In this document: piece after piece, positions 1 through 64,000 of the stretch
How the letters are laid out: each line of letters opens with the position of its first letter
Position numbering within the stretch: the stretch's first letter is position 1
From: Hahella ganghwensis DSM 17046
GTDB taxonomy: Bacteria; Pseudomonadota; Gammaproteobacteria; Pseudomonadales; Oleiphilaceae
NCBI RefSeq assembly: GCF_000376785.1
Contig: NZ_AQXX01000130.1
Span: forward strand, 1 to 64,000
Direction: 5' to 3'
DNA: 64,000 bases
Made by a program: the position numbers and the translations under genes
The notes under the pieces: generated by a model
Seen by the model: only the letters and a program-made list of their open reading frames with translations
What the model was told of the DNA's origin: nothing
The model's database searches: none

Positions 1-303
1 AAGCATCGATTGCGGCGGTAAGCTTTGATCGAGCCCCGTCTGACATTCGCTTCAAACCAGTGTGTGATTATATTGCTGTTCAGTTAATTGTGATGGCGGC
101 TTCCAATCCGATATCTGGAACAGGTCGGCGCTTGTCAGAGTTAAGATCGGGAATTAGTAGTCTGTTTTTGGAGAGGCGTCCGAGGCCTACGACACCTCGG
201 ACGGTTAAGATATCAAAGACCCGATATCCAGTAGATCGCAATGCTGCTCCTCTTAAGTGAACAGCATTGCGGCAAAATGGCCGGGCTTTTTTATGTGAGT
301 TGA
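1..303. other. Left-edge intergenic stretch, no gene supported
   Basis: No convincing gene is visible. A 66-codon plus-strand reading frame (60-260) has no family resemblance and no good ribosome binding site. Just after it, at about 270-292, a short CGGC/GCCG hairpin is followed by a run of six T. This could be a weak terminator for a plus-strand transcript entering from outside the window. Confidence 0.3.
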
Positions 304-947
304 TTAATGGATCAGTTTGATGCTGTCGGCAGCTTCTGGGTTAACGATAAATTGATTGTCATTGCCCTGAATTTCCCGAATTAGATTGTTACGTTCTATC
401 TCCTCTGCTGAGGGAGGGTCGACGTGATGCCAGCGCTTGAGTTGACTGAGATCTCCGTGTAACGGCAGATCGTAAGTGACATACATGTACACAGACTTCT
501 GGCAATGTCCCCCTTTACATCGTCAGGAGGATCTATAACCCCAAACACCCGCCGGATATTGCATTCGCTAACAGGAACCGAGTGATCCAGTTCCTCAAAC
601 TTCGCGGCCCGTCTTTCCAATTCGAATCGGGCATCTTCAGGATAGATATTGTGGAGGTCGCTGGTTAAACGCCGGTAAGTGGCGCTATGTTCGCGGCATT
701 GTCGGGGGGTACCGCATTCCAGATTGTCCCGAATCCAAAGCGTTGAATAGATATAACTTTCGGTCACCAGAATGCTTTTCTTGGAGAACTTTTTTTTGCA
801 TATCAGTGTTTCTCCGCCTGTTGAATACAATTTGCCCCAAAACTCATTCTTCAGAGTTTCTTTGGGATCGTTGAGCTGGGTCTGGGCAAATGTCGATGTA
901 CAGGTCAGCGCCACTAAGCATGCTAGGACTGAACAGATGTCTTTCAT
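304..947 (-). pseudogene. Endonuclease I (EndA/Dns)-like nuclease, frameshifted
   Basis: Begins with ATG at 947 and a clear signal peptide (hydrophobic stretch ending near TSTFAQ). A secreted or periplasmic non-specific endonuclease of the endonuclease I family fits. Family-like features are the SDLHNIYPE segment, a cysteine-rich part (ECGTPRQC) and a GDIAR stretch. After ARSL the frame is lost: the family continuation (YMYVTYDLPL, then the EEIERNNLIREIQGN C-terminal block) is read in another frame from about 492 to a TAA at 304. Removing one TG from the TGTGT run near 492-496 would rejoin both halves. Either a slippage mutation killed the gene or the assembly has a 2-bp error. The family's usual conserved block before the DLHN motif looks weak here, so the protein is a divergent member at best. 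Confidence 0.6.
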
Positions 948-1117
948 GTGTGACTCACTATTTTTGTGCTTATTCAGTATCGATGGTCACAAAATCTATT
1001 TTTTAGCGCCGGTTAAGGCTATAGCGAAACCGGCGGTGAGCTCCGGCAGAACGAACTGTGAGAGACTCGGGTCCTGATAGTATAGTTTATAGACAGTTTG
1101 TTCAGGATAAAAGGATG

Positions 1118-1161
1118 TTTCCGTCAGATGCTTTTTTGTTTAAAAATGCATCTGGCGGAAA
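1118..1161. repeat. 14-bp inverted repeat around a T/A-rich loop
   Basis: The left arm TTTCCGTCAGATGC (1118-1131) pairs with GCATCTGGCGGAAA (1148-1161) with one mismatch. The loop contains six T on one side and five A on the other. It lies just downstream of the coiled-coil gene ending at 1225 (minus strand), so a terminator role is possible. However, the T run is inside the loop rather than after the stem. Confidence 0.4.
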
Positions 1162-1224
1162 TGAGAATGCGTTGCAGGCGCAGTAAAGTTGCAGTGCGCC
1201 CGTTAAATCTTTGTTCTTCGCCTG

Positions 1225-1485
1225 TCAGAGACGACGTTTGAAATCCTCGTATTCCTTTTTTAGCTCTTCGGCGAACTTATGGGCGGCATCTTTAACGTTC
1301 TGGCCGCTGTGCTCTGCTTCTCTGGAAACTTGGGAAACTTTCTGCCGGAACTGATCGTAGCGTTGTTCTAGCTCTTCCCAGTCATCTTTGAGGTCAGCTT
1401 TTGCCAGGTTGAGTTGTACCTGTAATTCATCTCTCTGCTGGGCGAGATCTTCTTTCAATTTCTGGAAATCATCTTTGAGGCTCAT
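1225..1485 (-). CDS. Small coiled-coil protein, unknown function
   Basis: 86 residues, very rich in Lys, Glu, Gln and Asp. It shows a continuous heptad-like pattern of Leu, Ala and Val from residue 3 to the end, so it is predicted to be almost entirely alpha-helical coiled coil. There is no signal peptide or membrane segment. The ATG is preceded by AGAAAGGGAG at good spacing, which supports the start. It is flanked by intergenic DNA on both sides and looks monocistronic. No enzymatic motif is visible. Proteins of this type are often cytoplasmic stress-associated or structural, but nothing here proves that. Confidence 0.55.
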   Translation of the reverse strand: MSLKDDFQKLKEDLAQQRDELQVQLNLAKADLKDDWEELEQRYDQFRQKVSQVSREAEHSGQNVKDAAHKFAEELKKEYEDFKRRL

Positions 1486-1684
1486 CGTTATCTCCCTTTC
1501 TGATTGCTTTGTTAGTGTGGGGCAGGCGCCCCGGGAAACCTTTGAAAAGCTATCTGCGTTATGACTACGACGTCAGGTGCACTCTTTCGCCAGCCATATT
1601 CCTTTGCAGGTGTGAAGGTCTTGCCAACGTTTTCAGAGGCTATAAAGATTATCCTTGTTGTAGTTTACGACAGATTGACAGGGG

Positions 1685-2473
1685 TCAATCTGTCGATGGT
1701 TTTGCTGGTGAGGGCGTCAGAGCGGTGCGTTGATCGAGATGGCGATCCTGGATTTTGGTAATCCATCCACTTTGTTTAAGTTTATCCATTTCCCTTTTCA
1801 GCTTGTTGACTGTAGTTTGGGAGGTGTCCTTATGGAAAGCGGCATAGAGATCGTGCGAGATGTCGCCCAGATCTAAGACAGGCTCCAGTTCGCTTGCACG
1901 ATGTCCTTCTTTGTGAAGCATGATGGGAAGGCTGAGTTCATTGAAGGGGAGTAGGTCGATCCTGCCGGCAAAGAGTTTACGGATATTGAGCTCATCCTTG
2001 TTGACAAGGAGAATATTTTTACCTGTTTCGAAACCTTTTGTCAGAAGATAAGCCTGTTTGATGTCGGAATGCTCTCCACCCACAATGTACTGTTTGGCGT
2101 CTTCCAGTGAGTCGACTTTAATATCCTCACGAATGGCCAGTTTGTACATCCTTATGCTATATGGCGCGACTTTACCTACCCAGTGAAACTCATTCTCACG
2201 TTCTTTTGATCTGGCTATGGAGAATATCAGGGTGTTCGGAGTGTTCCGTGCCATGTGATAGGCTCGCGACCAAGTGAAAACTTTCAGGTTGTAGCTCAGC
2301 CCGGCTCTGGTTAGGGCCTTTTTGACTATTTCGGTGGCCATGCCGTGAACTTTACCGTTTCTCTCATAAGAGTATGGCGGAAAGTCTGTTGTTACGACTT
2401 GTATTGTATCCGCCTTGGAGATGGATGAGCACAATAAAGACAGGGCGAGGAGGAAAAGTCGAATCCGAAGCAA
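1685..2473 (-). CDS. Periplasmic substrate-binding protein, family 3 type
   Basis: About 262 residues with an N-terminal signal peptide (hydrophobic LRIRLFLLALSLL, cleavage near SKA-DTI). It has the typical opening of family 3 solute-binding proteins (IQVVTTDFPPYSYERNGKVHGMATEIVKKAL). Such proteins bind amino acids or similar small ligands, and many orphan members serve as sensors. No permease or ATPase gene is adjacent, so partnership with a transporter is not shown here. The start is a TTG at 2473 with AGGGATGG upstream; no ATG gives a complete signal peptide. A second solute-binding protein follows upstream (2665-3477), so the two may be paralogues. Confidence 0.75.
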   Translation of the reverse strand: MLRIRLFLLALSLLCSSISKADTIQVVTTDFPPYSYERNGKVHGMATEIVKKALTRAGLSYNLKVFTWSRAYHMARNTPNTLIFSIARSKERENEFHWVGKVAPYSIRMYKLAIREDIKVDSLEDAKQYIVGGEHSDIKQAYLLTKGFETGKNILLVNKDELNIRKLFAGRIDLLPFNELSLPIMLHKEGHRASELEPVLDLGDISHDLYAAFHKDTSQTTVNKLKREMDKLKQSGWITKIQDRHLDQRTALTPSPAKPSTD

Positions 2474-2664
2474 TACTGAACCATCCCTGATGTTGGTGGA
2501 ACATTAATCATAGTGTAGCAACTACTAGCAGTTTTGATACTTATGCATCGGCGATAGTTTGGGGATCTTGATCGGATAAAGAGATGGTTTTTCAATATAT
2601 TACATTTTGTACGTCAGCACTGGGATAAGTACTGGAGATTGTCCTACTAAGGCTAATGGAGATA

Positions 2665-3477
2665 TTACTGAAGATAAGGCTGTGTAATGGCGGACATTTC
2701 TCCGCTGTTTACCATTAAGGAAATTTCCTCGTCCAGAATTGTGCGCCAATCCTTCCGCGTTTGTTTGCTGTAAATGACCCACTGAGGAGTTGAACGAAAC
2801 TTCGTGGGTAATACTTTTAATGGAAGTCCGCTGTTGGGAACCAGATAGTTGAGTCCGAGATCATGATAATAGAAAAAGCGGACAAACTGGTTTTTCGCGA
2901 GCACTTCGAGGGCGTTATCGAGCGTATGGAATTGATCATCGACCACTACGCCCCGTTGCTGTTTCAGGAAGGTGGCGGACGAGGTTCCCAAAAGTGCTCC
3001 GACCAGGGCTTTGGATTCAGAGAGATCGTTGAAGCTCTGGGGGATGAAGAGTTCTTTCTCGTGAGCTGCTACAACATTGCTGACTGAATACACGGGCAGG
3101 GTTGAATAGATGAAACGCTCTTCTCGCTTTGGGTTTCTTCCGGCTCCACAGTAGGCGTCGCTTATGCCACTTTCCACCATCATTAGAATCCGCTTTATTG
3201 GTAGAAGTTCCTTGGTAATGACAACATTGATGCCTTTAGCGTTCAGTCGTGACTTCAGCGCCATGTAGACGTCGCCGCAAAGCCCTCTGACTCTTCCATC
3301 TTTGATGAGGTATTTGGGGGCTGAATCCTGCATGACGAACTTCAGTGCTGTGTCGGATAATACGGGGAGGGAAAGCATTGTCAGCCAAGTGATAACCAGC
3401 AGCCTGATAGAAAGTAATCGTTTTGAGCCATGGGAAAGTGTCGGATGCTTGGTGAATGTTATACGGCCAAAGGGCAT
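2665..3477 (-). CDS. Periplasmic substrate-binding protein (second copy of the type)
   Basis: 270 residues. A positively charged leader of about 20 residues precedes a hydrophobic segment (IRLLVITWLTMLSLPVLS), consistent with a secreted protein. The mature part resembles family 3 solute-binding proteins: KFVMQDSAPKYLIKDGRVRGLCGDVYMAL at the front and a segment around FIYSTLPVYSVSNVVAA in the middle. Ligand unknown. It is encoded 190 bp upstream of the related gene 1685-2473 on the same strand, so a shared transcript is possible. The long basic leader suggests the true start could be a little downstream of 3477. Confidence 0.65.
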   Translation of the reverse strand: MPFGRITFTKHPTLSHGSKRLLSIRLLVITWLTMLSLPVLSDTALKFVMQDSAPKYLIKDGRVRGLCGDVYMALKSRLNAKGINVVITKELLPIKRILMMVESGISDAYCGAGRNPKREERFIYSTLPVYSVSNVVAAHEKELFIPQSFNDLSESKALVGALLGTSSATFLKQQRGVVVDDQFHTLDNALEVLAKNQFVRFFYYHDLGLNYLVPNSGLPLKVLPTKFRSTPQWVIYSKQTRKDWRTILDEEISLMVNSGEMSAITQPYLQ

Positions 3478-3749
3478 GCAGATGATCCAGGTGATTGTAA
3501 GGCGATATGTTTGGTGCTCAGTGAGCGCTCATTAAAAGTGTAGATCTTGGGAGCCAAATGACAGAACGTTTTAGGATAGAGTGTTACATTTTTTTGAGAC
3601 TGTCGATTTAAATTTTCTGGGCGGTAATTTAATAACCATCAGATTGCTTGCAGTAAAAGAAAGCGTCTGAGGCTGTTCACCGAAAGTTTGGTGATGGGGG
3701 ACGGGAAAATAATGAGGCCTATGTGGGAGATGCGCTGGCCTCGACGAGA

Positions 3750-3834
3750 TTGAGTGGTAGCTAGGCCAAGCTGGCCGCGGGCGGATTCGATCGGGGCCGC
3801 CCAGGCGGGCAGGCCGCCTGCGTCGACCCCAGCA
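3750..3834. repeat. Broken extra copy of the tRNA-Met 3' end (old attachment scar)
   Basis: Fragments of the tRNA-Met 3' end appear in order: TTGAGTGGTAGCTAGG (3750-3765), GGCGGATTCGA (3780-3790) and CGACCCCAGCA (3824-3834). They are separated by GC-rich, self-complementary insertions. The first 16 bases are identical to the left junction of the present prophage at 3891-3906. This looks like a decayed duplicate of the integration site left by an earlier element, or a tRNA fragment broken up by small palindromic insertions. Confidence 0.55.
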
Positions 3835-3852
3835 AAAACAAAAAGGGTCGGC

Positions 3853-3882
3853 CAAAAAAAAGCCCGCTAAATTAGCAGGCTC
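3853..3882 (-). terminator. Rho-independent terminator, original end of the tRNA-Met transcript
   Basis: On the minus strand the hairpin AGCCTGCTAATTTAGCGGGCT is followed by eight T. It sits directly beyond the displaced tRNA-Met 3' end (3896). It was therefore probably the terminator of the tRNA gene before the prophage separated the two by 54 kb. Confidence 0.7.
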
Positions 3883-3895
3883 TTTGAAATTTGAG

Positions 3896-3946
3896 TGGTA
3901 GCTAGGGGCGGATTCGAACCGCCGACCCCAGCATTATGAGTGCTGT
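3896..3946. repeat. attL, 51-bp copy of the tRNA-Met 3' end
   Basis: Identical over 51 bp to 58527-58577 inside the intact tRNA-Met. The match stops after TGCTGT, although TCTAAC still agrees a few bases later. The tRNA fragment here lacks the 5' half, so this is the host's displaced 3' end. It fits integration into the tRNA anticodon-to-3'-end segment, with the phage supplying a replacement. Confidence 0.92.
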
Positions 3947-4078
3947 TATCTAACGTAAAGCATTGATTTTATTAACTGTAAGTAGCGTGACCGTACCAGT
4001 TTTCCTGCAGTAGACAGCAATAGGCTGCATCAGGATTACGCAAAAATCACGCACCGTAAAATCTTTGCAGGTGACAGC

Positions 4079-4540
4079 ATGATCATTAGGACATTTCTGA
4101 TAGCCATGGTTTTGGCGGCTTTTTCCACATCCTCAATTGCCGAGACGTTCACCGTTCATGGTGGCGGCTGGTCTCATCACATAGACAGCAGTGATTACGA
4201 TTACAACTCAAACCACCGTCTGATTGCAGGCGAGTACCGCGACTGGATAGGCGGATACTTTCGGAATTCTTTTGATGAAGACAGTTTCTTCATCGGCCAT
4301 CGATTCAATAAACAGCTTGGTGACATCAGGCTGTCGATAATGCCAGGGGCCACATATGGCTACCGGCACTGCACAAAACCGAAAGACCTGGACGGTAATG
4401 ATCGCCGGGTCTGTCCTGTCGTCGTCCCTTCCGCGACTTACACCAAGTACCAGGTAAAGCCCACTGTTTCACTCATGGGAACCGCTGTGGTTCTCACCAT
4501 TGAGCTGGACCTTGATAGCGAGATCTTTGGCAATAAGTGA
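4079..4540 (+). CDS. Secreted small beta-barrel-like protein
   Basis: 153 residues with a signal peptide (IIRTFLIAMVLAAFSTSSIA, cleavage near IAE-TF). The mature part alternates aromatic and polar residues and has several strand-like pieces (LIAGEYRDWIGGYFRNSF, DSFFIGHRF, VVLTIELDL). This suggests a small outer-membrane beta barrel, and the overall style recalls phage-borne surface proteins of the PagP size class. I see no proof of acyltransferase activity. It is the first gene inside the left attachment site and likely co-transcribed with 4550-4879. A lysogenic-conversion role (altering the host surface) is inference. Confidence 0.6.
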   Translation: MIIRTFLIAMVLAAFSTSSIAETFTVHGGGWSHHIDSSDYDYNSNHRLIAGEYRDWIGGYFRNSFDEDSFFIGHRFNKQLGDIRLSIMPGATYGYRHCTKPKDLDGNDRRVCPVVVPSATYTKYQVKPTVSLMGTAVVLTIELDLDSEIFGNK

Positions 4541-4549
4541 GAGAAGCGC

Positions 4550-4879
4550 ATGAACAAAGGCAAAGTTGAATTAATTAAATACGAACAGAGTTCAGAGCCG
4601 CTCAATGAAACTACGTTTGTCTATCTGGTCGAGCACAACAACGGGGACACAATGCTACAACAGAAGCTAACCATTTATGGTAACCCCAGGACTGTGCCCA
4701 CTACATGGACAGCCGAAATAGCAATGGACGATTTCCCACCGCAAGAATCACCAGGTGATGCGGCAAACAAGTTGGCCGATTGGCTGGAAAGGATAGCGGC
4801 ATCCATACGATCTGGTGAGTTTCACTCATTTGAGCGGACCAAATATATAGATCTTGATGAATACAAGAAGGTCTCGTAG
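4550..4879 (+). CDS. Hypothetical prophage accessory protein
   Basis: 109 residues, mildly acidic, with no signal peptide or membrane segment. It begins 9 bp after the stop of 4079-4540, with a GAGA-rich stretch before the ATG, so the two probably form one transcript. The N-terminal half looks beta-rich (TFVYLVEHNNGDTMLQQKLTIY) and the C-terminal half contains a helix (AANKLADWLERIAASI). I do not recognise the family. Confidence 0.5.
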   Translation: MNKGKVELIKYEQSSEPLNETTFVYLVEHNNGDTMLQQKLTIYGNPRTVPTTWTAEIAMDDFPPQESPGDAANKLADWLERIAASIRSGEFHSFERTKYIDLDEYKKVS

Positions 4880-5045
4880 GTCATAAGTGATTGATTTTTC
4901 AGGGCCAGCTAGGCCACCCCTAATCCTTTGTATATGCAAGGGTTTCAGCCACTTGTGGTGGCCTTCTATACGATTTCAAAAATTAGTCGAAGCCCGCGCG
5001 GCAGCTCCACCCCACGGTGGATTGGGATAGCCAGGGTCCCCGGCG

Positions 5046-5062
5046 ATGAGAAATATTCTCAT
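5046..5062. promoter_or_regulatory. 17-bp palindrome upstream of 5101, possible operator
   Basis: ATGAGAA-ATA-TTCTCAT is a perfect 7-bp inverted repeat with a 3-bp centre. It lies 39 bp before the next start codon in an otherwise AT-rich leader. The shape fits a repressor binding site. It does not resemble the immunity-region operators at 42434 and 44533. Confidence 0.35.
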
Positions 5063-5100
5063 TAACATGGTCTGACAATATATAAGTTATTGATATTAAT

Positions 5101-5508
5101 ATGAATATACAGAGAAGAAAGCTAGGCAAGCTGATAGCCATGACTAAAACGATTACTAAACATATGGAGTTGTGGAGGGCTCATCGGGAGAGGATCGATA
5201 CCTATTCGCCACTGTACCGTGAGGTTGTAGTAGAGCAATACAGGGCATCTGTAGAAATGCAACTGGACGCGATCAGAGCTACGCCAGTAGAAGTATTCAG
5301 GCCTGACGGAAAAGTGGATAGGCGTCGACTGAGGCGGATGCAAAGGAGGCTGAAATGGAAGGTCGTCAAGCTAGTAGATAATCGGGATGGGGTGAGTGTT
5401 GCCTCTTCTGTGGAGCTGTTTCTATCTGATCCAGCTGTAAGGGGGCTTCAGATCAACGTGGATTCACCAGGTGGACAGATATCGGCAGGGGAGGAGTTGG
5501 TCCAGTGA
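5101..5508 (+). CDS. Basic protein ending in an S49/ClpP-like N-terminal fragment
   Basis: 135 residues. The first 90 are helical and strongly basic (VDRRRLRRMQRRLKWKVVK). The last 40 (SSVELFLSDPAVRGLQINVDSPGGQISAGEELVQ in two pieces) match the start of the S49 (SppA-like) fold seen in the capsid protease at 22464-23867, where the equivalent is ILLDMDTPGG. The frame stops before the serine and lysine catalytic residues could occur, so it cannot be an active peptidase. The stop overlaps the GTG of the next gene (GTGA), so translation is coupled. It may be a truncated protease, a domain reused for binding, or the N-terminal half of a split gene. Confidence 0.5.
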   Translation: MNIQRRKLGKLIAMTKTITKHMELWRAHRERIDTYSPLYREVVVEQYRASVEMQLDAIRATPVEVFRPDGKVDRRRLRRMQRRLKWKVVKLVDNRDGVSVASSVELFLSDPAVRGLQINVDSPGGQISAGEELVQ

Positions 5509-5681
5509 CATGCACCTATTGCGGCAGCAGATACCACACTTATAATTATTGCCCTAAGACCTGGGCAGGCTCTTCGAACCGTGTGCATCTGAGGTGCTCC
5601 TATTGTGGGAGCCGTAAGCATAACCGGGATGCGTGCCCTAAAGCATGGCCCGGTCCTAATCCTGTAGCCATAGGTGATTGA
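5505..5681 (+). CDS. Double CCHC zinc-knuckle protein
   Basis: 58 residues, GTG start overlapping the previous stop, with a strong AGGGGAGGAG ribosome binding site 8 bases upstream. It is nearly only two tandem copies of a CX2CX4HX4C zinc knuckle: CTYCGSRYHTYNYC and CSYCGSRKHNRDAC. Each is followed by PK-TW or PK-AW and a short linker. CCHC knuckles of this spacing bind single-stranded nucleic acid in other proteins (e.g. retroviral nucleocapsids). Related small double-knuckle proteins occur in tailed phages, but I know of no assigned role. Coupling to 5101-5508 suggests the two act together. Confidence 0.75.
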   Translation: MTCTYCGSRYHTYNYCPKTWAGSSNRVHLRCSYCGSRKHNRDACPKAWPGPNPVAIGD

Positions 5682-5689
5682 AGGGCGGA

Positions 5690-6229
5690 TCAACCGCCCC
5701 ATACTCTCTGATAGAAGTCATCGAAGCCTGTCACAGCATAGGATTTGTAACCTTTCCAGCCATAATCGACAGCCCCATCATGAAAGCCTTTCCTGAACAT
5801 GACCCGGTAGGTCGTTTCCTGGGCATCTACAAAGGCTTTTATATCCGCCTTGCTGATCCAATAGTCCTTAAATGACACGTTCTTATACATCACCTTGTCA
5901 TATTCAATCTCGCCATATGAATCCACATTGACAGGGGGGAGCTCGACTAACCTGCCATCAATCTTAAGCATCAGTGGTTCGTCTGGTACAAATGAATAGG
6001 TGCCGTCGACTGCGAATGTGAAGAAAGCCCGGTCCTGCTTATCGCTGTCCCAATATAGGCCAGCCATGAACCCGCCATGCTCGATGATTGCCGGCGACAG
6101 GTTAACAACACGCTTGTTGTCAAATTGTGATGTCGATTCGGTGATGATGCCCCTGGTGCTTAATGCTGAGTCAACTGCTGCACAGCTGCAGAGCACCAGC
6201 ATGGCGATTGAAAGTAACGCGGCTCTCAT
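5690..6229 (-). CDS. Predicted lipoprotein, unknown function
   Basis: 179 residues. The N-terminus MRAALLSIAMLVLCSCAAV has a hydrophobic core ending in a lipobox-like LCSC, so a membrane-anchored lipoprotein is likely. The mature region contains no known catalytic motif; it is rich in aromatic residues and Asp/Lys. The gene is convergent with the zinc-knuckle gene (9 bp apart). Its position among accessory genes suggests it is expressed from the lysogen and modifies the envelope (e.g. superinfection exclusion), but that is inference from location and export signal only. Confidence 0.6.
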   Translation of the reverse strand: MRAALLSIAMLVLCSCAAVDSALSTRGIITESTSQFDNKRVVNLSPAIIEHGGFMAGLYWDSDKQDRAFFTFAVDGTYSFVPDEPLMLKIDGRLVELPPVNVDSYGEIEYDKVMYKNVSFKDYWISKADIKAFVDAQETTYRVMFRKGFHDGAVDYGWKGYKSYAVTGFDDFYQRVWGG

Positions 6230-6303
6230 GTAATCCTCCGTTGATTTGTATGCCGGTTAAAAGTAGACCAGGCGTCACGTATCGTCAACATGAGGCAAAG
6301 GTA

Positions 6304-6618
6304 GTGAGAACGGTATCAAAGACTGTAGAGGTAGAGTTTATAGAACAGCTGTGCGAGTGCGGTGGGGTTCTCAGGACGCTTGACCGGCACGCTGAAAGAA
6401 CTGATAAATGGATGGAAGAGCAAATTATTCATACTCACCCCACAACCTGGGATGTGAAGTGTTCTAAGTGCGGTCAGGAGTCGTCCACATCCTTTCCTTG
6501 GCCGGTAATCAAGTACAAGGGCAAGCGGTTCCTTTTGGAAGAGCATGTTAAAGGGAAGGTGAGCGCCTTAACTGCGTTATTAAGGCGCTACTCTTTGACA
6601 AAAAGCCCACGAGGGTAA
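6304..6618 (+). CDS. Small zinc-ribbon protein
   Basis: 104 residues from the GTG at 6304, which has GAGG 8 bases upstream; an in-frame ATG at 6250 is an alternative without a clear ribosome site. Two cysteine pairs (CECGG near residue 17 and CSKCG near residue 57) form a likely four-cysteine zinc ribbon. The C-terminus is basic. Such proteins are common in phage accessory regions and often bind nucleic acid or protein partners. It is divergent from the lipoprotein gene. Function not assigned. Confidence 0.5.
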   Translation: MRTVSKTVEVEFIEQLCECGGVLRTLDRHAERTDKWMEEQIIHTHPTTWDVKCSKCGQESSTSFPWPVIKYKGKRFLLEEHVKGKVSALTALLRRYSLTKSPRG

Positions 6619-6626
6619 TTTGTCTA

Positions 6627-6815
6627 TCAATAGCGCTCGCCACGGTCAGATGGCAGGTCTTTTGTCCACCCCAGGCAGTAACGAACATATGAGCCCTGCG
6701 TATCTTCAAACTGTCCTGGTGCGACTGCGATAAGAATCCACCCCAGCTTGAGGAGACTGTTCGCTTCTTGTATACGCATGGTCTCTATCACTTCTCTAAC
6801 ATCTGACAATTCCAT
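6627..6815 (-). CDS. Small conserved phage-type hypothetical protein
   Basis: 62 residues with an excellent ribosome binding site (AAGGAG, 9 bases before the ATG). The pattern ANSLLKLGWILIAVAPGQF followed by YVRYCLGW is one I associate with short proteins of unknown function in proteobacterial phages. No membrane segment beyond one weakly hydrophobic stretch. It is convergent with the zinc-ribbon gene, whose stop lies 8 bp away. Confidence 0.55.
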   Translation of the reverse strand: MELSDVREVIETMRIQEANSLLKLGWILIAVAPGQFEDTQGSYVRYCLGWTKDLPSDRGERY

Positions 6816-6997
6816 TTCGACTTGCTCCTTATCTTTTTTGAATCATTGGCTGATCAAAAATATAGCAGATTTTATAGTGCGCGAGCTGATCGATTGACAG
6901 GATACTTGATAATTTTCGGCTTTTAGTGGAACTATGTTGCTTTCACAAACTTAACTCATGTTGGCCAGAGGTAACTGGACCTGTATAAGGAAATCCT

Positions 6998-7453
6998 ATG
7001 AGTATCGATGCGCGTCAGCCGGAACAGACAGTAAAGATTAAAGCGACATATACTCCCCCACCTGACTTTTCTGAAGGTGGGAGAGAATACCGTAGAAACA
7101 TCCTGGGCAGCTCTTCACTAATTGCCGTCCTGTTGTTTTCTGATTCTTTGAAACCGGCAATTTTTGGAGTCGAGTTAAATGTGCTGAGTATGTGGGTATT
7201 CTTAGGGGTGGCACATGTTTATTTTTTCATCATGTGGCGGCTCACAACAAGCATAGCAAACGATAAGAATGGTGAATTTTGGAACTTGAAAGGCATATGG
7301 AGGCAGGCTGGTTTAATTGGTGCATGGAGTTTTGATGGCAAGACAAAAGCGCAATTACTCTTTATTCGAGCGCTCCCTATATGGGCCTTTCTTTTGGGGC
7401 TGGCCGGAATACTCTGGGGGTTATTCCAAAGCAGCCCAGCAGCATCGATCTGA
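6998..7453 (+). CDS. Membrane protein with three predicted helices
   Basis: 151 residues. A soluble N-terminus of about 38 residues (proline-rich TPPP) is followed by hydrophobic segments near residues 39-60, 62-82 and 124-144. The ATG at 6998 is preceded by AAGGAAATCCT, a good ribosome site. No transporter or enzyme motif. It stands alone between a minus-strand gene and the toxin module. A phage-encoded inner-membrane protein in this position could act in superinfection exclusion, but nothing in the sequence proves it. Confidence 0.55.
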   Translation: MSIDARQPEQTVKIKATYTPPPDFSEGGREYRRNILGSSSLIAVLLFSDSLKPAIFGVELNVLSMWVFLGVAHVYFFIMWRLTTSIANDKNGEFWNLKGIWRQAGLIGAWSFDGKTKAQLLFIRALPIWAFLLGLAGILWGLFQSSPAASI

Positions 7454-7517
7454 GTTTCTACGGGAGAGAAGCCTCATACTCCTCTTAGGTGTCCAATTTT
7501 GATAAGGCGTTTACTCG

Positions 7518-7841
7518 CTATTCCTCAACCTCAAACTGCTTTTGAATGCAGTTCAGTGCATGCGGGTAAATGCTTTGCACAAAGTCTGTCCACTCATCCG
7601 CAAGATCATCGTCATACTCTGGGTCGTCATCAGTGTACGGACAGACTAAATCCAGGCGTAGTGCCTCATAACCCAACATGTCAACAATGTGCTGAGCCTC
7701 TTCTTGGGTAAGGGGCAGCTCTTCGGTAGACCGATCATATTTAGCGAGGATAGAGAGGCACTTTGGGAACTTCTCTCTTTCTGCAATTTTAACGATTGGC
7801 CCATACAGTGCTTTTTGAAATTTAACTATCTTGGTTTCCAT
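7518..7841 (-). CDS. Acidic protein, candidate antitoxin/immunity partner of 7851-8315
   Basis: 107 residues, strongly acidic in the C-terminal half (CPYTDDDPEYDDDLADEW). It starts 9 bp downstream of the stop of the Tse2-like gene on the same strand, so the two form an operon. Acidic composition and tight linkage are usual for antitoxins or immunity proteins that neutralise a basic toxin. I see no sequence match to Tsi2 itself, the known immunity protein of Tse2. The protein looks alpha-helical with no DNA-binding motif. Confidence 0.5.
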   Translation of the reverse strand: METKIVKFQKALYGPIVKIAEREKFPKCLSILAKYDRSTEELPLTQEEAQHIVDMLGYEALRLDLVCPYTDDDPEYDDDLADEWTDFVQSIYPHALNCIQKQFEVEE

Positions 7842-7850
7842 GTTGCTGTC

Positions 7851-8315
7851 TTACACCTTAATGTTCGTGCAAATATACCTGTTCTGTTCGAGGAGGGTAT
7901 TAATTTTATTAATAAACTCTGATTCCAGCATAACCCGACAGGCGTTAATCATTGGGTGTGATTTATCTTGGTAGTTAATAACTAATCCTTCAGGGAGTGG
8001 CCCAGGTGTGATCATCCAAGCTGTTTGCCCCCTGAAAAGATACTTCCCCCGGATCTTCTTATTTCTAAGAGTTTCCATTGAGTCGGCAAATGATAGCCCT
8101 TTATTGGGATTGGGAATAAGTAGTTTGTCTTCAGCAAACGGGTCGGCAGCCTTGTCGAAGTCGGCAGGGCGTAAACCGTCCTTTTGCAGATATTTTGGAT
8201 TGCTTTTGCTTTTGCTGGAGCGGTAGACCTCTGAATGCACAACTTCAATCCAGAAGTCTTCAGGGCTTGCGGTAGTGTAAAAGGAGTGTCTTAAAAAAAT
8301 ATCCCTATTTCTCAT
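7851..8315 (-). CDS. Tse2-like ADP-ribosyltransferase-fold toxin
   Basis: 154 residues, ATG start. The order of short motifs resembles the Tse2 family, a cytoplasmic NAD-dependent toxin of type VI secretion origin: DGLRPADF (about 46-53), GLSF (about 73-76), AWMITPG-PLPEGLVI (about 99-113), then HPMINACRVM and a helix ending EFINKINTLL. Tse2 likewise has a GL..P, a G-S-F, an IPDGT..P..L and a THYTI-PAKPM sequence in that order. No secretion signal or PAAR/VgrG gene is nearby, so it would act inside the lysogen. The acidic gene just downstream would be its antidote. Family assignment is from motif order by eye and needs a profile search. Confidence 0.5.
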   Translation of the reverse strand: MRNRDIFLRHSFYTTASPEDFWIEVVHSEVYRSSKSKSNPKYLQKDGLRPADFDKAADPFAEDKLLIPNPNKGLSFADSMETLRNKKIRGKYLFRGQTAWMITPGPLPEGLVINYQDKSHPMINACRVMLESEFINKINTLLEQNRYICTNIKV

Positions 8316-8494
8316 TCCATGACCTAACTTGAACTAATAAAAATCGGCTGGGGAGGGTAGCAGGCTAACGCCAGGTGCTCAATCGACCATAAGGCATATT
8401 TCGAAAGGAGGCGACCCAGCCGGGCCGCTATCACTGGGCATCCATTGCAATTATGTTCAGGCATCCGTGCGAGTGACGAGGAGCATGATACCCA

Positions 8495-8541
8495 CTCTCA
8501 CAGGGCAATATAAGGCAATATATCACCTATCCCTGTGAGAG
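8495..8541. terminator. Perfect 11-bp inverted repeat after the Dam gene
   Basis: CTCTCACAGGG (8495-8505) and CCCTGTGAGAG (8531-8541) are perfect complements. The 25-bp loop carries GCAATATA twice. It lies 5 bp beyond the stop of the minus-strand methylase gene, fitting a transcript end, though no T run follows. A protein-binding palindrome is the alternative. Confidence 0.45.
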
Positions 8542-8546
8542 ATATC

Positions 8547-9326
8547 TCAAAATAGCCGGTCCTGTGGATCGAAGTTACAATACACCAGCTCGTTTACCTC
8601 CACCCCAGAATTACCACCCACCGTGTGGTTCAGCTTAAACTCCCGCAATTCCATTTCACTGAAGCATTCCCGGATGTCTTCGTGATCATTGATACTGATG
8701 ATCATCCTGCCCTTGATCGACTTGGCTAGTTCAGCCATTCGGGTGTATTGACTCCAATCGAACGGGCAACCGTAGCCAGCTGTCTGCCAGTATGGAGGAT
8801 CCAGGTAAAAAAGAGTGTCTGGCCGGTCGTATCTTTCGATGCAATCAGCCCAATCAAGCTTCTCGATCACAACACCAGCCAGACGTAAGTGCGCTTCACT
8901 CAGATTCTCCTCTATCCGGAGCAGGTTGAGCTTAGGTGGGCGTGTTGCACTGGTGCCGAAGGATTGTCCCTCTACCTTTGCGCCGAATGCTGTCTGCTGC
9001 AGGTAAAAGAATCTAGCAGCACGTTGAATGTCTGTGAGGCCAGGGATGTGAGCATCTTTCAACCATTTGAACATCTCGCGACTGACTAACGCCCATTTAA
9101 ATTGCCTGACGAACTCTTCTAAGTGATGTTGGACGACTCGGTATAGATTCACCAAGTCGGAGTTAGTGTCATTAATTACCTCCACATGGCTTTGTTGTTT
9201 CATGAAGAACAACGCACCACCTCCACAAAATACCTCTACGTAGCATGTGTGTTCGCCGAATAAAGGGAGTATCTGTGGAGCTAATCGGCGCTTGCCCCCC
9301 ATCCAATTGATAATTGGTAATGTCAT
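8547..9326 (-). CDS. Dam-type (D12 class) adenine-N6 DNA methyltransferase
   Basis: 260 residues from the ATG at 9326, chosen because AAAGGA lies 8 bases upstream and the protein then opens with the family sequence INWMGGKRRLAPQI. S-adenosylmethionine motif VEVFCGGGALFF is near residues 30-40, and the catalytic DPPYW is near 176-180, in the alpha-class order typical of D12 methylases. It would methylate adenine in short sites such as GATC; the actual target is not readable here. No restriction gene is adjacent, so it is a solitary methylase, which in phages usually protects against host restriction or tunes regulation. It is the last gene before the tail cluster. Confidence 0.85.
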   Translation of the reverse strand: MTLPIINWMGGKRRLAPQILPLFGEHTCYVEVFCGGGALFFMKQQSHVEVINDTNSDLVNLYRVVQHHLEEFVRQFKWALVSREMFKWLKDAHIPGLTDIQRAARFFYLQQTAFGAKVEGQSFGTSATRPPKLNLLRIEENLSEAHLRLAGVVIEKLDWADCIERYDRPDTLFYLDPPYWQTAGYGCPFDWSQYTRMAELAKSIKGRMIISINDHEDIRECFSEMELREFKLNHTVGGNSGVEVNELVYCNFDPQDRLF

Positions 9327-9366
9327 TGCGAGTTCCTTTACAAACCTAAATCTGTTGACTAGGCTT

Positions 9367-9390
9367 CTTCCTGCCTCGCGAGGCGGGAAG
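9367..9390. repeat. 24-bp near-perfect palindrome
   Basis: CTTCCTGCCTCG is followed directly by CGAGGCGGGAAG; one pair is mismatched. It lies 40 bp upstream of the Dam start in a 150-bp gap (9327-9480) that otherwise holds no gene. It could be an operator for the methylase, a terminator of the tail operon (a GC hairpin on the minus strand, without a strong T run), or a REP-like palindrome. Confidence 0.4.
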
Positions 9391-9480
9391 GCCTTGGGTG
9401 CTCGCATGGCTTGCTCATGCTGGCGCTGTCCGGTCATTGTTGGCGCAATGGCCGGTCGCCTTCTTTCTTCCGAGGTGCTT

Positions 9481-9681
9481 TTACTTCTGCTGCCCCTCCT
9501 TAATTGCTATAACTTTTATCCTGACAGCCCGATGGTACCAATATTCAAATTTGCCCATGTCCAGCTGTGCATTGCTGTTGATAAGCCGGCAGAAAATCAG
9601 CATGGCAATTACTCCAGGTAAATAGAGAAACTGGAACCACCAGGCAATCTGGAGTTCTATGGTGATTGTGTTGCTTGTCAT
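9481..9681 (-). CDS. Small single-pass membrane protein next to the tail fibre
   Basis: 66 residues. A short polar front (TITIELQIAWW) is followed by one hydrophobic segment (FLYLPGVIAMLIFCRLI) and a basic tail (EYWYHRAVRIKVIAIKEG). It starts 4 bp after the stop of the giant tail gene, so it is probably the last gene of the late operon. Small proteins of this layout sit next to tail genes in several proteobacterial phages; their role is unknown. Confidence 0.6.
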   Translation of the reverse strand: MTSNTITIELQIAWWFQFLYLPGVIAMLIFCRLINSNAQLDMGKFEYWYHRAVRIKVIAIKEGQQK

Positions 9682-9684
9682 CGA

Positions 9685-12600
9685 TCACCCGCATAGATAG
9701 ATACATGCAATCTGCTTGGTTGTTTCTGATTCATCTGCCCAGGTGACGGGCTCCATGGCCTTTGCGACCACGACGCGCATATCAGATCCGGAATAGAGCA
9801 TTCCTTTTCCAAGGGTTGAGCTGGATGTGATCAGGTCACCCACTTCAATATCGCCGCCTTCGTCACAGATGTTTATCTGGCCTTCACCAACGCCATTTAC
9901 AGATGCAAGGTAATAGAGGTTTGATTTATTGACATATTCTTCTTCTGGCATTAACCGCATCGAAACCGGGCCAACATCTTGCTCTGGCAGTTCCTTAGTC
10001 CATACAATTACTCCGAAGGTGTCTTTTGATGCCGGAGAATCCTGCACCTCAATACCTAGAATCGTGTTAGATACTCCCCTTCTTGCGATGACAAGCCCAG
10101 CTTTTACAATGTCTCCAGGTTCATAAGGAGGGCCAATTTTGGGTAGTAAGGCATCATGAGCGCCTGTGAATGGGCCGTAGTTTGTTCCAGCTCCAGAAGC
10201 ATAGAAATCATAGGAGGGGCCAATAGATGTAGCTGCCTCGCAGGCAGTTCCACCATATGAAGTAGCATATACGCCTCTACCGTTTTGGGAGTGAGACCCA
10301 CGCACCCCTACAGAGCCAGCAGATGTCCCAAGAGCCCTACCTTCTACTCCATTGCTGTTAATAGATCTTCCGAGTATTCCTGCTTTGGAGTAGCTCCCAC
10401 CGAATATTCCATTTCTGGTCCAATTCGAGGAAGTATTTCCTACCACCAAGTGGCAGTCGTTATAGATACTGTCGTTATCTCCAAGGGTAATAGTTCTGTC
10501 AATGGTTCCATTCCCAGTATCATTAAATACCCTGATCTGATCCGTTGCATCGCTAATCTCTGTTCGAGCACCGGTTGTAGATGTTTGTATTGTTCCTCCG
10601 GTGATGGTCGTAGCTGTCACAGATGTGCCGTTTATGCTTCCTCCTGTGATAGTTGGGGCACTGATTGATATGCTTGCAGCAACACTCGTCGCCTGAATGT
10701 CCCCGCGCACCTGAAGGGTAGACCCGTTCCATGACAGGAAGTTTGAGGAGTCGCCATTCAGGAAAAAATTGCCTGAGTTGTCCATGTAGGTCTGCCACAT
10801 GGAGCTATCGTAATAGCCCAGATGAGTATTGGTGAGGTACAGACCAGAACCGGCTGGCGCATTACCAAACCGAGCAGGGATGTTGGAAACGTTTGATGAC
10901 CAGTCAGCCCCAAAAGTGGCAAAACTAGACAACCAATTACTGCCATTCCACCGGTATACGATGTCGTCATCGGTGTCATACCACAGATCACCGACACCCT
11001 CAGCAGTTGGAGCCGTGGCCTGATAGAAAGTTGTGACCTTGCCATCGGCTGTTGCTTGGGCTCCAGCAGCATTTGATATGGCCTGGGCAATCTCCGTATC
11101 CTGTGAATCAACCCAGCTAGATCCATTCCACCGGTAAACCCTGTTTCCATCGTCGGTATCAAACCACAAATCACCAACACCTGAAGCTGTAGGTGCACCT
11201 GTTTGAAAGAATGTTTCGATCTTTCCATCTGCAGTCGACTGAGCACTGGCAGCATCTGATATGGCCTGGGCGATATTTGCTGTAATTGTGGTCGAGGGAA
11301 CGCCGTTTACGTTGGCAGTGTCGTTTGCAGTGTTGTCAGCCGTTACATCAGCGTCAGAATTGACTATGGGAGTGACAGAACATAGGGCGATATGAAGCTC
11401 TGAGAGCCCCATCCCTGTCCAGTTTAGGAAATTAACAGATGCGTACTTTGCCGTAGATGTTGGGGTATATGTTACTTCGGCTGTCTGCCAAGCGGTCGTA
11501 ATTGCTGCATTCTCGAACCCTATCAGAACAGCTCTGTCACCGCTTACGTTGTAGGAAGGTTCCGCCCCGCCTACACCGCCTTCGCTTACGTGGGTTACTC
11601 CGTCAGGCAGCTCGCTGTCATATTCCCCAATCCTTACATAAAGGCCGGATGCGCTGTTTTGATCAGATTTATATCTGAACTTAAGCCTGTATTTTGTTTC
11701 TGGCTCGACTCTGAAAGCGGGATAAGCAACGCCGACAGAAGAGTCTGTAGCGCTATATATCTTTATATGGCCAAGAGCCTGGTCAAGATAACTTACAATG
11801 CTTGTGCTTCCACCAGAAACAACTCTAACACCTGCAGGCCTGCCATCCTTTGCCACAATCAGGCCTCTTGGATTGGAGTGCATATCCCCGCCATTTGCCG
11901 CAACATCATTAAGATCAGGGGCATCTGAAAGGTTGGAGTAACCGCTGCTGTTTCCGGTAAGTGTCACGCTACCGGTAAATATCGCGCCACCGTCATCTTT
12001 AACGCCGAAAATTACAGTCCCATTGTCTTCAGCGCTCAACAAATAGACATCCCCACCCAGGCTCTTTGGACCCAATGTGGCTTTAATATTTCCGTTGACA
12101 GCCTGGACGATTCCCAAGGTAGTGATAATGGTTGTGGCAGCGAGTGAACCAGTGGCGATCTTGCCGGCGACAATGTTCTCGATCTTCGTGGACGGGATAG
12201 CGTCGTTGTCAACGTAAGTGTTAATGAATGCCAAGTCAGCGTTGGTGATCGATGCCCATGGTCCGAGCTCATCAGGTGTAACCAAGTCCAAAGTGGTGGC
12301 ACCTACTTCTGCATAGCCCCCAGCGCCGAATACGTCATACAACTTCAGCCTGAAATAGTATTGGGTGCCTGTATCGAGACCGCCGATTGTGACTGCGGAG
12401 CCGTAGAAAATGCCCCTGCTCGTTGAGCTGTTTTCAGCCACTGGGGTGGAGGTGTCCACAAATACTTCAAAGTAAGCATAATCCTGGTCGGTAGGTGCAT
12501 TGAATTTTAGAGCAACCGAGCTGAATCTGGGATTAGCTGTCAGACCTGTGGGCGTAGCTGGGGCAGGGTTATCGACCGTGAGAGTGGCTTCGTTACTCTC

Positions 12601-15600
12601 CTGTCCCTGGTTACCAATGGCTTTTACTTTGACAGTGATTTCCCTGAAGTTACCGTCTTCCAGGTTCTTCTCGCTGCTGTATGTGTATGCCCGGTCGGTA
12701 ATCTGTTCTGTCCTGACCAGGATGGCACCGTTGTAAATCTGCAGCTGATAGTAAGCGAAGTGCTCTTTCTGGTAGTTATTATCGGTGAATAGGAAATGTG
12801 CATCGCGTCCAGTGAACTCGGTGCCACCTTGTTTCAGGGCGATAATGGGCACCAGCAGCGGGAGCACAGTATCTCGGGTTGCAGGAATACTGATATCTTC
12901 AACTGTCCACGATCCTGTCTGATAGGACTTGGATCTCAGACCTGACTTTGAGACAGAGAATGCACGGAAGTTATACGTGGAGCCATCACTGACAACTGTC
13001 ACAGTCGCTTCAGGGGAGGCCGCGCCCACATATGTCCACCCTATTTGACCGTCCAGCTGATAGTAGATCTCAGAATAGCTATAAGCATCATCACCCGGAT
13101 CCGTGACGCTTATCTCAAGCGTTGATAGGTTACCCTGGGCGCTGGCCGGGGTGTTTGTTGCTTCCTGGATATTGATCGCACTGGGGATCGGTGCATATTT
13201 GATCTCTGGCGCTGGTGCAACATAGCCAGTAAGCATCTGCACGCGTACCCAGGCTTCTGAAACGTTCTCTGCCAACCCGGACGCACTCTTTAAGGCTCCG
13301 TCGCCGTTAAAGGTGCGATTTGGGGCAAGGTATGTCCCTACGTATTTTGATGCCACGGCATTCTCTATACCGCGATATCGAGGATCCCAGCTTGAGCCAA
13401 CGGTGTCCGCGATGTGTTTTTTGCCGAGTATGTAATAGGAGCCATCTAAAACTGGGCTTAACCCGAACCTAACAACACAGTTTGATGTCGTGATGTTGGG
13501 TGGGTTGTTTTGGCCGTCAACAAGGAAATAGATACCACCAGGGCAACCACCTGCGCCGGATCCTGCTTTTATGAAAGCGGGGGTTCCTGTGCTGATGACT
13601 TCGAATGCTTGCCCAGGACTCCCGGCACCTCCGACATTCTTAATTTTACCAGCAGCTCCAATATCCGCCCCGCGAGAAACTACCAACAATCCTGCAGCGC
13701 CATCTCCACCTGATCCACCGGGGGCTGTACCGGTATTTATTATTGAGCTTACAGCTTCGCCGCCTCCTGATCCTCCATTACCTTGGATATCAGTAGGAAG
13801 TCCCCGAGGAACTCCGTCATTGCCAACAGTAACGTTCAAAAATGGAGGCCAGTCCCGGTCAGGATTAGCAGATCCTTCATTGTTCAAGCTCTGGATTCTG
13901 GCCTGTGAATCATCGCCGAACTTAATACCTTTCCCTGCTAATGTCCGACCAATACCTGACGTAGTTCCATCCAATCCACCAACCTTGCCCATATGGCCAC
14001 CGCCGGTCAGGATCATATCCCCGTTTTCTTGGAAGAAGCCGCGAATCCTCATCTGTACATTGTTGACAATGTTAACCCTGGCGCCTGAATCAACGGTCAA
14101 ATCTTGGTCGCAATAAAAAATAGAGCCAGAACTTCTAAGGTTACTGCCACCGGTCAAAGTAATTGTGCCTGTTACGTGCGTGACACCACCTACCTCGGTG
14201 ACTTGGCCAGGGAAGTTTGTCTCGTTGATTTCGGTTCCCGCAGATGAATACCAACTGTCAGTTATTGCGGTACCTGGCTCCTGTGGAGGGATCGCACCAG
14301 CTGGCTGACTACTGCCCAGAAGGCGGACGACAACGTCCCCGGTCTCCCAGTCAGTGGAGATCTGTTGGATCTCGAAATTTCGATCAAGGGTTAGTGTGCC
14401 GGTTGTATTGGTATAGTCGGCCACGTTCTCCAACTTGACCCGCACGATGTCGCCGACCTCCAGGTCGTTGTTATCTGCCAAAAGGACAAGGGTGATTTCG
14501 AGTGGTGGGCCAGCATAGGCATCCCGGAGGGCGTCGAAGTGGTTCTTAATTACATCGAAGCTGTGGCGTGATGAATGTAGGGTCTTGAACTTGATTTCTT
14601 TGAGCTTACTGACACCGTGCCTGGTTATCGAATCAGAGTCTGATACAGCATTTACCCGGCGATAGGTTTTCTCGACCGGATCGTAGCTCCACTGGATGGA
14701 AATCAGGTTGATAACTGAATCCATATTGTGGGTAAGTTCGCCATAGTCCTTGACGTTTGAATCAACATTGAGTTCGCGGATGTAAGAGCCGCTGGAGTGA
14801 ATGACAGTCCTTCGACGTAGCCCCATTTCACCGCTTGAATAAACTGGAGAGAAACACCCCATCAGCAGAAGCAACTGTTCCTCGATGTACTTCTTACCAT
14901 CGACTTTCGATTGTCCACGGACGACGGCGGCAAGCCCCTCATCAAAATTCGTGAGATCCCACAGGTCGGAGCCAATATTTAGAAAGTCGCTGGTACGGAT
15001 GTATTGAGCGTCGACGCCGAGGTGCCAATGGTCTGGTAGAAACTCGCCGGCATAACCGTATATTGAACCGGTCAGCAGAGCGTACAACAACATAGGCGCA
15101 GGCATTTCGAGGTAGACATACTCCTCGATGACCGGCGCATTATCTTTATTTGAGTCGTTTGACTTCTCGATATCCTCAATCAAGTGGGCAGTATCGAGCA
15201 CACCCCAGGTGCAACCGGTAAATGAATTGGCAGTCTTCCCGGTGTACCGCACAACGCACTTATTAGGGAGCATGATGTAACCGACAGTCTGCCCAGATGC
15301 GTCTGTAATACCGGAGGGTGAGACGGGCTGCTTGACCATCTCAAAATCAGATGTGTCATATACTGGAATGGTCGACGCTCCAGCTGCCACAGACTGGCTG
15401 AGCGCTGTTTTCTTAACGTCAAAGATGTCTTCCCGGAGCAGGCGCTGAACATCACTGCAGTTGAAGGTGTACTTCCCTTCCTCGTATACGACCTCGCTCA
15501 CAACTTGCGTGGTGGCCATGATGAAATCAGACCAATCCAACTCAGTGGCACCTACCCAAAAGCGCGCACGCTTGCCTTTCAGGCCTTTATCAGATGAGCT

Positions 15601-15906
15601 GAGTTTGTCACTCTGCAGGTCAGTCAGGTCGATGTAGGCTGGCGTGCCTGAGCCTTGGATATCCAGGGCATGGAACGTCAGAGATCCGATAGTCGACAGA
15701 CCTTTATCAGGGGATATCTTCTGGCTGGTACCGGAAATGTTCTGCAGGACACCTTCATAGACTTCACCGGTTAGACCCTGAATGGGTCCGCTGGTGAAAT
15801 AGACAACATCCGTATTGGCTTCATCAAAACTTAACTCGATGACATAGGCGACATTTACGACATCGAGGCCCCAGGCCCCAACGAAATTGGAGTTATCAGT
15901 CCTCAC
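9685..15906 (-). CDS. Giant tail-tip/fibre protein (GpJ position)
   Basis: 2073 residues, GTG start with AGGTGA just upstream. Residues 1-580 look like a tail-tip hub (central-spike component), giving way to a glycine-rich stretch (about 640-790). About 900-1250 carries fibronectin type III-like modules. About 1480-1750 is a trimeric fibre region with alanine-rich helices and a duplicated block (GVGDLWFDTDDGNRVYRWNG and GVGDLWYDTDDDIVYRWNG). The last 150 residues (after HDALLPKIG) form a compact domain that may be an intramolecular chaperone or peptidase-G2-like cap. The protein would contact the host receptor and start DNA ejection. Fusion of hub and fibre explains why no separate fibre gene follows. 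It is the last large gene of the tail cluster. Confidence 0.85.
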   Translation of the reverse strand: MRTDNSNFVGAWGLDVVNVAYVIELSFDEANTDVVYFTSGPIQGLTGEVYEGVLQNISGTSQKISPDKGLSTIGSLTFHALDIQGSGTPAYIDLTDLQSDKLSSSDKGLKGKRARFWVGATELDWSDFIMATTQVVSEVVYEEGKYTFNCSDVQRLLREDIFDVKKTALSQSVAAGASTIPVYDTSDFEMVKQPVSPSGITDASGQTVGYIMLPNKCVVRYTGKTANSFTGCTWGVLDTAHLIEDIEKSNDSNKDNAPVIEEYVYLEMPAPMLLYALLTGSIYGYAGEFLPDHWHLGVDAQYIRTSDFLNIGSDLWDLTNFDEGLAAVVRGQSKVDGKKYIEEQLLLLMGCFSPVYSSGEMGLRRRTVIHSSGSYIRELNVDSNVKDYGELTHNMDSVINLISIQWSYDPVEKTYRRVNAVSDSDSITRHGVSKLKEIKFKTLHSSRHSFDVIKNHFDALRDAYAGPPLEITLVLLADNNDLEVGDIVRVKLENVADYTNTTGTLTLDRNFEIQQISTDWETGDVVVRLLGSSQPAGAIPPQEPGTAITDSWYSSAGTEINETNFPGQVTEVGGVTHVTGTITLTGGSNLRSSGSIFYCDQDLTVDSGARVNIVNNVQMRIRGFFQENGDMILTGGGHMGKVGGLDGTTSGIGRTLAGKGIKFGDDSQARIQSLNNEGSANPDRDWPPFLNVTVGNDGVPRGLPTDIQGNGGSGGGEAVSSIINTGTAPGGSGGDGAAGLLVVSRGADIGAAGKIKNVGGAGSPGQAFEVISTGTPAFIKAGSGAGGCPGGIYFLVDGQNNPPNITTSNCVVRFGLSPVLDGSYYILGKKHIADTVGSSWDPRYRGIENAVASKYVGTYLAPNRTFNGDGALKSASGLAENVSEAWVRVQMLTGYVAPAPEIKYAPIPSAINIQEATNTPASAQGNLSTLEISVTDPGDDAYSYSEIYYQLDGQIGWTYVGAASPEATVTVVSDGSTYNFRAFSVSKSGLRSKSYQTGSWTVEDISIPATRDTVLPLLVPIIALKQGGTEFTGRDAHFLFTDNNYQKEHFAYYQLQIYNGAILVRTEQITDRAYTYSSEKNLEDGNFREITVKVKAIGNQGQESNEATLTVDNPAPATPTGLTANPRFSSVALKFNAPTDQDYAYFEVFVDTSTPVAENSSTSRGIFYGSAVTIGGLDTGTQYYFRLKLYDVFGAGGYAEVGATTLDLVTPDELGPWASITNADLAFINTYVDNDAIPSTKIENIVAGKIATGSLAATTIITTLGIVQAVNGNIKATLGPKSLGGDVYLLSAEDNGTVIFGVKDDGGAIFTGSVTLTGNSSGYSNLSDAPDLNDVAANGGDMHSNPRGLIVAKDGRPAGVRVVSGGSTSIVSYLDQALGHIKIYSATDSSVGVAYPAFRVEPETKYRLKFRYKSDQNSASGLYVRIGEYDSELPDGVTHVSEGGVGGAEPSYNVSGDRAVLIGFENAAITTAWQTAEVTYTPTSTAKYASVNFLNWTGMGLSELHIALCSVTPIVNSDADVTADNTANDTANVNGVPSTTITANIAQAISDAASAQSTADGKIETFFQTGAPTASGVGDLWFDTDDGNRVYRWNGSSWVDSQDTEIAQAISNAAGAQATADGKVTTFYQATAPTAEGVGDLWYDTDDDIVYRWNGSNWLSSFATFGADWSSNVSNIPARFGNAPAGSGLYLTNTHLGYYDSSMWQTYMDNSGNFFLNGDSSNFLSWNGSTLQVRGDIQATSVAASISISAPTITGGSINGTSVTATTITGGTIQTSTTGARTEISDATDQIRVFNDTGNGTIDRTITLGDNDSIYNDCHLVVGNTSSNWTRNGIFGGSYSKAGILGRSINSNGVEGRALGTSAGSVGVRGSHSQNGRGVYATSYGGTACEAATSIGPSYDFYASGAGTNYGPFTGAHDALLPKIGPPYEPGDIVKAGLVIARRGVSNTILGIEVQDSPASKDTFGVIVWTKELPEQDVGPVSMRLMPEEEYVNKSNLYYLASVNGVGEGQINICDEGGDIEVGDLITSSSTLGKGMLYSGSDMRVVVAKAMEPVTWADESETTKQIACIYLCG

Positions 15907-15916
15907 GGATCACCTG

Positions 15917-16318
15917 TTATATAAAGCGGATTGAAAAGGAGTAGGAAAGGAGTTGGTAGTTGCGGGGATCTGGCGTATAGCCGTTTGAGAGCATTGCAGT
16001 TTGAGGCAGTGTCACATTCGTCCACTTACTTTCGAGCGATACGATGCTGAAAGTCTCACCGCCATCGATGGAAGCAAAGAATTCAGCCAGCTGAAATATC
16101 TGGTCAATGTCATCTGTGGGAACAGACCGACACTGAAACTCGATATAGCTGCCGTGTCGCAGGGATTTTGAAAGTGTCTGCTTTTTGTTAAATGCTGTGC
16201 TGACGATGCTGCGCGGTCGCGGTTGGAACTCTGCCAGCGGGATAGTGATGCTCTTAAAATCGTTCTCTGAGGTGCCGGATGTCAGAGAGCGAAGGGCGGT
16301 ATATTCAATTATCATCAT
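15917..16318 (-). CDS. Minor tail protein between tape measure and tail tip
   Basis: 133 residues, ATG overlapping the stop of the tape-measure gene (ATGA), so translation is coupled. The position corresponds to lambda M/L/K/I, between tape measure (H) and J. Sequence is beta-rich (FKSITIPLAEFQ, ETFSIVSLESKWTNVTLP, LLSYSFSIRFI), with no catalytic motif. Unlike lambda, only this one gene separates the tape measure from the tip, so the tip complex is simpler or the hub-fibre protein has absorbed other parts. Confidence 0.65.
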   Translation of the reverse strand: MMIIEYTALRSLTSGTSENDFKSITIPLAEFQPRPRSIVSTAFNKKQTLSKSLRHGSYIEFQCRSVPTDDIDQIFQLAEFFASIDGGETFSIVSLESKWTNVTLPQTAMLSNGYTPDPRNYQLLSYSFSIRFI

Positions 16319-18456
16319 TCACCCCTTAGATCCTGGCCATTACGGCTTGTATTCGTTACCAGTACAAAGTCGGTGGATTCGATTTGGTCGCGCAGCGGCT
16401 CAAGGATTGCTCCAGCGAGTTCCTGTGCGAGCTTCTCCGGGTCACCGTTAAGTGTCGCGCCACTAAAGTCGAAAATTATCTGGCCACGGTTTCCTGTCTC
16501 AGATACTGGGCCTAGCGGTTGCTGTGGTACGGTTGGCTGATAGGCGGCACTATTCGCAGAGGAAGACAGAGAGCCCCCGCCACCGAACTGCTGGGATTTG
16601 ATTTGCTTGATCTGCACCAACGTCGCTGCAGCAGCGGCTGCGGCGAATGCTGCGCCAAGGGGAGGACCACCAAGCTGGGCACCAAAGTTGTATGAGTGGA
16701 CAACAGCCTCAGCGCCAGCGATCAGGGCATTTGCAATGGCGGCTTTTTTCCCGATCTCAAACAGCTTTTTGTTTTCGCTGTTCATCAGGGTGGACAGGTT
16801 GCCAAACACCATCTTCGCGCCATCCAGCGCCGGCTGGAACTGGCTAAACTGCAGCTGCCTCATCACATCTGTGTGGCGACGCTCCTCTGCCTCTAATGCT
16901 GCATTGGCTCTTTCCCTTAGTGCCTGGTTCTCTGCTGCCGCAGCTTCGATCAGGGACCGTGTTTCCTCGTACCGTGCCAACTCAGCGGCAAAGGGATTAT
17001 CTTTTGATGCTTCAGCGGACTGCTCTTCTTCCAGGGCAAAAAATGATTCCTGAATAGCCAGGCTTTCGCTGAGGCGAGCTTCTTCCTTAACTTTCCTTAG
17101 CTGTTCCTGGAGCTGGATCTGTTCTTTGAGGCGCTCATTGATCAGTTCCTGACCTCGTGTCTGCGCCTCCAGGAATCCCAGCTCAGTGTTTTCTACATTG
17201 GCATTCCGGATTGCCCTGATACCCGATTCGTAAGCCTTGTTAGCCGCCTCCTGACTCTTGATCCGCTCCTTGATTAAACCGTTGAGTACTTCCTCACCAC
17301 GTTTAGCTGCATCGATAAATCCGAGCTCGGTATTTTCGACACTGGCATTGCGGATGGCGCGCAGGCCTTTGACGTATTCATCTGTCGAGCTCCCCACACC
17401 TTTCAGGGCTTCGTCGACATCCTTCAGAGCCTTCTCCAGCTGCTCTTGAGCATCGGCGGCATCCTTTGCAGCGCGCACCTGCTCTGCGAGTTTTGCGGCT
17501 ATCTCAACAAATGCAGGGGAGGTGTTGCGGGCTTCGACACCAAGCTTGGCAACGACTTCCTCAAGGTTGTTTAGGTTGTCAGTGGTGGGAGATAGCCTGG
17601 CTGTTGCAATAGCATCAATGAATAACAGCGCCTGATCTCTGGATAGGCCGAAATCCTCTTGGAGCTCTACTAATTCTTCCCGAAGTTCGGACACCCCAAG
17701 AATGGCCGCTGCGTAGTTAGTACCGCCCTGGTTCTCAACCTCAGCCAACACTACAGCGACATCTTTGCCGGCTTGCTCAAGTGCAATTAACTGGTTGACC
17801 GCATCATTGATATCAGTCTCGAACGCACCGCCAAAACCATCCTCAAGGGTTTCTTTTAGGGCTCCCTGTGCTTCATTGAATGCCTTGGTGGCATCCACCA
17901 GCCCCCGGGAGATTTCTAACTGAGCAGATAAGCGGGAGGCTCGAGCGAGTTCCAATACTTCATCTGTAAGCTCCCTGGTTCCGCGCTTGGTTGTCTTCAG
18001 GACAGAATCCAAACCTTCCAGCGCATCCTCCAATCTCTCGGTTGCTGTGCTGGATTCGAATAGAGCAGGGAGGAAAGCGGTACCAAGGGCAGCACCAACG
18101 GCGATAAACGCACCAATGACCGCACCACCAGGACCGAAGATGCCCGCGATTTGCGAGCCCTGCTGACCCAGCGCTACCATCAGGTTGGTGCCGGATTGCA
18201 ACTGGACGGCAATATCCTGAACCTGGAAGCCTAACTGACCAACTGCGCTCCGCATTTTCTTAGTGGAGGCTGCGGCTTTCTTGCTCGCTTGGTCGATTGC
18301 ACCCATCTCGGATGCCATCTTTTTGTTGGCCCGGTCAATCTTCTGCGCGGAGGATTCATACTGAGCAACCTGCTGGCGCAACTCGCGCTCAGAGTTAGTT
18401 GAATCCAACTCCAGAGTAATTTTGAGCTTTTCTTTAAACGGCACTTTTCGCCCCAT
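16315..18456 (-). CDS. Tail tape-measure protein
   Basis: 713 residues from the ATG at 18456; an in-frame TTG at 18468 is possible. Long helical and coiled-coil stretches rich in Ala, Glu and Gln, and a hydrophobic Gly/Ala segment near 120-150 (PGGAVIGAFIAVGAALGTAF), are typical of tape measures. A tandem repeat of about 44 residues occurs near 365-450: RAIRNASVENTELGFIDA, then RAIRNANVENTELGFLEA. A hydrophobic helix near 615-640 precedes the C-terminus. The protein sets tail length; with the usual scaling of tail length to residues the tail would be somewhat shorter than that of lambda. It overlaps the end of the T frame by 23 bp. Confidence 0.88.
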   Translation of the reverse strand: MGRKVPFKEKLKITLELDSTNSERELRQQVAQYESSAQKIDRANKKMASEMGAIDQASKKAAASTKKMRSAVGQLGFQVQDIAVQLQSGTNLMVALGQQGSQIAGIFGPGGAVIGAFIAVGAALGTAFLPALFESSTATERLEDALEGLDSVLKTTKRGTRELTDEVLELARASRLSAQLEISRGLVDATKAFNEAQGALKETLEDGFGGAFETDINDAVNQLIALEQAGKDVAVVLAEVENQGGTNYAAAILGVSELREELVELQEDFGLSRDQALLFIDAIATARLSPTTDNLNNLEEVVAKLGVEARNTSPAFVEIAAKLAEQVRAAKDAADAQEQLEKALKDVDEALKGVGSSTDEYVKGLRAIRNASVENTELGFIDAAKRGEEVLNGLIKERIKSQEAANKAYESGIRAIRNANVENTELGFLEAQTRGQELINERLKEQIQLQEQLRKVKEEARLSESLAIQESFFALEEEQSAEASKDNPFAAELARYEETRSLIEAAAAENQALRERANAALEAEERRHTDVMRQLQFSQFQPALDGAKMVFGNLSTLMNSENKKLFEIGKKAAIANALIAGAEAVVHSYNFGAQLGGPPLGAAFAAAAAAATLVQIKQIKSQQFGGGGSLSSSANSAAYQPTVPQQPLGPVSETGNRGQIIFDFSGATLNGDPEKLAQELAGAILEPLRDQIESTDFVLVTNTSRNGQDLRGE

Positions 18457-19041
18457 GAAGAGTTGCAATCACATCGGAGCCAGACTGTTCAACCCGTTCC
18501 TCTTTAAAGAAGGGCATGAACATCGATGGCTTGACGGGTGGTTTGCCTTTGGGAATTTGGATGTTGATGAGTGCAGATGTCTGCATTCCGGCGCGGAGAT
18601 CGTCTCGCGTGTAGTCCCACGGTTGCCGGTTGAATTCAGCTCGCCAGAGGTCGTATTCCCAGGCTGGCATCCCTTCCAGCATTTCAGTGAGGGATCTCCA
18701 TCCGAGTGTTCTGGCAAGTAGGAGCTGGAACTGTAGATCCGGGGACTCTTCTATTCCTTTTCGGGCGAATCCTCGGCGCTGATCTTGTTCAAGCTCAGTG
18801 CTTCATAGAACATCGGCAGCACTTCGGATGGGTGTTCCGCGCCAAAGTCGTCCCACTCATCCATTGTCATGACAGGAATTCCGTCGCCATCTGTAACGGC
18901 CACAGACAAAAGGGCGGGGACGTAGTATTCCTCCCCCTTCTGATTGGATGTCATAAACACTCGCTGACGCTCGGACAGCTTTATTTTCTTGAGGAATACA
19001 GTACCCAAAGGGGTGTTAGTTTTACGCTCGGTCAGGTTCAT
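18434..19041 (-). CDS. Tail assembly chaperone GT-type fusion via -1 frameshift
   Basis: The G-like frame (18751-19041) ends in SPEKE-stop. The next frame, shifted by -1, has no start of its own with a good ribosome site, yet encodes a conserved-looking T-like domain (LARTLGWRSLTEMLEGMPAW, then EYDLWRAEF, DDLRAGMQ) to the stop at 18434. Slipping at C-GAA-AAG just before the G stop (about 18753-18759) would give G residues followed by GIEESPDLQFQLLLAR. Lambda makes G and GT the same way at GGGAAAG. The fused product would bind tape measure and tail tube subunits during tail assembly. The slip site is a non-classical heptamer, inferred rather than proven. Confidence 0.75.
18751..19041 (-). CDS. 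Tail assembly chaperone, short (G-like) product
   Basis: 96 residues. Its ATG (19039-19041) overlaps the stop of the major tail gene. It contains KTNTPLGTVFLKKIKLSERQ near the front and an acidic end (NKISAEDSPEKE), in keeping with GpG-like chaperones. It is made when ribosomes do not shift at the end of the frame. Expected to coat the tape measure with the longer GT product and to be absent from the finished virion. Confidence 0.75.
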   Translation of the reverse strand: MNLTERKTNTPLGTVFLKKIKLSERQRVFMTSNQKGEEYYVPALLSVAVTDGDGIPVMTMDEWDDFGAEHPSEVLPMFYEALSLNKISAEDSPEKE

Positions 19042-19673
19042 GATGCATACCCTGTCAGCACACCACTGGCGCTGATGCTTACGTTTGTAGTTACCAACCC
19101 TTGAGCGGATCCGCCTGGGTTGAGTGCCGCAGATACAGTCCCGTAGAAGTAGACTTTTTCCCCTGAAGGGAAGGTGATCCGGAATGCCCGCTCGGCGTTG
19201 GTGTTCGATGCTGCCTTTGCAGCCAACAGAGCTGGGTCAGATACAGACCAGTGTGAGGTGAAGCTGAACTCAGAGGGGCTTACTGATGTTGCTGCCTGGG
19301 TTTTTTGCTTCTGGTGAATGGTTGTGGTGTCGGTGTACTCAGGCTCGCCCCCTGAAGCATTTACATCGGTAAATGTCGAGAAGGTTGTACCAAAGGTAAC
19401 GACCTGGAATGTACCTGAGCTGAAGTCGTCATAGTCGCTGGTGTCTTCCCCTTCCAGCTCAAATGATCCAGCAGCTGCGTTGGCCACCCTGAACAAACGG
19501 GCATTAACCTGGGACATACCTTGTGCTGTAACGAGAACAATATCCCCGTCACTTGGATCAGCTCCGGCATGGGTCACCACACCTGGACTGGCTTTAGAAA
19601 TAGCGGAAATAGCGACGGCTGTTGCAATGGCAGATTGCATAGCAACGCCTACGCCCGACCAATAAGTGGACAT
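19038..19673 (-). CDS. Major tail tube protein
   Basis: 211 residues, ATG start. It lies between the tail terminator-like gene and the G/GT chaperone, the fixed place of the major tail protein (lambda V). It is Thr, Ser, Ala and Gly rich with beta-strand patterns (GDIVLVTAQG, SFELEGEDTSDYDDF, EKVYFYGTVSAALNPGG). Hexameric rings of this protein would form the tail tube. Unlike lambda V, no immunoglobulin-like C-terminal extension is evident. Confidence 0.8.
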   Translation of the reverse strand: MSTYWSGVGVAMQSAIATAVAISAISKASPGVVTHAGADPSDGDIVLVTAQGMSQVNARLFRVANAAAGSFELEGEDTSDYDDFSSGTFQVVTFGTTFSTFTDVNASGGEPEYTDTTTIHQKQKTQAATSVSPSEFSFTSHWSVSDPALLAAKAASNTNAERAFRITFPSGEKVYFYGTVSAALNPGGSAQGLVTTNVSISASGVLTGYAS

Positions 19674-19698
19674 GAAAGCACCTCCTACGGTGGTGAAA

Positions 19699-20079
19699 CT
19701 AATCGCTGTATTTGATGGTGAAGCGGTGGGTTATTCCTGGCGTGCCGTCGTCGAGGTCGCCGTACTCGTAACCGGCATAGGCGATGGCACCTAATACCGA
19801 TCTGAGGGTGGAATCAGTGAGAATGGATGTCCGGATCTGGTCCGCGACGGTATCGAGATCTGAGTCATCTGCGAGTTGCTTGTAATAAGAAACGTACAGA
19901 AGTGCCTCGGTTGAAAAGGTCAATCCCATGACCGGCTCTACATCACCCTGAGCCACAAATACTTGCACGAACTCTTTGTCGTTGCGGGTATCTGATCTGC
20001 GTGATGTATAGGTATTGCCGGAATAGGAGAGGGCGACAGTATCTTTAACGGCCTGTCTAACCTGTTCTCTTGTTGGCAT
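19699..20079 (-). CDS. Tail terminator/completion protein (GpU position)
   Basis: 126 residues from the ATG at 20079 (MPTREQVRQAVKDTV). An earlier in-frame start would only add residues that overlap the upstream gene. A mixed alpha/beta pattern (EQVRQAVKDTVAL, then QVFVAQGDVEPVMGLTF, RFTIKYSD) and its place directly before the major tail gene match tail terminators that cap the tube. Assignment by position more than by sequence. Confidence 0.65.
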   Translation of the reverse strand: MPTREQVRQAVKDTVALSYSGNTYTSRRSDTRNDKEFVQVFVAQGDVEPVMGLTFSTEALLYVSYYKQLADDSDLDTVADQIRTSILTDSTLRSVLGAIAYAGYEYGDLDDGTPGITHRFTIKYSD

Positions 20080-20644
20080 ATTTGGTTGTCCGGAAGTTGA
20101 ACTCTTGTGCGAGCACCTTGGGGTAAACCTGCTCCATGCTGCGCTCAATTTCCTTGATGGTTTCTTCGTCTACTGTGTTGGATATGTCGACGCTCAGTCG
20201 GCGGATGGGGTACCGCTTGCTGGTCTTACGCTCCCAGGCGTGAAGCTTCCTGTTCTTTCTGCTGACGCCCACGAATCCTTTCGGGAACACATGCGAGCGA
20301 GCTTTGACTCCGTATCGTTTTGTGCGCCCGCTCTTGAGCCGGGTTACACGCCGGGCTCTGGTGATTTCACCTTGGGTCATCATGTTTATCACCGATATTC
20401 CACGGCGATAGACAGTCACCCTGGCCCGCAGCTTTCGAAAGGTCGCTTTGCCCAGGAAGATCCGCTCAGATATGAGCTTCTGCTGAACATCTGCACGCGC
20501 GGAGATTGACTTCTTAAGCTTTGATGCTGCGTGCTCTATCGTTCTGTTGGCAGCACGAACGTGGGAGGCCTTTGTCTCATCGTTTACGATTGCCTCGATC
20601 TTGCGATTTAATCGGGTAATCTGTTTGGACAGGGATTCAGACAA
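20057..20644 (-). CDS. Minor tail protein Z-like
   Basis: 195 residues from the TTG at 20644, preceded by GAGGTG at 4-5 bases; longer in-frame versions overlap the upstream gene too far. Strongly basic with helical N-terminus (SKQITRLNRKIEAIV) and a basic centre (TRARRVTRLKSGRTKRYG). It resembles the lambda minor tail protein Z family, which helps join tail to head. It overlaps the next gene by 23 bp and the preceding one by 8 bp, consistent with a tightly packed late operon. Confidence 0.7.
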   Translation of the reverse strand: MSESLSKQITRLNRKIEAIVNDETKASHVRAANRTIEHAASKLKKSISARADVQQKLISERIFLGKATFRKLRARVTVYRRGISVINMMTQGEITRARRVTRLKSGRTKRYGVKARSHVFPKGFVGVSRKNRKLHAWERKTSKRYPIRRLSVDISNTVDEETIKEIERSMEQVYPKVLAQEFNFRTTKYANKRTG

Positions 20645-20939
20645 GTAACACCTCAAGGTAAATCCGGTGACCATCGTCTGAAAGAATGGATACCACTTGA
20701 AAAGTGCCATCACTCAGTTGGAACTTATCACCCTTGGTAACGGTCCCTACCTGTTCCTTGAACACGCTGATTTCGTAATCAACCCGATAGACTTCACCGT
20801 ACTGATTGGTTCTTTCCACATCCCGGCTGAGGGAAGCCTGAACCAACGAGGTACCGTTAAACACAGCATCTTCGCCAAACACTTTATTGAAAGCAGGCTC
20901 CAATGCTTTGGATATAACCCGATCAAAGAGACTAGCCAT
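20637..20939 (-). CDS. Head-tail joining protein (FII-like position)
   Basis: 100 residues, ATG start. A short helix at the front (LFDRVISKALEPAFNKVFGE) is followed by beta-rich sequence (RVDYEISVFKEQVGTVTKGD, KFQLSDGTFQVVSIL). The location after the major capsid gene and before the Z-like gene is that of lambda FII, which completes the head-tail connector. No separate FI-like gene is seen between the capsid gene and this one. Confidence 0.65.
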   Translation of the reverse strand: MASLFDRVISKALEPAFNKVFGEDAVFNGTSLVQASLSRDVERTNQYGEVYRVDYEISVFKEQVGTVTKGDKFQLSDGTFQVVSILSDDGHRIYLEVLLV

Positions 20940-20989
20940 GATTCACCAAGATAAAGCGGCCAAGAGGCCGCTATAGGGGGGAGTGTTGA

Positions 20990-22027
20990 TTAAGTCCGTC
21001 TGCCGCGTTGCAGCATCTTCGGACGGCTGCAGAGAGCTGTGCAGTAGCTGTACACCTCGATATCGGCGTACATATTGCGCTTCGTGTCAGGGATGATCAT
21101 CGGATAGACTTCCTGCCCTCTCTTTCCGATCATTTCGAAGGTTTCCCCAGGGCTGTAAATCATTTGGAATACACCAGGTGCATTCACAGGGAAGAATTTA
21201 ACCTTATCGGTTCCCACTGACACAGTGGTCCCATCGTCTGTACCACGGTAGTTTGTCCATTCGATACCACCGTAGCGGAATGACTCATAAGCGATGCCAT
21301 CGCGCAAATCCGCTGCTTGCTGAGTGTTGAGGTAGGTTTCACGCACCTCTGGATGGGCGGTCAAGTCATCCCAGAAATTATCACCACAGTAGGCTCGAAC
21401 AAACGTACGGCCAGGAATCCATGCACCCTTGGCGGCTTTCATCATTTGACGCACCACTTGGCTACATTTTTTTCGAATTGCACCGCTGGCCGGAGATGCG
21501 TTATCCAAATCAAAATCGATTTCCGTATCTTGGGTGACACCAAATTCGGTAAACCAGTTGTAGATCTCGCTGGTGCCATCAGCATCCAATACCGAGCCCT
21601 GGATACAACCCAACATATGGTTTTCCCACGTAAGCTCTAAATCCCTGATTAGTCCGTCAGGTCCGTTCAGGCGATCTGCCACTTCCATTTGCACCTGAGC
21701 GACTTCCGTTTCGCTACCAAATGCGCGGATATCTGCCAACTCAGAAGCGGTAATGCGATCTCCTTTGGCCAGTCGAACTGTCTCAAATGGACGTGCTTTG
21801 CGTTTTTGGCGATCACGCTGTTCCAGTGGCTCGCCCCGTTTTGATGTTTTAACCAAGCTCAATACACCGTCTTTCTCTTCGATATAGAAATGCTTGGTGC
21901 GGATGTAACGCGGTGTGAAGATACCAGAGTTACGTAACATGGAAGGAAGGAAATCCACCTTCCTGAACGCATTCGCCATAGTGGTGACACTGAATGCATC
22001 GTTGTTGAAAATATCTATTGTTGCCAT
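20990..22027 (-). CDS. Major capsid protein, GpE family
   Basis: 345 residues, the expected size for the lambda E family. The opening (IDIFNNDAFSVTTMANAFRK) and later parts (KHFYIEEKDGVLSLVKTSKRGEP as two pieces, RTFVRAYCGDNFWDDLTAH, ANGGIE-type EWTNYRG segment) are typical of this HK97-fold group. It forms the icosahedral shell around the scaffold encoded in 22464-22964, with decoration protein from 22099-22464. A terminator hairpin lies in the 71-bp gap before it (22045-22070). Confidence 0.93.
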   Translation of the reverse strand: MATIDIFNNDAFSVTTMANAFRKVDFLPSMLRNSGIFTPRYIRTKHFYIEEKDGVLSLVKTSKRGEPLEQRDRQKRKARPFETVRLAKGDRITASELADIRAFGSETEVAQVQMEVADRLNGPDGLIRDLELTWENHMLGCIQGSVLDADGTSEIYNWFTEFGVTQDTEIDFDLDNASPASGAIRKKCSQVVRQMMKAAKGAWIPGRTFVRAYCGDNFWDDLTAHPEVRETYLNTQQAADLRDGIAYESFRYGGIEWTNYRGTDDGTTVSVGTDKVKFFPVNAPGVFQMIYSPGETFEMIGKRGQEVYPMIIPDTKRNMYADIEVYSYCTALCSRPKMLQRGRRT

Positions 22028-22044
22028 TTGTTGGCCTCCAGAAA

Positions 22045-22070
22045 CGAAAAAACCCGCCGAAGCGGGTTAA
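22045..22070 (-). terminator. Terminator hairpin between decoration and major capsid genes
   Basis: On the minus strand AACCCGCTTCGGCGGGTT, with a UUCG-type loop, is followed by a run of T. This is a textbook rho-independent terminator in the middle of the head operon. It would stop transcription before the most highly expressed gene unless read through by an antiterminated polymerase, or unless it instead acts as an RNA-stabilising stem. Confidence 0.7.
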
Positions 22071-22098
22071 TGAATTTGGTGATTAAGAAGGGAAGAAC

Positions 22099-22464
22099 TT
22101 AGCGGACGATAATCCCCAAGGCTGCGAGCTCGGTGATGGCAGTTGCCTTCTCGTTATCGGTGATGCCGTCTGGCCATTCCAAATCATAGCCATTGACCTC
22201 GCAATCTCTTACATGTGCCACGGCGTCTGCGGTGGTGCCCGTCGCGATTACAGCGTCAAACAGAACACCTGCAGCAACGTCGACATCTGCAGTGGTAGAT
22301 GAGGGGTCGAGTTGTTTGTAATTCCCTGTGGAAGCCACCTTGGCAATAACGGTACAAGCGCCCAGGTCTTCACCGTCGATTGTGACTCTTTCGCGTGAGC
22401 GGCAGCCATTGGCCTCGGATACGATATATTCTCCGGCGTGGCGGCCTTCGGTTAATGTCGCCAT
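22099..22464 (-). CDS. Head decoration protein, GpD family
   Basis: 121 residues. The ATG overlaps the stop of the protease/scaffold gene. It has the family layout: a flexible Thr-rich N-terminus followed by a compact beta domain (GTVIAKV-like CTVIAKVASTGNY, AAGVLFDAVIATGTTADAV, ITELAALGIIVR). Trimers would bind the expanded capsid and stabilise it against DNA pressure. Its order after the scaffold and before the capsid gene is as in lambda. Confidence 0.88.
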   Translation of the reverse strand: MATLTEGRHAGEYIVSEANGCRSRERVTIDGEDLGACTVIAKVASTGNYKQLDPSSTTADVDVAAGVLFDAVIATGTTADAVAHVRDCEVNGYDLEWPDGITDNEKATAITELAALGIIVR

Positions 22465-22964
22465 TATGAGTTACCTCGTGTAGTGGATTGAATGGCTGTA
22501 TCCCAGCCGTTTGACTCCGCTCCAGGAGCGGTATTCTTTATTGCGCGATCCCAACCCTTTGAATGGTCTTCATTCGCTGCAATCGGGTTGTGTGCAGAGT
22601 TGATGCTCGTCTCTTCATCTTCGTCAGCCATCGCCTCTTGCAACTTGATACCCACGGCCTCAGCTGACAAGCCTTCGGCAATATAAGCGTCCGCCTTGTC
22701 ATCAGCACCAGCGATCTTGCAGAAAGTGGTAATGGCCTTCGCAGCATTGAGGCGTTGTTGAACTTGGTCGATAGAGGCTTTCTCGCGGATCAGCTTTGCC
22801 CCCAGTTTTGGGTAGCCAGCATCTGCACACATCTCTGTGATAGCTGCGGCATCTTCGGCGCTAAATGCTGATGCTTCAGGTTCTGGTGTAGTTTGTGGCT
22901 CTTTTTCCTCGGTATCAGGGGTGTTGTCTTCAACCTTTGGCGTTGAGCTGGTTTCAGTGGACAT
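22464..22964 (-). CDS. Nested scaffold protein (Nu3-like), internal start
   Basis: The internal, in-frame ATG at 22964 (MSTETSSTPKVEDNTPDTEE) is preceded by AAAGGAG at 8 bases, a better ribosome site than most in this operon. The product would be 166 residues, acidic and Ala-rich, equal to the C-terminal part of the protease gene. Lambda makes its scaffold Nu3 from an internal start in gene C in the same way. The scaffold shapes the prohead and is removed by the protease. The ribosome site and boundary are seen; the separate product is inferred. Confidence 0.75.
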   Translation of the reverse strand: MSTETSSTPKVEDNTPDTEEKEPQTTPEPEASAFSAEDAAAITEMCADAGYPKLGAKLIREKASIDQVQQRLNAAKAITTFCKIAGADDKADAYIAEGLSAEAVGIKLQEAMADEDEETSINSAHNPIAANEDHSKGWDRAIKNTAPGAESNGWDTAIQSTTRGNS

Positions 22965-23867
22965 TTGAAATGCTCCTTTACTGGATTTCTTGGAGTTCAG
23001 ATGGTCTGCAAATTCATCAACAGCGTCATGGCCGTTAATGAGTTGGTCAGCGAATCCGATATCTACAGCTTCGCCGGCTTCGAAGACGGCAGCCTCGGTA
23101 TTGAGGACAGCCTCGAGTGAGATGCCGATATTGTTTGAAACGATGGTTGCAAACTCTTGGCGCATCGAATCTATAGCTTTCTGGTACCGGTTCAGAACTT
23201 TGTCTGGTAGATCTTGGTATGGGTTGCCGTCAGCTTTGTGTTTGCCGGAATAAATCAAGGTGACCTTTCTACCTGCGTTCTCCATTTCCTTCTCACGGCT
23301 CACGTGTGCCATGATCACCCCAACTGAACCCGATACACCTGTCTGTGTAATTAACCGGCGCTGTGCGGCGCTGGCCAGGGCAAATCCGCCACTTGTCGCC
23401 TGGTCGTATGTCAGTGCCCAAATGGGCTTATCTTTTCCAACGCGCTTCAGGACCTCCACGCAGTCGAAACAGCCGGACACTTCACCACCAGGTGTATCCA
23501 TGTCGAGCAATATGCCTTTTACCTCTGGATCTTCTGCCGCTGCCATTGCCCGGGCCACAAGGCCGTCATAGCCGGTCATACCTGAGTAAGGCTGGAGGTA
23601 TCCATGCTTATGCACCAGCGTCCCTGACACGGGCAAAACAGCGACACCTCGGTGGAGCATATAAGGTCTATGTCTATCCCGATCAGATGAAAAGCTGGCG
23701 GCTTTTGCTCGAAGTTTTTCGCCAACCAGTACTTCACCTTCTGGGGAGCTCAACTCAACGATATTTAGCCGCGGTGCAATGGCTGAGAAAAATACCTTGG
23801 CGTAGCCAGGATCAACCGCCAGAGGCTTACCAAATACTCTGGCAGCTATGTTTATAAAATCGGGCAT
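22464..23867 (-). CDS. Capsid maturation protease (S49) fused to scaffold
   Basis: 467 residues. Residues about 75-270 form an S49 peptidase domain: VLPVSGTLV, ILLDMDTPGGEVSG, the serine region ATSGGFALASAAQR, and a later lysine-containing segment (LIYSGKHKADG). The C-terminal 166 residues are acidic, Ala-rich and scaffold-like. As in lambda C/Nu3, the protease would cut scaffold and portal during prohead maturation. The start at 23867 follows the portal gene by 2 bp. A nested start for the scaffold alone is listed separately. Confidence 0.88.
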   Translation of the reverse strand: MPDFINIAARVFGKPLAVDPGYAKVFFSAIAPRLNIVELSSPEGEVLVGEKLRAKAASFSSDRDRHRPYMLHRGVAVLPVSGTLVHKHGYLQPYSGMTGYDGLVARAMAAAEDPEVKGILLDMDTPGGEVSGCFDCVEVLKRVGKDKPIWALTYDQATSGGFALASAAQRRLITQTGVSGSVGVIMAHVSREKEMENAGRKVTLIYSGKHKADGNPYQDLPDKVLNRYQKAIDSMRQEFATIVSNNIGISLEAVLNTEAAVFEAGEAVDIGFADQLINGHDAVDEFADHLNSKKSSKGAFQMSTETSSTPKVEDNTPDTEEKEPQTTPEPEASAFSAEDAAAITEMCADAGYPKLGAKLIREKASIDQVQQRLNAAKAITTFCKIAGADDKADAYIAEGLSAEAVGIKLQEAMADEDEETSINSAHNPIAANEDHSKGWDRAIKNTAPGAESNGWDTAIQSTTRGNS

Positions 23868-23869
23868 GG

Positions 23870-25333
23870 TTATTCCTCTGATTTGTCTTTCCCGGATCCG
23901 TTTGAGGTAGCAGAAGTGTCAGTCTCATAGTTGAGCCCCAAATCCTTTTCCCTGGCTGAGTCTTCAGCGTTCTGGCGATCAACTTCCTCGGCATCCTCGC
24001 CTTGCTCCGCAACAATGGCGCTGCGTGATTTGAGGCCAGCTTTCTTCTGCAGGATCTTCGACTGAACATCCTGGACGGGATGTAAGTAATCCCAACCATC
24101 TGGACGCCACTCGCTTGATTGATATTTCTTGCGGTTCTCCAGGTAGTCTGGGGCGTAGAGCTTGCCCGCTAACACAGCGCGGTCAATGAAGGCAGACCAG
24201 ACCCTTTCGCAGATCTGGGGAATGGTGTACAGCCACTGGGTGTGTTCGAGAAGACGACGATATTGGTTCAATATGGCGCGTAACGTCCTATCGTTAATTG
24301 CGCTCATATCGCCAGTCATGATCTCGTAAGGGACTCCCAATGATGCAGCGATGGCAAGAAGCTGCGCACGGATGAAATCAGCGTAACCATCGCCAGCCTT
24401 GTCTCCATCAAATAACGTGGCCGACTCACCAGGTAATGCCGTCATCCATGTGCCTGGCTGAACATCTGTGACTGGGGCGTCGTCGAATTCTTCCAGTGGC
24501 TCACCAGTGAAGGGATCAAACTTGTAATCCTCCTCACCGTAATCTGGGCGGGTGAACACACCAGTATATGACGACCTGGTTTTCTTCCGATTCAGCTCAG
24601 CGTCGTCATACTCATCAAAGTCTTTCGCTTTAATGAGGGCTTGGACTGTCGCTGGTATACCTCGGATTTGGCCAGCTCTGAGCGGAGTGAAATGGTGAAT
24701 GATCTGATCCGCAGGGATATCAGCCAGCTGATCAAATCTATCTCCATCGAATTCGCCAGGGTGATTCCGATACATCCTGTAATGGGTGCGGCGACCGATT
24801 GTGTCGAACTTCACCCCGTGCTTAATTCGCCTCGAAAGATCTGTGTCTTCCATTGGACAGAATTCTGACTCCAACACCTGGAGCTGTAGGGGAACTGTTA
24901 ATCCGTCGCTGGGCCTTCTGTCCCTGAATCTTAGGAATATCTCACCAGCCTCTCTGCGGCCTCGAACCATCATGGCCAATATTCCGGCGAAGTTGGTTAT
25001 TCCATCTGCATCGCATTCTTTTACAAAGTCTTTCCATAGATCATTTGCAGCAGCTCGAAACGCTTTATCAGGTGCCGCGCTCCGACCAGTGATACCGGTC
25101 CCGATTTCATCTGCAACCCAATTATTCTGGGCAGATGCAATCCAAGGATTGTTCCGCGCCATATCCCTGGATCTGTTTCTCAGGGACGTCAGGTTGTTGG
25201 TGTTTATTGAGTTGGGGCCTTCAGGGGTGGGCCTCCATGTCTGAAGCCTGCGCCCATATCGGGCACCCTCATAGGCTGATTGAGAACGCTCCCTTAAAGA
25301 GCTGGTCTCTGAAACTATCCACGGATTGGACAT
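23870..25333 (-). CDS. Portal protein, lambda GpB family
   Basis: 487 residues, the usual length. Typical features are the R-rich N-terminus (YEGARYGRRLQTWRPTPEGP), NNLTSLRNRSRDMARNNPWI, and the central SLGVPYEIMTGDMSAINDRTLRAILNQYRR. The last seems part of the conserved wing/stem region. The C-terminus is acidic. Twelve copies form the DNA entry channel. It follows the small gpW-like gene without a gap. Confidence 0.93.
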   Translation of the reverse strand: MSNPWIVSETSSLRERSQSAYEGARYGRRLQTWRPTPEGPNSINTNNLTSLRNRSRDMARNNPWIASAQNNWVADEIGTGITGRSAAPDKAFRAAANDLWKDFVKECDADGITNFAGILAMMVRGRREAGEIFLRFRDRRPSDGLTVPLQLQVLESEFCPMEDTDLSRRIKHGVKFDTIGRRTHYRMYRNHPGEFDGDRFDQLADIPADQIIHHFTPLRAGQIRGIPATVQALIKAKDFDEYDDAELNRKKTRSSYTGVFTRPDYGEEDYKFDPFTGEPLEEFDDAPVTDVQPGTWMTALPGESATLFDGDKAGDGYADFIRAQLLAIAASLGVPYEIMTGDMSAINDRTLRAILNQYRRLLEHTQWLYTIPQICERVWSAFIDRAVLAGKLYAPDYLENRKKYQSSEWRPDGWDYLHPVQDVQSKILQKKAGLKSRSAIVAEQGEDAEEVDRQNAEDSAREKDLGLNYETDTSATSNGSGKDKSEE

Positions 25334-25546
25334 TTACAACCCCTTGCTATGGCGCACCCGTATCGCTCTTGGGCGCTTGGTTGTTGAATTCTTGGCAGAG
25401 AGTTCTGCTCTTATGTTTTGGATAGCTCGGTAAAGCTGGTTTGTTGACTGGTAGGTAACTGATCTGCCGTCTGCGTGCTTAACGGTCAGGACGCCCATTG
25501 CGTAGGCTTCTTCAAGCTCAGCCAGTTGAGTGGTTGTGAATGCCAT
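25334..25546 (-). CDS. Head-tail connector gpW-like protein
   Basis: 70 residues, the size of lambda gpW. The pattern TTQLAELEEAYAMGVLTVKH followed by GRSVTYQSTNQLYRAIQNI and a basic tail is characteristic. In lambda, W sits between the terminase and portal genes, exactly as here, and helps retain DNA and prepare the head for the tail. It ends at the base before the portal start. Confidence 0.85.
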   Translation of the reverse strand: MAFTTTQLAELEEAYAMGVLTVKHADGRSVTYQSTNQLYRAIQNIRAELSAKNSTTKRPRAIRVRHSKGL

Positions 25547-25551
25547 AAGAT

Positions 25552-27630
25552 TTACCGGTATCTATAACGGGTTTGACGTTTGCGGGTTGGGCGGGCTTTC
25601 GGCTTGACTTCCTCGACCTTTTCCAGTGACCGCACTATGTCTGGGTTTTCTTCCCATGAGCGCGCCCAAGGGGGAGGGGAGTCCCAATCGATTTTGTGAG
25701 CCTTCACCTTTTCATGGCGCATGGCACCATATGCATAGACAAAGAGGTCAAAGGCTTCATTGTCGCCCCGTCCAGGCTTTTCCCATTTACCATCTGGCAT
25801 CCTGACTTCGTAGGTGAGTTCATCGAAGAACCAGGATCCTAACCAGTCGGGGAAGTGGCAGTAGTTGGGGCCTGGCTCATCCCGCCAGATGTTGTTGTTA
25901 ACAGCATCTTTAAACTGGTGGGTGTTCAGGATGTAGATCGGCACATCACCCTTGCTTGAAGCTTTCCGGTCTTTCCGCTTTGTGTTATCCGGGAATGACT
26001 CAGAGAACAACTTGGCGTTTACCTGGGATGCACCTTTGACCAGCATGAATCTTCGATGCAGGCCGTCCTTGCGAATTTGCCTATAGAACTTATAAGCGTT
26101 GTCACTGACACCGTCTTCACCACCCATGTCACAGGCGGTCATTTTGATCGGCATGTAGCCAGAGCCATCTGCCAGTGGATAGACCTTCTTGATTACACCA
26201 TCAATCAGCTGGTCCCAATCTTCCAAATATTGGGCTGGGTTGATGGGTTCGAAATCACCCTTATCGTTTTTCCGATCTGACCATTTGATATTGAAACGGT
26301 CTATCAGGGAGCACTCCAAATGCTCTCCAAATCCATGGACCTGAACCACAAAACGCTTTTTCTTATTCTTGAGCTTTGAGCCTGCCTGGACGTCAACAGA
26401 TGCGATAAGGAAACGGACACCTTCCGGTACAACTCCTTTTTCCCAGTGTTCTTTGCGATCATCAAAGACACTGGCATCTCGATCATTCTGCCGACTGCGG
26501 GACAGATATGGCCGACCTTGGTCAACGTTGATCGTCGATTTCAGCGCCTCTTCATCACCGGTGCGCTCGTATTCTTCCTCGGCCTGGAGTAGGGCAGTGA
26601 TCTGCGAAACCCAGGTCTGGTAAGCCGCGACCGGGCCCTCAAACCAAAAGGATGCAATTGTTGATTCCCGCCCCTTTCCGACAACTTCGCCATCTTTAGT
26701 AAGTGACTGACCTTCCTTTAACCAGCGCTGGTTATCTTTAAGTGTTGGCCGATCACTATAGTCATGCAGGTGACCGCAGTGGGGACACCCGAGCTTGACT
26801 GTCTTAGCTGTTGCTGCCGGATCCCCCTGATCTACAGTGTTGTAAAGCTCCATTGTGGGCTGGAACCATTCTTGACACCCCAGGCACTGCCAATATATGC
26901 GCCGGCGATCACCCCGGTTATAGATCCCCATGATGCCCTTGCAAGGTGGGGCCTCGTGTGGTCGGTCTGGGTTAGGGTTCCAGCTGGGGTCCAGGATCTC
27001 AAAGCCTGGAGAAGACTCAATGAAGGTCATGCCAGCCGACCGGAATGTCGTATTCCGCTTTTTCAACAGCGTGAACAGGTCACCTTCACCATCGACGTTA
27101 TCCGTTTCACGTCGGTCATAGTCCGTTGCGGCACAGAATTTAAGGTCTCTGGATGAGATCTGCTTAATGGATGGCCATCCTATTGAAAGGATGTTCCCAG
27201 CTTTGAACACCTTGTCGAACGTGTTGTCGTCGTTCGCCCGGGTAGAAAGCCTGCTCTTGAGCTCCGGGGAGTGTCTGATGAAACGATCTACACGCTCTTT
27301 GGAGTACTTCCGGCCAAGATCCTGGCTTGTGTGTACTACCAGCATGTCGCTTGGATCGCATTTGATCCCGTATGCTAGAAAGCCGTCGACAGTTACGGTT
27401 TTTGAACTCCGTGCTGGACCGGCCAAGACCACCGCTTCATATTCGCGGCTGCTCATGCACTCCATAACTTCTTTCATCTCTGGCGCGAGACTGCAGTCGT
27501 ATTCCCGCCAGGTACCGTCTGGATATTGGACCTTCAGATATTTGGTAGCGGCTTCGTATACAGTGACGCGCTCAGGCGCTCTCACCAGTGCCGTTACATC
27601 CTGCCTTATCGCAGTCGCAGATCCGTACAT
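25552..27630 (-). CDS. Terminase large subunit, GpA family
   Basis: 692 residues from the ATG at 27630. A GTG at 27585, which shortens the overlap with the small subunit to 14 bp, and a TTG at 27675 are alternatives, and I cannot decide firmly. The ATPase region is clear (VVLAGPARSSKTVTVDGFLAYG), as is a Walker-B-like region. A Cys cluster (YWQCLGCQEW then LGCPHCGHLH) is typical for GpA. The C-terminal nuclease region contains VDVQAG and TACDMGGEDG. It packages DNA and cuts cos-type ends, so the virion genome probably has cohesive ends. Confidence 0.92.
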   Translation of the reverse strand: MYGSATAIRQDVTALVRAPERVTVYEAATKYLKVQYPDGTWREYDCSLAPEMKEVMECMSSREYEAVVLAGPARSSKTVTVDGFLAYGIKCDPSDMLVVHTSQDLGRKYSKERVDRFIRHSPELKSRLSTRANDDNTFDKVFKAGNILSIGWPSIKQISSRDLKFCAATDYDRRETDNVDGEGDLFTLLKKRNTTFRSAGMTFIESSPGFEILDPSWNPNPDRPHEAPPCKGIMGIYNRGDRRRIYWQCLGCQEWFQPTMELYNTVDQGDPAATAKTVKLGCPHCGHLHDYSDRPTLKDNQRWLKEGQSLTKDGEVVGKGRESTIASFWFEGPVAAYQTWVSQITALLQAEEEYERTGDEEALKSTINVDQGRPYLSRSRQNDRDASVFDDRKEHWEKGVVPEGVRFLIASVDVQAGSKLKNKKKRFVVQVHGFGEHLECSLIDRFNIKWSDRKNDKGDFEPINPAQYLEDWDQLIDGVIKKVYPLADGSGYMPIKMTACDMGGEDGVSDNAYKFYRQIRKDGLHRRFMLVKGASQVNAKLFSESFPDNTKRKDRKASSKGDVPIYILNTHQFKDAVNNNIWRDEPGPNYCHFPDWLGSWFFDELTYEVRMPDGKWEKPGRGDNEAFDLFVYAYGAMRHEKVKAHKIDWDSPPPWARSWEENPDIVRSLEKVEEVKPKARPTRKRQTRYRYR

Positions 27631-28126
27631 CGAGTTCGTCCAATTTATCTGCCGCCTTGTTGCGGACTGAATCAATTACCTGTTGAACGTGTTCGACTCC
27701 ACGGCCATCGAGGTTGCAGATCCGTTCCAGGTCATCGGGTAAGCAGGCAAATGCTGAAACAAGTGTTTTGACCATTTCCGCCATCTCTGCCCTGGATTCC
27801 TCCGCCTTTACCAGGGTGCCTTGGATTTGGAGTACCTCATCTCGTTTGAGCGTCCCTTCATACCATTCCTTCCTTTCCTTGGTAGGCAGCTTTTCAGGGT
27901 CGAAATCTTCGTCGCCAGGATTGATGGCATCATCTTCCTTGAACAGGAATGGGGCGATTTCGTGGATGGCGTAGACGGGGTGGCCGTTCTTTGATCCGGA
28001 TGGAAGAACCCCGGAGAGAGCTATTTTTTTACTGACCGTATCGCGCCCCATCTTGAACGCTTCAGCTATCTTCCGGATTGACCACTTGTAGGCGTCAGCG
28101 GTATTGGCGACTTCACCATAGGCCAT
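27572..28126 (-). CDS. Terminase small subunit-like DNA-packaging protein (DUF1441/Nu1 type)
   Basis: 184 residues. An N-terminal helix-turn-helix (YKWSIRKIAEAFKMGRDTVSKKIA, residues about 13-36) is followed by a hinge and a long helical region. Cysteines occur near the end (CDCDKAGCNG). The family takes the place of lambda Nu1 and recognises the cos site. It lies directly before the large subunit and overlaps it. The gene starts 3 bp after the stop of the preceding structural gene. Confidence 0.8.
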   Translation of the reverse strand: MAYGEVANTADAYKWSIRKIAEAFKMGRDTVSKKIALSGVLPSGSKNGHPVYAIHEIAPFLFKEDDAINPGDEDFDPEKLPTKERKEWYEGTLKRDEVLQIQGTLVKAEESRAEMAEMVKTLVSAFACLPDDLERICNLDGRGVEHVQQVIDSVRNKAADKLDELDVRICDCDKAGCNGTGESA

Positions 28127-28129
28127 AGA

Positions 28130-28450
28130 TTAAATCGGCGCGATTTCTACAATAATCGTCCTGGTCAGGGTCCGAGGGTTACTGTCTGGCTTGAGCTCGC
28201 TGGTGGTAATTGTGTTGGCCAGCTCCACTTCTGAGAGTGTGCCAGGGTTCTCAAGCCATACTTTGGTGATGGGGCTTTGATAGGAGCCGTCTTGGATAGT
28301 TGCGCCGCTGGATGCAGCCCAAGATGAGCCTGTAATAGTCTCTCCATCTGCAAGCTTTGGCGACCAATCGAACCCGTAAGAGTCGTCATCGTCTTTATGT
28401 GCAGGAGAGACTCTTGCCGGCTTCTCTCCGTCATGAACTAGCAGAGCCAT
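28130..28450 (-). CDS. Phage structural or decoration protein, unknown
   Basis: 106 residues, acidic, with ATG overlapping the stop of the next upstream gene. Composition (DDDDSYGF, DGETITGSSWAASSGATIQDG) suggests a beta-sandwich and matches small proteins found near spike and terminase genes in other siphophages. It is probably a virion or fibre accessory protein; there is no stronger evidence. Confidence 0.5.
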   Translation of the reverse strand: MALLVHDGEKPARVSPAHKDDDDSYGFDWSPKLADGETITGSSWAASSGATIQDGSYQSPITKVWLENPGTLSEVELANTITTSELKPDSNPRTLTRTIIVEIAPI

Positions 28451-28944
28451 CAGACTGTATCGCCGCCAACAACAGGAACTGCTGTGTCACTCGAAGATGC
28501 AGCAGAACTGTTCACGGTGCGGCGTAGCCAGATGGCTTTGTGTTCACCTGCTGCCAGGTCACCAATTGACAGTCCGCTGGCTTTATCTGCTGGTGCAGAG
28601 AATGTAACACCAGCTGGTGCAGTATCTTCATCACCAACCGTTTGCTCTGTGCCATCAATCGCGCTGGTTCCCAACCCGATATCGAGAGTCGTATCAGCGC
28701 TCGCGGTATTAGAGCTAATCCAAGCCGCAGCACTTACCAATGAGTCTGTACCATTAGTGTTCTCAACGTAGATACAGCGGTATTCCACATCGCCAGCAGA
28801 TGCTTCAGAGCTTGAAACATCGTCAAAAAGGGTATTTGGATCAACCTCGACAGAGGATTTCGCGCCACCCAATGAGGCAGCAGGATCAGAGTTTGCAGCA
28901 CCACCTGAGAGGTAGTATTTAATTTCGGCTTGTAGTACAGGCAT
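28450..28944 (-). CDS. Probable virion protein, beta-rich, unknown
   Basis: 164 residues, rich in Ser, Ala, Thr and Asp, no membrane segment. The front (VLQAEIKYYLSGGAANSDPAASLGG) and the middle (VEYRCIYVENTNGTDSLVSAA) are of the kind found in phage decoration or fibre-associated proteins. It forms a block with 28130-28450 and the spike 28946-31735, being translated right after the latter (1-bp gap). Function not known. Confidence 0.55.
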   Translation of the reverse strand: MPVLQAEIKYYLSGGAANSDPAASLGGAKSSVEVDPNTLFDDVSSSEASAGDVEYRCIYVENTNGTDSLVSAAAWISSNTASADTTLDIGLGTSAIDGTEQTVGDEDTAPAGVTFSAPADKASGLSIGDLAAGEHKAIWLRRTVNSSAASSSDTAVPVVGGDTV

Positions 28945-28945
28945 C

Positions 28946-31735
28946 TCAAGACTCCACTGTAACGACTCGTTTTGAATTCAGAACTAGAACCAGATTTCTT
29001 GGCGGGGTGAAGGCATCGGATTGAACTGTCCATGACAGGTTGAGGGCTCTTTCTACAGACCCACCTACTAACCAAGACAAAGACATTTCGTTATCAACAG
29101 ACTGGAAAACGTCCCATTCGACCTGAAGGGAATTGCTGACCGCTCCGAAGATGGACCAGCCCATCATCAGGCCCTGGTCTACGGCGTTGTATACACTCCA
29201 TGAGAGAGTTGCCCTTTGGGAAACTGCATTGAATACATCCCAGCCCAGTGAAAGTGATCGTGAAACTGAGTTCGGGCTCTCGACTGACCATGCGAGGGGG
29301 ATGCTGCTCTCAACAGAATTCAGCACAGACCAACTGATCGATGATCCATTCTGAACAGTGTTGTAAACAGGCCATGACAAAGCCAGGCTTTGCTCTACCA
29401 CGTTATAAACTGTCCATGACGTAGATAGCTCGGCTTCAACCCCGTTATAGACATTCCAGTTCGGGGACAGTGATTGCTCTACTTCTGAGCCAACTGCCGA
29501 TGCATAACGTTGATAGGTCCGATAACCAACCGTATCAATGTCGGTGTCTGTTTTTAGGTGCAGGCCATCGCCAGTTACATCGACGTCAATGTCTCTGTTA
29601 GAAGCAGTGATAAAGGCGTGTGGATTGCTTGCCGCAACGGCTTCTTGAGCGAGCCTGATAGGTTCCTGCCCTGTAGTAGTACCGTTACCGTCACTTGTGG
29701 AGTGGATCGTCTGCATGGCGACAATGATTGTGATCGCGCCAAAGTCTGCATAGATGTCGTTAACGAGCTGATTCAGGTCTGTCTCATAATCAGCAGCCAA
29801 GTCGGTATCGTTGGAGTTGCTTTCGCCCTGGTGGAAGATTACTACATCAACCCCACCTACTTCATTGACCCTTCTGGCGAATGATGTGTAAAGGGCTCCA
29901 CCTTTCTGCCAAACGCCTATTTTTGTGGCTCCAAGTGGGCATGGAACAAAGCCCAATGGCTCACTATTCCCCGCCATGGCATGGTGCGCAAACCGGAGCA
30001 TGAAGGAACCTGCCGCACCTGGATCAGCCGAAACAGTATCAACCTGGTCGACGTCAGAGTCCCAGGCGTCCTCCAACTCTTGATACAAGTCAGCATTAGT
30101 GAACAGGAGATGCCGCTCACCTCCTGCACCACGTGCATAAATCTGCAGGTTGTCACCGCGCCCTGAGCAGTTTGATTGCCCTATACCCGCAATCACTCGA
30201 ACTACAGAGATGTAATTGGCAGTTGCTGTGGTGTCGGTGTCGTCCGCCAGCCTGACTTCGACAGAGTGATGGCCCTTTGCCAGCACAGTATCAAACGAGT
30301 AGGGGCCGGTTGACGGTGAAGAAATGGCCGTTTGCCAGGATCCGCCATCCAGTCTGTATTCAATGGCACTGGTGGAGACGTTCAGCAAACCTGATACAGG
30401 AACTGTGGCAGTGCCTCCAACTGAACGCCTGAATACATAGTCGTTGATTGTCAGTGGCACTTCAGGAGCCGTGACAAATCTCACGTTATCAAGACTTGGG
30501 GCGGTGCCGCTTGCCCTCATTCCCATCCTTGTCGCGGATTGAAGGAATGATGAGGAATGTGTAAAGGCCTCGACTTCGTTTATGTGGGCAGTGATATCGG
30601 GTCCGTCGAGTGTGACCGAGACATCATAATCATCAAACCGCCCAAACGATGGAATTACATAGCTTTGGACAGATGTCCATGCAGATGACTGTCGGCGATA
30701 TAGTCTGAGTTCCGCTTCGGAAGACGACAAAATATAGATACAGACAAGCCAGAAGTTGCTTGTGTCTGAGTACCGGCAGACCAACCCATAAAACCCAGCT
30801 GAATCACCACCAGAATTGAACTTGGCGGTCAGTGTCCCGTCAGAGGCTTCAGCATCGAATGTTGAGACCCATTTCGCTCCAGTGGGGCTTGATCCTGTTG
30901 CCTGCAATACGCCTGACGCGGCGGTGAACTGGCCATTATCTTCTGTCCAATCAGCAGGGAACTGGAGATCATCAAAGGTGTAGTTTTTTACACCATCAGG
31001 TAGGACATGGCTTGCTGTAAGGGATGCGGTGAAAGGTGCCAATGTGGCAACAACATCTGCCGACCCATCCGGAGGAATGAAGGATGCTTGTATTGCCGCA
31101 GTAAATGGGGACAGCGTTGCAACAAGGTTATTTGATGAGGCAACGAATTCCCATTGAGAATCATCTGTCGGAAAGTTGGTCAGAGTTCCGTCAGTCGATC
31201 CATTGCCAAGACTGTCAGCGATGGTCGAGCCGGTGCCCTCATTTACCGGATATAGCCGACTATTCGAACCGGTGTCAGTGTCCACGAGTTCCAACTCATG
31301 GAGCTTAAATTGACCATAGGTTGCTGAAGAACGACGACCAATCCATTCAAAGGAAAAGGCGCCAGATCCATCGGTACCAGAATCGACCAGCTGTGGACCG
31401 GATCCTGAATCAATATACAGCTCCGAGGTGTAGTCAAATCCGTTGTAATCGACAATGACATGGAGCTCATATACAACCCCAGTTTGCCAGGTGATACCAG
31501 AATTGAAATCTACGCGGTGAGATGATCCGCCACCCTGGACCCTGACATCAGGCGAGCTGCCGGGATTTACATAAAGCCGTTTGTTCGAGCTGCTTGAGTC
31601 ACCCAGAATATAGGTGAGCGCCAGCGCGGATAACTCGAACTTGACCCGGATCTCCCATCGTTCACTCGATGGTGTCCATGTCGGCATCACAACATGGTCG
31701 TTGGAGCCGTCGAATATTAGAGCGTATTCAGCCAT
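28946..31735 (-). CDS. Tail spike-like carbohydrate acetylesterase with C-terminal repeats
   Basis: 929 residues. About 1-190 is LamG/concanavalin-like (ALIFDGSNDHVVMP, KLHELELVDTDTGS). About 245-430 looks like another beta-sandwich. About 510-740 is a sialate O-acetylesterase-type SGNH domain: GQSN near 520, HQGESN near 637 and DGLHL near 722 supply the serine, the glutamate-containing block and the histidine. About 750-912 is eleven copies of a 14-residue repeat of the form VEQSLSLSWSVYNA. The esterase would remove acetyl groups from surface polysaccharide during adsorption. No signal peptide is present, in line with a virion protein. It is encoded away from the tail genes, before the terminase. 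Confidence 0.75.
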   Translation of the reverse strand: MAEYALIFDGSNDHVVMPTWTPSSERWEIRVKFELSALALTYILGDSSSSNKRLYVNPGSSPDVRVQGGGSSHRVDFNSGITWQTGVVYELHVIVDYNGFDYTSELYIDSGSGPQLVDSGTDGSGAFSFEWIGRRSSATYGQFKLHELELVDTDTGSNSRLYPVNEGTGSTIADSLGNGSTDGTLTNFPTDDSQWEFVASSNNLVATLSPFTAAIQASFIPPDGSADVVATLAPFTASLTASHVLPDGVKNYTFDDLQFPADWTEDNGQFTAASGVLQATGSSPTGAKWVSTFDAEASDGTLTAKFNSGGDSAGFYGLVCRYSDTSNFWLVCIYILSSSEAELRLYRRQSSAWTSVQSYVIPSFGRFDDYDVSVTLDGPDITAHINEVEAFTHSSSFLQSATRMGMRASGTAPSLDNVRFVTAPEVPLTINDYVFRRSVGGTATVPVSGLLNVSTSAIEYRLDGGSWQTAISSPSTGPYSFDTVLAKGHHSVEVRLADDTDTTATANYISVVRVIAGIGQSNCSGRGDNLQIYARGAGGERHLLFTNADLYQELEDAWDSDVDQVDTVSADPGAAGSFMLRFAHHAMAGNSEPLGFVPCPLGATKIGVWQKGGALYTSFARRVNEVGGVDVVIFHQGESNSNDTDLAADYETDLNQLVNDIYADFGAITIIVAMQTIHSTSDGNGTTTGQEPIRLAQEAVAASNPHAFITASNRDIDVDVTGDGLHLKTDTDIDTVGYRTYQRYASAVGSEVEQSLSPNWNVYNGVEAELSTSWTVYNVVEQSLALSWPVYNTVQNGSSISWSVLNSVESSIPLAWSVESPNSVSRSLSLGWDVFNAVSQRATLSWSVYNAVDQGLMMGWSIFGAVSNSLQVEWDVFQSVDNEMSLSWLVGGSVERALNLSWTVQSDAFTPPRNLVLVLNSKRVVTVES

Positions 31736-31744
31736 TAACCAGCC

Positions 31745-32122
31745 TTACGGTACTTGGAAGGTCGCTGAACTGATTGGTAATGTGCCGCCTGTTACCAGTG
31801 ACGTGTCATCCATGGTCATGCTTTCACCGCTTGCTGTTAGGCCCACAGAACCATTCCACATAACAGTGTCGTCTGATTTACACATATCGTATTCAGCGGC
31901 AGTACCATCAGCGTCCACGCTACTGTCTTCCGTGATGGCGTTAAATGTCAGAAGGCCGTTAACAGCTGCTGGAGCAGAAGTGGCAGAAAGCGGACAGGTG
32001 CCGAGAAGGGTGCGGCCCGGGGAGGCGGTATATACCTTGATATTACCTCCGTCCAGTTCCCGCGCGATGTTGTCGGCAACCAAGTTTTTACCATAGGTGC
32101 TCAGGGTTACTTCGGTGCTCAT
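31745..32122 (-). CDS. Probable virion protein, unknown
   Basis: 125 residues, beginning MSTEVTLSTYGKNLVADNI. Thr, Ser and Ala rich with predicted beta-strands (VMWNGSVGLTASGESMTM, GTLPISSATFQVP). It is encoded 9 bp upstream of the spike gene and is probably part of the same virion-decoration block. No recognised family. Confidence 0.5.
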   Translation of the reverse strand: MSTEVTLSTYGKNLVADNIARELDGGNIKVYTASPGRTLLGTCPLSATSAPAAVNGLLTFNAITEDSSVDADGTAAEYDMCKSDDTVMWNGSVGLTASGESMTMDDTSLVTGGTLPISSATFQVP

Positions 32123-32139
32123 TAACCGTGAACCTCAAG

Positions 32140-32439
32140 TTATTTAGTTAATGTGAAAGAGCGCTTCCCTTGTGGTCGATCTACTCGGCATTCCTTGCAG
32201 CCGTGAGATTTGATGATGGAGCCTATCTGCGTTCTTACGCGGCGATTGAAAGCTGCCTGGTCTTTAACTATCAGGCCCCTGATTTCTGCTATCTCGCCGG
32301 CAACCAATAGAACGCAGATCCCAACATACTCGGATCGGGCCTCGAAGCTTTGTCCGTCTGGATAGATTCGCAGAACCGATATCGAGTAATTTATGGGGCT
32401 GGTGCTTGAGATGAGGATCTCTTCGTGGACGGAATACAT
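32140..32439 (-). CDS. Hypothetical protein between lysis and spike genes
   Basis: 99 residues, ATG start. Two hydrophobic-beta segments (YVGICVLLVAGEIAEIRGLIV) are followed by a basic end (CKECRVDRPQGKRSFTLTK). No clear membrane helix. It could be a virion or lysis accessory protein. Not recognised. Confidence 0.4.
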   Translation of the reverse strand: MYSVHEEILISSTSPINYSISVLRIYPDGQSFEARSEYVGICVLLVAGEIAEIRGLIVKDQAAFNRRVRTQIGSIIKSHGCKECRVDRPQGKRSFTLTK

Positions 32440-32480
32440 GCCATACCTCGCTATCCGGTACGGCTATTAACCGGAGATAG

Positions 32481-32681
32481 CTAATCTTTGTTCAACATGT
32501 GATTGTGGTATTCCTCTTTGAGCTTGAATTCCTTTCTTTTGTAATACCAATTTACGCAGAAAGTCGCTGCAGCCAGTCCAAAACCACCCAGTGCCAGCCA
32601 CTGATTGAAGGTCATGGAACCAGCCACTCCGATACCAACACTGGTGAAATATGAGGCTGCTGTGGTTTTATCTGGGATCAC
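32481..32681 (-). CDS. Small class II holin-like protein
   Basis: 66 residues. Two hydrophobic segments (TSVGIGVAGSMTFNQWLALGG, then GFGLAAATFCVNWYY) are followed by a basic helical tail (KRKEFKLKEEYHNH), the layout of class II phage holins. The start codon overlaps the stop of the second holin-like gene (ATGA), so they are co-translated. One may be holin and the other antiholin or a partner. Together with 33080-33918 they form the lysis cassette. Confidence 0.65.
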   Translation of the reverse strand: MIPDKTTAASYFTSVGIGVAGSMTFNQWLALGGFGLAAATFCVNWYYKRKEFKLKEEYHNHMLNKD

Positions 32682-33070
32682 TTGTTCATCACCTTGGGGA
32701 TAATCTTTTCTGCTGAACGCCCGACGACATATCCACCGAGGCCAATCTGGAGCAAGGTCCAGGCCTGGTCAGCCAGGCGGAAAGTCAACAAGCCAAAAGA
32801 GTCACACACAACCAACGCCAGGAAAGTCAGCATCGTAATCGGACGCCAATTGCGCTGGAGCCAGCTTTGTCCCTGAGCCTCTGCCTGAATGATTGAGGCC
32901 TTGATCTTGGCCAGTCTCATCTCATATTCGAGAACTTTACCGAGTAAGTTGGATTGCGCTCCAAACAGAGCATTTTTTATTTGGGCCTTTTCTTCATCGG
33001 ATGTATGGAGTTCATCCACTAAGTCCACAGCTGGCTCAAAAATGCTTTTTATGAAACCGAATACATTCAC
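32678..33070 (-). CDS. Holin of the 3-TM gene-transfer-release type
   Basis: 130 residues. A soluble helical N-terminal half (IFEPAVDLVDELHTSDEEKAQIKNAL, EYEMRLAKIKASIIQAEAQG) is followed by WLQRNWRPITMLTFLALVVCD and a second hydrophobic region (ALTLLQ-type AWTLLQIGLGGYVVGRSAEK). The W-RN-WRP-T motif is diagnostic of this holin family. It would permeabilise the inner membrane at lysis time. It is coupled by overlap to the smaller holin-like gene. Confidence 0.8.
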   Translation of the reverse strand: MNVFGFIKSIFEPAVDLVDELHTSDEEKAQIKNALFGAQSNLLGKVLEYEMRLAKIKASIIQAEAQGQSWLQRNWRPITMLTFLALVVCDSFGLLTFRLADQAWTLLQIGLGGYVVGRSAEKIIPKVMNK

Positions 33071-33079
33071 GGCAAGCTC

Positions 33080-33490
33080 CTACAATTGGCAGTCCCAGGC
33101 AAACCATCCACCTGCACGAACTCCCAGGTACATGAGGCCAGACTTCAATCGACTAACCCCATCGAATCGTAACGCCTCATAAAACAGGGAATCACATTTG
33201 GCCCGGCTCAAATTTTTGTTAGCCAGGTGTCCACGGATCGAATATAGGAAGTCGTGCAGAATAGCAGCCCTTCTAACACGAAAATCGTCATTAGAAACAA
33301 GCCACCGAGCAGTAGCAGGGATTGAAGCAAGATCGTGCCGGAAGCCCTTTTTAACCGTGATTTTATATCCATCTCTGCATGTCCAGATTAGATTCTCTTT
33401 AAGCATCCATGATGCTGCACCACGTATGCTTGATTGGTCCAGCTCATCAGACTCCCTGTTGAAGCCGTAATCTTTAGTCATCATGGCCAT
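33080..33490 (-). CDS. DUF1353-family phage protein
   Basis: 136 residues. The hallmark sequence is KKGFRHDLASIPATARWLV followed by RRAAILHDFLYS. The conserved His and Asp residues in DLASIP and LHDFLY make a small metal-dependent hydrolase plausible, but no activity is established for the family. DUF1353 proteins are common beside holin and endolysin genes, as here. It overlaps the downstream end of 33481-33918 by 10 bp. Confidence 0.7.
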   Translation of the reverse strand: MAMMTKDYGFNRESDELDQSSIRGAASWMLKENLIWTCRDGYKITVKKGFRHDLASIPATARWLVSNDDFRVRRAAILHDFLYSIRGHLANKNLSRAKCDSLFYEALRFDGVSRLKSGLMYLGVRAGGWFAWDCQL

Positions 33491-33918
33491 ACCATTGAAT
33501 AGGGTTTGATTTGGAGGTAAAGATCCTCAAAACCGTCCAGGGCTCCCATAAGTACAGAGAAAGCCAAACGGCTCTGAGTGACAGCGTTCTTACCGGAAAT
33601 TATCTGATAATTCATGCCAGGGGCGATGCAGCCCTCCAACTGGTGAGGCCAGTTTGCCGGGTGGATCATGATATAAGTTCGACCAGGCACATCGGTTACT
33701 TCCCAGCCGGATATATAATCTCCACCACTAGATCGCCGAACCACGCCGCTGTCGCGCTTCTGTAGCTTATACAGGCCATCTGGGATGCAAGATTTCCCAG
33801 TTTGGTTGTTTAACCATGGGCGCTCACAGGTGTAGAGAATTCTGTCGTTAGGCAACTGTAGTCGGCCAAACGTCCCATCTGTGGCGTAAGCGAATCTCTC
33901 AAGAGTGATTACTTGCAT
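33481..33918 (-). CDS. DUF5675-family protein, lysis-cassette candidate
   Basis: 145 residues with the family order LERFAYATDGTFGRLQLP, ERPWLNNQTGKSCIPDGLY, VPGRTYIMIHPANWP, LEGCIAPG, and AVTQSRLAF. The H-x(n)-GCI arrangement recalls the His/Cys motif of L,D-transpeptidase-like enzymes, so a peptidoglycan-cleaving role is conceivable, but this is only inference. It is the first gene after the tandem terminators and no other endolysin is seen in the cassette, so it (with DUF1353) is the best endolysin candidate. Confidence 0.65.
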   Translation of the reverse strand: MQVITLERFAYATDGTFGRLQLPNDRILYTCERPWLNNQTGKSCIPDGLYKLQKRDSGVVRRSSGGDYISGWEVTDVPGRTYIMIHPANWPHQLEGCIAPGMNYQIISGKNAVTQSRLAFSVLMGALDGFEDLYLQIKPYSMVWP

Positions 33919-33944
33919 GGATTAACCGTGGGGCAGAAATAGAA

Positions 33945-33977
33945 AAGCCCGCAGCGGACGCATCATGACCGGCGGGC
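33945..33977 (-). terminator. Rho-independent terminator upstream of the lysis genes
   Basis: On the minus strand AGCCCGC...GCGGGCT with a 19-base loop is followed by TTTCTATTT. It lies after the Q-position gene and before the lysis genes, the place of lambda tR'. Confidence 0.6.
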
Positions 33978-34014
33978 TAGTTTCCCCTGGGGGTAGGGGT
34001 GAGGCACAGAAGAA

Positions 34015-34044
34015 ATAAAAAAGGCCCACCGAAGTGAGCCTTTG
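34015..34044 (-). terminator. Strong rho-independent terminator after the Q-position gene
   Basis: On the minus strand AAGGCTCACTTCGGTGGGCCTT is followed by six T. A stable stem with a TTCG loop makes it one of the clearest terminators here. With 33945-33977 it forms a tandem block that late transcription must pass to reach lysis, head and tail genes. Confidence 0.85.
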
Positions 34045-34094
34045 TGGCGGAAAAACCGCAACATGAAAAATTTTAGGTTAAAGCGTTCCCAAAA

Positions 34095-34823
34095 TCAATA
34101 AACAGCCCCATTCACGGAGATCTTACTAAGGAGTACCGATACAGGTTTCAGCGTCCTTTTTTCCATTGAGTCAATTGCTGTAACGATAGCTTCGTATATA
34201 GGTTCGCAATCCCTTCCCCAATGTTTCCGCTCCACTTTCACTTGATAGTCATCAAAGAGTCTTTCGCAGAATAGGCCCACAGAATAGGATCGATCGGTCT
34301 GGAATTGGCCTGCCTTTTGAGCCCCAACATACTCGCTCCCACCACCAAATACCTGACGGCGGTGGTCCCTGATGAGCATTCGTATCAAGCCGGACATCAG
34401 GCGCTCTCGTTTTGTCGTTATCTTTCTTTTCGGATCCATTTCTGAGACGTACTTGTACATGCCGTTAACAACCAGATCCTCAACTTGGTCCAGCACCTCA
34501 TCGTAGAATGGCCCGTACATGTAGTGACCGAAGAGCTGGAAATGGGCCTCCATGCCTTGGATTGTGCGCTTAACCCTGGCCAGTACATCTGCATCTAATG
34601 GAATATGCGCGCCAGATTTGCCTCGGGTTTGGGTCGCTGTGATAGTCCAGTGGCTTCCCACAGTCATCATCCTGCGTCTATCCTCTGGGTTTCTAATGCG
34701 CTCCCATACTAGCTGACTGACCATACTTCCCAAGGTCACAGATTGGGCTAGAATCTCCAGCCGGTCAGGGGAGGGGATAAAATAGCATTCGTGCCAAGCT
34801 CTGCGTGCTGAAAAAATTCTCAC
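34095..34823 (-). CDS. Late-regulator (Q-position) candidate, unknown family
   Basis: 242 residues, GTG start in a GTGA overlap with the preceding gene. No Zn finger or helix-turn-helix is obvious; basic patches occur (NPEDRRRMMT, KRKITTKRERLMSGLIRMLI) with helical content. It is the last gene of the early minus-strand operon, directly before tandem terminators and the lysis cassette. In lambda that is the place of the antiterminator Q. I infer a late-gene regulator from position only; I do not recognise the family. Confidence 0.5.
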   Translation of the reverse strand: MRIFSARRAWHECYFIPSPDRLEILAQSVTLGSMVSQLVWERIRNPEDRRRMMTVGSHWTITATQTRGKSGAHIPLDADVLARVKRTIQGMEAHFQLFGHYMYGPFYDEVLDQVEDLVVNGMYKYVSEMDPKRKITTKRERLMSGLIRMLIRDHRRQVFGGGSEYVGAQKAGQFQTDRSYSVGLFCERLFDDYQVKVERKHWGRDCEPIYEAIVTAIDSMEKRTLKPVSVLLSKISVNGAVY

Positions 34824-34978
34824 CCGTTCAAGCCCTCTCTCACTCTTTGAATGGTTTGATTGGCAACCCTAAGTCGTTCCTGAAGGTCAGCATTCAACTG
34901 GGTCATCTTCATCAGCTGTTCCCGTAGCTTTAAATTCTCAGCTTCCAGCAAAGAATGGGATTCTTGCAGTGGGGTCAT
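34820..34978 (-). CDS. Small leucine-zipper-like protein
   Basis: 52 residues from the ATG at 34978, chosen because AAAGGAG lies 8 bases upstream and the ATG overlaps the stop of the VRR-NUC gene. The protein is nearly all coiled coil (SLLEAENLKLREQLMKMTQL, then NADLQERLRVANQTIQRV). It would dimerise. It may be a regulatory or adaptor peptide for its neighbours. Function unknown. Confidence 0.6.
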   Translation of the reverse strand: MTPLQESHSLLEAENLKLREQLMKMTQLNADLQERLRVANQTIQRVREGLNG

Positions 34979-35367
34979 GCTGCACTCCTTTCCTTCCCAG
35001 TCTGCAGATATTGGATAATTGCGATCCGGGCAGCATCCCAACCGGCACATACCACAACCTTGTAACCAACCTTCTTCAGGCGGGTGATCCACTGCTGCTG
35101 ATGGCTATACAACTTGCCACCCTTCCGGCGCTTCATTTCGATAAACAAACCTGCATAGCCTCCGAGCGGTAGAGCAAGCATCAGGTCAGGGACGCCCTTG
35201 CGGACGCCTTCGGCCTTGAGTTTCGCAGCCACAATCCGGTGTCTATCTCCACCATTTGGAACTGAGAATAGAAAGTCACCGATAAGGCCTTGAGGTATTC
35301 GCTGACAATCAGCCCACTGGACAAGTGCTTTTTGCTCTTCGTGCTCTGAGGGAATCTGATACCTCAT
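34975..35367 (-). CDS. VRR-NUC domain nuclease
   Basis: 130 residues, almost only the VRR-NUC fold: SEHEEQKALVQWAD (residues 6-19), VPNGGDRHRIVAAKLKAEGV, GVPDLMLALP (catalytic D), and LFIEMKRRKGGKLYSHQQQW (catalytic E-x-K). This PD-(D/E)XK family cuts DNA structures; in phages it is often placed among replication and recombination genes, where it may act as a Holliday-junction resolvase (the RusA or NinG role). It is translationally coupled on both sides. Confidence 0.85.
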   Translation of the reverse strand: MRYQIPSEHEEQKALVQWADCQRIPQGLIGDFLFSVPNGGDRHRIVAAKLKAEGVRKGVPDLMLALPLGGYAGLFIEMKRRKGGKLYSHQQQWITRLKKVGYKVVVCAGWDAARIAIIQYLQTGKERSAA

Positions 35368-36023
35368 TCGACATACCCCGCTGGCACAAATCTCAACACG
35401 TCATGCTTCTGAGCCCATAGCTTGAGCTCCTTTGGTGGCACATCCGCCATACTCTGATAACCGAGAGTGTTTTTTAGAGTTTCCCAGGCCCAGCGCTCGA
35501 CGTGTTCGATACGCTGCTTATCGAACCACTCTTTGCCACCGAGTGCGGACTCGCCTTGCTGGTGCTGTTTGGCATGATTGCTCGCAAGTAATGGGATGGA
35601 TGAGTAGGGTGGTTTGATTCCGGTACCAGATCCATTTGCCACGCGGCGGACGTGGGCGACTTGTACAGGATCTTGATCTGTTCCATACACTCCGGAGAAG
35701 CAACACTTCTGGTTGCGTATCCAGGCTGTGAAATGGCTGTCTGGACCAATCGCCCTCCATACGTCCAAGACCCTAAAGAAGCCTTTGAGCTTAAGCAGCT
35801 TGGCCATCTCACCGTACTGACCACCTTGGGAAATGGCTTTCTGTTGCATGTTCTGCTGAGCCGCTTGCTGTGTGAGTCGGCATACAGCACCAGCAACGCC
35901 AGGCATGCCAAAAAGCTCAAAGGCAGCTTTCGCATCATTGGGCTCTATATCGATACTTAGCCTCAACGTTCCATCAGCAAGGGTTTTGACCGACCGGCTG
36001 GTGAAAGCAATCACGTCGCTCAT
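35364..36023 (-). CDS. HNH-like nuclease domain protein (DUF968/Ref type)
   Basis: 219 residues. An N-terminal 100 residues of unclear fold precede a C-terminal HNH-like stretch: CCFSG, QVAHVRRVANGSGTGIKPPY, IPLLASNHAKQHQQGESALG. The H-R-R and NH-KQHQ pieces resemble the zinc/HNH region of DUF968 and Ref recombination-associated nucleases. It then has an aromatic C-terminal tail (VERWAWETLKNTLGY). Probably a DNA nuclease used in recombination or packaging preparation. Ribosome overlaps link it to both neighbours. Confidence 0.6.
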   Translation of the reverse strand: MSDVIAFTSRSVKTLADGTLRLSIDIEPNDAKAAFELFGMPGVAGAVCRLTQQAAQQNMQQKAISQGGQYGEMAKLLKLKGFFRVLDVWRAIGPDSHFTAWIRNQKCCFSGVYGTDQDPVQVAHVRRVANGSGTGIKPPYSSIPLLASNHAKQHQQGESALGGKEWFDKQRIEHVERWAWETLKNTLGYQSMADVPPKELKLWAQKHDVLRFVPAGYVE

Positions 36024-36781
36024 GAGGCCCTCCTGTGGCTATCCCATTTGAACACCAGTGAGATTCCGCCATTCTCGCGCAATCTGTCGACCACCCGATC
36101 ACCGATGCATTCGGTAATTGTGTGGATGTCCAGGTTGGATATCAGAATCGTCGGCTTCATATCCTCGTACCGCGCATTAACGACATCGAACATCACCTGC
36201 CGTTCGAAATCGGTTTTATGCTGGACACCGATCTCATCGATGATCAGCAGACTGTAGCTCCGCATCTCGTTAATGATTCCGATCTGGCTTTCACTCGAGC
36301 CCTTTCCGAAAGTTGACTTAACCCTGAGTAGAAGCTTTTCGAGGCCTGTGTATTTGGCAGCAACATGCTGTTGAGTGATGGCGTATTTTGCGACTGCGAT
36401 GGCAAGGTGGGTTTTACCAGTACCTACGTCCCCGGTCATGATCATGCTGGTGCCGGTTTTTCGATGCTTCCGGATGTTCTCAGCGTAGGATTTCGTTTGC
36501 TCGCAGATCGCACGCTGCCTTTCTGACCGGCAGACGTAGTTTTCAAATGTTGCGTCCTTGAATCTGAGCGGAATGTCCGCTCGTTCGAGCCAGCCCTCGA
36601 TGTCGACTTTCAGTTGCTGCTCTCTGAATTCGTTTTGCATGCTGAGCGATTGAACGCACTCGGGGCATTCAGACCAGGTGCCGTTGCCAAGGGCGTAGTA
36701 AACGGATTCGTATTCACCGTGCCGGGGACATGTTCTGGTTTCAGTTGTGCCTGTATCAGGATTAGAATCTGTATGATCCAT
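36020..36781 (-). CDS. DnaC/IstB-like helicase loader ATPase
   Basis: 253 residues. N-terminal Cys pairs (TCPRHGEY, WSECPECV) form a zinc-binding front. The AAA+ core shows Walker A TGDVGTGKTHLAIAVAKY (about 116-133), Walker B LLIIDEIG (about 180) and sensor-type ILISNLDIHTI. It would load the host replicative helicase at the phage origin, the role of lambda P/DnaC. It overlaps the end of the replication initiator gene by 20 bp, a usual O-P arrangement. Confidence 0.87.
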   Translation of the reverse strand: MDHTDSNPDTGTTETRTCPRHGEYESVYYALGNGTWSECPECVQSLSMQNEFREQQLKVDIEGWLERADIPLRFKDATFENYVCRSERQRAICEQTKSYAENIRKHRKTGTSMIMTGDVGTGKTHLAIAVAKYAITQQHVAAKYTGLEKLLLRVKSTFGKGSSESQIGIINEMRSYSLLIIDEIGVQHKTDFERQVMFDVVNARYEDMKPTILISNLDIHTITECIGDRVVDRLRENGGISLVFKWDSHRRAS

Positions 36782-37550
36782 CGCCGTTATCCTCTAAGCC
36801 GTTAAAGTGATCGATTTCGTTGAAGTTGGTGTGGGGGCTTCGAAGTGGGGGCGGTCCACCCCGATTAAACTTGACCGCATTTCGCATCCAGGTACGCCAT
36901 GCAGCTACCCAGTCAACAAACAAACTGCGTTTAGCTTGGTGGTGATCTTTGAAGTTCTCGGTCTCATGATCGAGATTGATTCCAGGCACCTGCTGTTGAG
37001 CCCAAAGGCGCATTTCGTCAGTAATTTCAAAACCGGGAGGGAGAGCTGATTTTCTCTTGGGCTTTTTGGGGGCTGCCGGTTCGGCGGACAATATATCTTT
37101 ATCTTTACTATCTTCTCTTCTCTTCTCTTCTCTGGTAACGCTTTTTGTAACGGTTTTTGCGTTACATTCGCGTTTCACGTCTTTAGGTTGTTGTTCTGAC
37201 TGAACTTTATTCCTGTGTTTTGCAACCCTCCTATTACTCTCAGCTCGTTTTTTTGCTCCGTTTCCGTTGTGTTTTCCAAAGTCTGGGAACACCATTCCGT
37301 CGCCTGATTCGCTCAACCAGCCGACTTGTAACATCGCATCAGCGAATCCGGTAACGGCTGTGATACGGTCGAGTAATGCCTTTGTAACGTTTTTTGCGTT
37401 ACCGTCTATGGTCTGTTGATCAGCCCAAATCCATATCCGGAGTAGCTTCCCAGATACCGCATCCGGATCGATATCCAGCAATTCTGCCATTTTAAAAACC
37501 TCTGGCTTGTCTGGTGTCGTGTGATCGAGTTTTATCCAATCGCCTGCCAT
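36762..37550 (-). CDS. Phage replication initiator (O-like replisome organiser)
   Basis: 262 residues, ATG with AGGAG ribosome site. The N-terminal 110 residues (DWIKLDHTTPDKPEVFKMAEL, DPDAVSGKLLRIWIWADQQT) form the DNA-binding winged-helix type domain found in phage replication organisers. The centre is low-complexity and basic. The C-terminal part (ITDEMRLWAQQQVPGINLDHE, then SLFVDWVAAWRTWMRN) is typical of the helicase-loader-binding half. Repeated DNA in its middle is described as a candidate origin. It precedes the DnaC-like gene. Confidence 0.8.
   Translation of the reverse strand: MAGDWIKLDHTTPDKPEVFKMAELLDIDPDAVSGKLLRIWIWADQQTIDGNAKNVTKALLDRITAVTGFADAMLQVGWLSESGDGMVFPDFGKHNGNGAKKRAESNRRVAKHRNKVQSEQQPKDVKRECNAKTVTKSVTREEKRREDSKDKDILSAEPAAPKKPKRKSALPPGFEITDEMRLWAQQQVPGINLDHETENFKDHHQAKRSLFVDWVAAWRTWMRNAVKFNRGGPPPLRSPHTNFNEIDHFNGLEDNGDGSYRF
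37090..37165. other. Candidate replication origin inside the O-like gene
   Basis: Three inverted/direct GTAACG-type elements lie at 11-bp spacing in 37134-37165 (GGTAACG, TGTAACGG, GCGTTAC on the plus strand). A further copy of TGTAACG-TTTTTT-GCGTTAC is at 37384-37403. Directly beside them, 37094-37132 is an AT-rich, almost pure pyrimidine tract (on the plus strand). Iterons next to an asymmetric AT-rich stretch inside gene O are the layout of lambda ori. Confidence 0.55.
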
Positions 37551-37556
37551 AAGCTC

Positions 37557-40055
37557 CTACGCTGCGTCATTCTCTTCAAAGTCGAACAGGGTGGGGGTCT
37601 GGTGTTCTATCTCGGCCTGTTTCAGGTACTGAACACCGTCAAAGAAATAATCTGAATTCAATTCGCTAGCACGACCTAAGCGCCCGAGTTTTACCGCCAT
37701 ATACGGTACAGTCATCAGCCCCCCAAAGGGGTCATAGACGGTCTCATCAGGGTTGCTGTATCTGGTTATCAGTCGCTCGACTATATCCAGCTGTAGGGGG
37801 CACACGTGGTTTTGTAGGCCCTTCTGGGTCTGCTTACCGTTAAGAGTTCGCATCCTGTTTACGTCGTGCCAAACGTCATCAGAATGACTGCCTGGCGCCA
37901 GGCTCATGAAACTGGAAGGGAGGGCTCCACGGGCATCGAGAGCCTCGCCGACTCTTACGTGGTGCTGGTAGTCGTAAATGTTGTGCAGACTAAACTCGGT
38001 GAAGATCTTTGCCAGTTTGTCTGGCCCGTAGCCGGCCATCTCTTCAGGGTCCAGAAGACGGTTGCCACTGGAGCGCCAGAAAGCATGTGCATCCACCTGC
38101 CAGCGTGCCCTGGAGTAATCGGCCTTTTCTTTGGTGACTGGGACATCTGCGTAGCCCTTGGTTCTGTTTGTCTGAGGCTTCCTGAACAACAAAACATACT
38201 CGGGCGAACCTACACCCATCTTTGTGCCGTCCTTGCATTGCTCTGACCACCCCAGCCGGTAAGTCTGGTTGTTTTCCCGTACAACATCGGTAACAACGGT
38301 GATCATCCCCATGTAGTCAAAACCATGCTTCTGTGCATGAAATATGGCTTCTGCATGAAAGGGGGAAACAGTTGGGGCACCAGCGCCTGTAACATTGCCA
38401 AACAGGATCCGGTCTTTAACGTGGCAGCAATACAGTCGACCAGGATTCAAAACCCTCAACAGTTCCGGCGTGAGGTAATCCATCTGCTCCCAGAAATGAT
38501 CATTGTTCTCTGTGTGGCCGAAATCGTTATAACTGGGCGTGTATTCGTAATGGTTGGCAAACGGAATACTGGTAATAACCAGGTCGACAGAATTGGTTTC
38601 CATTGACTGGGCTTCCTGGACGCAATCATTATTTGCTGCCAGATACCGCTCCCCACTTACTTCTACTCGCTCGACACCGATAGTGCGTTTCAGAGTCTCG
38701 GCCATCTCCAAATTGCTCAGGCCGTACTTTTTAACAATGGCTGTCATCTTCTCCACCATCTCATCGTGATTGCGCCATTTCTCCAAGAGTATCCGGAGGA
38801 TCTCCCGCTCGGAGTCGGCGTAAATGATGTGGACCTCACAGGTGTGGGTCTGTAGGAATCGATAGATCCGGTGAACCGCCTGAATGAAGTCGTTGAACTT
38901 GAAGCCAATGCCGACAAATATTTCCTTGTGGCAATGGCGCTGGAAGTTACAGCCGGATCCGGCAATAACCGGTTTTGTAGACAGGTATTTGTACTTGCCA
39001 TCCTGGAAGTCGATGATGCGTTGTTCCCTCTCATCTAAATCGAGGTTCCCGTAAACATCCTTACAACCCGGTACCGCTTTGTTTATCGCGTGACGCTCAG
39101 ATTCTTGGTCATGCCATAGGACAAAATGGCTATCAGGATCCTGCTCGAGTATCTCGGACATTTTCGCAACTCGGAGGGGGAGGGTGTCTCGCTTCTCCCT
39201 GGCAGCATCTTGGAGACTCAAAGCCGCATCTTTGAACATCTCATGCTGGCCCCACTTATCAGTACCGGCATCAGAATGGTCTGTCTTCACCTCGTGATAG
39301 ATGACTTTCAGTTCTGGCAGCACATACCCATCGTCTGAAAAGCCGAGATCCGAAGGTCGATCAATGAAGAGTGCCCAGCTGCTGATCCAGAGCCAGAATT
39401 CCTCTTCTTTGTGTGGGTATATGGTTAGATTGTTAGCCTTGGTGCTATCACGCTGGAAGAACCGGGTAAGGGCCTGGCCAGTGTCCATGATCCCCAGGAA
39501 ACCAGCGTAATGGATAAGCTCTTTATACCTGTTCGGGCTGGGTGTCGCGGTTGCAACGTACTTGAACCTGACGCCATCAAAGAGCGGCAAGAATTCCTGG
39601 TAAGTCTTCGATCCGTATGATCGCAGGATAGATGCCTCATCCAGGCTGGCAGCATCAAACAAGGTAGGGTTGAGTTTTCCTTCCCGGATACTTTCATAAT
39701 TGGTCAGATAGATTCCATCGCCGTCGATTTCTTTATCGGATTGGATAAACCTGATCTTAATTCCTAGCATTGCAGCATCGCGCTTGAACTCCTGACGGAC
39801 ACCTAAAGGGGCACATATCAGAGCCTTTCCGCCCCCGAGACACACTAACAGCAGCCGAAGTACTTCCAGCTGTACAACGGTTTTACCGAGACCAAACTTA
39901 GCGAATAGTGCGCGACATCCCCCCTTAACAGCCCAGACCACCATGGCTTTCTGGTGGGGCTTCAGAATTGGATTAACATCTGCAGGGGAGATATCGAAGC
40001 CGGTTGAAACCGCCAGCTTAATTTTCCGCTTAATGAAGTCGATGTATGCGCCCAT
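37557..40055 (-). CDS. Helicase-DNA methyltransferase fusion protein
   Basis: 832 residues from the ATG at 40055 (GAAGG 8 bases upstream); an earlier ATG at 40094 would overlap the MmcB-like gene. The N-terminal half is a superfamily 2 helicase: FGLGKT (54-59), SLDEAS (about 136), VATATPSPNRY, and QAVHRIYRF. The C-terminal half is a beta-class DNA methyltransferase: TSIPF near 493 in place of the usual TSPPY, then DPFGGLMTV near 774. Such fusions occur in proteobacterial phages, where they may modify DNA ahead of restriction or aid replication. Which base is methylated is unknown. Confidence 0.8.
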   Translation of the reverse strand: MGAYIDFIKRKIKLAVSTGFDISPADVNPILKPHQKAMVVWAVKGGCRALFAKFGLGKTVVQLEVLRLLLVCLGGGKALICAPLGVRQEFKRDAAMLGIKIRFIQSDKEIDGDGIYLTNYESIREGKLNPTLFDAASLDEASILRSYGSKTYQEFLPLFDGVRFKYVATATPSPNRYKELIHYAGFLGIMDTGQALTRFFQRDSTKANNLTIYPHKEEEFWLWISSWALFIDRPSDLGFSDDGYVLPELKVIYHEVKTDHSDAGTDKWGQHEMFKDAALSLQDAAREKRDTLPLRVAKMSEILEQDPDSHFVLWHDQESERHAINKAVPGCKDVYGNLDLDEREQRIIDFQDGKYKYLSTKPVIAGSGCNFQRHCHKEIFVGIGFKFNDFIQAVHRIYRFLQTHTCEVHIIYADSEREILRILLEKWRNHDEMVEKMTAIVKKYGLSNLEMAETLKRTIGVERVEVSGERYLAANNDCVQEAQSMETNSVDLVITSIPFANHYEYTPSYNDFGHTENNDHFWEQMDYLTPELLRVLNPGRLYCCHVKDRILFGNVTGAGAPTVSPFHAEAIFHAQKHGFDYMGMITVVTDVVRENNQTYRLGWSEQCKDGTKMGVGSPEYVLLFRKPQTNRTKGYADVPVTKEKADYSRARWQVDAHAFWRSSGNRLLDPEEMAGYGPDKLAKIFTEFSLHNIYDYQHHVRVGEALDARGALPSSFMSLAPGSHSDDVWHDVNRMRTLNGKQTQKGLQNHVCPLQLDIVERLITRYSNPDETVYDPFGGLMTVPYMAVKLGRLGRASELNSDYFFDGVQYLKQAEIEHQTPTLFDFEENDAA

Positions 40056-40056
40056 T

Positions 40057-40914
40057 TCAACGACCTTCATTCTCAACAATTGGACGGAGCTCATTCTCTG
40101 CCCATCTGAGGCTGTCCTTGAGCTGAGTTACAATCGTTTTACAAGTGCGTACTCTTGAATCAACATTGATGCGGTTCTCAGTAAGTCGGAGGGCGCGTAG
40201 AAGGCTGTACTCGTTGTGATTCTCTTCAGGCAATCCTAATGCAGTGCACAATCTCTTGATGCCATCAGAAAGCTCTTTCTTGCTGCGTTCGGCAGATTCA
40301 TTGGCGCTCTTTAAGAGAATGTCCGCTCGCTGTTTTGCTCCATTAAGGATTGAATCAACCTCAGACTGGATGTCTCTTAGGTTGGCTCTCGCAGCGACCA
40401 GATCAGTAATTGTCTGTGCGACATCCTCGCCAAAGTGTTCGCGGACCTTACAGTTTAGTAGGTAGGTGTTGATTGCCTTGGTTCGATGTTTTGAATCCGC
40501 TCGCTCAATACCATCGATGAGAAGCTTGAGCATTGTGTCTTGAGGTAGAGTGCATGGGTTCAAGACTGGTGCTTTGAGGCTCTTCCAGCCGTTTTCACCA
40601 CGGATCATTAGACCGCAGGCAGCTGGCAGATCTTGTTTTGAAATCAGCCCTTGGGGAACGCAGAAATACACACCACAACTGAATTTCAGATAGCTCTGCC
40701 ATTTGCCACTGGTAACGTCAGACCGGTAGTCAGACACGGACACCTTAATCTCATAAGATAGGGGTTTGGGGTTGGAATAGCTTTTCCGCATAACATAGAC
40801 GTCGGGGCGCTTACTCCCGGATGGCCCCATCTGCATATCGCGCCACACCATCTTTTCTGGTGTGTTCAGATGTTCAGCGAGATCATTCAACAGGTCGTCA
40901 TGCTTCCATTTCAT
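40057..40914 (-). CDS. MmcB-like nuclease domain with coiled-coil extension
   Basis: 285 residues from the ATG at 40914, which overlaps the preceding stop. Residues 1-100 match the MmcB/DUF1052-type PD-(D/E)XK-like domain: SKRPDVYVMRKS, SYEIKVSVSDYRSDVTSGKW, CGVYFCVPQGLI. The D and E-x-K residues could be catalytic. The last 130 residues are helical coiled coil (SEVDSILNGAKQRADILLKS, NESAERSKKELSDG). Members are linked with DNA repair. It precedes the helicase-methyltransferase gene in the same operon, 1 bp apart. Confidence 0.75.
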   Translation of the reverse strand: MKWKHDDLLNDLAEHLNTPEKMVWRDMQMGPSGSKRPDVYVMRKSYSNPKPLSYEIKVSVSDYRSDVTSGKWQSYLKFSCGVYFCVPQGLISKQDLPAACGLMIRGENGWKSLKAPVLNPCTLPQDTMLKLLIDGIERADSKHRTKAINTYLLNCKVREHFGEDVAQTITDLVAARANLRDIQSEVDSILNGAKQRADILLKSANESAERSKKELSDGIKRLCTALGLPEENHNEYSLLRALRLTENRINVDSRVRTCKTIVTQLKDSLRWAENELRPIVENEGR

Positions 40915-41210
40915 GCTGCACCAGCCATTGCCGCCCGCTGGCAACTCACACAACGATAGAAATGCTCATCATCGTTCTGATAAAGCCATCCAGGTGCCGC
41001 CTTGCATGTAGCACACTCCACCCGCTCAATCTGAGTCAGGTCTATAGACCGATCGATCTGACCAATCTGAACTACAGGAAGGTAGGTTTGCCCCAGCTCA
41101 GAGTCATGGAAGGCATTGATATCAGGCTGGTTAAGTGGGATTCTCTTTGCGCCTGGGAAGGCTGTCAGGAAACGTTCTATGCGTTCCTCAATTGGCTGTT
41201 TGAACATCAT
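40911..41210 (-). CDS. Hypothetical protein with a four-cysteine zinc site
   Basis: 99 residues. The front is helical (PIEERIERFLTAFPGAKRI); the end has CATCKAAPGW followed by FYRCVSCQ, a CxxC...CxxC zinc site. It lies in a tight chain with both neighbours (4-bp overlaps). A DNA- or protein-binding accessory in the replication operon is plausible, but the family is not recognised. Confidence 0.55.
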   Translation of the reverse strand: MMFKQPIEERIERFLTAFPGAKRIPLNQPDINAFHDSELGQTYLPVVQIGQIDRSIDLTQIERVECATCKAAPGWLYQNDDEHFYRCVSCQRAAMAGAA

Positions 41211-41350
41211 TCCCCCTTGAGTTCAAATACGCTGTTGAGCGTTATAGAAAATGGTTTGATGATCATCCATGACAGAGTGGTTGTGATAACTGCCAGGCAA
41301 CCCAGCCCGGTCAGTAAAGCTATCGAGGCGATTTGTATTGTTATGTGCAT
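41207..41350 (-). CDS. Small membrane peptide
   Basis: 47 residues from the ATG at 41350 (GAGG 8 bases upstream); the frame is open further upstream but without a ribosome site. One long hydrophobic segment (ITIQIASIALLTGLGCLAVI, TTTLSW) is followed by a short tail. It overlaps the next gene by 4 bp and is the first gene after the terminator region. Unknown role. Confidence 0.5.
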   Translation of the reverse strand: MHITIQIASIALLTGLGCLAVITTTLSWMIIKPFSITLNSVFELKGE

Positions 41351-41646
41351 AATCGGATCCTCTGATCTATAGCTGAGTAGCCTCATCATCGGCTTGTAAA
41401 TTCGTGCCCTGTTCTCGGGGTGGATATCCTCCGAAGGCAAGCAGCAAGCTGCACTCCCAGGCTTCCTATTGAATTCATGCCCCTGAATCCCAGGGGACTA
41501 ACCGTCTCGTGGCTTTTCCGACCAGATCGCCGATGCACTTAGTAGTCGGTTCTGGCTGCCAATGTTTCCCACCGTTGGCTGGGGGTTTGCATACTCGCTT
41601 TGTGAAGCTTCCTGGTGCCCTCTCTGGCGGTTCATCCAGGAAACTT
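41351..41646. other. Non-coding stretch after the CII-like gene
   Basis: About 300 bp with no supported gene between the terminator at 41647-41670 and the membrane-peptide gene. It contains a CCCCTGAATCCCAGGGG inverted repeat (41484-41500). As the untranslated leader of the replication operon it might contain antitermination or promoter sites, but I cannot identify any with confidence. Confidence 0.4.
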
Positions 41647-41670
41647 CAAAAAGCGCCCTGAGACAGGGCG
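41647..41670 (-). terminator. Rho-independent terminator after the CII-like gene
   Basis: On the minus strand CGCCCTGTCTCAGGGCGC is followed by TTTTT. It lies 31 bp past the stop of 41701-42117 and separates the regulatory genes from the replication operon, so reaching the latter needs readthrough. Confidence 0.75.
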
Positions 41671-41700
41671 AACATCAGGCATGGAACAAACTTTCCTAAA

Positions 41701-42117
41701 TCACCGCTTGGTGATGGTTAAAAATTCCTCGAAGTGTGCGAGCTTCTCCTGCAGGGCGGCGTTCTGAGCTCTAAGAGTTTCGTTTTCGGCTTCTACTTCG
41801 GTTCGGAGGCGGACCAGTCCGTAACCTCGGTGCATGGCGAGCCATCTAAGTGGGATCTCATTCCCGACTATATCCATGAACTCGCAGAGTAGGTTTTGGG
41901 GGAAGTGAGCTTGACCACTTTTAATCCTTGTCCATTGTGCTGCGGCAATTTTCAGTTCCAGGTGAATCTGCTTTTCCTGAAGCCCGCTTGCAGTGATCGC
42001 CAAAACCAGTGCAGACTGCATATCTGGCAGGCGGTCAATAACATCATCTCCCACGGCCTCTATGATTTGAGGGCGTACGACTAGGGGTAATCTTCCTTGT
42101 TCGGCAACTGCAGTCAT
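41701..42117 (-). CDS. CII-like transcriptional regulator
   Basis: 138 residues. A helix-turn-helix spans about residues 43-70 (ASGLQEKQIHLELKIAAAQW, TRIKSGQAHFP) and a leucine-zipper-like coiled coil ends the protein (RTEVEAENETLRAQNAALQE, KLAHFEEF). It is the second gene after cro in the rightward operon, the position of lambda CII. Its coiled-coil C-terminus is unlike CII, so the homology is loose. It probably decides between lysis and lysogeny, but the target promoter is not identified. Confidence 0.6.
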   Translation of the reverse strand: MTAVAEQGRLPLVVRPQIIEAVGDDVIDRLPDMQSALVLAITASGLQEKQIHLELKIAAAQWTRIKSGQAHFPQNLLCEFMDIVGNEIPLRWLAMHRGYGLVRLRTEVEAENETLRAQNAALQEKLAHFEEFLTITKR

Positions 42118-42150
42118 CTCAATTGACTCCTATTGACTGTTGAAAAAGAG

Positions 42151-42184
42151 ATATAAAAAAAACACCCGATTAAACAGGTGGTTA
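42151..42184 (-). terminator. tR1-like terminator between cro and cII
   Basis: On the minus strand ACCACC...GGGTG with a loop of about nine bases is followed by eight T (and TATATC). It lies just beyond the stop of the Cro-like gene at 42188, as tR1 does in lambda. Confidence 0.6.
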
Positions 42185-42187
42185 TTT

Positions 42188-42418
42188 TTATGCAGCATCA
42201 CTCTCATCCAGCTCCGGAAACACAGCTTCATACTTCGATACAACGCGATCTGGAGTTACCTCCTTTGTCGCTGCTTCAAGTCGTTCTGCCAAATGCCGGG
42301 ACGGATTCCGGTGATAGCCAGCTAATTGCTTTAGATAGTTCACGGATGTATCAGCCAGAGCGGCCACCTTTGCCCGTTCGATATCTGTTGCAGATGAAAA
42401 CCAACTTTTCACATTCAT
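42188..42418 (-). CDS. Cro-like repressor
   Basis: 76 residues, one helix-turn-helix: DIERAKVAALADTSVNYLKQ at residues 12-31, followed by a hydrophobic helix and a short tail. It is divergent from the CI-like gene; the operator A (42434-42450) lies just upstream of its start. Expected to bind the same operators and shut down the repressor when the lytic path is chosen. The -35/-10 of its promoter would overlap operator A (TTGCCT, 17 bases, TGCTAA on the minus strand). Confidence 0.75.
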   Translation of the reverse strand: MNVKSWFSSATDIERAKVAALADTSVNYLKQLAGYHRNPSRHLAERLEAATKEVTPDRVVSKYEAVFPELDESDAA

Positions 42419-42433
42419 TTAATTTTGCTCAGT

Positions 42434-42502
42434 GTTAGCATTTCGCTAATAAGCATAAGGCAAATTCAAATGGCCCGCAAGAAACATTATCATTTTGCTA
42501 AC
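42434..42502. promoter_or_regulatory. OR-like operator cluster (two sites)
   Basis: Two 17-bp pseudo-palindromes of the form GTTAGC-N5-GCTAAC: GTTAGCATTTCGCTAAT at 42434-42450, between cro and cI, and ATTATCATTTTGCTAAC at 42486-42502, inside the first codons of cI. A third weaker match may exist at about 42417-42433. The same motif recurs three times at 44533-44596. Confidence 0.75.
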
Positions 42503-43153
42503 TCAAAACCGGGTAGGGATGAACGGACCTTGGCAACTATTCACGAAACGAGATTAAAGAATCTGCTGCACCTATATAATCTGCATGGCGGTGCTGCCGG
42601 TTTGGCCCGAAAGGCTGATGTCAGTGAGGGATATTTGAGACAGATCACGTCCGAGAAGGGTGGGAGAAATGTCGGAGGCCAGTTGGCCAGAAAAATTGAG
42701 AGCAACTTGGAGCTCCCTAAAGGCTGGATGGATTCAGGCCACGGTGATGGTGGAGCGAGCAAGGTAGAAGTAGAGGAGGTAGTGGCAGTTCCCTTCTATG
42801 ACTTTAACGATGTATTAAACAGGGAAAATATAGAGCCCAGCCGGCACGAGTTCTTTTTCGCCAGCAAATTGACTGAAGGCGTGTTCGCTACTCAGTTCTT
42901 TGGTGATTCCATGTTGCCCAGGTCCGGAATGGGTATTTTCGATGGGACTATCGTATTCGTAGAACCAGCAATTGAGCCAAAACACCTCTCAATCGTTCTC
43001 GCTGTCGTGAATAACAAAGCACTGATTCGTGAATATAAACAAGATGGGGCAGACATCATTCTTGCCCCGCTGAATGATTCCTATAAGCCTGTCGAACTCG
43101 GTGATGGTGAGGTCGTTGGCGTTATAAGGCAAACAAGGGGCACCATCAAATAG
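42470..43153 (+). CDS. CI-like phage repressor (HTH plus S24 domain)
   Basis: 227 residues from the ATG at 42470 (AAGG upstream); a longer version without ribosome site is less likely. An N-terminal helix-turn-helix (AAGLARKADVSEGYLRQITS, residues about 42-61) is followed by an S24 peptidase-like dimerisation domain with GDSM (Ser147) and a Lys in NNKALIREY (Lys183), the Ser-Lys pair of LexA/CI. I see no clear Ala-Gly cleavage site. It would keep the prophage silent and be inactivated by RecA during the SOS response if autocleavage works. The operator at 42486 lies within its first codons. Confidence 0.9.
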   Translation: MARKKHYHFANSKPGRDERTLATIHETRLKNLLHLYNLHGGAAGLARKADVSEGYLRQITSEKGGRNVGGQLARKIESNLELPKGWMDSGHGDGGASKVEVEEVVAVPFYDFNDVLNRENIEPSRHEFFFASKLTEGVFATQFFGDSMLPRSGMGIFDGTIVFVEPAIEPKHLSIVLAVVNNKALIREYKQDGADIILAPLNDSYKPVELGDGEVVGVIRQTRGTIK

Positions 43154-43159
43154 GTGCCC

Positions 43160-43336
43160 TCATAGATTTTTGATAAACTCCTGTAATTCCTCCCTGTTAA
43201 ACGTCGACTTCCCTTTCTGTTCCTGTTCCCGCAAGTATTCCAGGTCATAATCAACCCAGACTTCCTTGCCGTGTTTAATGACCGTGACCCCTTCAGCAAA
43301 TGGCAATGCTATCAGGGCTCTCTTATCAGAGTTCAT
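43160..43336 (-). CDS. Small immunity-region protein
   Basis: 58 residues (MNSDKRALIALPFAEGVTVI at the front), ATG at 43336 with GGAAG at 7 bases. Charged, with a C-terminal helix (REELQEFIKNL). It runs convergently into the cI-like gene (6 bp between stops) and is the last of three minus-strand genes between the two operator regions. Short length and its place in the rex-like interval suggest an accessory of lysogeny. Not recognised. Confidence 0.55.
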   Translation of the reverse strand: MNSDKRALIALPFAEGVTVIKHGKEVWVDYDLEYLREQEQKGKSTFNREELQEFIKNL

Positions 43337-43361
43337 TCATCCACTTCCGTGCAGGTATTTA

Positions 43362-43730
43362 TTATTTCCTTGTCTTTATCCGTTGGCGTGCATCAACTGC
43401 TGGGTTGTAGCTGGCGATTGTGAACCTAACGTTAAAGAAATTGGCAAGTGTGTTGGTGTAGCGGAAACATATCGCCCTACCATCAACATATTGCTGTAGG
43501 TATGCCCGCGAGGGCGTACATTCTTTGATAAAGGCTTGATATTCCTCTGCTGTGCATCGATCTTTGAGGTCTGATTCCTCAAACTGATCTATGACAAATT
43601 TCTTGATCTCAGCAGTCAAAGTCCTAAATGACTTCCGTTTGGTGTACTGCTCGATATAGGAATGTAGAGCTTGATCAAGTTCGGCGGTTGTCTCAAAAGA
43701 CAGGAAAGATTCCTTTAGTGCTAACCCCAT
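43362..43730 (-). CDS. Hypothetical immunity-region protein
   Basis: 122 residues, ATG with AAGGA at 9 bases. Alpha-helical and mixed charge (AELDQALHSYIEQYTKRKSF, TLTAEIKKFVIDQFEESDLK), ending in a basic RQRIKTRK. No membrane segment. It follows the fatty-acid-hydroxylase gene on the same strand, with a GGCCACT/AGTGGCC hairpin (43765-43780) in the gap, and precedes the 58-residue gene. Function unknown. Confidence 0.55.
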   Translation of the reverse strand: MGLALKESFLSFETTAELDQALHSYIEQYTKRKSFRTLTAEIKKFVIDQFEESDLKDRCTAEEYQAFIKECTPSRAYLQQYVDGRAICFRYTNTLANFFNVRFTIASYNPAVDARQRIKTRK

Positions 43731-43821
43731 GTCTGCTTATCCTTGATGTATTTATTTTACGGGTGGCCACTCAAGTGGCCTAGTCCGTTTTCAGTATCTC
43801 CATAGATAAAACAAAGTCAAG

Positions 43822-44523
43822 CTAACGTAACATTAAATATCGTTCCGAGTTGTGGCTGTCTGCAAATCCCAATCGGCCATTCCAGTCATATCCTAGGTTG
43901 ACTGTGCCAAACACTGTATCCCATAGGAATGCCACGTAGTTATACCGGTGTCGCCCGTACTCATGATGAACTAGATGCATTTCAGGGGTTTGGATGATAT
44001 AGCCGATCCAACGGACACGATCCGGGGTTCGAATATTGCTGTGGTGGTAGCATTCTAAGCAGCCCTCGATGACCAAGGCCATAACTATGGTATCTATAGA
44101 TGCATCCATCATCACCGCCAGACTGACAATGACAAAAGTGTTTGCAGCGTACTCTATCGGGTGCTTATAGAAGGCGACTGAGGTTTCCATGTGGGAGGGG
44201 GAGTGGTGAAAGCGGTGGATGTATTTCCAGAACCAGCGATTACTATGTTTTACCCTATGTACCCAGTAATTTGTGAACGAGTACACCAAGTAAAATACAA
44301 TTCCATCCTGCCAATTAAACTGAACTGGGTTCAATAAATCGAGATAAAGAGTCACCCATAAGTTTGCCCAAACCAATGCAAAGGTGTTTACCAACATCCA
44401 AATTTTTGCATAACCATCAGCTCTATCAATCTTTCTTATCCCCTTAATTCTCTCCAAAACCACAAAAAACACAAAAAAAGCCACTTGAAAAATGCACAGA
44501 TATCCAAGCATTTGAGTCTCCAT
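43822..44523 (-). CDS. Fatty-acid hydroxylase/sterol desaturase-family membrane enzyme
   Basis: 233 residues. Hydrophobic segments are at about 5-23, 42-63, 74-90 and 128-155. The three di-iron histidine boxes of the family are complete: HRVKH (89-93), HRFHH (103-107) and HLVHH (183-187), with ECYHH near 157-161. Members hydroxylate or desaturate lipids in the membrane using O2 and di-iron; related bacterial enzymes act on fatty acids, carotenoids or sterol-like lipids. It lies between the two operator clusters, divergent from the early leftward operon. Substrate unknown. A lipid-modifying enzyme could change the envelope of the lysogen, an inference from location. Confidence 0.85.
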   Translation of the reverse strand: METQMLGYLCIFQVAFFVFFVVLERIKGIRKIDRADGYAKIWMLVNTFALVWANLWVTLYLDLLNPVQFNWQDGIVFYLVYSFTNYWVHRVKHSNRWFWKYIHRFHHSPSHMETSVAFYKHPIEYAANTFVIVSLAVMMDASIDTIVMALVIEGCLECYHHSNIRTPDRVRWIGYIIQTPEMHLVHHEYGRHRYNYVAFLWDTVFGTVNLGYDWNGRLGFADSHNSERYLMLR

Positions 44524-44532
44524 TTTATTGAT

Positions 44533-44596
44533 ATTAGCAAAATGCTATTGACGAAGTGTTATCATAACGCTAACGTATGTTTATCATATTGCTAAC
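44533..44596. promoter_or_regulatory. OL-like operator cluster with pL promoter
   Basis: Three 17-bp operators: ATTAGCAAAATGCTATT (44533-44549), GTTATCATAACGCTAAC (44558-44574) and TTTATCATATTGCTAAC (44580-44596). A promoter, TTGACG (44548-44553), 17-bp spacer, TAACGT (44571-44576), is overlapped by them, reading into the plus-strand operon. The same cluster could also silence the divergent hydroxylase gene. Confidence 0.78.
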
Positions 44597-44685
44597 GGTT
44601 ACGAATTGTTAGCGACATGAATAACTAAAGGTAAGTGATAGTTCGTCGTGTGGCACCCACCGATGCCCGGAAAAGGAGATGGACC

Positions 44686-44841
44686 GTGATTCCCAAGATG
44701 AGCGCCCAAGACTACGCAAGAAAAAAACGGGACAAACTGATCGCCCAGATCGAGAAAACAAAAAATACAAGTGGACTGGCTCAGCAGTATTACCAAGCCG
44801 AACTAGACACCCTCCAGCGCTATTTGAAGAGGTTTTCATGA
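44686..44841 (+). CDS. Small basic protein, first gene of the pL operon
   Basis: 51 residues from a GTG at 44686, which has AAGGAG 7 bases upstream. An Arg/Lys-rich front (SAQDYARKKRDKLIAQIEKT) resembles the arginine-rich motif of lambdoid N antiterminators. The position (first gene of the leftward operon, with a terminator at 45416-45447 downstream) is also that of N. No clear boxA/boxB was found, so an N-like function is only a candidate. Its stop overlaps the ATG of the next gene. Confidence 0.45.
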   Translation: MIPKMSAQDYARKKRDKLIAQIEKTKNTSGLAQQYYQAELDTLQRYLKRFS

Positions 44842-45152
44842 GCACCAGCACCATGGAATACCAGCAAGACCGAGCAAATCAGGCATATGTAGACCAAGTG
44901 GTCTGGGGGCATTACCTGGAGATGTTCGAAACCGGGAGAACAGTGGTTAACGACACCGTTATTACCCGGTCGCTGATATACCAAAACAACGAGCCCGGTT
45001 TGCATGAGTATCTGGACAACCTGCTCAAGGGGGTGATCTCTCCCACCCAGTACACCACTGGCGTTACAGAGCTCATCAAACAGGCAAGTTTCAGATTGAT
45101 CAAAGAGGCCTTGGAAGCATTTCCGGCTTCGCTGGTCGAGCAAGCCTTCTAA
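44838..45152 (+). CDS. Hypothetical early phage protein
   Basis: 104 residues, ATG overlapping the previous stop (ATGA), GAAGAGG ribosome site. Tyr-, Gln- and Leu-rich helices (RANQAYVDQVVWGHYLEMF, YTTGVTELIKQASFRLIKEA). No known motif. Coupled with the small basic gene upstream, it belongs to the first part of the pL operon. Confidence 0.5.
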   Translation: MSTSTMEYQQDRANQAYVDQVVWGHYLEMFETGRTVVNDTVITRSLIYQNNEPGLHEYLDNLLKGVISPTQYTTGVTELIKQASFRLIKEALEAFPASLVEQAF

Positions 45153-45164
45153 AAGGAACTGAGT

Positions 45165-45398
45165 ATGAATATGAGGCATTTGGCAAATGAGTTTAGAGAG
45201 CGGCACGGCATGACAGGAAAAGGTGGCGTGGTCGTTTTCTTTAACGGTACCGCTGAAGGGTGGATGAATGAACTTCGTGACCCTCATGCCTGGGTGCCAG
45301 GATGCATCGCTATCGATGAGACGGGCAATACCTGGGAATCCGTAGGCGGTAACGATTATGACGGCGCAAAAGAGTGGAGCGCCATTTCAAATAACTAG
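45165..45398 (+). CDS. Conserved small phage protein, unknown
   Basis: 77 residues, ATG 12 bp after the previous stop. GKGGVVVFFNGTAEGWMNEL followed by DPHAWVPGCIAIDETGNTWE and VGGNDYDGA is a pattern I associate with a short conserved protein in early operons of proteobacterial phages. No catalytic motif can be named. It is the last gene before an internal terminator. Confidence 0.55.
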   Translation: MNMRHLANEFRERHGMTGKGGVVVFFNGTAEGWMNELRDPHAWVPGCIAIDETGNTWESVGGNDYDGAKEWSAISNN

Positions 45399-45415
45399 TA
45401 TTTCATTGGCGGTGA

Positions 45416-45447
45416 ATCCCCCCAGTTTGCAGTCGGGGGTCTTTTTA
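45416..45447 (+). terminator. Internal rho-independent terminator in the pL operon
   Basis: CCCCCC...GGGGG with a 12-base loop is followed by TCTTTTT. Then comes TACAGGAGAA, the ribosome site of the SPFH gene. An almost identical terminator-plus-leader is at 49194-49235. Confidence 0.75.
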
Positions 45448-45462
45448 ATACAGGAGAAGAGA

Positions 45463-46326
45463 ATGACTACAAAGCAAATCGTTAAATGGGGAGCCACATC
45501 ACTTGGGGTGATTATCGGGCTGTGTCTGTTATGGGCCACTTTCTACACAGTTGATGAAGGCCACGTAGGGATCGTTAAGCGTTTCGGCGAAGCTAAGGAG
45601 CAGGTACCACCAGGTCTGCACCTCAAAATGCCCATAGCTGATTCGGTTGAGATTATCGAGGTCCGGACACGTAAGAGCACCGAGCGCCTTCCAGCTGCTA
45701 CCAGTGAGCAGATGCCGGTGGATGCTGTTGTTAGCGTGAACTGGACTGTCAATAAGGCCAGCGCCTTTGACTTGTTTGTTGACTATGGCGGGCTGGATCA
45801 GTTTGAGGACAGGATTCTGGATACCCGGATGAAGTCCGCCACTAAATCAGCCATCAGCAAATTCACTGCTGAAGAGCTGATCATTAACCGGGCAAAGGTC
45901 ATCCACGATATCGCCGTCGCCCTCAATACCACGATGTCAAATTTCCCGGTAACGCTGGATTCCGTGCAAATTGACAACATAGGCCTGCCTAAAAAGTACT
46001 TGGCTTCGATTGAGACCAAGCAAACAGAAAAGAATCTGGCGGATGCAGAGAAACACAAGCTCGACCGATTCGAAACCACCGCGCAACAAACGGTAAAAAC
46101 CGCAGAAGCTGAGGCGAAGGCCACCCGCGAACGGGGAGATGCTGACGCATACGCCCTGAAAGTGAAAGGTGAAGCTGAGGCCGCTGCTATCGAGGCCAAG
46201 GCTCAGGCGCTGCGTGACAACCCGTTGATAGTCCAGCTAACGCTTGCCCAGAAGTGGGACGGAGCTCAGCCCAGGATGATTACTGGAGACAGTGGTCTGA
46301 TTCTTCAGATGCCCCAGCCAGAGTAA
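45463..46326 (+). CDS. SPFH/HflC-like membrane protein
   Basis: 287 residues, ATG at 45463 with AGGAGAAGAG upstream. One N-terminal membrane helix (about 10-29), then the SPFH (Band 7) core: VDEGHVGIVKRFGEAKEQVP, PGLHLKMPIADSVEIIEVRT, FPVTLDSVQIDNIGLPKKYL. A long Ala/Glu-rich coiled coil (about 200-265) completes it. It is prohibitin/HflC-like: such proteins form rings around FtsH and influence CII stability in lambda hosts. It sits right after a terminator, in a cassette of its own. A role in tuning host proteolysis or the lysogeny decision is inference. Confidence 0.85.
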   Translation: MTTKQIVKWGATSLGVIIGLCLLWATFYTVDEGHVGIVKRFGEAKEQVPPGLHLKMPIADSVEIIEVRTRKSTERLPAATSEQMPVDAVVSVNWTVNKASAFDLFVDYGGLDQFEDRILDTRMKSATKSAISKFTAEELIINRAKVIHDIAVALNTTMSNFPVTLDSVQIDNIGLPKKYLASIETKQTEKNLADAEKHKLDRFETTAQQTVKTAEAEAKATRERGDADAYALKVKGEAEAAAIEAKAQALRDNPLIVQLTLAQKWDGAQPRMITGDSGLILQMPQPE

Positions 46327-46331
46327 ACCCC

Positions 46332-46496
46332 ATGAAAACGGTCGGTGTAGCAATTATCTGGCTCTTGGCTTCACTGGCCGCAGGTTGGATCACTGAGCAG
46401 GACTATCAGCACAGCAAAAGCTCATGGGAGTCCTTCTGCGAGAACCAGCCAATGTCAGAGCAGTGTAAAGAGTTCGTTAAACCGGAGGGTGAATGA
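46332..46496 (+). CDS. Small membrane/secreted protein after SPFH
   Basis: 54 residues. The front (MKTVGVAIIWLLASLAAGWI) is a single membrane segment or uncleaved signal. The rest (about 35 residues) contains two cysteines (WESFCENQP, MSEQCKEF) that may form a disulfide outside the cytoplasm. It starts 5 bp after the SPFH stop and its stop overlaps the next gene. It may be an accessory of the SPFH protein. Confidence 0.5.
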   Translation: MKTVGVAIIWLLASLAAGWITEQDYQHSKSSWESFCENQPMSEQCKEFVKPEGE

Positions 46497-46675
46497 TGCA
46501 AAAAGTATCAATGCCAGATTGGGTAACGGTATCTGATCTTGCCAAGTTCGCTAGTTCACAGAAATGTGACCTGGAATTCAAAGATGGGCATTACTGCATT
46601 GTTGAAAAAAGCAATGTTGTACGCCTGCCAGCTAGACCTCGCGTTGTGTCGCCACAGCCGAATGGAGCTGCATGA
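46493..46675 (+). CDS. Small hypothetical protein
   Basis: 60 residues; starts ATGATG (46493 or 46496) after GGAGG. Basic, hydrophobic in the middle (DGHYCIVEKSNVVRLPARPR). Its stop overlaps the start of the RecB-like gene. It belongs to the recombination block by position. No family recognised. Confidence 0.45.
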   Translation: MMQKVSMPDWVTVSDLAKFASSQKCDLEFKDGHYCIVEKSNVVRLPARPRVVSPQPNGAA

Positions 46676-47484
46676 TGTCTGATCCATTTCGCATTCGCGC
46701 AAGTTCCTGGGGTTCTCTCTTTGACTGTGCCCACAAATGGGAGGGAGAGCACCTATTAGGCATGTGGAAGCCGTACAGCCCTCGGGCGTTGCTTGGTACA
46801 GCGATTCACGCCAGTACAGCCGCATTCGATGACGCCAGGGTGAACCACTTCGACCTAACACCAGATGACACTGCTGGGATTTTCGTTGAAACGCTGCGTG
46901 ATCCAGGAAAGGACGTCGACTGGTCCACCTCTGATATCCGGATCCGGGATGCTGAGCGCATCGGGCTGACTCTCCACACAAGGTATTGCCTGGAAGTATC
47001 GCCGAATTACCAGTTTGAAGCGGTCGAGATGGAGACCGTTCCACTTGTGATCGATTGCGGCCACGGTATCCAGATTCAGTTAACGGGCACTCTGGACAGG
47101 TCACGGATCAGGAAGACAACCAACGGTATCGGTATCAGTGACCTGAAAACTGGTAAGGCCTCGGTCCAGCAGGGCAAGGCAAAGACCAAGGGTTTCAAGG
47201 CTCAGTTAGGCACCTATGAGCTGTTGTATGAACACACATCCGGCAAGCAGGTAACTGAACCCGGGGAGATTATCGGATTGAAGACATCTGGTTCTCCCGA
47301 TATCGGTACCGGCGAGATTCATGGCGCCAAAGAAACCCTGATAGGGACCGATTCATCACACGGCCTGATTGAGTACGCAAAGGAGTACTTCAGAACCGGC
47401 CTATTTCCACCTAACCCATCCAGCTATCTGTGCGATGAGAAGTACTGCGCCAGATGGTCAACCTGCAAGTTTAAAGATCAGTAG
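46672..47484 (+). CDS. RecB/Cas4-like exonuclease with Fe-S cysteine cluster
   Basis: 270 residues. It has PD-(D/E)XK superfamily features (LTGTLDR, then GISDLKTGKAS with catalytic D and K) and cysteines at 19 (FDCAHKW), 254, 259 and 265 (LCDEKYCARWSTC). This is the spacing of the 4Fe-4S cluster in Cas4/AddB-type nucleases. It lies directly upstream of RecT and would act as the 5'-to-3' exonuclease of the pair, like lambda Exo/RecE. Start overlaps the previous stop. Confidence 0.82.
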   Translation: MMSDPFRIRASSWGSLFDCAHKWEGEHLLGMWKPYSPRALLGTAIHASTAAFDDARVNHFDLTPDDTAGIFVETLRDPGKDVDWSTSDIRIRDAERIGLTLHTRYCLEVSPNYQFEAVEMETVPLVIDCGHGIQIQLTGTLDRSRIRKTTNGIGISDLKTGKASVQQGKAKTKGFKAQLGTYELLYEHTSGKQVTEPGEIIGLKTSGSPDIGTGEIHGAKETLIGTDSSHGLIEYAKEYFRTGLFPPNPSSYLCDEKYCARWSTCKFKDQ

Positions 47485-47498
47485 CACTGGAGCGTTAA

Positions 47499-48419
47499 AT
47501 GGCAACTCAACTTTCCGAATTAAAGCAGCCAGGGGGCAACAATCCACTGGCTACTCTGAACCACTACTTTACGGCACATAAAGGCCAACTTGCTGCTGCA
47601 CTACCAAAACATCTGAATCCTGATCGCATGGCAAGACTGGCAATGACTTGTTTCAGCCAGAGCAAAGATCTCGCGCTGTGTAATCCCAAATCCATATTTT
47701 CCTCCATTGTTGTCGCCTCCCAGCTGGGGCTTGAACCAGGTGTAGACGGGCAAGCCTATCTGGTGCCATACAAAGGCACATGTACCTTGGTCCCTGGCTG
47801 GAAAGGCTATGTGGATCTGGTGAGCCGATCTGGCAGGGGGACGGTCTGGACGGGTGCGGTATTCCAAGGCGATCAGTTCGATTACCAGCTTGGTGACTCC
47901 CCGTATGTGCGCCACAAGCCAGGCGATGAGAACGACGAAAGCATGCTTACCCATGTATATGCCATCGGGCGCGTAAAGGGGGCAGAGTGGCCGATCATAG
48001 AAGTCTGGTCAGTGAATAAAGTCGTTAAGCATCGCGACAAACACAACAAAGTCGGCGGTAAACACTACAGCTATAAAAATTTCGAGATGTATGCCCGGAA
48101 AGTGCCACTCATGCAGGTTCTGAAGTACATGCCGAAATCTGTCGAACTCACCGCTGCCATGGAGATAGATACCGCAGCCACTGAGGGCAGAGGATCTGAG
48201 TATATCAATGGCGAATTCGTAATCCTAGACAACGAGCCACCAGAGGCTGAGCCAGCAGAAAGCGCCCCTTCACCAAATAACCCCAGCCCCAGCGATAGAA
48301 AGGATTCGAGCGGAGCTGCCCCAGAACAGGCTGAGCGGGATGCCCAGCCGGCAGCTACCGAGACCGTCGCTAAACCCGGAAAAATGACCACCAAGCATCT
48401 GATGGGGGATATCGAATGA
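47499..48419 (+). CDS. recT: RecT-family single-strand annealing protein
   Basis: 306 residues. The conserved core runs from about residue 30 to 230: NPDRMARLAMTCFSQSKDLA, SIFSSIVVASQLGLEPGVDG, AYLVPYKGTCTLVPGWKGYV, and VELTAAMEIDTA. The C-terminal 60 residues are a Pro/Ser/Ala-rich tail of low complexity. RecT pairs complementary single strands made by the partner exonuclease. It is followed by an ATGA overlap to the next frame. Confidence 0.93.
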   Translation: MATQLSELKQPGGNNPLATLNHYFTAHKGQLAAALPKHLNPDRMARLAMTCFSQSKDLALCNPKSIFSSIVVASQLGLEPGVDGQAYLVPYKGTCTLVPGWKGYVDLVSRSGRGTVWTGAVFQGDQFDYQLGDSPYVRHKPGDENDESMLTHVYAIGRVKGAEWPIIEVWSVNKVVKHRDKHNKVGGKHYSYKNFEMYARKVPLMQVLKYMPKSVELTAAMEIDTAATEGRGSEYINGEFVILDNEPPEAEPAESAPSPNNPSPSDRKDSSGAAPEQAERDAQPAATETVAKPGKMTTKHLMGDIE

Positions 48420-48730
48420 TCATCATGATTCTGGCCGTTCTGCTCGGGCTGGAATTTCCAATAGTCCACATCTTGTCACGCTCGGAGTACCAGGGGCAGT
48501 GGACAAGCAGAAGCAGTGCTGCACCTGCAGATCGTGCAGTAACCGATAAGGCCCTGGCGCAGGAGACCGGATCCTGTTTGCTGATACACCTCAATGTTAA
48601 GTGTGATCTAAAACTCGCGGATGTGACTGATCAACAACCGTACTCAAGCATATTAAAAGGTTCTTTAAGTAAGCCAGTTGTGTTGTCCGGAGTCAGGACC
48701 GGGCAGCACAACCCTAAAACCTGGAGTTGA
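48416..48730 (+). CDS. Weak reading frame after recT
   Basis: 104 codons. The ATG overlaps the recT stop, as is common in this operon, and the first 20 residues look like a membrane segment (IIMILAVLLGLEFPIVHIL). The rest has unusual composition, and the end lies on top of the strong hairpin at 48677-48712. It may be a short real gene whose C-terminal part is overrun by regulatory sequence, or not coding. Confidence 0.3.
   Translation: MIIMILAVLLGLEFPIVHILSRSEYQGQWTSRSSAAPADRAVTDKALAQETGSCLLIHLNVKCDLKLADVTDQQPYSSILKGSLSKPVVLSGVRTGQHNPKTWS
48677..48712 (+). promoter_or_regulatory. 14-bp RNA hairpin with two G-U pairs before 48733
   Basis: GTTGTGTTGTCCGG (48677-48690) and CCGGGCAGCACAAC (48699-48712) pair completely as plus-strand RNA if two G-U pairs are allowed; on the other strand they would be A-C mismatches. 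The loop is 8 bases. No T run follows, so it is not a classical terminator. It lies 21 bp before the next start codon. Confidence 0.5.
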
Positions 48731-48732
48731 AG

Positions 48733-49185
48733 ATGAGCGATACAGAAGAAACCACACAAACAGAACAGACCCAGCTCAATGCAATTGAGTGGCTTGGCCA
48801 TGACCTGATGGCCATTGTTCTGGATGAAATGAAAGCCATGCCAGATGTGTGGCAAAAGCTTCCCGAATTTGAGCAAGGGGATGTGATCGACCGCGTTAGG
48901 GAGCGTGTTACAGAAGCTGCAGGTAAAGCTATCGCCCTGATCTCATCGAATGGATGCATGAAGGTGTCAGGGGTGCTGGAGAGCGTTCAGATCAAAGACA
49001 AAATCAAAGCGGTTTTGATCGTCGATAGGACAAATCAGTCAGACGCCCTTCAGGAATTATACGAATCAGCCGCTCAGCCTTGCCTGATAGTGATGGCAAC
49101 CCCTGATGCAGTACTTGGGGGGATGGATCAGATTCAAGCAGATCCAGATCAGCATGATCTCGAACTGGATGACGAAGCAGCGTAA
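48733..49185 (+). CDS. Acidic hypothetical protein of the recombination block
   Basis: 150 residues from the ATG at 48733 (GGAG 7 bases upstream). Helical and acidic (TQLNAIEWLGHDLMAIVLDE, EFEQGDVIDRVRERVTEAAG), ending in an Asp-rich tail (DQHDLELDDEAA). Ends before a terminator at 49194-49224. Highly acidic early phage proteins are sometimes DNA mimics or nuclease inhibitors, but no family assignment can be made. Confidence 0.5.
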   Translation: MSDTEETTQTEQTQLNAIEWLGHDLMAIVLDEMKAMPDVWQKLPEFEQGDVIDRVRERVTEAAGKAIALISSNGCMKVSGVLESVQIKDKIKAVLIVDRTNQSDALQELYESAAQPCLIVMATPDAVLGGMDQIQADPDQHDLELDDEAA

Positions 49186-49193
49186 GCCACGAT

Positions 49194-49224
49194 TCCCCCT
49201 TTGATTGTGTGGAGGGGGCTTTTT
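49194..49224 (+). terminator. Second internal terminator in the pL operon
   Basis: CCCCCT...AGGGGG with a 12-base loop is followed by CTTTTT. Next comes TACAGGAGAAATAA, nearly the same leader as after the terminator at 45416-45447. A transcript must read through to reach the Rad50-like ATPase, methylase and integrase genes. Confidence 0.75.
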
Positions 49225-49239
49225 CTACAGGAGAAATAA

Positions 49240-49449
49240 ATGATCACTACGGATTTTTATTTGAAGCTGATTGACCCGACCGGGCGTCATAGTCCAGTTA
49301 TCACCCATCACCGTGTCTGGAATCGAGATCGCTTTATAGCAGCCCAGAAGCGTTACCACGAGGACAAAAAGCGTGGTGATGAAATTCGAGTGGTTTCTGA
49401 GGTTAGCGAAACCGAATACCTGGCACTGAAGCGTGGGAAGGCTGCTTGA
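49240..49449 (+). CDS. Small basic hypothetical protein
   Basis: 69 residues, ATG with AGGAGAAATAA upstream. The protein is basic and strand-helix (DFYLKLIDPTGRHSPVITHH, RFIAAQKRYHEDKKRGDEIR). It is the first gene after the second internal terminator, and its stop lies 1 bp before the next start. Not recognised. Confidence 0.5.
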   Translation: MITTDFYLKLIDPTGRHSPVITHHRVWNRDRFIAAQKRYHEDKKRGDEIRVVSEVSETEYLALKRGKAA

Positions 49450-49450
49450 T

Positions 49451-49654
49451 ATGAAGAAGCTAACCGCAGATGAGTTCAACGAGAAGTTCCACGAGGGACA
49501 GCCTGTCTATTTCGATAACGATTTCGGGCAAGCCGAAGAGTGCTACCTCAGATCTGAAGCCTGGGAACTGGGACATGGTGAACCGGTAGTAAAGGTCACC
49601 GGTCGGACTGGGGGAGTGTTGTGCGAACGGATCAGACCAAGGGTGGAAGGATGA
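49451..49654 (+). CDS. Small hypothetical protein
   Basis: 67 residues from the ATG at 49451, 1 bp after the previous stop. TADEFNEKFHEGQPVYFDND and EPVVKVTGRTGGVLCERIRP suggest a small beta-barrel-like fold. The end overlaps the ATPase gene's start by 4 bp. No motif allows a functional call. Confidence 0.45.
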   Translation: MKKLTADEFNEKFHEGQPVYFDNDFGQAEECYLRSEAWELGHGEPVVKVTGRTGGVLCERIRPRVEG

Positions 49655-51375
49655 AAATATCTCACATCAAAGTCGAGAATTTCCTGGGCATCCAGCGCGT
49701 AGATGTAGAGTTGGTATCGCCTATCACTGTGTTTGCCGGTCCCAACGGTGCCGGTAAGTCATGTTTTCAGAACGCCATCCGGAGCGCGCTCACTGGCTTC
49801 ATGCCTCGCATCGATAAAAAGAAAGAGGCTAAGCAACTGGTGAAGGATGGGGCCAAAAAGGGATCTGCAGAGGTCACTATCAATGGTGAGAAAAGCACTA
49901 TTGAAGTGCCATCACTAAAAGGTGTTCACGGTTCTGTATTCGATAACCCGGCCATCAGTTACGTTATCAATCCCGCCAGTTTTGCTGGTGCCAGTGCAGA
50001 TGAGCGGCGGACATCTCTATTTGAGATAACCGGTGTGAATCCAGACACCAACAACATCAAAGAGCGCATGGAGCAGCGTGGTTGTGACATGAAACTGGCA
50101 GCCTACGTAATCCCCTTGTTGAGATCTGGCTTCCCTGAAGCCCACAAAGAAGCCAAGGATAAAGCCAGCGAAGCTCGGGGGGCGTGGAAATCTGTCACCG
50201 GTGAGACATACGGGAGCCAGAAGGCTGAGGGGTGGGAGCGTGAGTGTCCCGCTGCGGTCGATGAAGACCGCCTGGAACAGATGGAGAACCGAATGGCCGT
50301 AGTTCTCCATGAGGTGGGGGAGAAGGGTAGAAAGATTGGCGGATTGCAGGGCTTGAAACTCCAGGCACAGGATGAGCAGGCCATAGTGAGCAAGCTCCAA
50401 GAAATTGCCGATCAGTATGAGACCATTCATACCCAATATCTTGCAGCGCACAAAAGGAGCTCAAAGTGTGCGTCTGACCTGAACACCCTGAAAAGAAAGG
50501 TCATGACCGGGGATGATCTAACCATCCTTGAATGCCCTCACTGCCAAGGCAAGGTCGCCCATGTATCAGATAGCTTGGTTGCTTACCAGGATCCTGCAGA
50601 TGTAGATCCAGCCGTACTGGCTGAATACGAGGAACTGAAACAGGAAGCTGAAAGAGCATACGAACTGGCAAATGAGCTATCCCTGGAATTGGACCGATCA
50701 AAGCGCGCCCAGGATGAGCTGAGTAATCGACCCAGAATAGAAGTAGTGACGGACGAACAGATCGCAGCCTTGGATGCTGAGGCTTCTGCTCTGATGGAGG
50801 AACATGATCTGCTTCACGAGGATCTGAAAGCTGCAAGGGCAGAAAAGCTGGAGTATGAACTGGCGGTCAATGCCAACCGTCGAGCTGCTGAAAGCCACGA
50901 ATTGGTGAAAGCCTGGAGTGAAATTGCTGATGCTCTGGCACCTGATGGCATCCCGAGCGAGATCCTTGGGGAGGCAATCAAGCCAATAAATGATCGTCTG
51001 AAGGTTTCAGCAGCAGGTACCGAGTGGATGACGCCACGTATTCACGCCGATATGAGCATCACCGCAGACGGCAGACTCTACCATCTGCTTTCTGAGTCCG
51101 AGCAATGGCGTGTCGATGTCCTGATCGCCGAAGCATTTAGTCATGTGAGCGGGCTCAAGTTCCTGGTGATCGACAGATTCGACGTTCTCCACCCATCACT
51201 ACGCTCAAGCCTGATTAATTGGCTGGCCGACATAGCAGGATCTGGGCAGATCGACTCCGCAATTGTCCTGGGAACTCTCAAGAAACCGACCGCCACCATC
51301 GAGGGCGTTATGTCCTCTTTCTGGATTGAAGGCGGCGTCCTAACTACTCAAAAACAGGAGCAACAAGCAGCATGA
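49651..51375 (+). CDS. Rad50/SbcC-like ATPase with zinc hook
   Basis: 574 residues from the ATG at 49651. It shows KISHIKVENFLGIQRVDVEL typical of SMC-like ATPases and Walker A AGPNGAGKS (29-37). A central coiled coil contains CPHC (295-298), the two-cysteine zinc hook of Rad50. A Walker-B-like FLVIDRFDVL lies near 504-513, where the catalytic acid of the usual DE pair is replaced by Arg. The ATPase would hold or process DNA ends together with the exonuclease encoded immediately after. The short coiled coil makes it a minimal Rad50 relative. Confidence 0.85.
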   Translation: MKISHIKVENFLGIQRVDVELVSPITVFAGPNGAGKSCFQNAIRSALTGFMPRIDKKKEAKQLVKDGAKKGSAEVTINGEKSTIEVPSLKGVHGSVFDNPAISYVINPASFAGASADERRTSLFEITGVNPDTNNIKERMEQRGCDMKLAAYVIPLLRSGFPEAHKEAKDKASEARGAWKSVTGETYGSQKAEGWERECPAAVDEDRLEQMENRMAVVLHEVGEKGRKIGGLQGLKLQAQDEQAIVSKLQEIADQYETIHTQYLAAHKRSSKCASDLNTLKRKVMTGDDLTILECPHCQGKVAHVSDSLVAYQDPADVDPAVLAEYEELKQEAERAYELANELSLELDRSKRAQDELSNRPRIEVVTDEQIAALDAEASALMEEHDLLHEDLKAARAEKLEYELAVNANRRAAESHELVKAWSEIADALAPDGIPSEILGEAIKPINDRLKVSAAGTEWMTPRIHADMSITADGRLYHLLSESEQWRVDVLIAEAFSHVSGLKFLVIDRFDVLHPSLRSSLINWLADIAGSGQIDSAIVLGTLKKPTATIEGVMSSFWIEGGVLTTQKQEQQAA

Positions 51376-51965
51376 GATGCATTTTTGCGTATGACACCGA
51401 AACAACTGGAATCCCAGACTGGAAATCGCCATCAGGTGCTGAGCACCAGCCCCATATTGTTCAACTGGGTGCCGTTCTGGCCGACCTGGACAGCAGGAAG
51501 ATCATTAAAACCTTGGATCTGATCATCAAGCCAGATGGTTGGACCATCCCACAAGAAACTATCGACGTTCATGGGATCACAAATGAGCAGGCCATGGATG
51601 AGGGCATCCCAGAAGATGAGGCACTAAACCAGCTGCTTTCGCTCTGGGGTGGCCATCTCCGTGTGGCTCACAATCGAACGTTTGACCAGCGGATCGTCCG
51701 GATTGCCTGTAAGCGCTACAGCACGGAGGCGGTAACCGAAGCATGGGCAGACAAAGATAGCCATGAATGCTCGATGTTGATGGCCAAGCCGATCATGCAA
51801 CTGACGCCAAAGAATCGCTATGGGTTCAAGCCACCAAAGCTGGAGGAAGCCTACCGGTTCTTCACCGGGAATGAACTCCAGAACGCTCACAGCGCGCTGC
51901 CGGATGCGATGGGGTGCCTTGAGGTCTATTTCGGGATTCAGGATCACCTGAAGAAAGCTGCTTAA
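51372..51965 (+). CDS. DnaQ-like DEDD 3'-5' exonuclease
   Basis: 197 residues. Exo I: FAYDTETTG with Asp8 and Glu10. Exo II: AHNRTFDQR with Asp105. Exo III: NAHSALPDAMG with His173 and Asp178 (DEDDh type). The whole RNase T-like fold is present and no polymerase domain is attached. Coupled by overlap to the Rad50-like gene, the pair resembles an SbcCD-like unit in which a DEDD nuclease replaces SbcD. It probably trims DNA ends for RecT-mediated recombination. Confidence 0.9.
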   Translation: MRCIFAYDTETTGIPDWKSPSGAEHQPHIVQLGAVLADLDSRKIIKTLDLIIKPDGWTIPQETIDVHGITNEQAMDEGIPEDEALNQLLSLWGGHLRVAHNRTFDQRIVRIACKRYSTEAVTEAWADKDSHECSMLMAKPIMQLTPKNRYGFKPPKLEEAYRFFTGNELQNAHSALPDAMGCLEVYFGIQDHLKKAA

Positions 51966-52024
51966 CCAGTCCCAGCAGGAACCTTCCGCACGGAAGCGGT
52001 TATTTTGAAGGCGAGGAATAACAA

Positions 52025-53695
52025 TTGAGTACAGTAGAAATAACGCACTTCCATTTATTCTGCGGCTGTGGCGGGGGCGCGAAAGGGTTTAACCAAGCCA
52101 ATCCCAGAATAACCGGACTTGAAGGTAAGTATCGTTGTCTTGGTGGTATTGATGTTAACCCGTTAGCGTTGGAAAACTTCAAGTTGCTGACCGGTGTCGC
52201 TGGCACCGTAATGGACCTCATGAACCGTGATCAATACATTGCTTTTCATGGCTCTGAACCCCCGCCAGAGTGGAGGGAGGCGACTCCAGAAGATATCCGG
52301 AAAGCGGCTGGTAATGAACGACCAAACATAGGCTTCACATCATCGCCATGTAAAGGTTTATCTGGGCTGCTGTCACAAAAGTTGAGCCTTACTCCGAAGT
52401 ACCAAGCTCTCAACGAGTTAACGTTGCGTGGTACTTGGCTAATGATGGAAGCCTGGGCAGACGATCCCCCAGATATGTATCTCTTTGAGAACGTCCCCCG
52501 GATACAGAACAGAGGTCGACATCTACTCGACAAAATAAATGCCATCCTAAAGCATTTTGGTTATGCCGTATCCGAGACTGTTCATGACTGTGGGGAGCTT
52601 GGAGGTCTCGCGGAGAGTCGCAGGCGCTTCTTGTTAGTTGGTCGCCACACCGAAAAAGTACCGCCATTCCTGTATGAGCCGCCAAAACGCTCACTTAAAC
52701 CGGTTAGCTCTGTACTGGAAAAAATGCCAATGCCAGGCGATGAAACAGCCGGTCCAATGCATAGAATCCCGAATCTACAGTGGAAAACATGGGTACGATT
52801 GGCCTTTGTCGAGGCCGGAAAAGATTGGAGAAGTCTCAATCGACTTAACGTTGAAAACGGTAATCTAAAAGATTACCTGATCGTGCCGGAATACAGAGCT
52901 GGGTATTGCGGCGTGAACAAATGGGAGGAGACTGTGGGCACAATCGCTGGCAGATCAAACCCAACAAATGGAGCTTTCTCAGTAGCTGATCCTCGATACG
53001 CCGGCAAAGACTATGGTGCATACGGGGTGGTTGATTACGGCTCACCTACTGGCACGATCACCGGCCAACGATCACCCGGGCAAGGTCGATTTGCAGTTGC
53101 GGATCCGCGCCCCACCAACCCATTCAGGGGCGGAAAATATCGTATCACCCGATTTGATGAGGCTGCCGGGACGATCATTGCAGGCAGCACTACCGGCCAG
53201 GGTGCATTCGCTGTCGCTGATCCCCGACCAAATCTACACCGCAGTAAAGGTGATAATTACCTAACAGCCGGTCACTACGGCGTAATACCTTGGGACGCAT
53301 CCACAGGCGCTGTATCAGCTGCCGCTGGACACGATAACGGGCGCTGGTCTGTGGCTGATCCAAGACTGCCAGAACCCAACGACAAGCTAATAGCCATGAT
53401 CATCAGCATGGACAACACCTGGCATAGACCATTCACCACGCTTGAGCTGGCTTGTATCCAATCCCTGATCGATCCAGAGGAAGACATCATCCAGTTTGCA
53501 GGCAAGAGCGACAGCGCCCACAGGGAACAGATCGGCAATGCGGTCCCCAGTGCAGCCGCCAAGGCCATTGCAGAAACCATGGGGGAAACCCTTCTGTTGG
53601 CCTGGACAGGGGAAACGTTTGTGCTGTCAGCCAATTCAGTATGGGTCAAGCAAATCAAGGCGGGGCTTTCTCTGCCGCAGGAGGTGACTGCATGA
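52025..53695 (+). CDS. C5-cytosine DNA methyltransferase with repeated target-recognition region
   Basis: 556 residues. TTG start, with GAGG 8-9 bases upstream; no better ATG exists near the conserved front. Motif I LFCGCGGGAKGF (11-22), motif IV with catalytic Cys109 in TSSPCKG, ENV motif (E155), ESRRRFLLVG (about 197-206) and C-terminal REQIGNAVP. Between about 295 and 448 lie four repeats ending in VADPR (321, 359, 398 and 444), each with a G-T-I-x-G-like core. These occupy the target-recognition place. It makes m5C; target unknown. No nuclease partner is present, so it is a solitary, anti-restriction type enzyme. The next gene overlaps by 4 bp. Confidence 0.88.
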   Translation: MSTVEITHFHLFCGCGGGAKGFNQANPRITGLEGKYRCLGGIDVNPLALENFKLLTGVAGTVMDLMNRDQYIAFHGSEPPPEWREATPEDIRKAAGNERPNIGFTSSPCKGLSGLLSQKLSLTPKYQALNELTLRGTWLMMEAWADDPPDMYLFENVPRIQNRGRHLLDKINAILKHFGYAVSETVHDCGELGGLAESRRRFLLVGRHTEKVPPFLYEPPKRSLKPVSSVLEKMPMPGDETAGPMHRIPNLQWKTWVRLAFVEAGKDWRSLNRLNVENGNLKDYLIVPEYRAGYCGVNKWEETVGTIAGRSNPTNGAFSVADPRYAGKDYGAYGVVDYGSPTGTITGQRSPGQGRFAVADPRPTNPFRGGKYRITRFDEAAGTIIAGSTTGQGAFAVADPRPNLHRSKGDNYLTAGHYGVIPWDASTGAVSAAAGHDNGRWSVADPRLPEPNDKLIAMIISMDNTWHRPFTTLELACIQSLIDPEEDIIQFAGKSDSAHREQIGNAVPSAAAKAIAETMGETLLLAWTGETFVLSANSVWVKQIKAGLSLPQEVTA

Positions 53696-54510
53696 GACTC
53701 TCCAGAGACCAGATAGAAGCCAACCTCAAGCAGGAAACCAACAGAATCCAGGCTGAAGGCATGGATGCAACGATTCAACGGCTTGTAAATGAAGGCGCTC
53801 TCTTTGTCTCAAACCATTCTGGTGGGAAAGATAGCCAAGTCATGCTGATCAAGCTCTTGGAGCTGGTTCCCAAACACCAGCTGATCGTTATTCATGCGTC
53901 GCTGGGGAAAATGGAATGGCCGGGAGCTTTGGAGCATGCTGAGAAGCAAGCGACCGAGGCCCAACTACCTTTCATCGTTGCCACTGCCAGCAAAACCCTG
54001 TTTGAGATGGTTGAGAGACGATATAAGGCCAGACCGGAAGTGCCCAGCTGGCCATCATCCGCAACCAGGCAATGCACCAGTGATCTGAAGCGTGGCCCCA
54101 TTCAGAAAGAGGTTCGCCAATACGCTAAGCAGAACGGCTTTACAAAGATCGTCAACTGCCTTGGCTTACGCGCAAAGGAGTCAACCGGAAGGGCCAAGAA
54201 AAAGCCTTTAACCCTTAACGTTAAGGCCAGCACTAACGTTGCAACCTGGTATGAATGGCTACCAGTACATGAGCTAACGAAGTATGAGGTATTCGCAGAG
54301 ATCGCCAGATCCGGTCAAAAACCCCACTTTGCTTACACCATTGGAAATGATCGACTGAGCTGCATTTTCTGTCTATTTGGCAGTGAGAATGACATCAAAA
54401 ACGGGGCAAGGCATCACCCCAAGCTGCTGAGTGAGTACGACTCCCTGGAAAAGAAAACCGGCTACACCATGCACATGAGCCGGATCCCACTCGTTGAAAT
54501 TGCATCTTGA
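53692..54510 (+). CDS. PAPS-reductase/DndC-like ATP-pyrophosphatase
   Basis: 272 residues. PP-loop SGGKDS (43-48), a conserved GLRAKES (158-164), and cysteines at 128, 156, 224 and 227 (RQCTSDLK, CIFCLFG) that could hold an Fe-S cluster. The fold is shared by sulfate-assimilation reductases and DndC, which activates sulfur for phosphorothioate DNA. No DndA, B, D or E partner is seen. It is translationally coupled to the C5-methyltransferase. Phages often carry this gene beside methylases; DNA or nucleotide modification is plausible but not proven. Confidence 0.8.
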   Translation: MRLSRDQIEANLKQETNRIQAEGMDATIQRLVNEGALFVSNHSGGKDSQVMLIKLLELVPKHQLIVIHASLGKMEWPGALEHAEKQATEAQLPFIVATASKTLFEMVERRYKARPEVPSWPSSATRQCTSDLKRGPIQKEVRQYAKQNGFTKIVNCLGLRAKESTGRAKKKPLTLNVKASTNVATWYEWLPVHELTKYEVFAEIARSGQKPHFAYTIGNDRLSCIFCLFGSENDIKNGARHHPKLLSEYDSLEKKTGYTMHMSRIPLVEIAS

Positions 54511-54519
54511 GGTGAAACC

Positions 54520-55101
54520 ATGATCGATTCTAAACAACCAGAGTTCACTGAAATCCAAGTCGATATTGCTATACGTTGCGGCATCCCTCAGAAAGCACCA
54601 GGAATAACCCACAAGAATAGTCCCGGGCTGGCAGTTGTAATGGTGAATTTCGGCCTTTTTAACGTTACCCACATTCCCACCGGGATGTCTCTTTCAACCC
54701 CGTATGAAAGGCACAGTAGTGCATTGCTGATAATGAGCGAGTTCGCACTTATAGCCCATGCCAATGGCTTTAAGTGGGATGAGCTTAATACTTTAGAAGA
54801 AGCTCGGGAGCGAATATCTCAACTTCGTGATGAGCCTGTTCCATTCCCGAACGCAACCAGTACATCCCAAGGAGTAACCAGGCCGCAAACAATCAGTGAA
54901 TGGGTGAATCTATCTCGCAGCTTTTTTGATGAGTTTCCGTGGGAAGAAATAGATCCATACCAGCTGGCACGCGAGAACCTTTCTAAGTGTGGAGAGCAAA
55001 TACCGAATGATTGCTGCTGCGGGGAGTGTGACGAAGCTTATCGTTTGTGCCCCGTACACAAAACAGATCCAGATGACCTGAAAGTGGGAGGGACTGAGTG
55101 A
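54520..55101 (+). CDS. Hypothetical protein with C-terminal cysteine cluster
   Basis: 193 residues, ATG 9 bp after the PAPS-reductase-like gene. A mixed fold for 150 residues (GLAVVMVNFGLFNVTHIPTG, ALLIMSEFALIAHANGFKW) is followed by a Cys cluster (CGEQIPNDCCCGECDEAYRLC as two pieces). The cysteine spacing would suit zinc binding. Not recognised. Confidence 0.5.
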   Translation: MIDSKQPEFTEIQVDIAIRCGIPQKAPGITHKNSPGLAVVMVNFGLFNVTHIPTGMSLSTPYERHSSALLIMSEFALIAHANGFKWDELNTLEEARERISQLRDEPVPFPNATSTSQGVTRPQTISEWVNLSRSFFDEFPWEEIDPYQLARENLSKCGEQIPNDCCCGECDEAYRLCPVHKTDPDDLKVGGTE

Positions 55102-55592
55102 TGGCCAAGTACACTCAAGGCATCTGTGCCGATGGCGCCGCAATAGTGAAAGACGGGAAGAGGATGACTATTGAGGAAATACTGGGAGAGCTCAACAGTC
55201 AGGCATCAACAACGATAGCTGGCTCCATGTCCGAAGAAACATACTTTCAGGTAGGGGTGCATCTCGTTGAGAGCGGAGAAGGATATTACAACATGAACCC
55301 TGCAGACATGAAGCAAGAGGTTGACCAGATACTAAATATCATAGCGGAGTCCGGGAAACCATCGAGCGCCGCAGCCGTACCCTTAGCTAGTAAGCACACT
55401 GGGATGAGAGTCAGCGCCCCCGGCATCCTTAATCGCGTTGGCGGGAGGCTCAAGCCTGGAGCTCAAGAAATGCTGCGGCATCTGCAGGAGGTATCAGAAC
55501 GGTACTACTCCGGAGATCTGAAGGCTGTTGATGAGTTTTTCCAGTTGTATTGCCTGGATGACACAAGGCCTGAAACAACGGAGGGCGTGTGA
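55101..55592 (+). CDS. Hypothetical protein
   Basis: 163 residues from the ATG at 55101, overlapping the stop of the preceding gene. The opening (YTQGICADGAAIVKDGKRM) and helical middle (NMNPADMKQEVDQILNIIAE) give no known motif. Its stop overlaps the next ATG. Probably in the same early transcript. Function unknown. Confidence 0.45.
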   Translation: MAKYTQGICADGAAIVKDGKRMTIEEILGELNSQASTTIAGSMSEETYFQVGVHLVESGEGYYNMNPADMKQEVDQILNIIAESGKPSSAAAVPLASKHTGMRVSAPGILNRVGGRLKPGAQEMLRHLQEVSERYYSGDLKAVDEFFQLYCLDDTRPETTEGV

Positions 55593-56506
55593 TGACCGAT
55601 ATTTTTGAAACTCTCGGTAAAAGAGATGAGCGCCCTATGAATGGTGGCTGGGCCCCCGGTTATTACACGAACAAATGCTCAACTTGTGGTTCTGAATTCA
55701 TCGGCGATAAAAGAGCGATCACATGCGCTGACTGTGCCTACGCCAAAGAGCGACCAATCCTATTCAACGGCGAAATGGTCAGAGCAATTCTGGATGGCCG
55801 GAAAATTCAAACACGAAGAATCATGAAGGTACAGCCACCATGTGCCAGTTATCAAATGTTGAGAATTGTTGACAGCACTGGTCCAAGAAGTGAGCGAGGA
55901 AAACTTCACTGGGCGCAATTGAATGAAAACAAAACTCAAGTTATTGATTCAGATCACAGGCTGTTTACGTGCCCTTTTGGTGAGATTGGCGACAGGCTTT
56001 GGGTGAGGGAGACTTGGGCAACTGTGAATACAGAAAGCGGTCCAGCTCTGGCCTACAGAGCCGACAGCGATGTAATACCGTGGCGTGAGTTTTGTGACAC
56101 CACTTGTGATGATGGTTCAATGGATTACGAGAAGTACCCTGGTGATTATTGCATGTGGTGGTCTGACTTGTTTGATGGTGCAGATGGCCATAAATGGAAG
56201 CCCTCAATCCACATGCCAAGATGGGCCAGCCGTATCACCCTCGAAATTACTGATATTCGGGTGGAGCGTTTGCTGGACATTACGGAAAGAAACGCCAGGT
56301 TAGAGGGGCCTAAACCTCACCATCTTTCTAATGAATGGGGTGGCGTCGAACCTCACCCGGACTCCACCAAAAAATCACCACATTGGAGATGGTTTGCAAG
56401 CGCTATCAATGCCTTTTTGAGTCTGTGGGAATCTATTTATGGAACAGGAAGCTTGAATGCAAATCCCTGGGTCTGGGTGATTGAGTTCAAGAGGGTGGGG
56501 ATATGA
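55592..56506 (+). CDS. Phage ASCH-like protein with N-terminal zinc ribbon
   Basis: 304 residues. An N-terminal zinc ribbon (CSTCGSEF, TCADCAY). Then the hallmark sequence of a common phage family related to ASCH/PUA RNA-binding folds: FNGEMVRAILDGRKIQTRRI (about 51-70), FGEIGDRLWVRETW, SIHMPRWASRITLEITDIRV, ERLLDITERNARLEGP, and ANPWVWVIEFKR. Related proteins occur in many proteobacterial phages near recombination genes; the family is thought to bind RNA or nucleotides. A four-bp overlap connects the next gene. Confidence 0.75.
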   Translation: MTDIFETLGKRDERPMNGGWAPGYYTNKCSTCGSEFIGDKRAITCADCAYAKERPILFNGEMVRAILDGRKIQTRRIMKVQPPCASYQMLRIVDSTGPRSERGKLHWAQLNENKTQVIDSDHRLFTCPFGEIGDRLWVRETWATVNTESGPALAYRADSDVIPWREFCDTTCDDGSMDYEKYPGDYCMWWSDLFDGADGHKWKPSIHMPRWASRITLEITDIRVERLLDITERNARLEGPKPHHLSNEWGGVEPHPDSTKKSPHWRWFASAINAFLSLWESIYGTGSLNANPWVWVIEFKRVGI

Positions 56507-56625
56507 AGATTACCAAACCGAAGATCAAAGAAAAGTGCCCCCACTGTGGGGCAAAGTGGAAGGGGGATGGCTGGACTCTCATTTGTCCGGCCTGCGGTAA
56601 AGTAGTACTGAGAGGGAATCTGTGA
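56503..56625 (+). CDS. Tiny zinc-ribbon protein
   Basis: 40 residues, ATG at 56503 overlapping the previous stop. KCPHCGAK...CPACGK gives two CxxC pairs separated by 15 residues, a minimal zinc ribbon. The ATG follows GAGGGTGGGG, a usable ribosome site. The small size and conserved metal site argue for a real gene that binds nucleic acid or a protein partner. Confidence 0.55.
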   Translation: MKITKPKIKEKCPHCGAKWKGDGWTLICPACGKVVLRGNL

Positions 56626-56627
56626 AA

Positions 56628-57125
56628 ATGAAGAGATCAGCTGGGCTTTCTGCATGTCGAAACCACCGTTACACACTTTCCAGGACCTGGAGTGATACGG
56701 GGCCGTTGTTCGGTTACTTCGGTATAAACCCATCGACTGCAGATGCCAATATTGATGACCCTACCGTTCGCAAATGGATTGGCTTTACTCAGCACTTTGG
56801 AGGTCGGGGCTTCATTGTAGGAAACGTATTTTCCTACAGAACGCCAAATGTGAGAGATCTGATCCCATTTGCAAACCATGAGAACCTCACAAACGACAGG
56901 CATATCGAGCAGATTATCGAAAAGGTGGATGTATTGGTCCCTTGCTGGGGGAACCAGACAAAAGTCCCAATCGATATCCGTCACCACTTCGATCTGCTGT
57001 TGGATAAACTCTTTGATTCCGGCAAACCAGTTAAAACCTTTGGGCTCACGAAATCAGGAGATCCGAAGCATCCTGCCAGACTGGGTTATGACACAACTTT
57101 GATCGATATGCCGAGGGCGAAATGA
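56628..57125 (+). CDS. DUF1643-family protein
   Basis: 165 residues from the ATG at 56628 (a GTG at 56622 is possible). YFGINPSTADANIDDPTVRK (about 30-49) is the family signature, followed by FGGRGFIVGNVFSYRT, LVPCWGN, and GLTKSGDPKHPARL. The family is widespread in phages and mobile elements, probably a nucleotide- or nucleic-acid-related enzyme, with no proven activity. The next gene overlaps its stop. Confidence 0.8.
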   Translation: MKRSAGLSACRNHRYTLSRTWSDTGPLFGYFGINPSTADANIDDPTVRKWIGFTQHFGGRGFIVGNVFSYRTPNVRDLIPFANHENLTNDRHIEQIIEKVDVLVPCWGNQTKVPIDIRHHFDLLLDKLFDSGKPVKTFGLTKSGDPKHPARLGYDTTLIDMPRAK

Positions 57126-57487
57126 GTGAAGCATACGACCTGCAGCCGCGATTTGTCAGGGCTTCTGCTGCCCCCAGGTATTGCGGCATGTGTGAACGAA
57201 TATTCAATGCTGAGATCCGTCCTTATCTGACTGAGATCTCAATAGGAGTGAAGGGCGTGGCTTTTGATCGCCTTGATTTGGACGCGGCCCTGGATGATTA
57301 TAAAGAGCGGTACGGTCGCGCTCCTAAAAGAAGTACTAAGGAGCATGGCACATGCAGAAGAAAAGAAAAGCTACACGCGGTCTCCAGTTCAGGAACGGCG
57401 TCTGGATCATCGACAAACAGGTCAACGGTCGCAGACTTACGGGAAGCACTGGGACAGCCGACAGGCAGGAAGCGGAAAGGTACTTAG
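57122..57487 (+). CDS. Excisionase-like protein upstream of integrase
   Basis: 121 residues, ATGA overlap with DUF1643. The front (PRFVRASAAPRYCGMCERIF, NAEIRPYLTEISIGVKGVAF, DRLDLDAALDDYK) is the winged-helix MerR/AlpA-like pattern of small proteins that precede phage integrases and act as excisionases. The last 45 codons overlap the integrase gene in another frame (57352-57487) and look low-complexity. It would bind the attachment sites and direct excision. Confidence 0.65.
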   Translation: MSEAYDLQPRFVRASAAPRYCGMCERIFNAEIRPYLTEISIGVKGVAFDRLDLDAALDDYKERYGRAPKRSTKEHGTCRRKEKLHAVSSSGTASGSSTNRSTVADLREALGQPTGRKRKGT

Positions 57488-58485
57488 CCAGGCGAATGGA
57501 GGAAATCAGGCAGGCCTCAGTTTATGGGGTACGGCCTGAAAGATCCTTCAGAGATGCTGCCATTGAATATGCACAGCGATACAAGGGAGTTAAAAAAAGC
57601 TTTGACAGGGACGCACAGGATATAAGTGCTGTCGATCCCTATATCGGGGATATGCCGTTGAGAATGATTCATAACGGCACTTTACAGCGCTTCATTCTGG
57701 CCCGAAAAAAGGAGGGGGTGAAGTCGGGAACTGTTAACAGGACGTTGGCAGTAGTGCGGCAGATTCTGAACCTGTGTGCAAGGGAATGGCGAGATGAATA
57801 TGGGTTGACCTGGCTGGAAACGGCACCGGCGATATCTGGGGTTGATTGGCAAGATAAGCGTAAGCCTTACCCGATCACCTGGAAAGAGCAGGACCGGCTA
57901 TTCTCAGCATTGGCTGACCATCTCAGGGAGGCGGCATTGTTTGCTGTTAACACAGGATGCAGGGAGCAGGAGATCTGTCAGTTGCGTTGGGAATGGGAAG
58001 TGCCGATAGCAGAACTGAAAACATCCGTGTTTGTTCTGCCGGATTGGGCAACGAAAGGTGGAAAAGAAAGAGTGGTTGCTCTGAACTCGGTGGCGATGGC
58101 AGTCGTCAACCGGCAGAGGGGGAAGCACAGTGAGTTTGTCTTTACCTACAAAACAAGCCCCGTGCAGTCGTTAAATAATAACGGATGGCAGCGGGCAAGG
58201 GAATCAGCTGGGTTAAGGCAGGTGAGATTTCACGATCTACGTCATACCGTTGGCCGGAGGCTTCGGGCGGCAGGGATCGGAGAAGAAACCAGGGCGGATA
58301 TCTTGGGACATGAGCGGGGAGGTATTACCACTCATTATTCCATTGCTGAGATCAGTGAGTTGATCGAAGCGGTAGAGAAAATCGCCTATCAGTCGTCGGA
58401 CAATACGCCGAGTCTGACATTGATCCGGTTGAACAACTCACGTAAAACTCACAGTGAAGGCGAAAAAAAAGGGCTCTCAATATGA
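57352..58485 (+). CDS. Tyrosine-type phage integrase
   Basis: 377 residues, ATG with AAGGAG 8 bases upstream. Arm-binding and core-binding parts (1-165) precede the catalytic domain with Arg204 (NTGCREQEICQ), Lys near 238, HDLRH (294-298), His320 (ILGHERGG) and Tyr329 (THYSI). All catalytic residues are present. It ends 41 bp from the right attachment repeat in the tRNA-Met. It catalyses site-specific recombination between the phage site and the tRNA gene. Confidence 0.95.
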   Translation: MQKKRKATRGLQFRNGVWIIDKQVNGRRLTGSTGTADRQEAERYLARRMEEIRQASVYGVRPERSFRDAAIEYAQRYKGVKKSFDRDAQDISAVDPYIGDMPLRMIHNGTLQRFILARKKEGVKSGTVNRTLAVVRQILNLCAREWRDEYGLTWLETAPAISGVDWQDKRKPYPITWKEQDRLFSALADHLREAALFAVNTGCREQEICQLRWEWEVPIAELKTSVFVLPDWATKGGKERVVALNSVAMAVVNRQRGKHSEFVFTYKTSPVQSLNNNGWQRARESAGLRQVRFHDLRHTVGRRLRAAGIGEETRADILGHERGGITTHYSIAEISELIEAVEKIAYQSSDNTPSLTLIRLNNSRKTHSEGEKKGLSI

Positions 58486-58526
58486 CGCGGCAACGTCGAG
58501 AACCCTTTCCGTACAATGCTTTACAA

Positions 58527-58577
58527 TGGTAGCTAGGGGCGGATTCGAACCGCCGACCCCAGCATTATGAGTGCTGT
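58527..58577. repeat. attR, right-hand copy of the attachment core
   Basis: Identical to 3896-3946 over 51 bp and forms the 3' part of the intact tRNA-Met. Since the tRNA's 5' half (58578-58603) lies outside the prophage on this side, the phage-provided core has restored the gene. Confidence 0.92.
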
Positions 58578-58603
58578 GCTCTAACCAACTGAGCTACCTA
58601 GCC
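58527..58603 (-). tRNA. tRNA-Met(CAT), elongator type
   Basis: 77 bases including an encoded CCA. It begins GGCTAGGTAGCTCAG on the minus strand, has D-stem GCTC/GAGC, anticodon loop ACTCATAA (anticodon CAT), T-arm GGTTCGAATCC, and acceptor stem pairing with CCTAGCTA-CCA. The two-base offset from initiator-type stems and the paired first position point to elongator Met. A modified CAT-Ile2 reading is not excluded by sequence alone. Confidence 0.92.
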
Positions 58604-58690
58604 ACTGCAAATTGAGGCGCGTATTCTCAGGTTTTTTCTGACGGATGTCAACCCTGAAAATTCCCTTTTCTCAGTTAAAAAGATTAGGGG

Positions 58691-59782
58691 TTACACATTG
58701 AAGCGGAAATGGATCACATCGCCATCCTGAACGATGTATTCCTTGCCCTCAAGTCGCCATTTACCGGCTTCTTTGGCGCCCTGCTCGCCATTGTACTGGA
58801 CGAAATCCTCGTAACTCACAACCTCTGCACGAATGAAGCCGCGTTCGAAATCCGTGTGGATGACGCCCGCTGACTGAGGAGCGGTTGCTCCAACTTTGGT
58901 GGTCCAGGCACGAACCTCTTTTACTCCTGCGGTAAAGTAGGTCTGCAGACCAAGCAGGCTGTAACCAGCGCGGATAACTCGATCCAAGCCTGGTTCTTCC
59001 ATGCCGAGATCTGCCAGGAATTCAGCTTTTTCTTCATCTTCCAGTTCGGCAATTTCAGATTCCAGTTTATTGCAGATAGGAACAACAGCAGCCCCCTCTG
59101 ACTCTGCGATTTTTTTCACTACATCCAGATAGGGATTGTCCTCAAAGCCCTCTTCGGAAACGTTCGCGATATACATCGTGGGCTTGAGGGTCAGCAGGCA
59201 CAGCTCGCGCAAAGCCAGTAGCTCTTCCTTGGGCAGGTTCAGTGATCTAACTGGTTTTGCTTCATTAAGGTGAGGGAGGATTTTCTCCATCACGGCCATT
59301 TGAAATTTAGCGTCCTTATCACCACCTTTAGCGGCTCGGCTGACACGTTTGATCGCTTTTTCCACTGTATCCAGGTCGGCTAGAGCGAGTTCGGTGTTGA
59401 TCACTTCAATATCGGCAGCAGGATCGATCTGGTTGGCAACGTGGATGACATTTTCGTCCTGAAAGCAACGGACAACGTGAGCAATCGCATCTGTTTGGCG
59501 AATATTGCCGAGAAACTGGTTGCCAAGTCCTTCACCTTTGGAAGCGCCTGCTACCAGACCTGCAATATCGACAAACTCCATGGTGGTTGGAATAACTTTT
59601 TCGGGTTTAACAATGTCTGCCAACGCATTCAAGCGCGGGTCAGGCATGGGGACGACACCTGCATTCGGCTCGATGGTGCAGAAAGGAAAGTTTTCGGCAT
59701 CGATACCGGCTTTGGTCAGTGCATTGAACAGGGTAGACTTTCCGACATTAGGAAGGCCGACAATGCCACAATTAAATCCCAT
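58691..59782 (-). CDS. ychF: Redox-regulated ATPase YchF (OLA1 family)
   Basis: 363 residues, the family's normal length. G1 GLPNVGKST (8-16), [10 protein letters not shown]-type G3 ([21 protein letters not shown]), and a TGS domain at the C-terminus ([20 protein letters not shown]). In bacteria it binds ATP and ribosomes and is involved in translation and stress control. It is next to pth in many gammaproteobacteria, as here. The prophage lies beyond its tRNA-Met neighbour. Confidence 0.97.
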
Positions 59783-59950
59783 GGTGCATCCTCAAATCTG
59801 ATTCAAATAGTGTTGCGCGGAGTGCAAGGACTCCTGAAAATTGGGCGAGAATTATACGTGGTTAGTCGGTCCAGGACCATGCCTGAAAGCTTTCCTAATC
59901 AATAAGGAAGATAAAAAGTATCGTTGTCGCGATCGGGGAGGAGGAAAAGG

Positions 59951-60538
59951 TTACTTTTCTGAGCGATGGAGATGATTCATGGCTGTGGACCAGTCTCCTA
60001 GCATAATGTTGGTAAGATAGCCGTCCAGGTCCCGGAATGAGTCCTCCAGCAGGTTTAAATCGTCACTGCCGATCCGTCCCAGAACATAATTTACGACTTT
60101 GGCTCTGTCTCCGGGGTGTCCAATGCCAAAACGAAGACGTGGAAAGTCCCGATTGCCGCCATATACCCGGATAATATCCTTGATACCATTGTGCCCGCCG
60201 TGCCCTCCGCCCATCTTCAAGCGAAGAATGCCTGGATTCAGGTCCAGTTCGTCATAGGCAATCAGGATGTTCTCGGGGTCAATCTTGAAGAATTGGCTAA
60301 GCGCAATAACCGCCTGTCCGCTTCGATTCATGAAAGTGGAGGGGAACAGTAGGTGAAGGTCTCCCGTAGAAAAAGGGAGTTTGGTGTACCAGCCATGAAA
60401 ACGCTTCTCCTGACGCAGGGGGTGGCCATGCTTTTCTGCCAGATACTGAACCCATAGGGCTCCGGCATTGTGGCGGGTCAGGGCGTAGTCGGGGCCGGGA
60501 TTACCCAGCCCCACTATGGCACGAATAGGAGTCGACAT
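59951..60538 (-). CDS. pth: Peptidyl-tRNA hydrolase
   Basis: 195 residues. GLGNPGPDY (10-18) and catalytic His23 in TRHNAG, followed by FMNRSGQAV and GGHNGIKDI, are the family signature. It releases peptides from peptidyl-tRNA that has dropped off the ribosome. Operon with rplY and prs: it begins 6 bp after the rplY stop. Confidence 0.97.
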   Translation of the reverse strand: MSTPIRAIVGLGNPGPDYALTRHNAGALWVQYLAEKHGHPLRQEKRFHGWYTKLPFSTGDLHLLFPSTFMNRSGQAVIALSQFFKIDPENILIAYDELDLNPGILRLKMGGGHGGHNGIKDIIRVYGGNRDFPRLRFGIGHPGDRAKVVNYVLGRIGSDDLNLLEDSFRDLDGYLTNIMLGDWSTAMNHLHRSEK

Positions 60539-60544
60539 GACGCC

Positions 60545-61180
60545 TTATTCTTCACCACCTTCAGACTCTTCTCCAGATTCTTCATCTGCTTTGGAGCCTT
60601 TTGGTTTGTGTACAGATACAACCGGCAGGTCGTGGTCTGCGCCTTTGCTCAGCTCTGCCAGCTCAACGCCTTTCGGCAGTTTCAGGTCGGACAGGTGAAC
60701 AATCTGGTCGTTACCAACTTCCGCCATATCAACTTCCAGGAATTCTGGCAGATTGGCAGGCAGACAAACGACTTCAACTTCAGACAGTTGGTGAGAAATT
60801 ACACCGCCGCCCTGGCGAACGCCAACGCAGGTGTCTTCGTTAAGGAAGTGCAGGGGAACCTGAACGTGCAGCTTCTGATCTTTGCTGACGCGTTGGAAGT
60901 CTGCGTGCATGATCAGAGGCTTGTATGGGTGACGCTGCAGGTCTTTCAGGATAACGGACTCATCACCACCTTCCACTTTCAGTGTCAGAATGTGTGAGTA
61001 GAACGCTTCGTTTTCAAGCGCGTGAACAAGGTCTTTGTGCATCACGGAGATTGCAGTAGGTTCTGCCTTGCCACCGTAAATGATAGCAGGGACTTTGCCA
61101 TCCAGACGACGGAGGCGGCGGCTCGCACCTTTCCCCTCTACATCGCGCTTCTCGGCGACCAAAGTAAATTCAGTAGTCAT
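60545..61180 (-). CDS. rplY: 50S ribosomal protein L25 (CTC form)
   Basis: 211 residues from the ATG at 61180 (MTTEFTLVAEKRDVEGKGAS), which has GAGG at 9 bases; a nearby ATG at 61186 is an alternative. N-terminal L25 domain (5S rRNA binding), then a TL5/CTC-type C-terminal domain ending in an acidic SGEESEGGEE tail. The long form is usual outside the enterobacteria. Located between prs and pth, the conserved order. Confidence 0.95.
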   Translation of the reverse strand: MTTEFTLVAEKRDVEGKGASRRLRRLDGKVPAIIYGGKAEPTAISVMHKDLVHALENEAFYSHILTLKVEGGDESVILKDLQRHPYKPLIMHADFQRVSKDQKLHVQVPLHFLNEDTCVGVRQGGGVISHQLSEVEVVCLPANLPEFLEVDMAEVGNDQIVHLSDLKLPKGVELAELSKGADHDLPVVSVHKPKGSKADEESGEESEGGEE

Positions 61181-61260
61181 TTTCATTTTCCTCAATATAA
61201 GCCAGGCGAATCCGCGACCAGATTCACAGGCAATCATCCGATTTTCATCGGGTTTAAAAT

Positions 61261-61288
61261 GATAAAGCTTCCCAAGGGAAGCTTTATC
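61261..61288. terminator. Perfect 13-bp hairpin between prs and rplY
   Basis: GATAAAGCTTCCC-AA-GGGAAGCTTTATC. It lies 21 bp downstream of the prs stop on the minus strand and is followed there by ATTTT only. It may reduce readthrough or stabilise the prs mRNA end while rplY has its own start in the next 80 bp. Confidence 0.6.
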
Positions 61289-61308
61289 GAAATGCTCTAT
61301 TGTCTCAG

Positions 61309-62253
61309 TTAGCTGAACATGGCACTGATAGATTCTTCGTTGCAGACGCGACGAATAGACTCTGCCAATAGTCCTGCCAGAGAAAGCTGGCGAATTTTAG
61401 CACAATTTCTGGCGTTGTCACCTAGTGGAATAGTATCTGTGACAACCAGTTCGTCCATTTCGGAGCCGTTAATGTTCTCAATTGCCGGTCCGGAAAGAAC
61501 CGGATGGGTAATATAGGCAATGACTTTGCTGGCGCCGTGCTCTTTTAGTGCTGCTGCAGCCTTGCACAGTGTGCCGGCGGTATCTGCAATATCGTCGACC
61601 AGTATGCAGACCTTGTCCTGGACGTCACCAATAATATGCATTACCTGGGCAACATTGGCCTGCGGGCGACGTTTGTCGATAATGGCAAGGTCGGCATCAT
61701 CGAGACGCTTTGCGAAGGCTCTTGCGCGGACGACACCGCCAACATCCGGTGAAACCACGACAAAATTCTGAAAGTTTTTGCGTTCGATATCATCCAGCAT
61801 GACGGTAGTGGCGTAGGCGTTATCCACAGGAATATGGAAGAAGCCTTGAATCTGGTCAGCATGCAGGTCAACGGTTAAAACCCGGTTGATGCCAACACCG
61901 GTGAGGATATCTGCAACGACCTTGGCACTGATTGGTACCCGGGATGAACGCGGGCGGCGATCCTGTCTGGCGTATCCGAAATAGGGGATAACGGCGGTGA
62001 TACGGCCAGCGGAGGCTCTTCTCAGCGCATCAGCCATGACGACCAGTTCCATCAGGTTGTCGTTGGTGGGCTGACAGGTGGGCTGAATGATAAACACGTC
62101 CCGTCCACGAACGTTTTCATTGATTTCCACATTGACTTCACCGTCGCTGAAACGACTGACTGTGGCATCTCCCAGGGGGATATGAAGAGTATCAGCAACT
62201 TTCTGCGCGAGCTCGGGATTGGCCCGACCGCTGAAAACCATCAGTTTAGACAC
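61309..62253 (-). CDS. prs: Ribose-phosphate pyrophosphokinase
   Basis: 314 residues, GTG start with AAGG at 8 bases. It carries [37 protein letters not shown]-type ATP/PRPP regions, and the PRPP loop [18 protein letters not shown]. It makes PRPP from ribose-5-phosphate and ATP for nucleotide, His and Trp synthesis. Standard chromosomal gene after tRNA-Gln. Confidence 0.97.
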
Positions 62254-62310
62254 GGCACATACCTTTTTACGGTTCGGAACGGATAATTTTTTTGAATATA
62301 GAGATGAGAG

Positions 62311-62385
62311 TGGCTGGGGTGGCAGGATTCGAACCTGCGCATGACGGGATCAAAACCCGTTGCCTTACCGCTTGGCGACACCCCA
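62311..62385 (-). tRNA. tRNA-Gln(TTG)
   Basis: 75 bases with encoded CCA. TGGGGTGTCGCCAAGC at the 5' end, anticodon loop TTTTGAT (anticodon TTG) on a CGGGT stem, T-arm GGTTCGAATCC, and matching acceptor stem CACCCCA. Conserved neighbour of ispE and prs in gammaproteobacteria. Confidence 0.95.
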
Positions 62386-62439
62386 GTAGCATAATTCTGC
62401 TGGTAACTTATTGGTGTTGTTACCGCTGCCGAAGAGTTA

Positions 62440-63330
62440 TTACAACCCTTTAATGGCAGGAGACTTGTTAATGCCCTTGGCGACAAAGCCTTGATAATTT
62501 GTCGGCAGTTGGGAGAGTACATTATCCGCTCGCTGTTTGTCGGAGAAGCTTGCAAAAATGCAGGCACCTGTACCGGTTAATTTAGCTGGCGAAAACTGAC
62601 TAAGCCAATTAATCGCCTGGCGGATCTCGGGGTAAAGTTGACATACAACTGATTCGCAATCATTTGATGTCAGATCGCAGTATTTTGCGATGTTTCCGAG
62701 ATCTCCCTCAAGAGCGGGCGCTATTTTGCTTTTTGGTGTGTCTCTTGTCAACTGTTTGTTAGAAAAAACATTTGCGGTTGATACATGACATCCAGGGTGG
62801 ACCACCAAATACCAGGTTTCCGGCAGGTTGACGGGCCTTAACTGCTCTCCTACACCTTCTGCGTAAGCGCTGTGCCCCAAGACAAATACGGGAACATCTG
62901 CGCCCAGCGATATGCCGATGCCAGCCAGTTGTTCCGGGCTGTAATCTAATTGCCAGAGCTTGTTCAGGGCCAATAATGTTGTTGCTGCGTTGGAACTGCC
63001 GCCACCGAGGCCACCACCCATCGGGAGTTTCTTTTCAAGTTCAATGTGAACTCCGCACAGGGTTGTGGGTTTATTATCCTTTAGTGCCTGCTCTCTCAAT
63101 TTGACGGCTGCTTTATAAATCAGGTTGTCTTCCAGGCAAACGCCTTCGATAGCAGGTGTTAGCGCAATTTTGTTGCTTTTCTGGTAAGTGAAGGTGAGTT
63201 GATCGCCATGATCCAATAACTGGAAGAGCGTCTGGAGTTCGTGATAACCGTCAGGTCGTCTGAAATTGATATGAAGAAAAAGATTGAGTTTCGCTGGAGC
63301 GGGCAGCGTTAGAGATGTTAATTCGGACAT
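62440..63330 (-). CDS. ispE: 4-diphosphocytidyl-2-C-methyl-D-erythritol kinase
   Basis: 296 residues. GHMP kinase features: PAPAKLNLFLHINFRRPDGY at the front and the ATP-binding loop PMGGGLGGGSSNAATTL near 100. The C-terminal GHMP domain includes AKLTGTGACIFASF. It phosphorylates CDP-ME in the MEP isoprenoid pathway. Order lolB-ispE-tRNA-Gln-prs is classical. Confidence 0.97.
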   Translation of the reverse strand: MSELTSLTLPAPAKLNLFLHINFRRPDGYHELQTLFQLLDHGDQLTFTYQKSNKIALTPAIEGVCLEDNLIYKAAVKLREQALKDNKPTTLCGVHIELEKKLPMGGGLGGGSSNAATTLLALNKLWQLDYSPEQLAGIGISLGADVPVFVLGHSAYAEGVGEQLRPVNLPETWYLVVHPGCHVSTANVFSNKQLTRDTPKSKIAPALEGDLGNIAKYCDLTSNDCESVVCQLYPEIRQAINWLSQFSPAKLTGTGACIFASFSDKQRADNVLSQLPTNYQGFVAKGINKSPAIKGL

Positions 63331-63445
63331 CAGTGATCTTTACCAGCCGGTTGTTAAATCAGGCTCACAGGTGAAGCGGAATGATCGATATTGTTTGGTC
63401 TGAGCAGCCTTAATGCAAGCAAAACGCGGTAATCGTTTTTCCTCA

Positions 63446-64000
63446 TTATTTCTTTAAGGATCTCCATTGTGTAACGATCACTTTCAGGCGAATATCCCCC
63501 TTGGTCAGCGTAATCTTATGTGGGAGTATAATTTCTGCGTCCAGGGGCTTAAATCGATCGAGTTCAATTTCCCACTCTGACTGATTAATCCGGTAGGGGT
63601 GGCCCTGATCATCAAACTGCATTTCCGTTGGGGCGTCGGGAGCGGGGATTCCTCTAATCCAGTAAGACAAGGATTGTAACGGAAGGCTCCAGCCTAGGGC
63701 TTCCTGCAATAACAATTCCGGTGAATCAGAATACAAAGGTGCTTCATCAGGCTGATACAGTCCAATGTATTGGGGATTACCTTCTATTTGGGTTGCTCCC
63801 AGACCGAGCAATGCGGAGGATACGTGAATGTTGAATTCTGAGTGACTCTGTACCCACTGATTAATAACCAGGCTATCGCTGCGGTCTCCCTGGCGTACGG
63901 CGAGTTTACCCTGGATATTCCATTGGCTGAAATTGGCAAGCTGTTGCTGACGTTCATCCCAGCCTGCAGGGGGCAAAGTGCTGGATTTGCGTTTGGGGGT
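63446..64000 (-). CDS. lolB: Outer-membrane lipoprotein LolB, 5' part cut by window edge
   Basis: The frame is open to base 64000, so the signal peptide and lipobox lie outside the window. The visible 184 codons show the LolB sequence: FSQWNIQGKLAVRQGDRSDS, FNIHVSSALLGLGATQIEGN, and YWIRGIPAPDAP. LolB receives lipoproteins from LolA and inserts them in the outer membrane. Directly upstream of ispE as usual. Confidence 0.92.
   Translation of the reverse strand, partial: TPKRKSSTLPPAGWDERQQQLANFSQWNIQGKLAVRQGDRSDSLVINQWVQSHSEFNIHVSSALLGLGATQIEGNPQYIGLYQPDEAPLYSDSPELLLQEALGWSLPLQSLSYWIRGIPAPDAPTEMQFDDQGHPYRINQSEWEIELDRFKPLDAEIILPHKITLTKGDIRLKVIVTQWRSLKK

Follow-up and report, generated by a model that had tools for sequence, protein, structure and literature searches.

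A putative lipid hydroxylase gene and its conserved small partner between the immunity operators of a Hahella ganghwensis prophage

A prophage in the genome of Hahella ganghwensis DSM 17046 carries, between the two operator clusters of its lambda-like immunity region, a gene whose product is, by its sequence, a di-iron-type membrane hydroxylase. Together with the small gene behind it, the hydroxylase gene makes up a conserved two-gene module that also occurs outside phages; the conservation of the pair at other loci, together with the grouping of the paired hydroxylases in one clade, indicates that the phage captured this module and that the hydroxylase is not a host gene. To the fuller reading, that the locus is captured two-gene moron cargo of the prophage, in which a membrane-lipid hydroxylase under phage operators changes the cell envelope, we give about an even chance. 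The partner family, its pairing with FA_hydroxylase and the chromosomal module went unnoticed in the sequence-only reading that preceded this analysis. All positions without a locus handle refer to the window, the whole 64,000-nucleotide stretch that was analysed (contig NZ_AQXX01000130.1, positions 1 to 64,000).

The prophage occupies 3896-58577 (about 54.7 kb) and is bounded by identical 51-bp att repeats at 3896-3946 and 58527-58577, the second copy lying inside a tRNA-Met gene (58527-58603, minus strand). It is seemingly complete, with PHROGs matches for the integrase (57352-58485) and for terminase, portal, capsid/major head and tape measure proteins, and IMG/VR contains the same prophage. 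The early left, pL-like operon (44635-51965, plus strand), which strand and spacing suggest to be a single operon, comprises small ORFs and genes for a Band_7/HflC-like protein (45463-46326), an exonuclease (46672-47484), RecT (47499-48419), an AAA protein (49621-51375) and a DNA polymerase exonuclease-like protein (51372-51965), all on the plus strand. The Band_7 protein resembles HflC/HflK (NCBIfam hflC E 2e-15, below the cut-off) and might act through FtsH on CII stability and the lysis-lysogeny choice. The same prophage also has three DNA methyltransferase genes (37557-40094, minus; 8547-9437, minus; 52025-53695, plus); their products are a long protein that is helicase-like in its N-terminal part and has an N6/N4 methylase at the C-terminus, an enzyme of the D12 class and a C5-cytosine methyltransferase.

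The immunity region contains a cI-like repressor gene with an S24 autoproteolysis domain (42470-43153, plus strand; the ORF opens at 42425, and the ATG at 42470 is preferred); the ORF, 42425-43153, matches Peptidase_S24 (E 3e-13) and a PHROG of transcriptional repressors (E 3e-18). The gene at 42188-42418 (minus strand) is assigned as a cro-like early regulator by position only; its PHROGs match is to a family of unknown function (E 1e-6), and it has no Pfam match. Operators of 15 bases with the form TTAGC-N5-GCTAA, at one mismatch or fewer, were found at five sites in the window (42435, 42487, 44534, 44559 and 44581) where about 1.3 per 64 kb would be expected, an enrichment that is partly circular since the half-site of the scan (TTAGC, 5-base gap) was derived from these same sites. 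The clustering is not circular: all five sites fall in either an OR-like cluster around the cI start (42435-42501, with a weaker site at 42450) or an OL-like cluster (44534-44595) between the hydroxylase unit and the left operon, which are divergent.

These sites, with the S24 repressor on one side and the left operon on the other, bear out the sequence-only reading, made before this analysis, in placing the hydroxylase gene between OR-like and OL-like operators, divergent from the left operon and with operators (44534, 44559, 44581) at its own start. The two small genes said to follow it are likewise there on the same strand, namely the 122-aa partner (43362-43730, minus), which belongs, in diverged form, to a small family of HTH-like proteins encoded behind FA_hydroxylase genes, and an uncharacterised 58-aa ORF (43160-43336, minus), found in only 1 of 117 genomes, its own. 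The parallel that had been drawn with the interval where lambda keeps rexAB holds for the place, from repressor to left operon, but not for the orientation, as the unit lies on the strand opposite to cI and converges on it, with a terminator-like hairpin (43137-43160) between the two.

The hydroxylase gene (43822-44523, minus strand) is an ORF of 233 aa, of which residues 75-207 match FA_hydroxylase (PF04116, E 2.2e-26; 93.3 bits, above the Pfam curated cut-off of 31); the second ATG, at 44511, is the probable true start because a GGAG lies just upstream. The complete set of histidine boxes attributed to it earlier was confirmed. HRVKH has the form HX3H (H89/H93), HRFHH and HLVHH have the form HX2HH (H103/H106/H107 and H183/H186/H187), and these residues plus H161 and H192 are invariant across 40 aligned relatives. 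The AF2 model has a pLDDT of 92.6, and a second-look alignment with the hydroxylase domain of Scs7p gave Z 6.3 and rmsd 4.7 over 170 residues, a Z score within the range, under 8, for which the tool warns of chance. Foldseek of the model against the PDB returned no significant match (best E 7.9), and the 40-row hydroxylase profile found nothing among PDB sequences at E up to 1. Among predicted viral structures the matches were mostly giant-virus desaturases and hydroxylases, 16 of them at E <=0.001. Neither the hydroxylase nor the 122-aa partner is covered by a model in NCBIfam.

Similarity to a host chromosomal gene, which the sequence-only reading had set against its own proposal, proved low: the five other FA_hydroxylase matches of the host are 25-31% identical to the prophage gene and are placed elsewhere in the tree, on which grounds a host-gene origin was rejected, and the nearest known relative is 47% identical (37-47% for the relatives together). 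A common phage gene was also rejected, as PHROGs gave no match and no convincing relative was seen in phage records. A search of 50,697 phage records gave 10 matches at E up to 10, of which eight stood at E 7 and two were significant (CAKLQH020000004.1 and H2). Of these two, the former (L151), named Acinetobacter phage MD-2021a, was inspected; it has salicylate hydroxylase, MFS transporter and NahR genes, which are bacterial, and is probably a bacterial contig filed as phage. The IMG/VR search returned the prophage itself and seven distant short forms only. Short FA_hydroxylase-like genes (145-165 aa) lie on viral contigs (L050, L052-L056) whose neighbouring genes have a T4-like/marine look, and no repressor was found near any of the seven IMG/VR loci, judged by eye and with a repressor profile. 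Linkage of FA_hydroxylase genes to repressors in other phages, which had been put forward as a check, did not emerge: the phage records gave no convincing relative, and the S24-repressor profile, run over 101 other fetched hydroxylase loci, found only L057, itself a member of the profile. Among titles and abstract openings in the open-access literature, no report of a phage or prophage fatty acid hydroxylase or sterol desaturase was recognised.

Relatives in bacterial genomes are where the pairing becomes apparent. Among the best 80 of 583 hydroxylase relatives in genome contigs, the five most similar (L057-L061; best-segment identity 39-46%) have a small gene directly behind the hydroxylase, as does L038 (relative in G183). 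The window's 122-aa protein matches this family by tblastn (E 3e-4 and 4e-4) and by hhalign (probability 94.8, E 5e-8, 41 columns), and a profile that did not include it recovered it from whole genomes at E 7.8e-4; used alone as a query against 196 genomes, the window partner retrieved nothing but itself, so that a profile was needed for the others. Three genome surveys, which overlap, were made. Among 390 genomes of the order the partner profile found G183, itself a profile member, together with the window; among 369 of the class it found the window again plus G669, G687 and G827, no one of these four having gone into the profile. With a wider profile, 398 genomes of the phylum yielded G183 and, once more, the window. 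In each of these five genomes the partner stands behind a hydroxylase, and it was never found apart from one. As L061 and the G669 locus are apparently one contig (3,377 bases), nine distinct module loci are counted including the window, the other eight all gammaproteobacterial. The partner is absent from 75 further, less similar hydroxylase loci (L062-L136), some of which end close to the gene, and no relatives of it were found in IMG/VR, phages or plasmids. The two genes of each module are on the same strand, with a gap of 91 bases in the window versus 3-277 in the other modules, and the nine hydroxylases that have the partner group together in a single clade (SH-aLRT 99; quick tree, 116 rows).

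The window partner is 21-28% identical to the family, and its model is poor (pLDDT 54). The L059 copy gives HTH_3 at E 4e-4, below the cut-off, and a PADLOC control-protein model at E 5e-4, with less in the other copies; the HTH match is absent from the L057, L058 and window copies. We treat the 122-aa partner as a diverged HTH-like protein, going by sequence, with putative DNA binding.

In the chromosomal copies a different kind of control is predicted. The hydroxylase leaders of L057, L058, L059, L060 and L038 fold far better than their shuffles (z -4.3 to -5.7, with 0 of 200 shuffles as good; z -4.2 to -5.7 in a uniform window), and, in the controls, z <=-3.5 was reached by 10 of the 286 background genes and by 3 of the 73 other hydroxylases. 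Long, nearly perfect stems in these five leaders (L057 7940-8025; L058 7925-8015; L059 and L060 7940-8000; L038 10279-10340) extend over the Shine-Dalgarno region or the initiation codon, the starts for folding having been chosen by a Shine-Dalgarno rule under which some may be wrong. The five copies represent three lineages, with hairpins that are unrelated in sequence; in the Marinomonas-type copies (L059, L060 and L038) mean start-region pairing is 0.61-0.64 versus a background median of 0.55. No strong start hairpin was seen in L139, L140, L061 or the window. It seems that a hairpin in the RNA, covering the start, restrains expression of the chromosomal hydroxylase, perhaps as an RNA thermometer or through CsrA. 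Within the subclade of the phage gene, chromosomal members have a start masked by predicted folding, and the phage member has operators instead.

The surroundings of the chromosomal modules are varied. The L143 (G827) module has an intact xerC on one side and, on the other, a 222-base copy of the xerC 3' end that is 94% identical (8311-8532 and 10515-10735 of that locus, at a distance of 2,204 bases), as if it had inserted at a gene's 3' end; no recombinase gene was seen in the insert. The L060 module lies between 108-base repeats (93.5% identical, 2,198 bases apart), and that of L038 between 213-base repeats, only at 75%. Direct repeats of at least 50 bases and 88% identity, 1.2-3.5 kb apart, occur in 5 of 93 loci: at the L060 and L143 modules, around hydroxylases without the partner in L092 and L125, and away from the hydroxylase in L106. 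The module loci L057, L058, L059 and L142 have no direct repeat beyond 13 bases, so that bracketing by repeats is suggestive without being characteristic of the module. The L057 module adjoins the genes for CsrA and for an S24 repressor, the latter divergent, and is set between genes resembling gcvP and panD; no phage structural gene was seen there. A PrtN-like pyocin activator protein is encoded downstream of the Terasakiispira module (L058 9734-10051; PF11112 E 9e-7), and genes that look response-regulator-like in sequence stand behind the module in L142 (8313-9035) and L061 (2094-2831).

In the window, the nearest operator ends 21 bases ahead of the hydroxylase ATG at 44511, and the presence of operators at the start of the gene makes it plausible that its expression is phage-controlled. 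Promoter-like sites, scored with assumed weights, were not above chance in number (7 found versus 6.1 expected). The best toward the left operon (44559-44587) exceeds the 97.5th percentile of random windows and lies within two operators; the best toward the hydroxylase (44612-44583) falls between the 90th and 97.5th percentiles, with its -10 hexamer inside one operator. Lambda CI activates PRM from an operator centred near -42. No candidate promoter here has an operator so centred, which makes repression the simpler reading; the arrangement of the operators suits a gene that is repressed in the lysogen no less than one that is expressed there.

Under the reading that we prefer, that of captured cargo, the FA_hydroxylase and its HTH-like partner would have entered the stretch between cI and OL, oriented against cI. 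With a non-haem di-iron centre and oxygen, the enzyme would hydroxylate a host membrane lipid, on the acyl chain or the head group, and the timing of its synthesis would be set by the phage repressor, given the overlap between its candidate promoters and the OL operators. It appears somewhat likelier that the gene is repressed in the established lysogen, its product being made early in infection and on induction, than that it is expressed in the lysogen. The RNA hairpin layer of the chromosomal relatives is absent from the phage copy, where the phage operators take its place, and the changed envelope may limit further infection or make the membrane fit for lysogeny or early infection. As regards the moron label, the unit has a strand of its own and a flanking hairpin, no relatives were found in phages, and the G+C content is 43-44% in the three genes (hydroxylase, 122 aa and 58 aa) versus 50% for the phage. 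No second phage with the same arrangement was found in phage records or IMG/VR.

Other accounts share parts of this evidence. The interval between cI and N is a mosaic diversity hotspot that in other lambdoid phages houses rexAB and bstA, according to excerpts of one study (PMC8585504), and this position, together with the membrane nature of the enzyme and the mobile, rare distribution of the module, fits a dedicated superinfection-exclusion or abortive-infection system that would be made in the lysogen and block other phages through a lipid change. We consider such a system unlikely, as no PADLOC model matches the hydroxylase or the window partner, the unit is not cotranscribed with cI, and its candidate promoters overlap repressor operators. 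The strong divergence of the partner and its lack of a detectable HTH match, the absence of the translational hairpin of the relatives, and the fact that only one such phage is known could describe a passenger, picked up by chance and now neutral or decaying in the phage; this we hold to be doubtful, given that both ORFs are intact and that the hydroxylase keeps all active-site residues at 37-47% identity to its relatives.

It is also conceivable, although very improbable, that the HTH-like partner is the useful part, serving as an extra cro- or anti-repressor-like factor, and that the hydroxylase came along with it. The family resembles Cro/CI HTH proteins in the L059 matches described above, the location is beside immunity genes, and L057 has an S24 repressor beside its module, but the window copy is without a recognisable HTH signal and the pair was never found apart in the surveys. 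The most far-reaching proposal, an undescribed mobile cassette of lipid hydroxylase and HTH-like regulator that spreads among the chromosomes of gammaproteobacteria, silenced by start hairpins and flanked by direct repeats of whichever genes it inserts into, and which the phage has wired to OL as an envelope defence or conversion switch, strikes us as improbable in that full form.

The known cases of surface conversion by phages mostly involve LPS sugars and exclusion proteins. If the captured-cargo reading is true, lipid hydroxylation by a prophage under lysis-lysogeny operators would be a new route of surface conversion, and the envelope of infected cells may change through a prophage hydroxylase gene. 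The module moreover defines an uncharacterised bacterial FA_hydroxylase clade with a putative built-in regulator and, in several genomes, a predicted masked ribosome-binding site; the conserved partner offers an experimental handle on the pair.

With regard to known systems, marine T4-like contigs and giant viruses have viral members of the same fold or family as the phage hydroxylase; the FA_hydroxylase-like genes on the phage contigs, unlike the prophage gene, are short (145-165 aa; 23-41% local identity) and have no repressor nearby. Scs7p, a solved FA_hydroxylase (PF04116), has the domain and histidine boxes, and seemingly the helix layout, in common with the phage enzyme, but is 18% identical to it; there is no close biochemical relative, and the partner-linked clade stands apart from the other sampled bacterial members. 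OlsE belongs to the fatty acid hydroxylase superfamily. It is described, in excerpts of PMC3972451, as an ornithine-lipid hydroxylase, and is a bacterial membrane-lipid hydroxylase, as is proposed for the phage enzyme. OlsB-type PF13444 proteins were detected in all five module genomes tested and also in the E. coli control, and are thus not specific; because the control also scores, their presence permits, but does not suggest, ornithine lipids. Lambda rexAB and BTP1 bstA likewise lie between cI and the left operon of a lambda-like immunity region. In lambda, rexAB is on the same strand as cI and cotranscribed with it. The bstA locus of BTP1 follows cI on the cI strand in the excerpted account (PMC8585504), whereas the hydroxylase unit begins at the OL-like operators and runs against cI.
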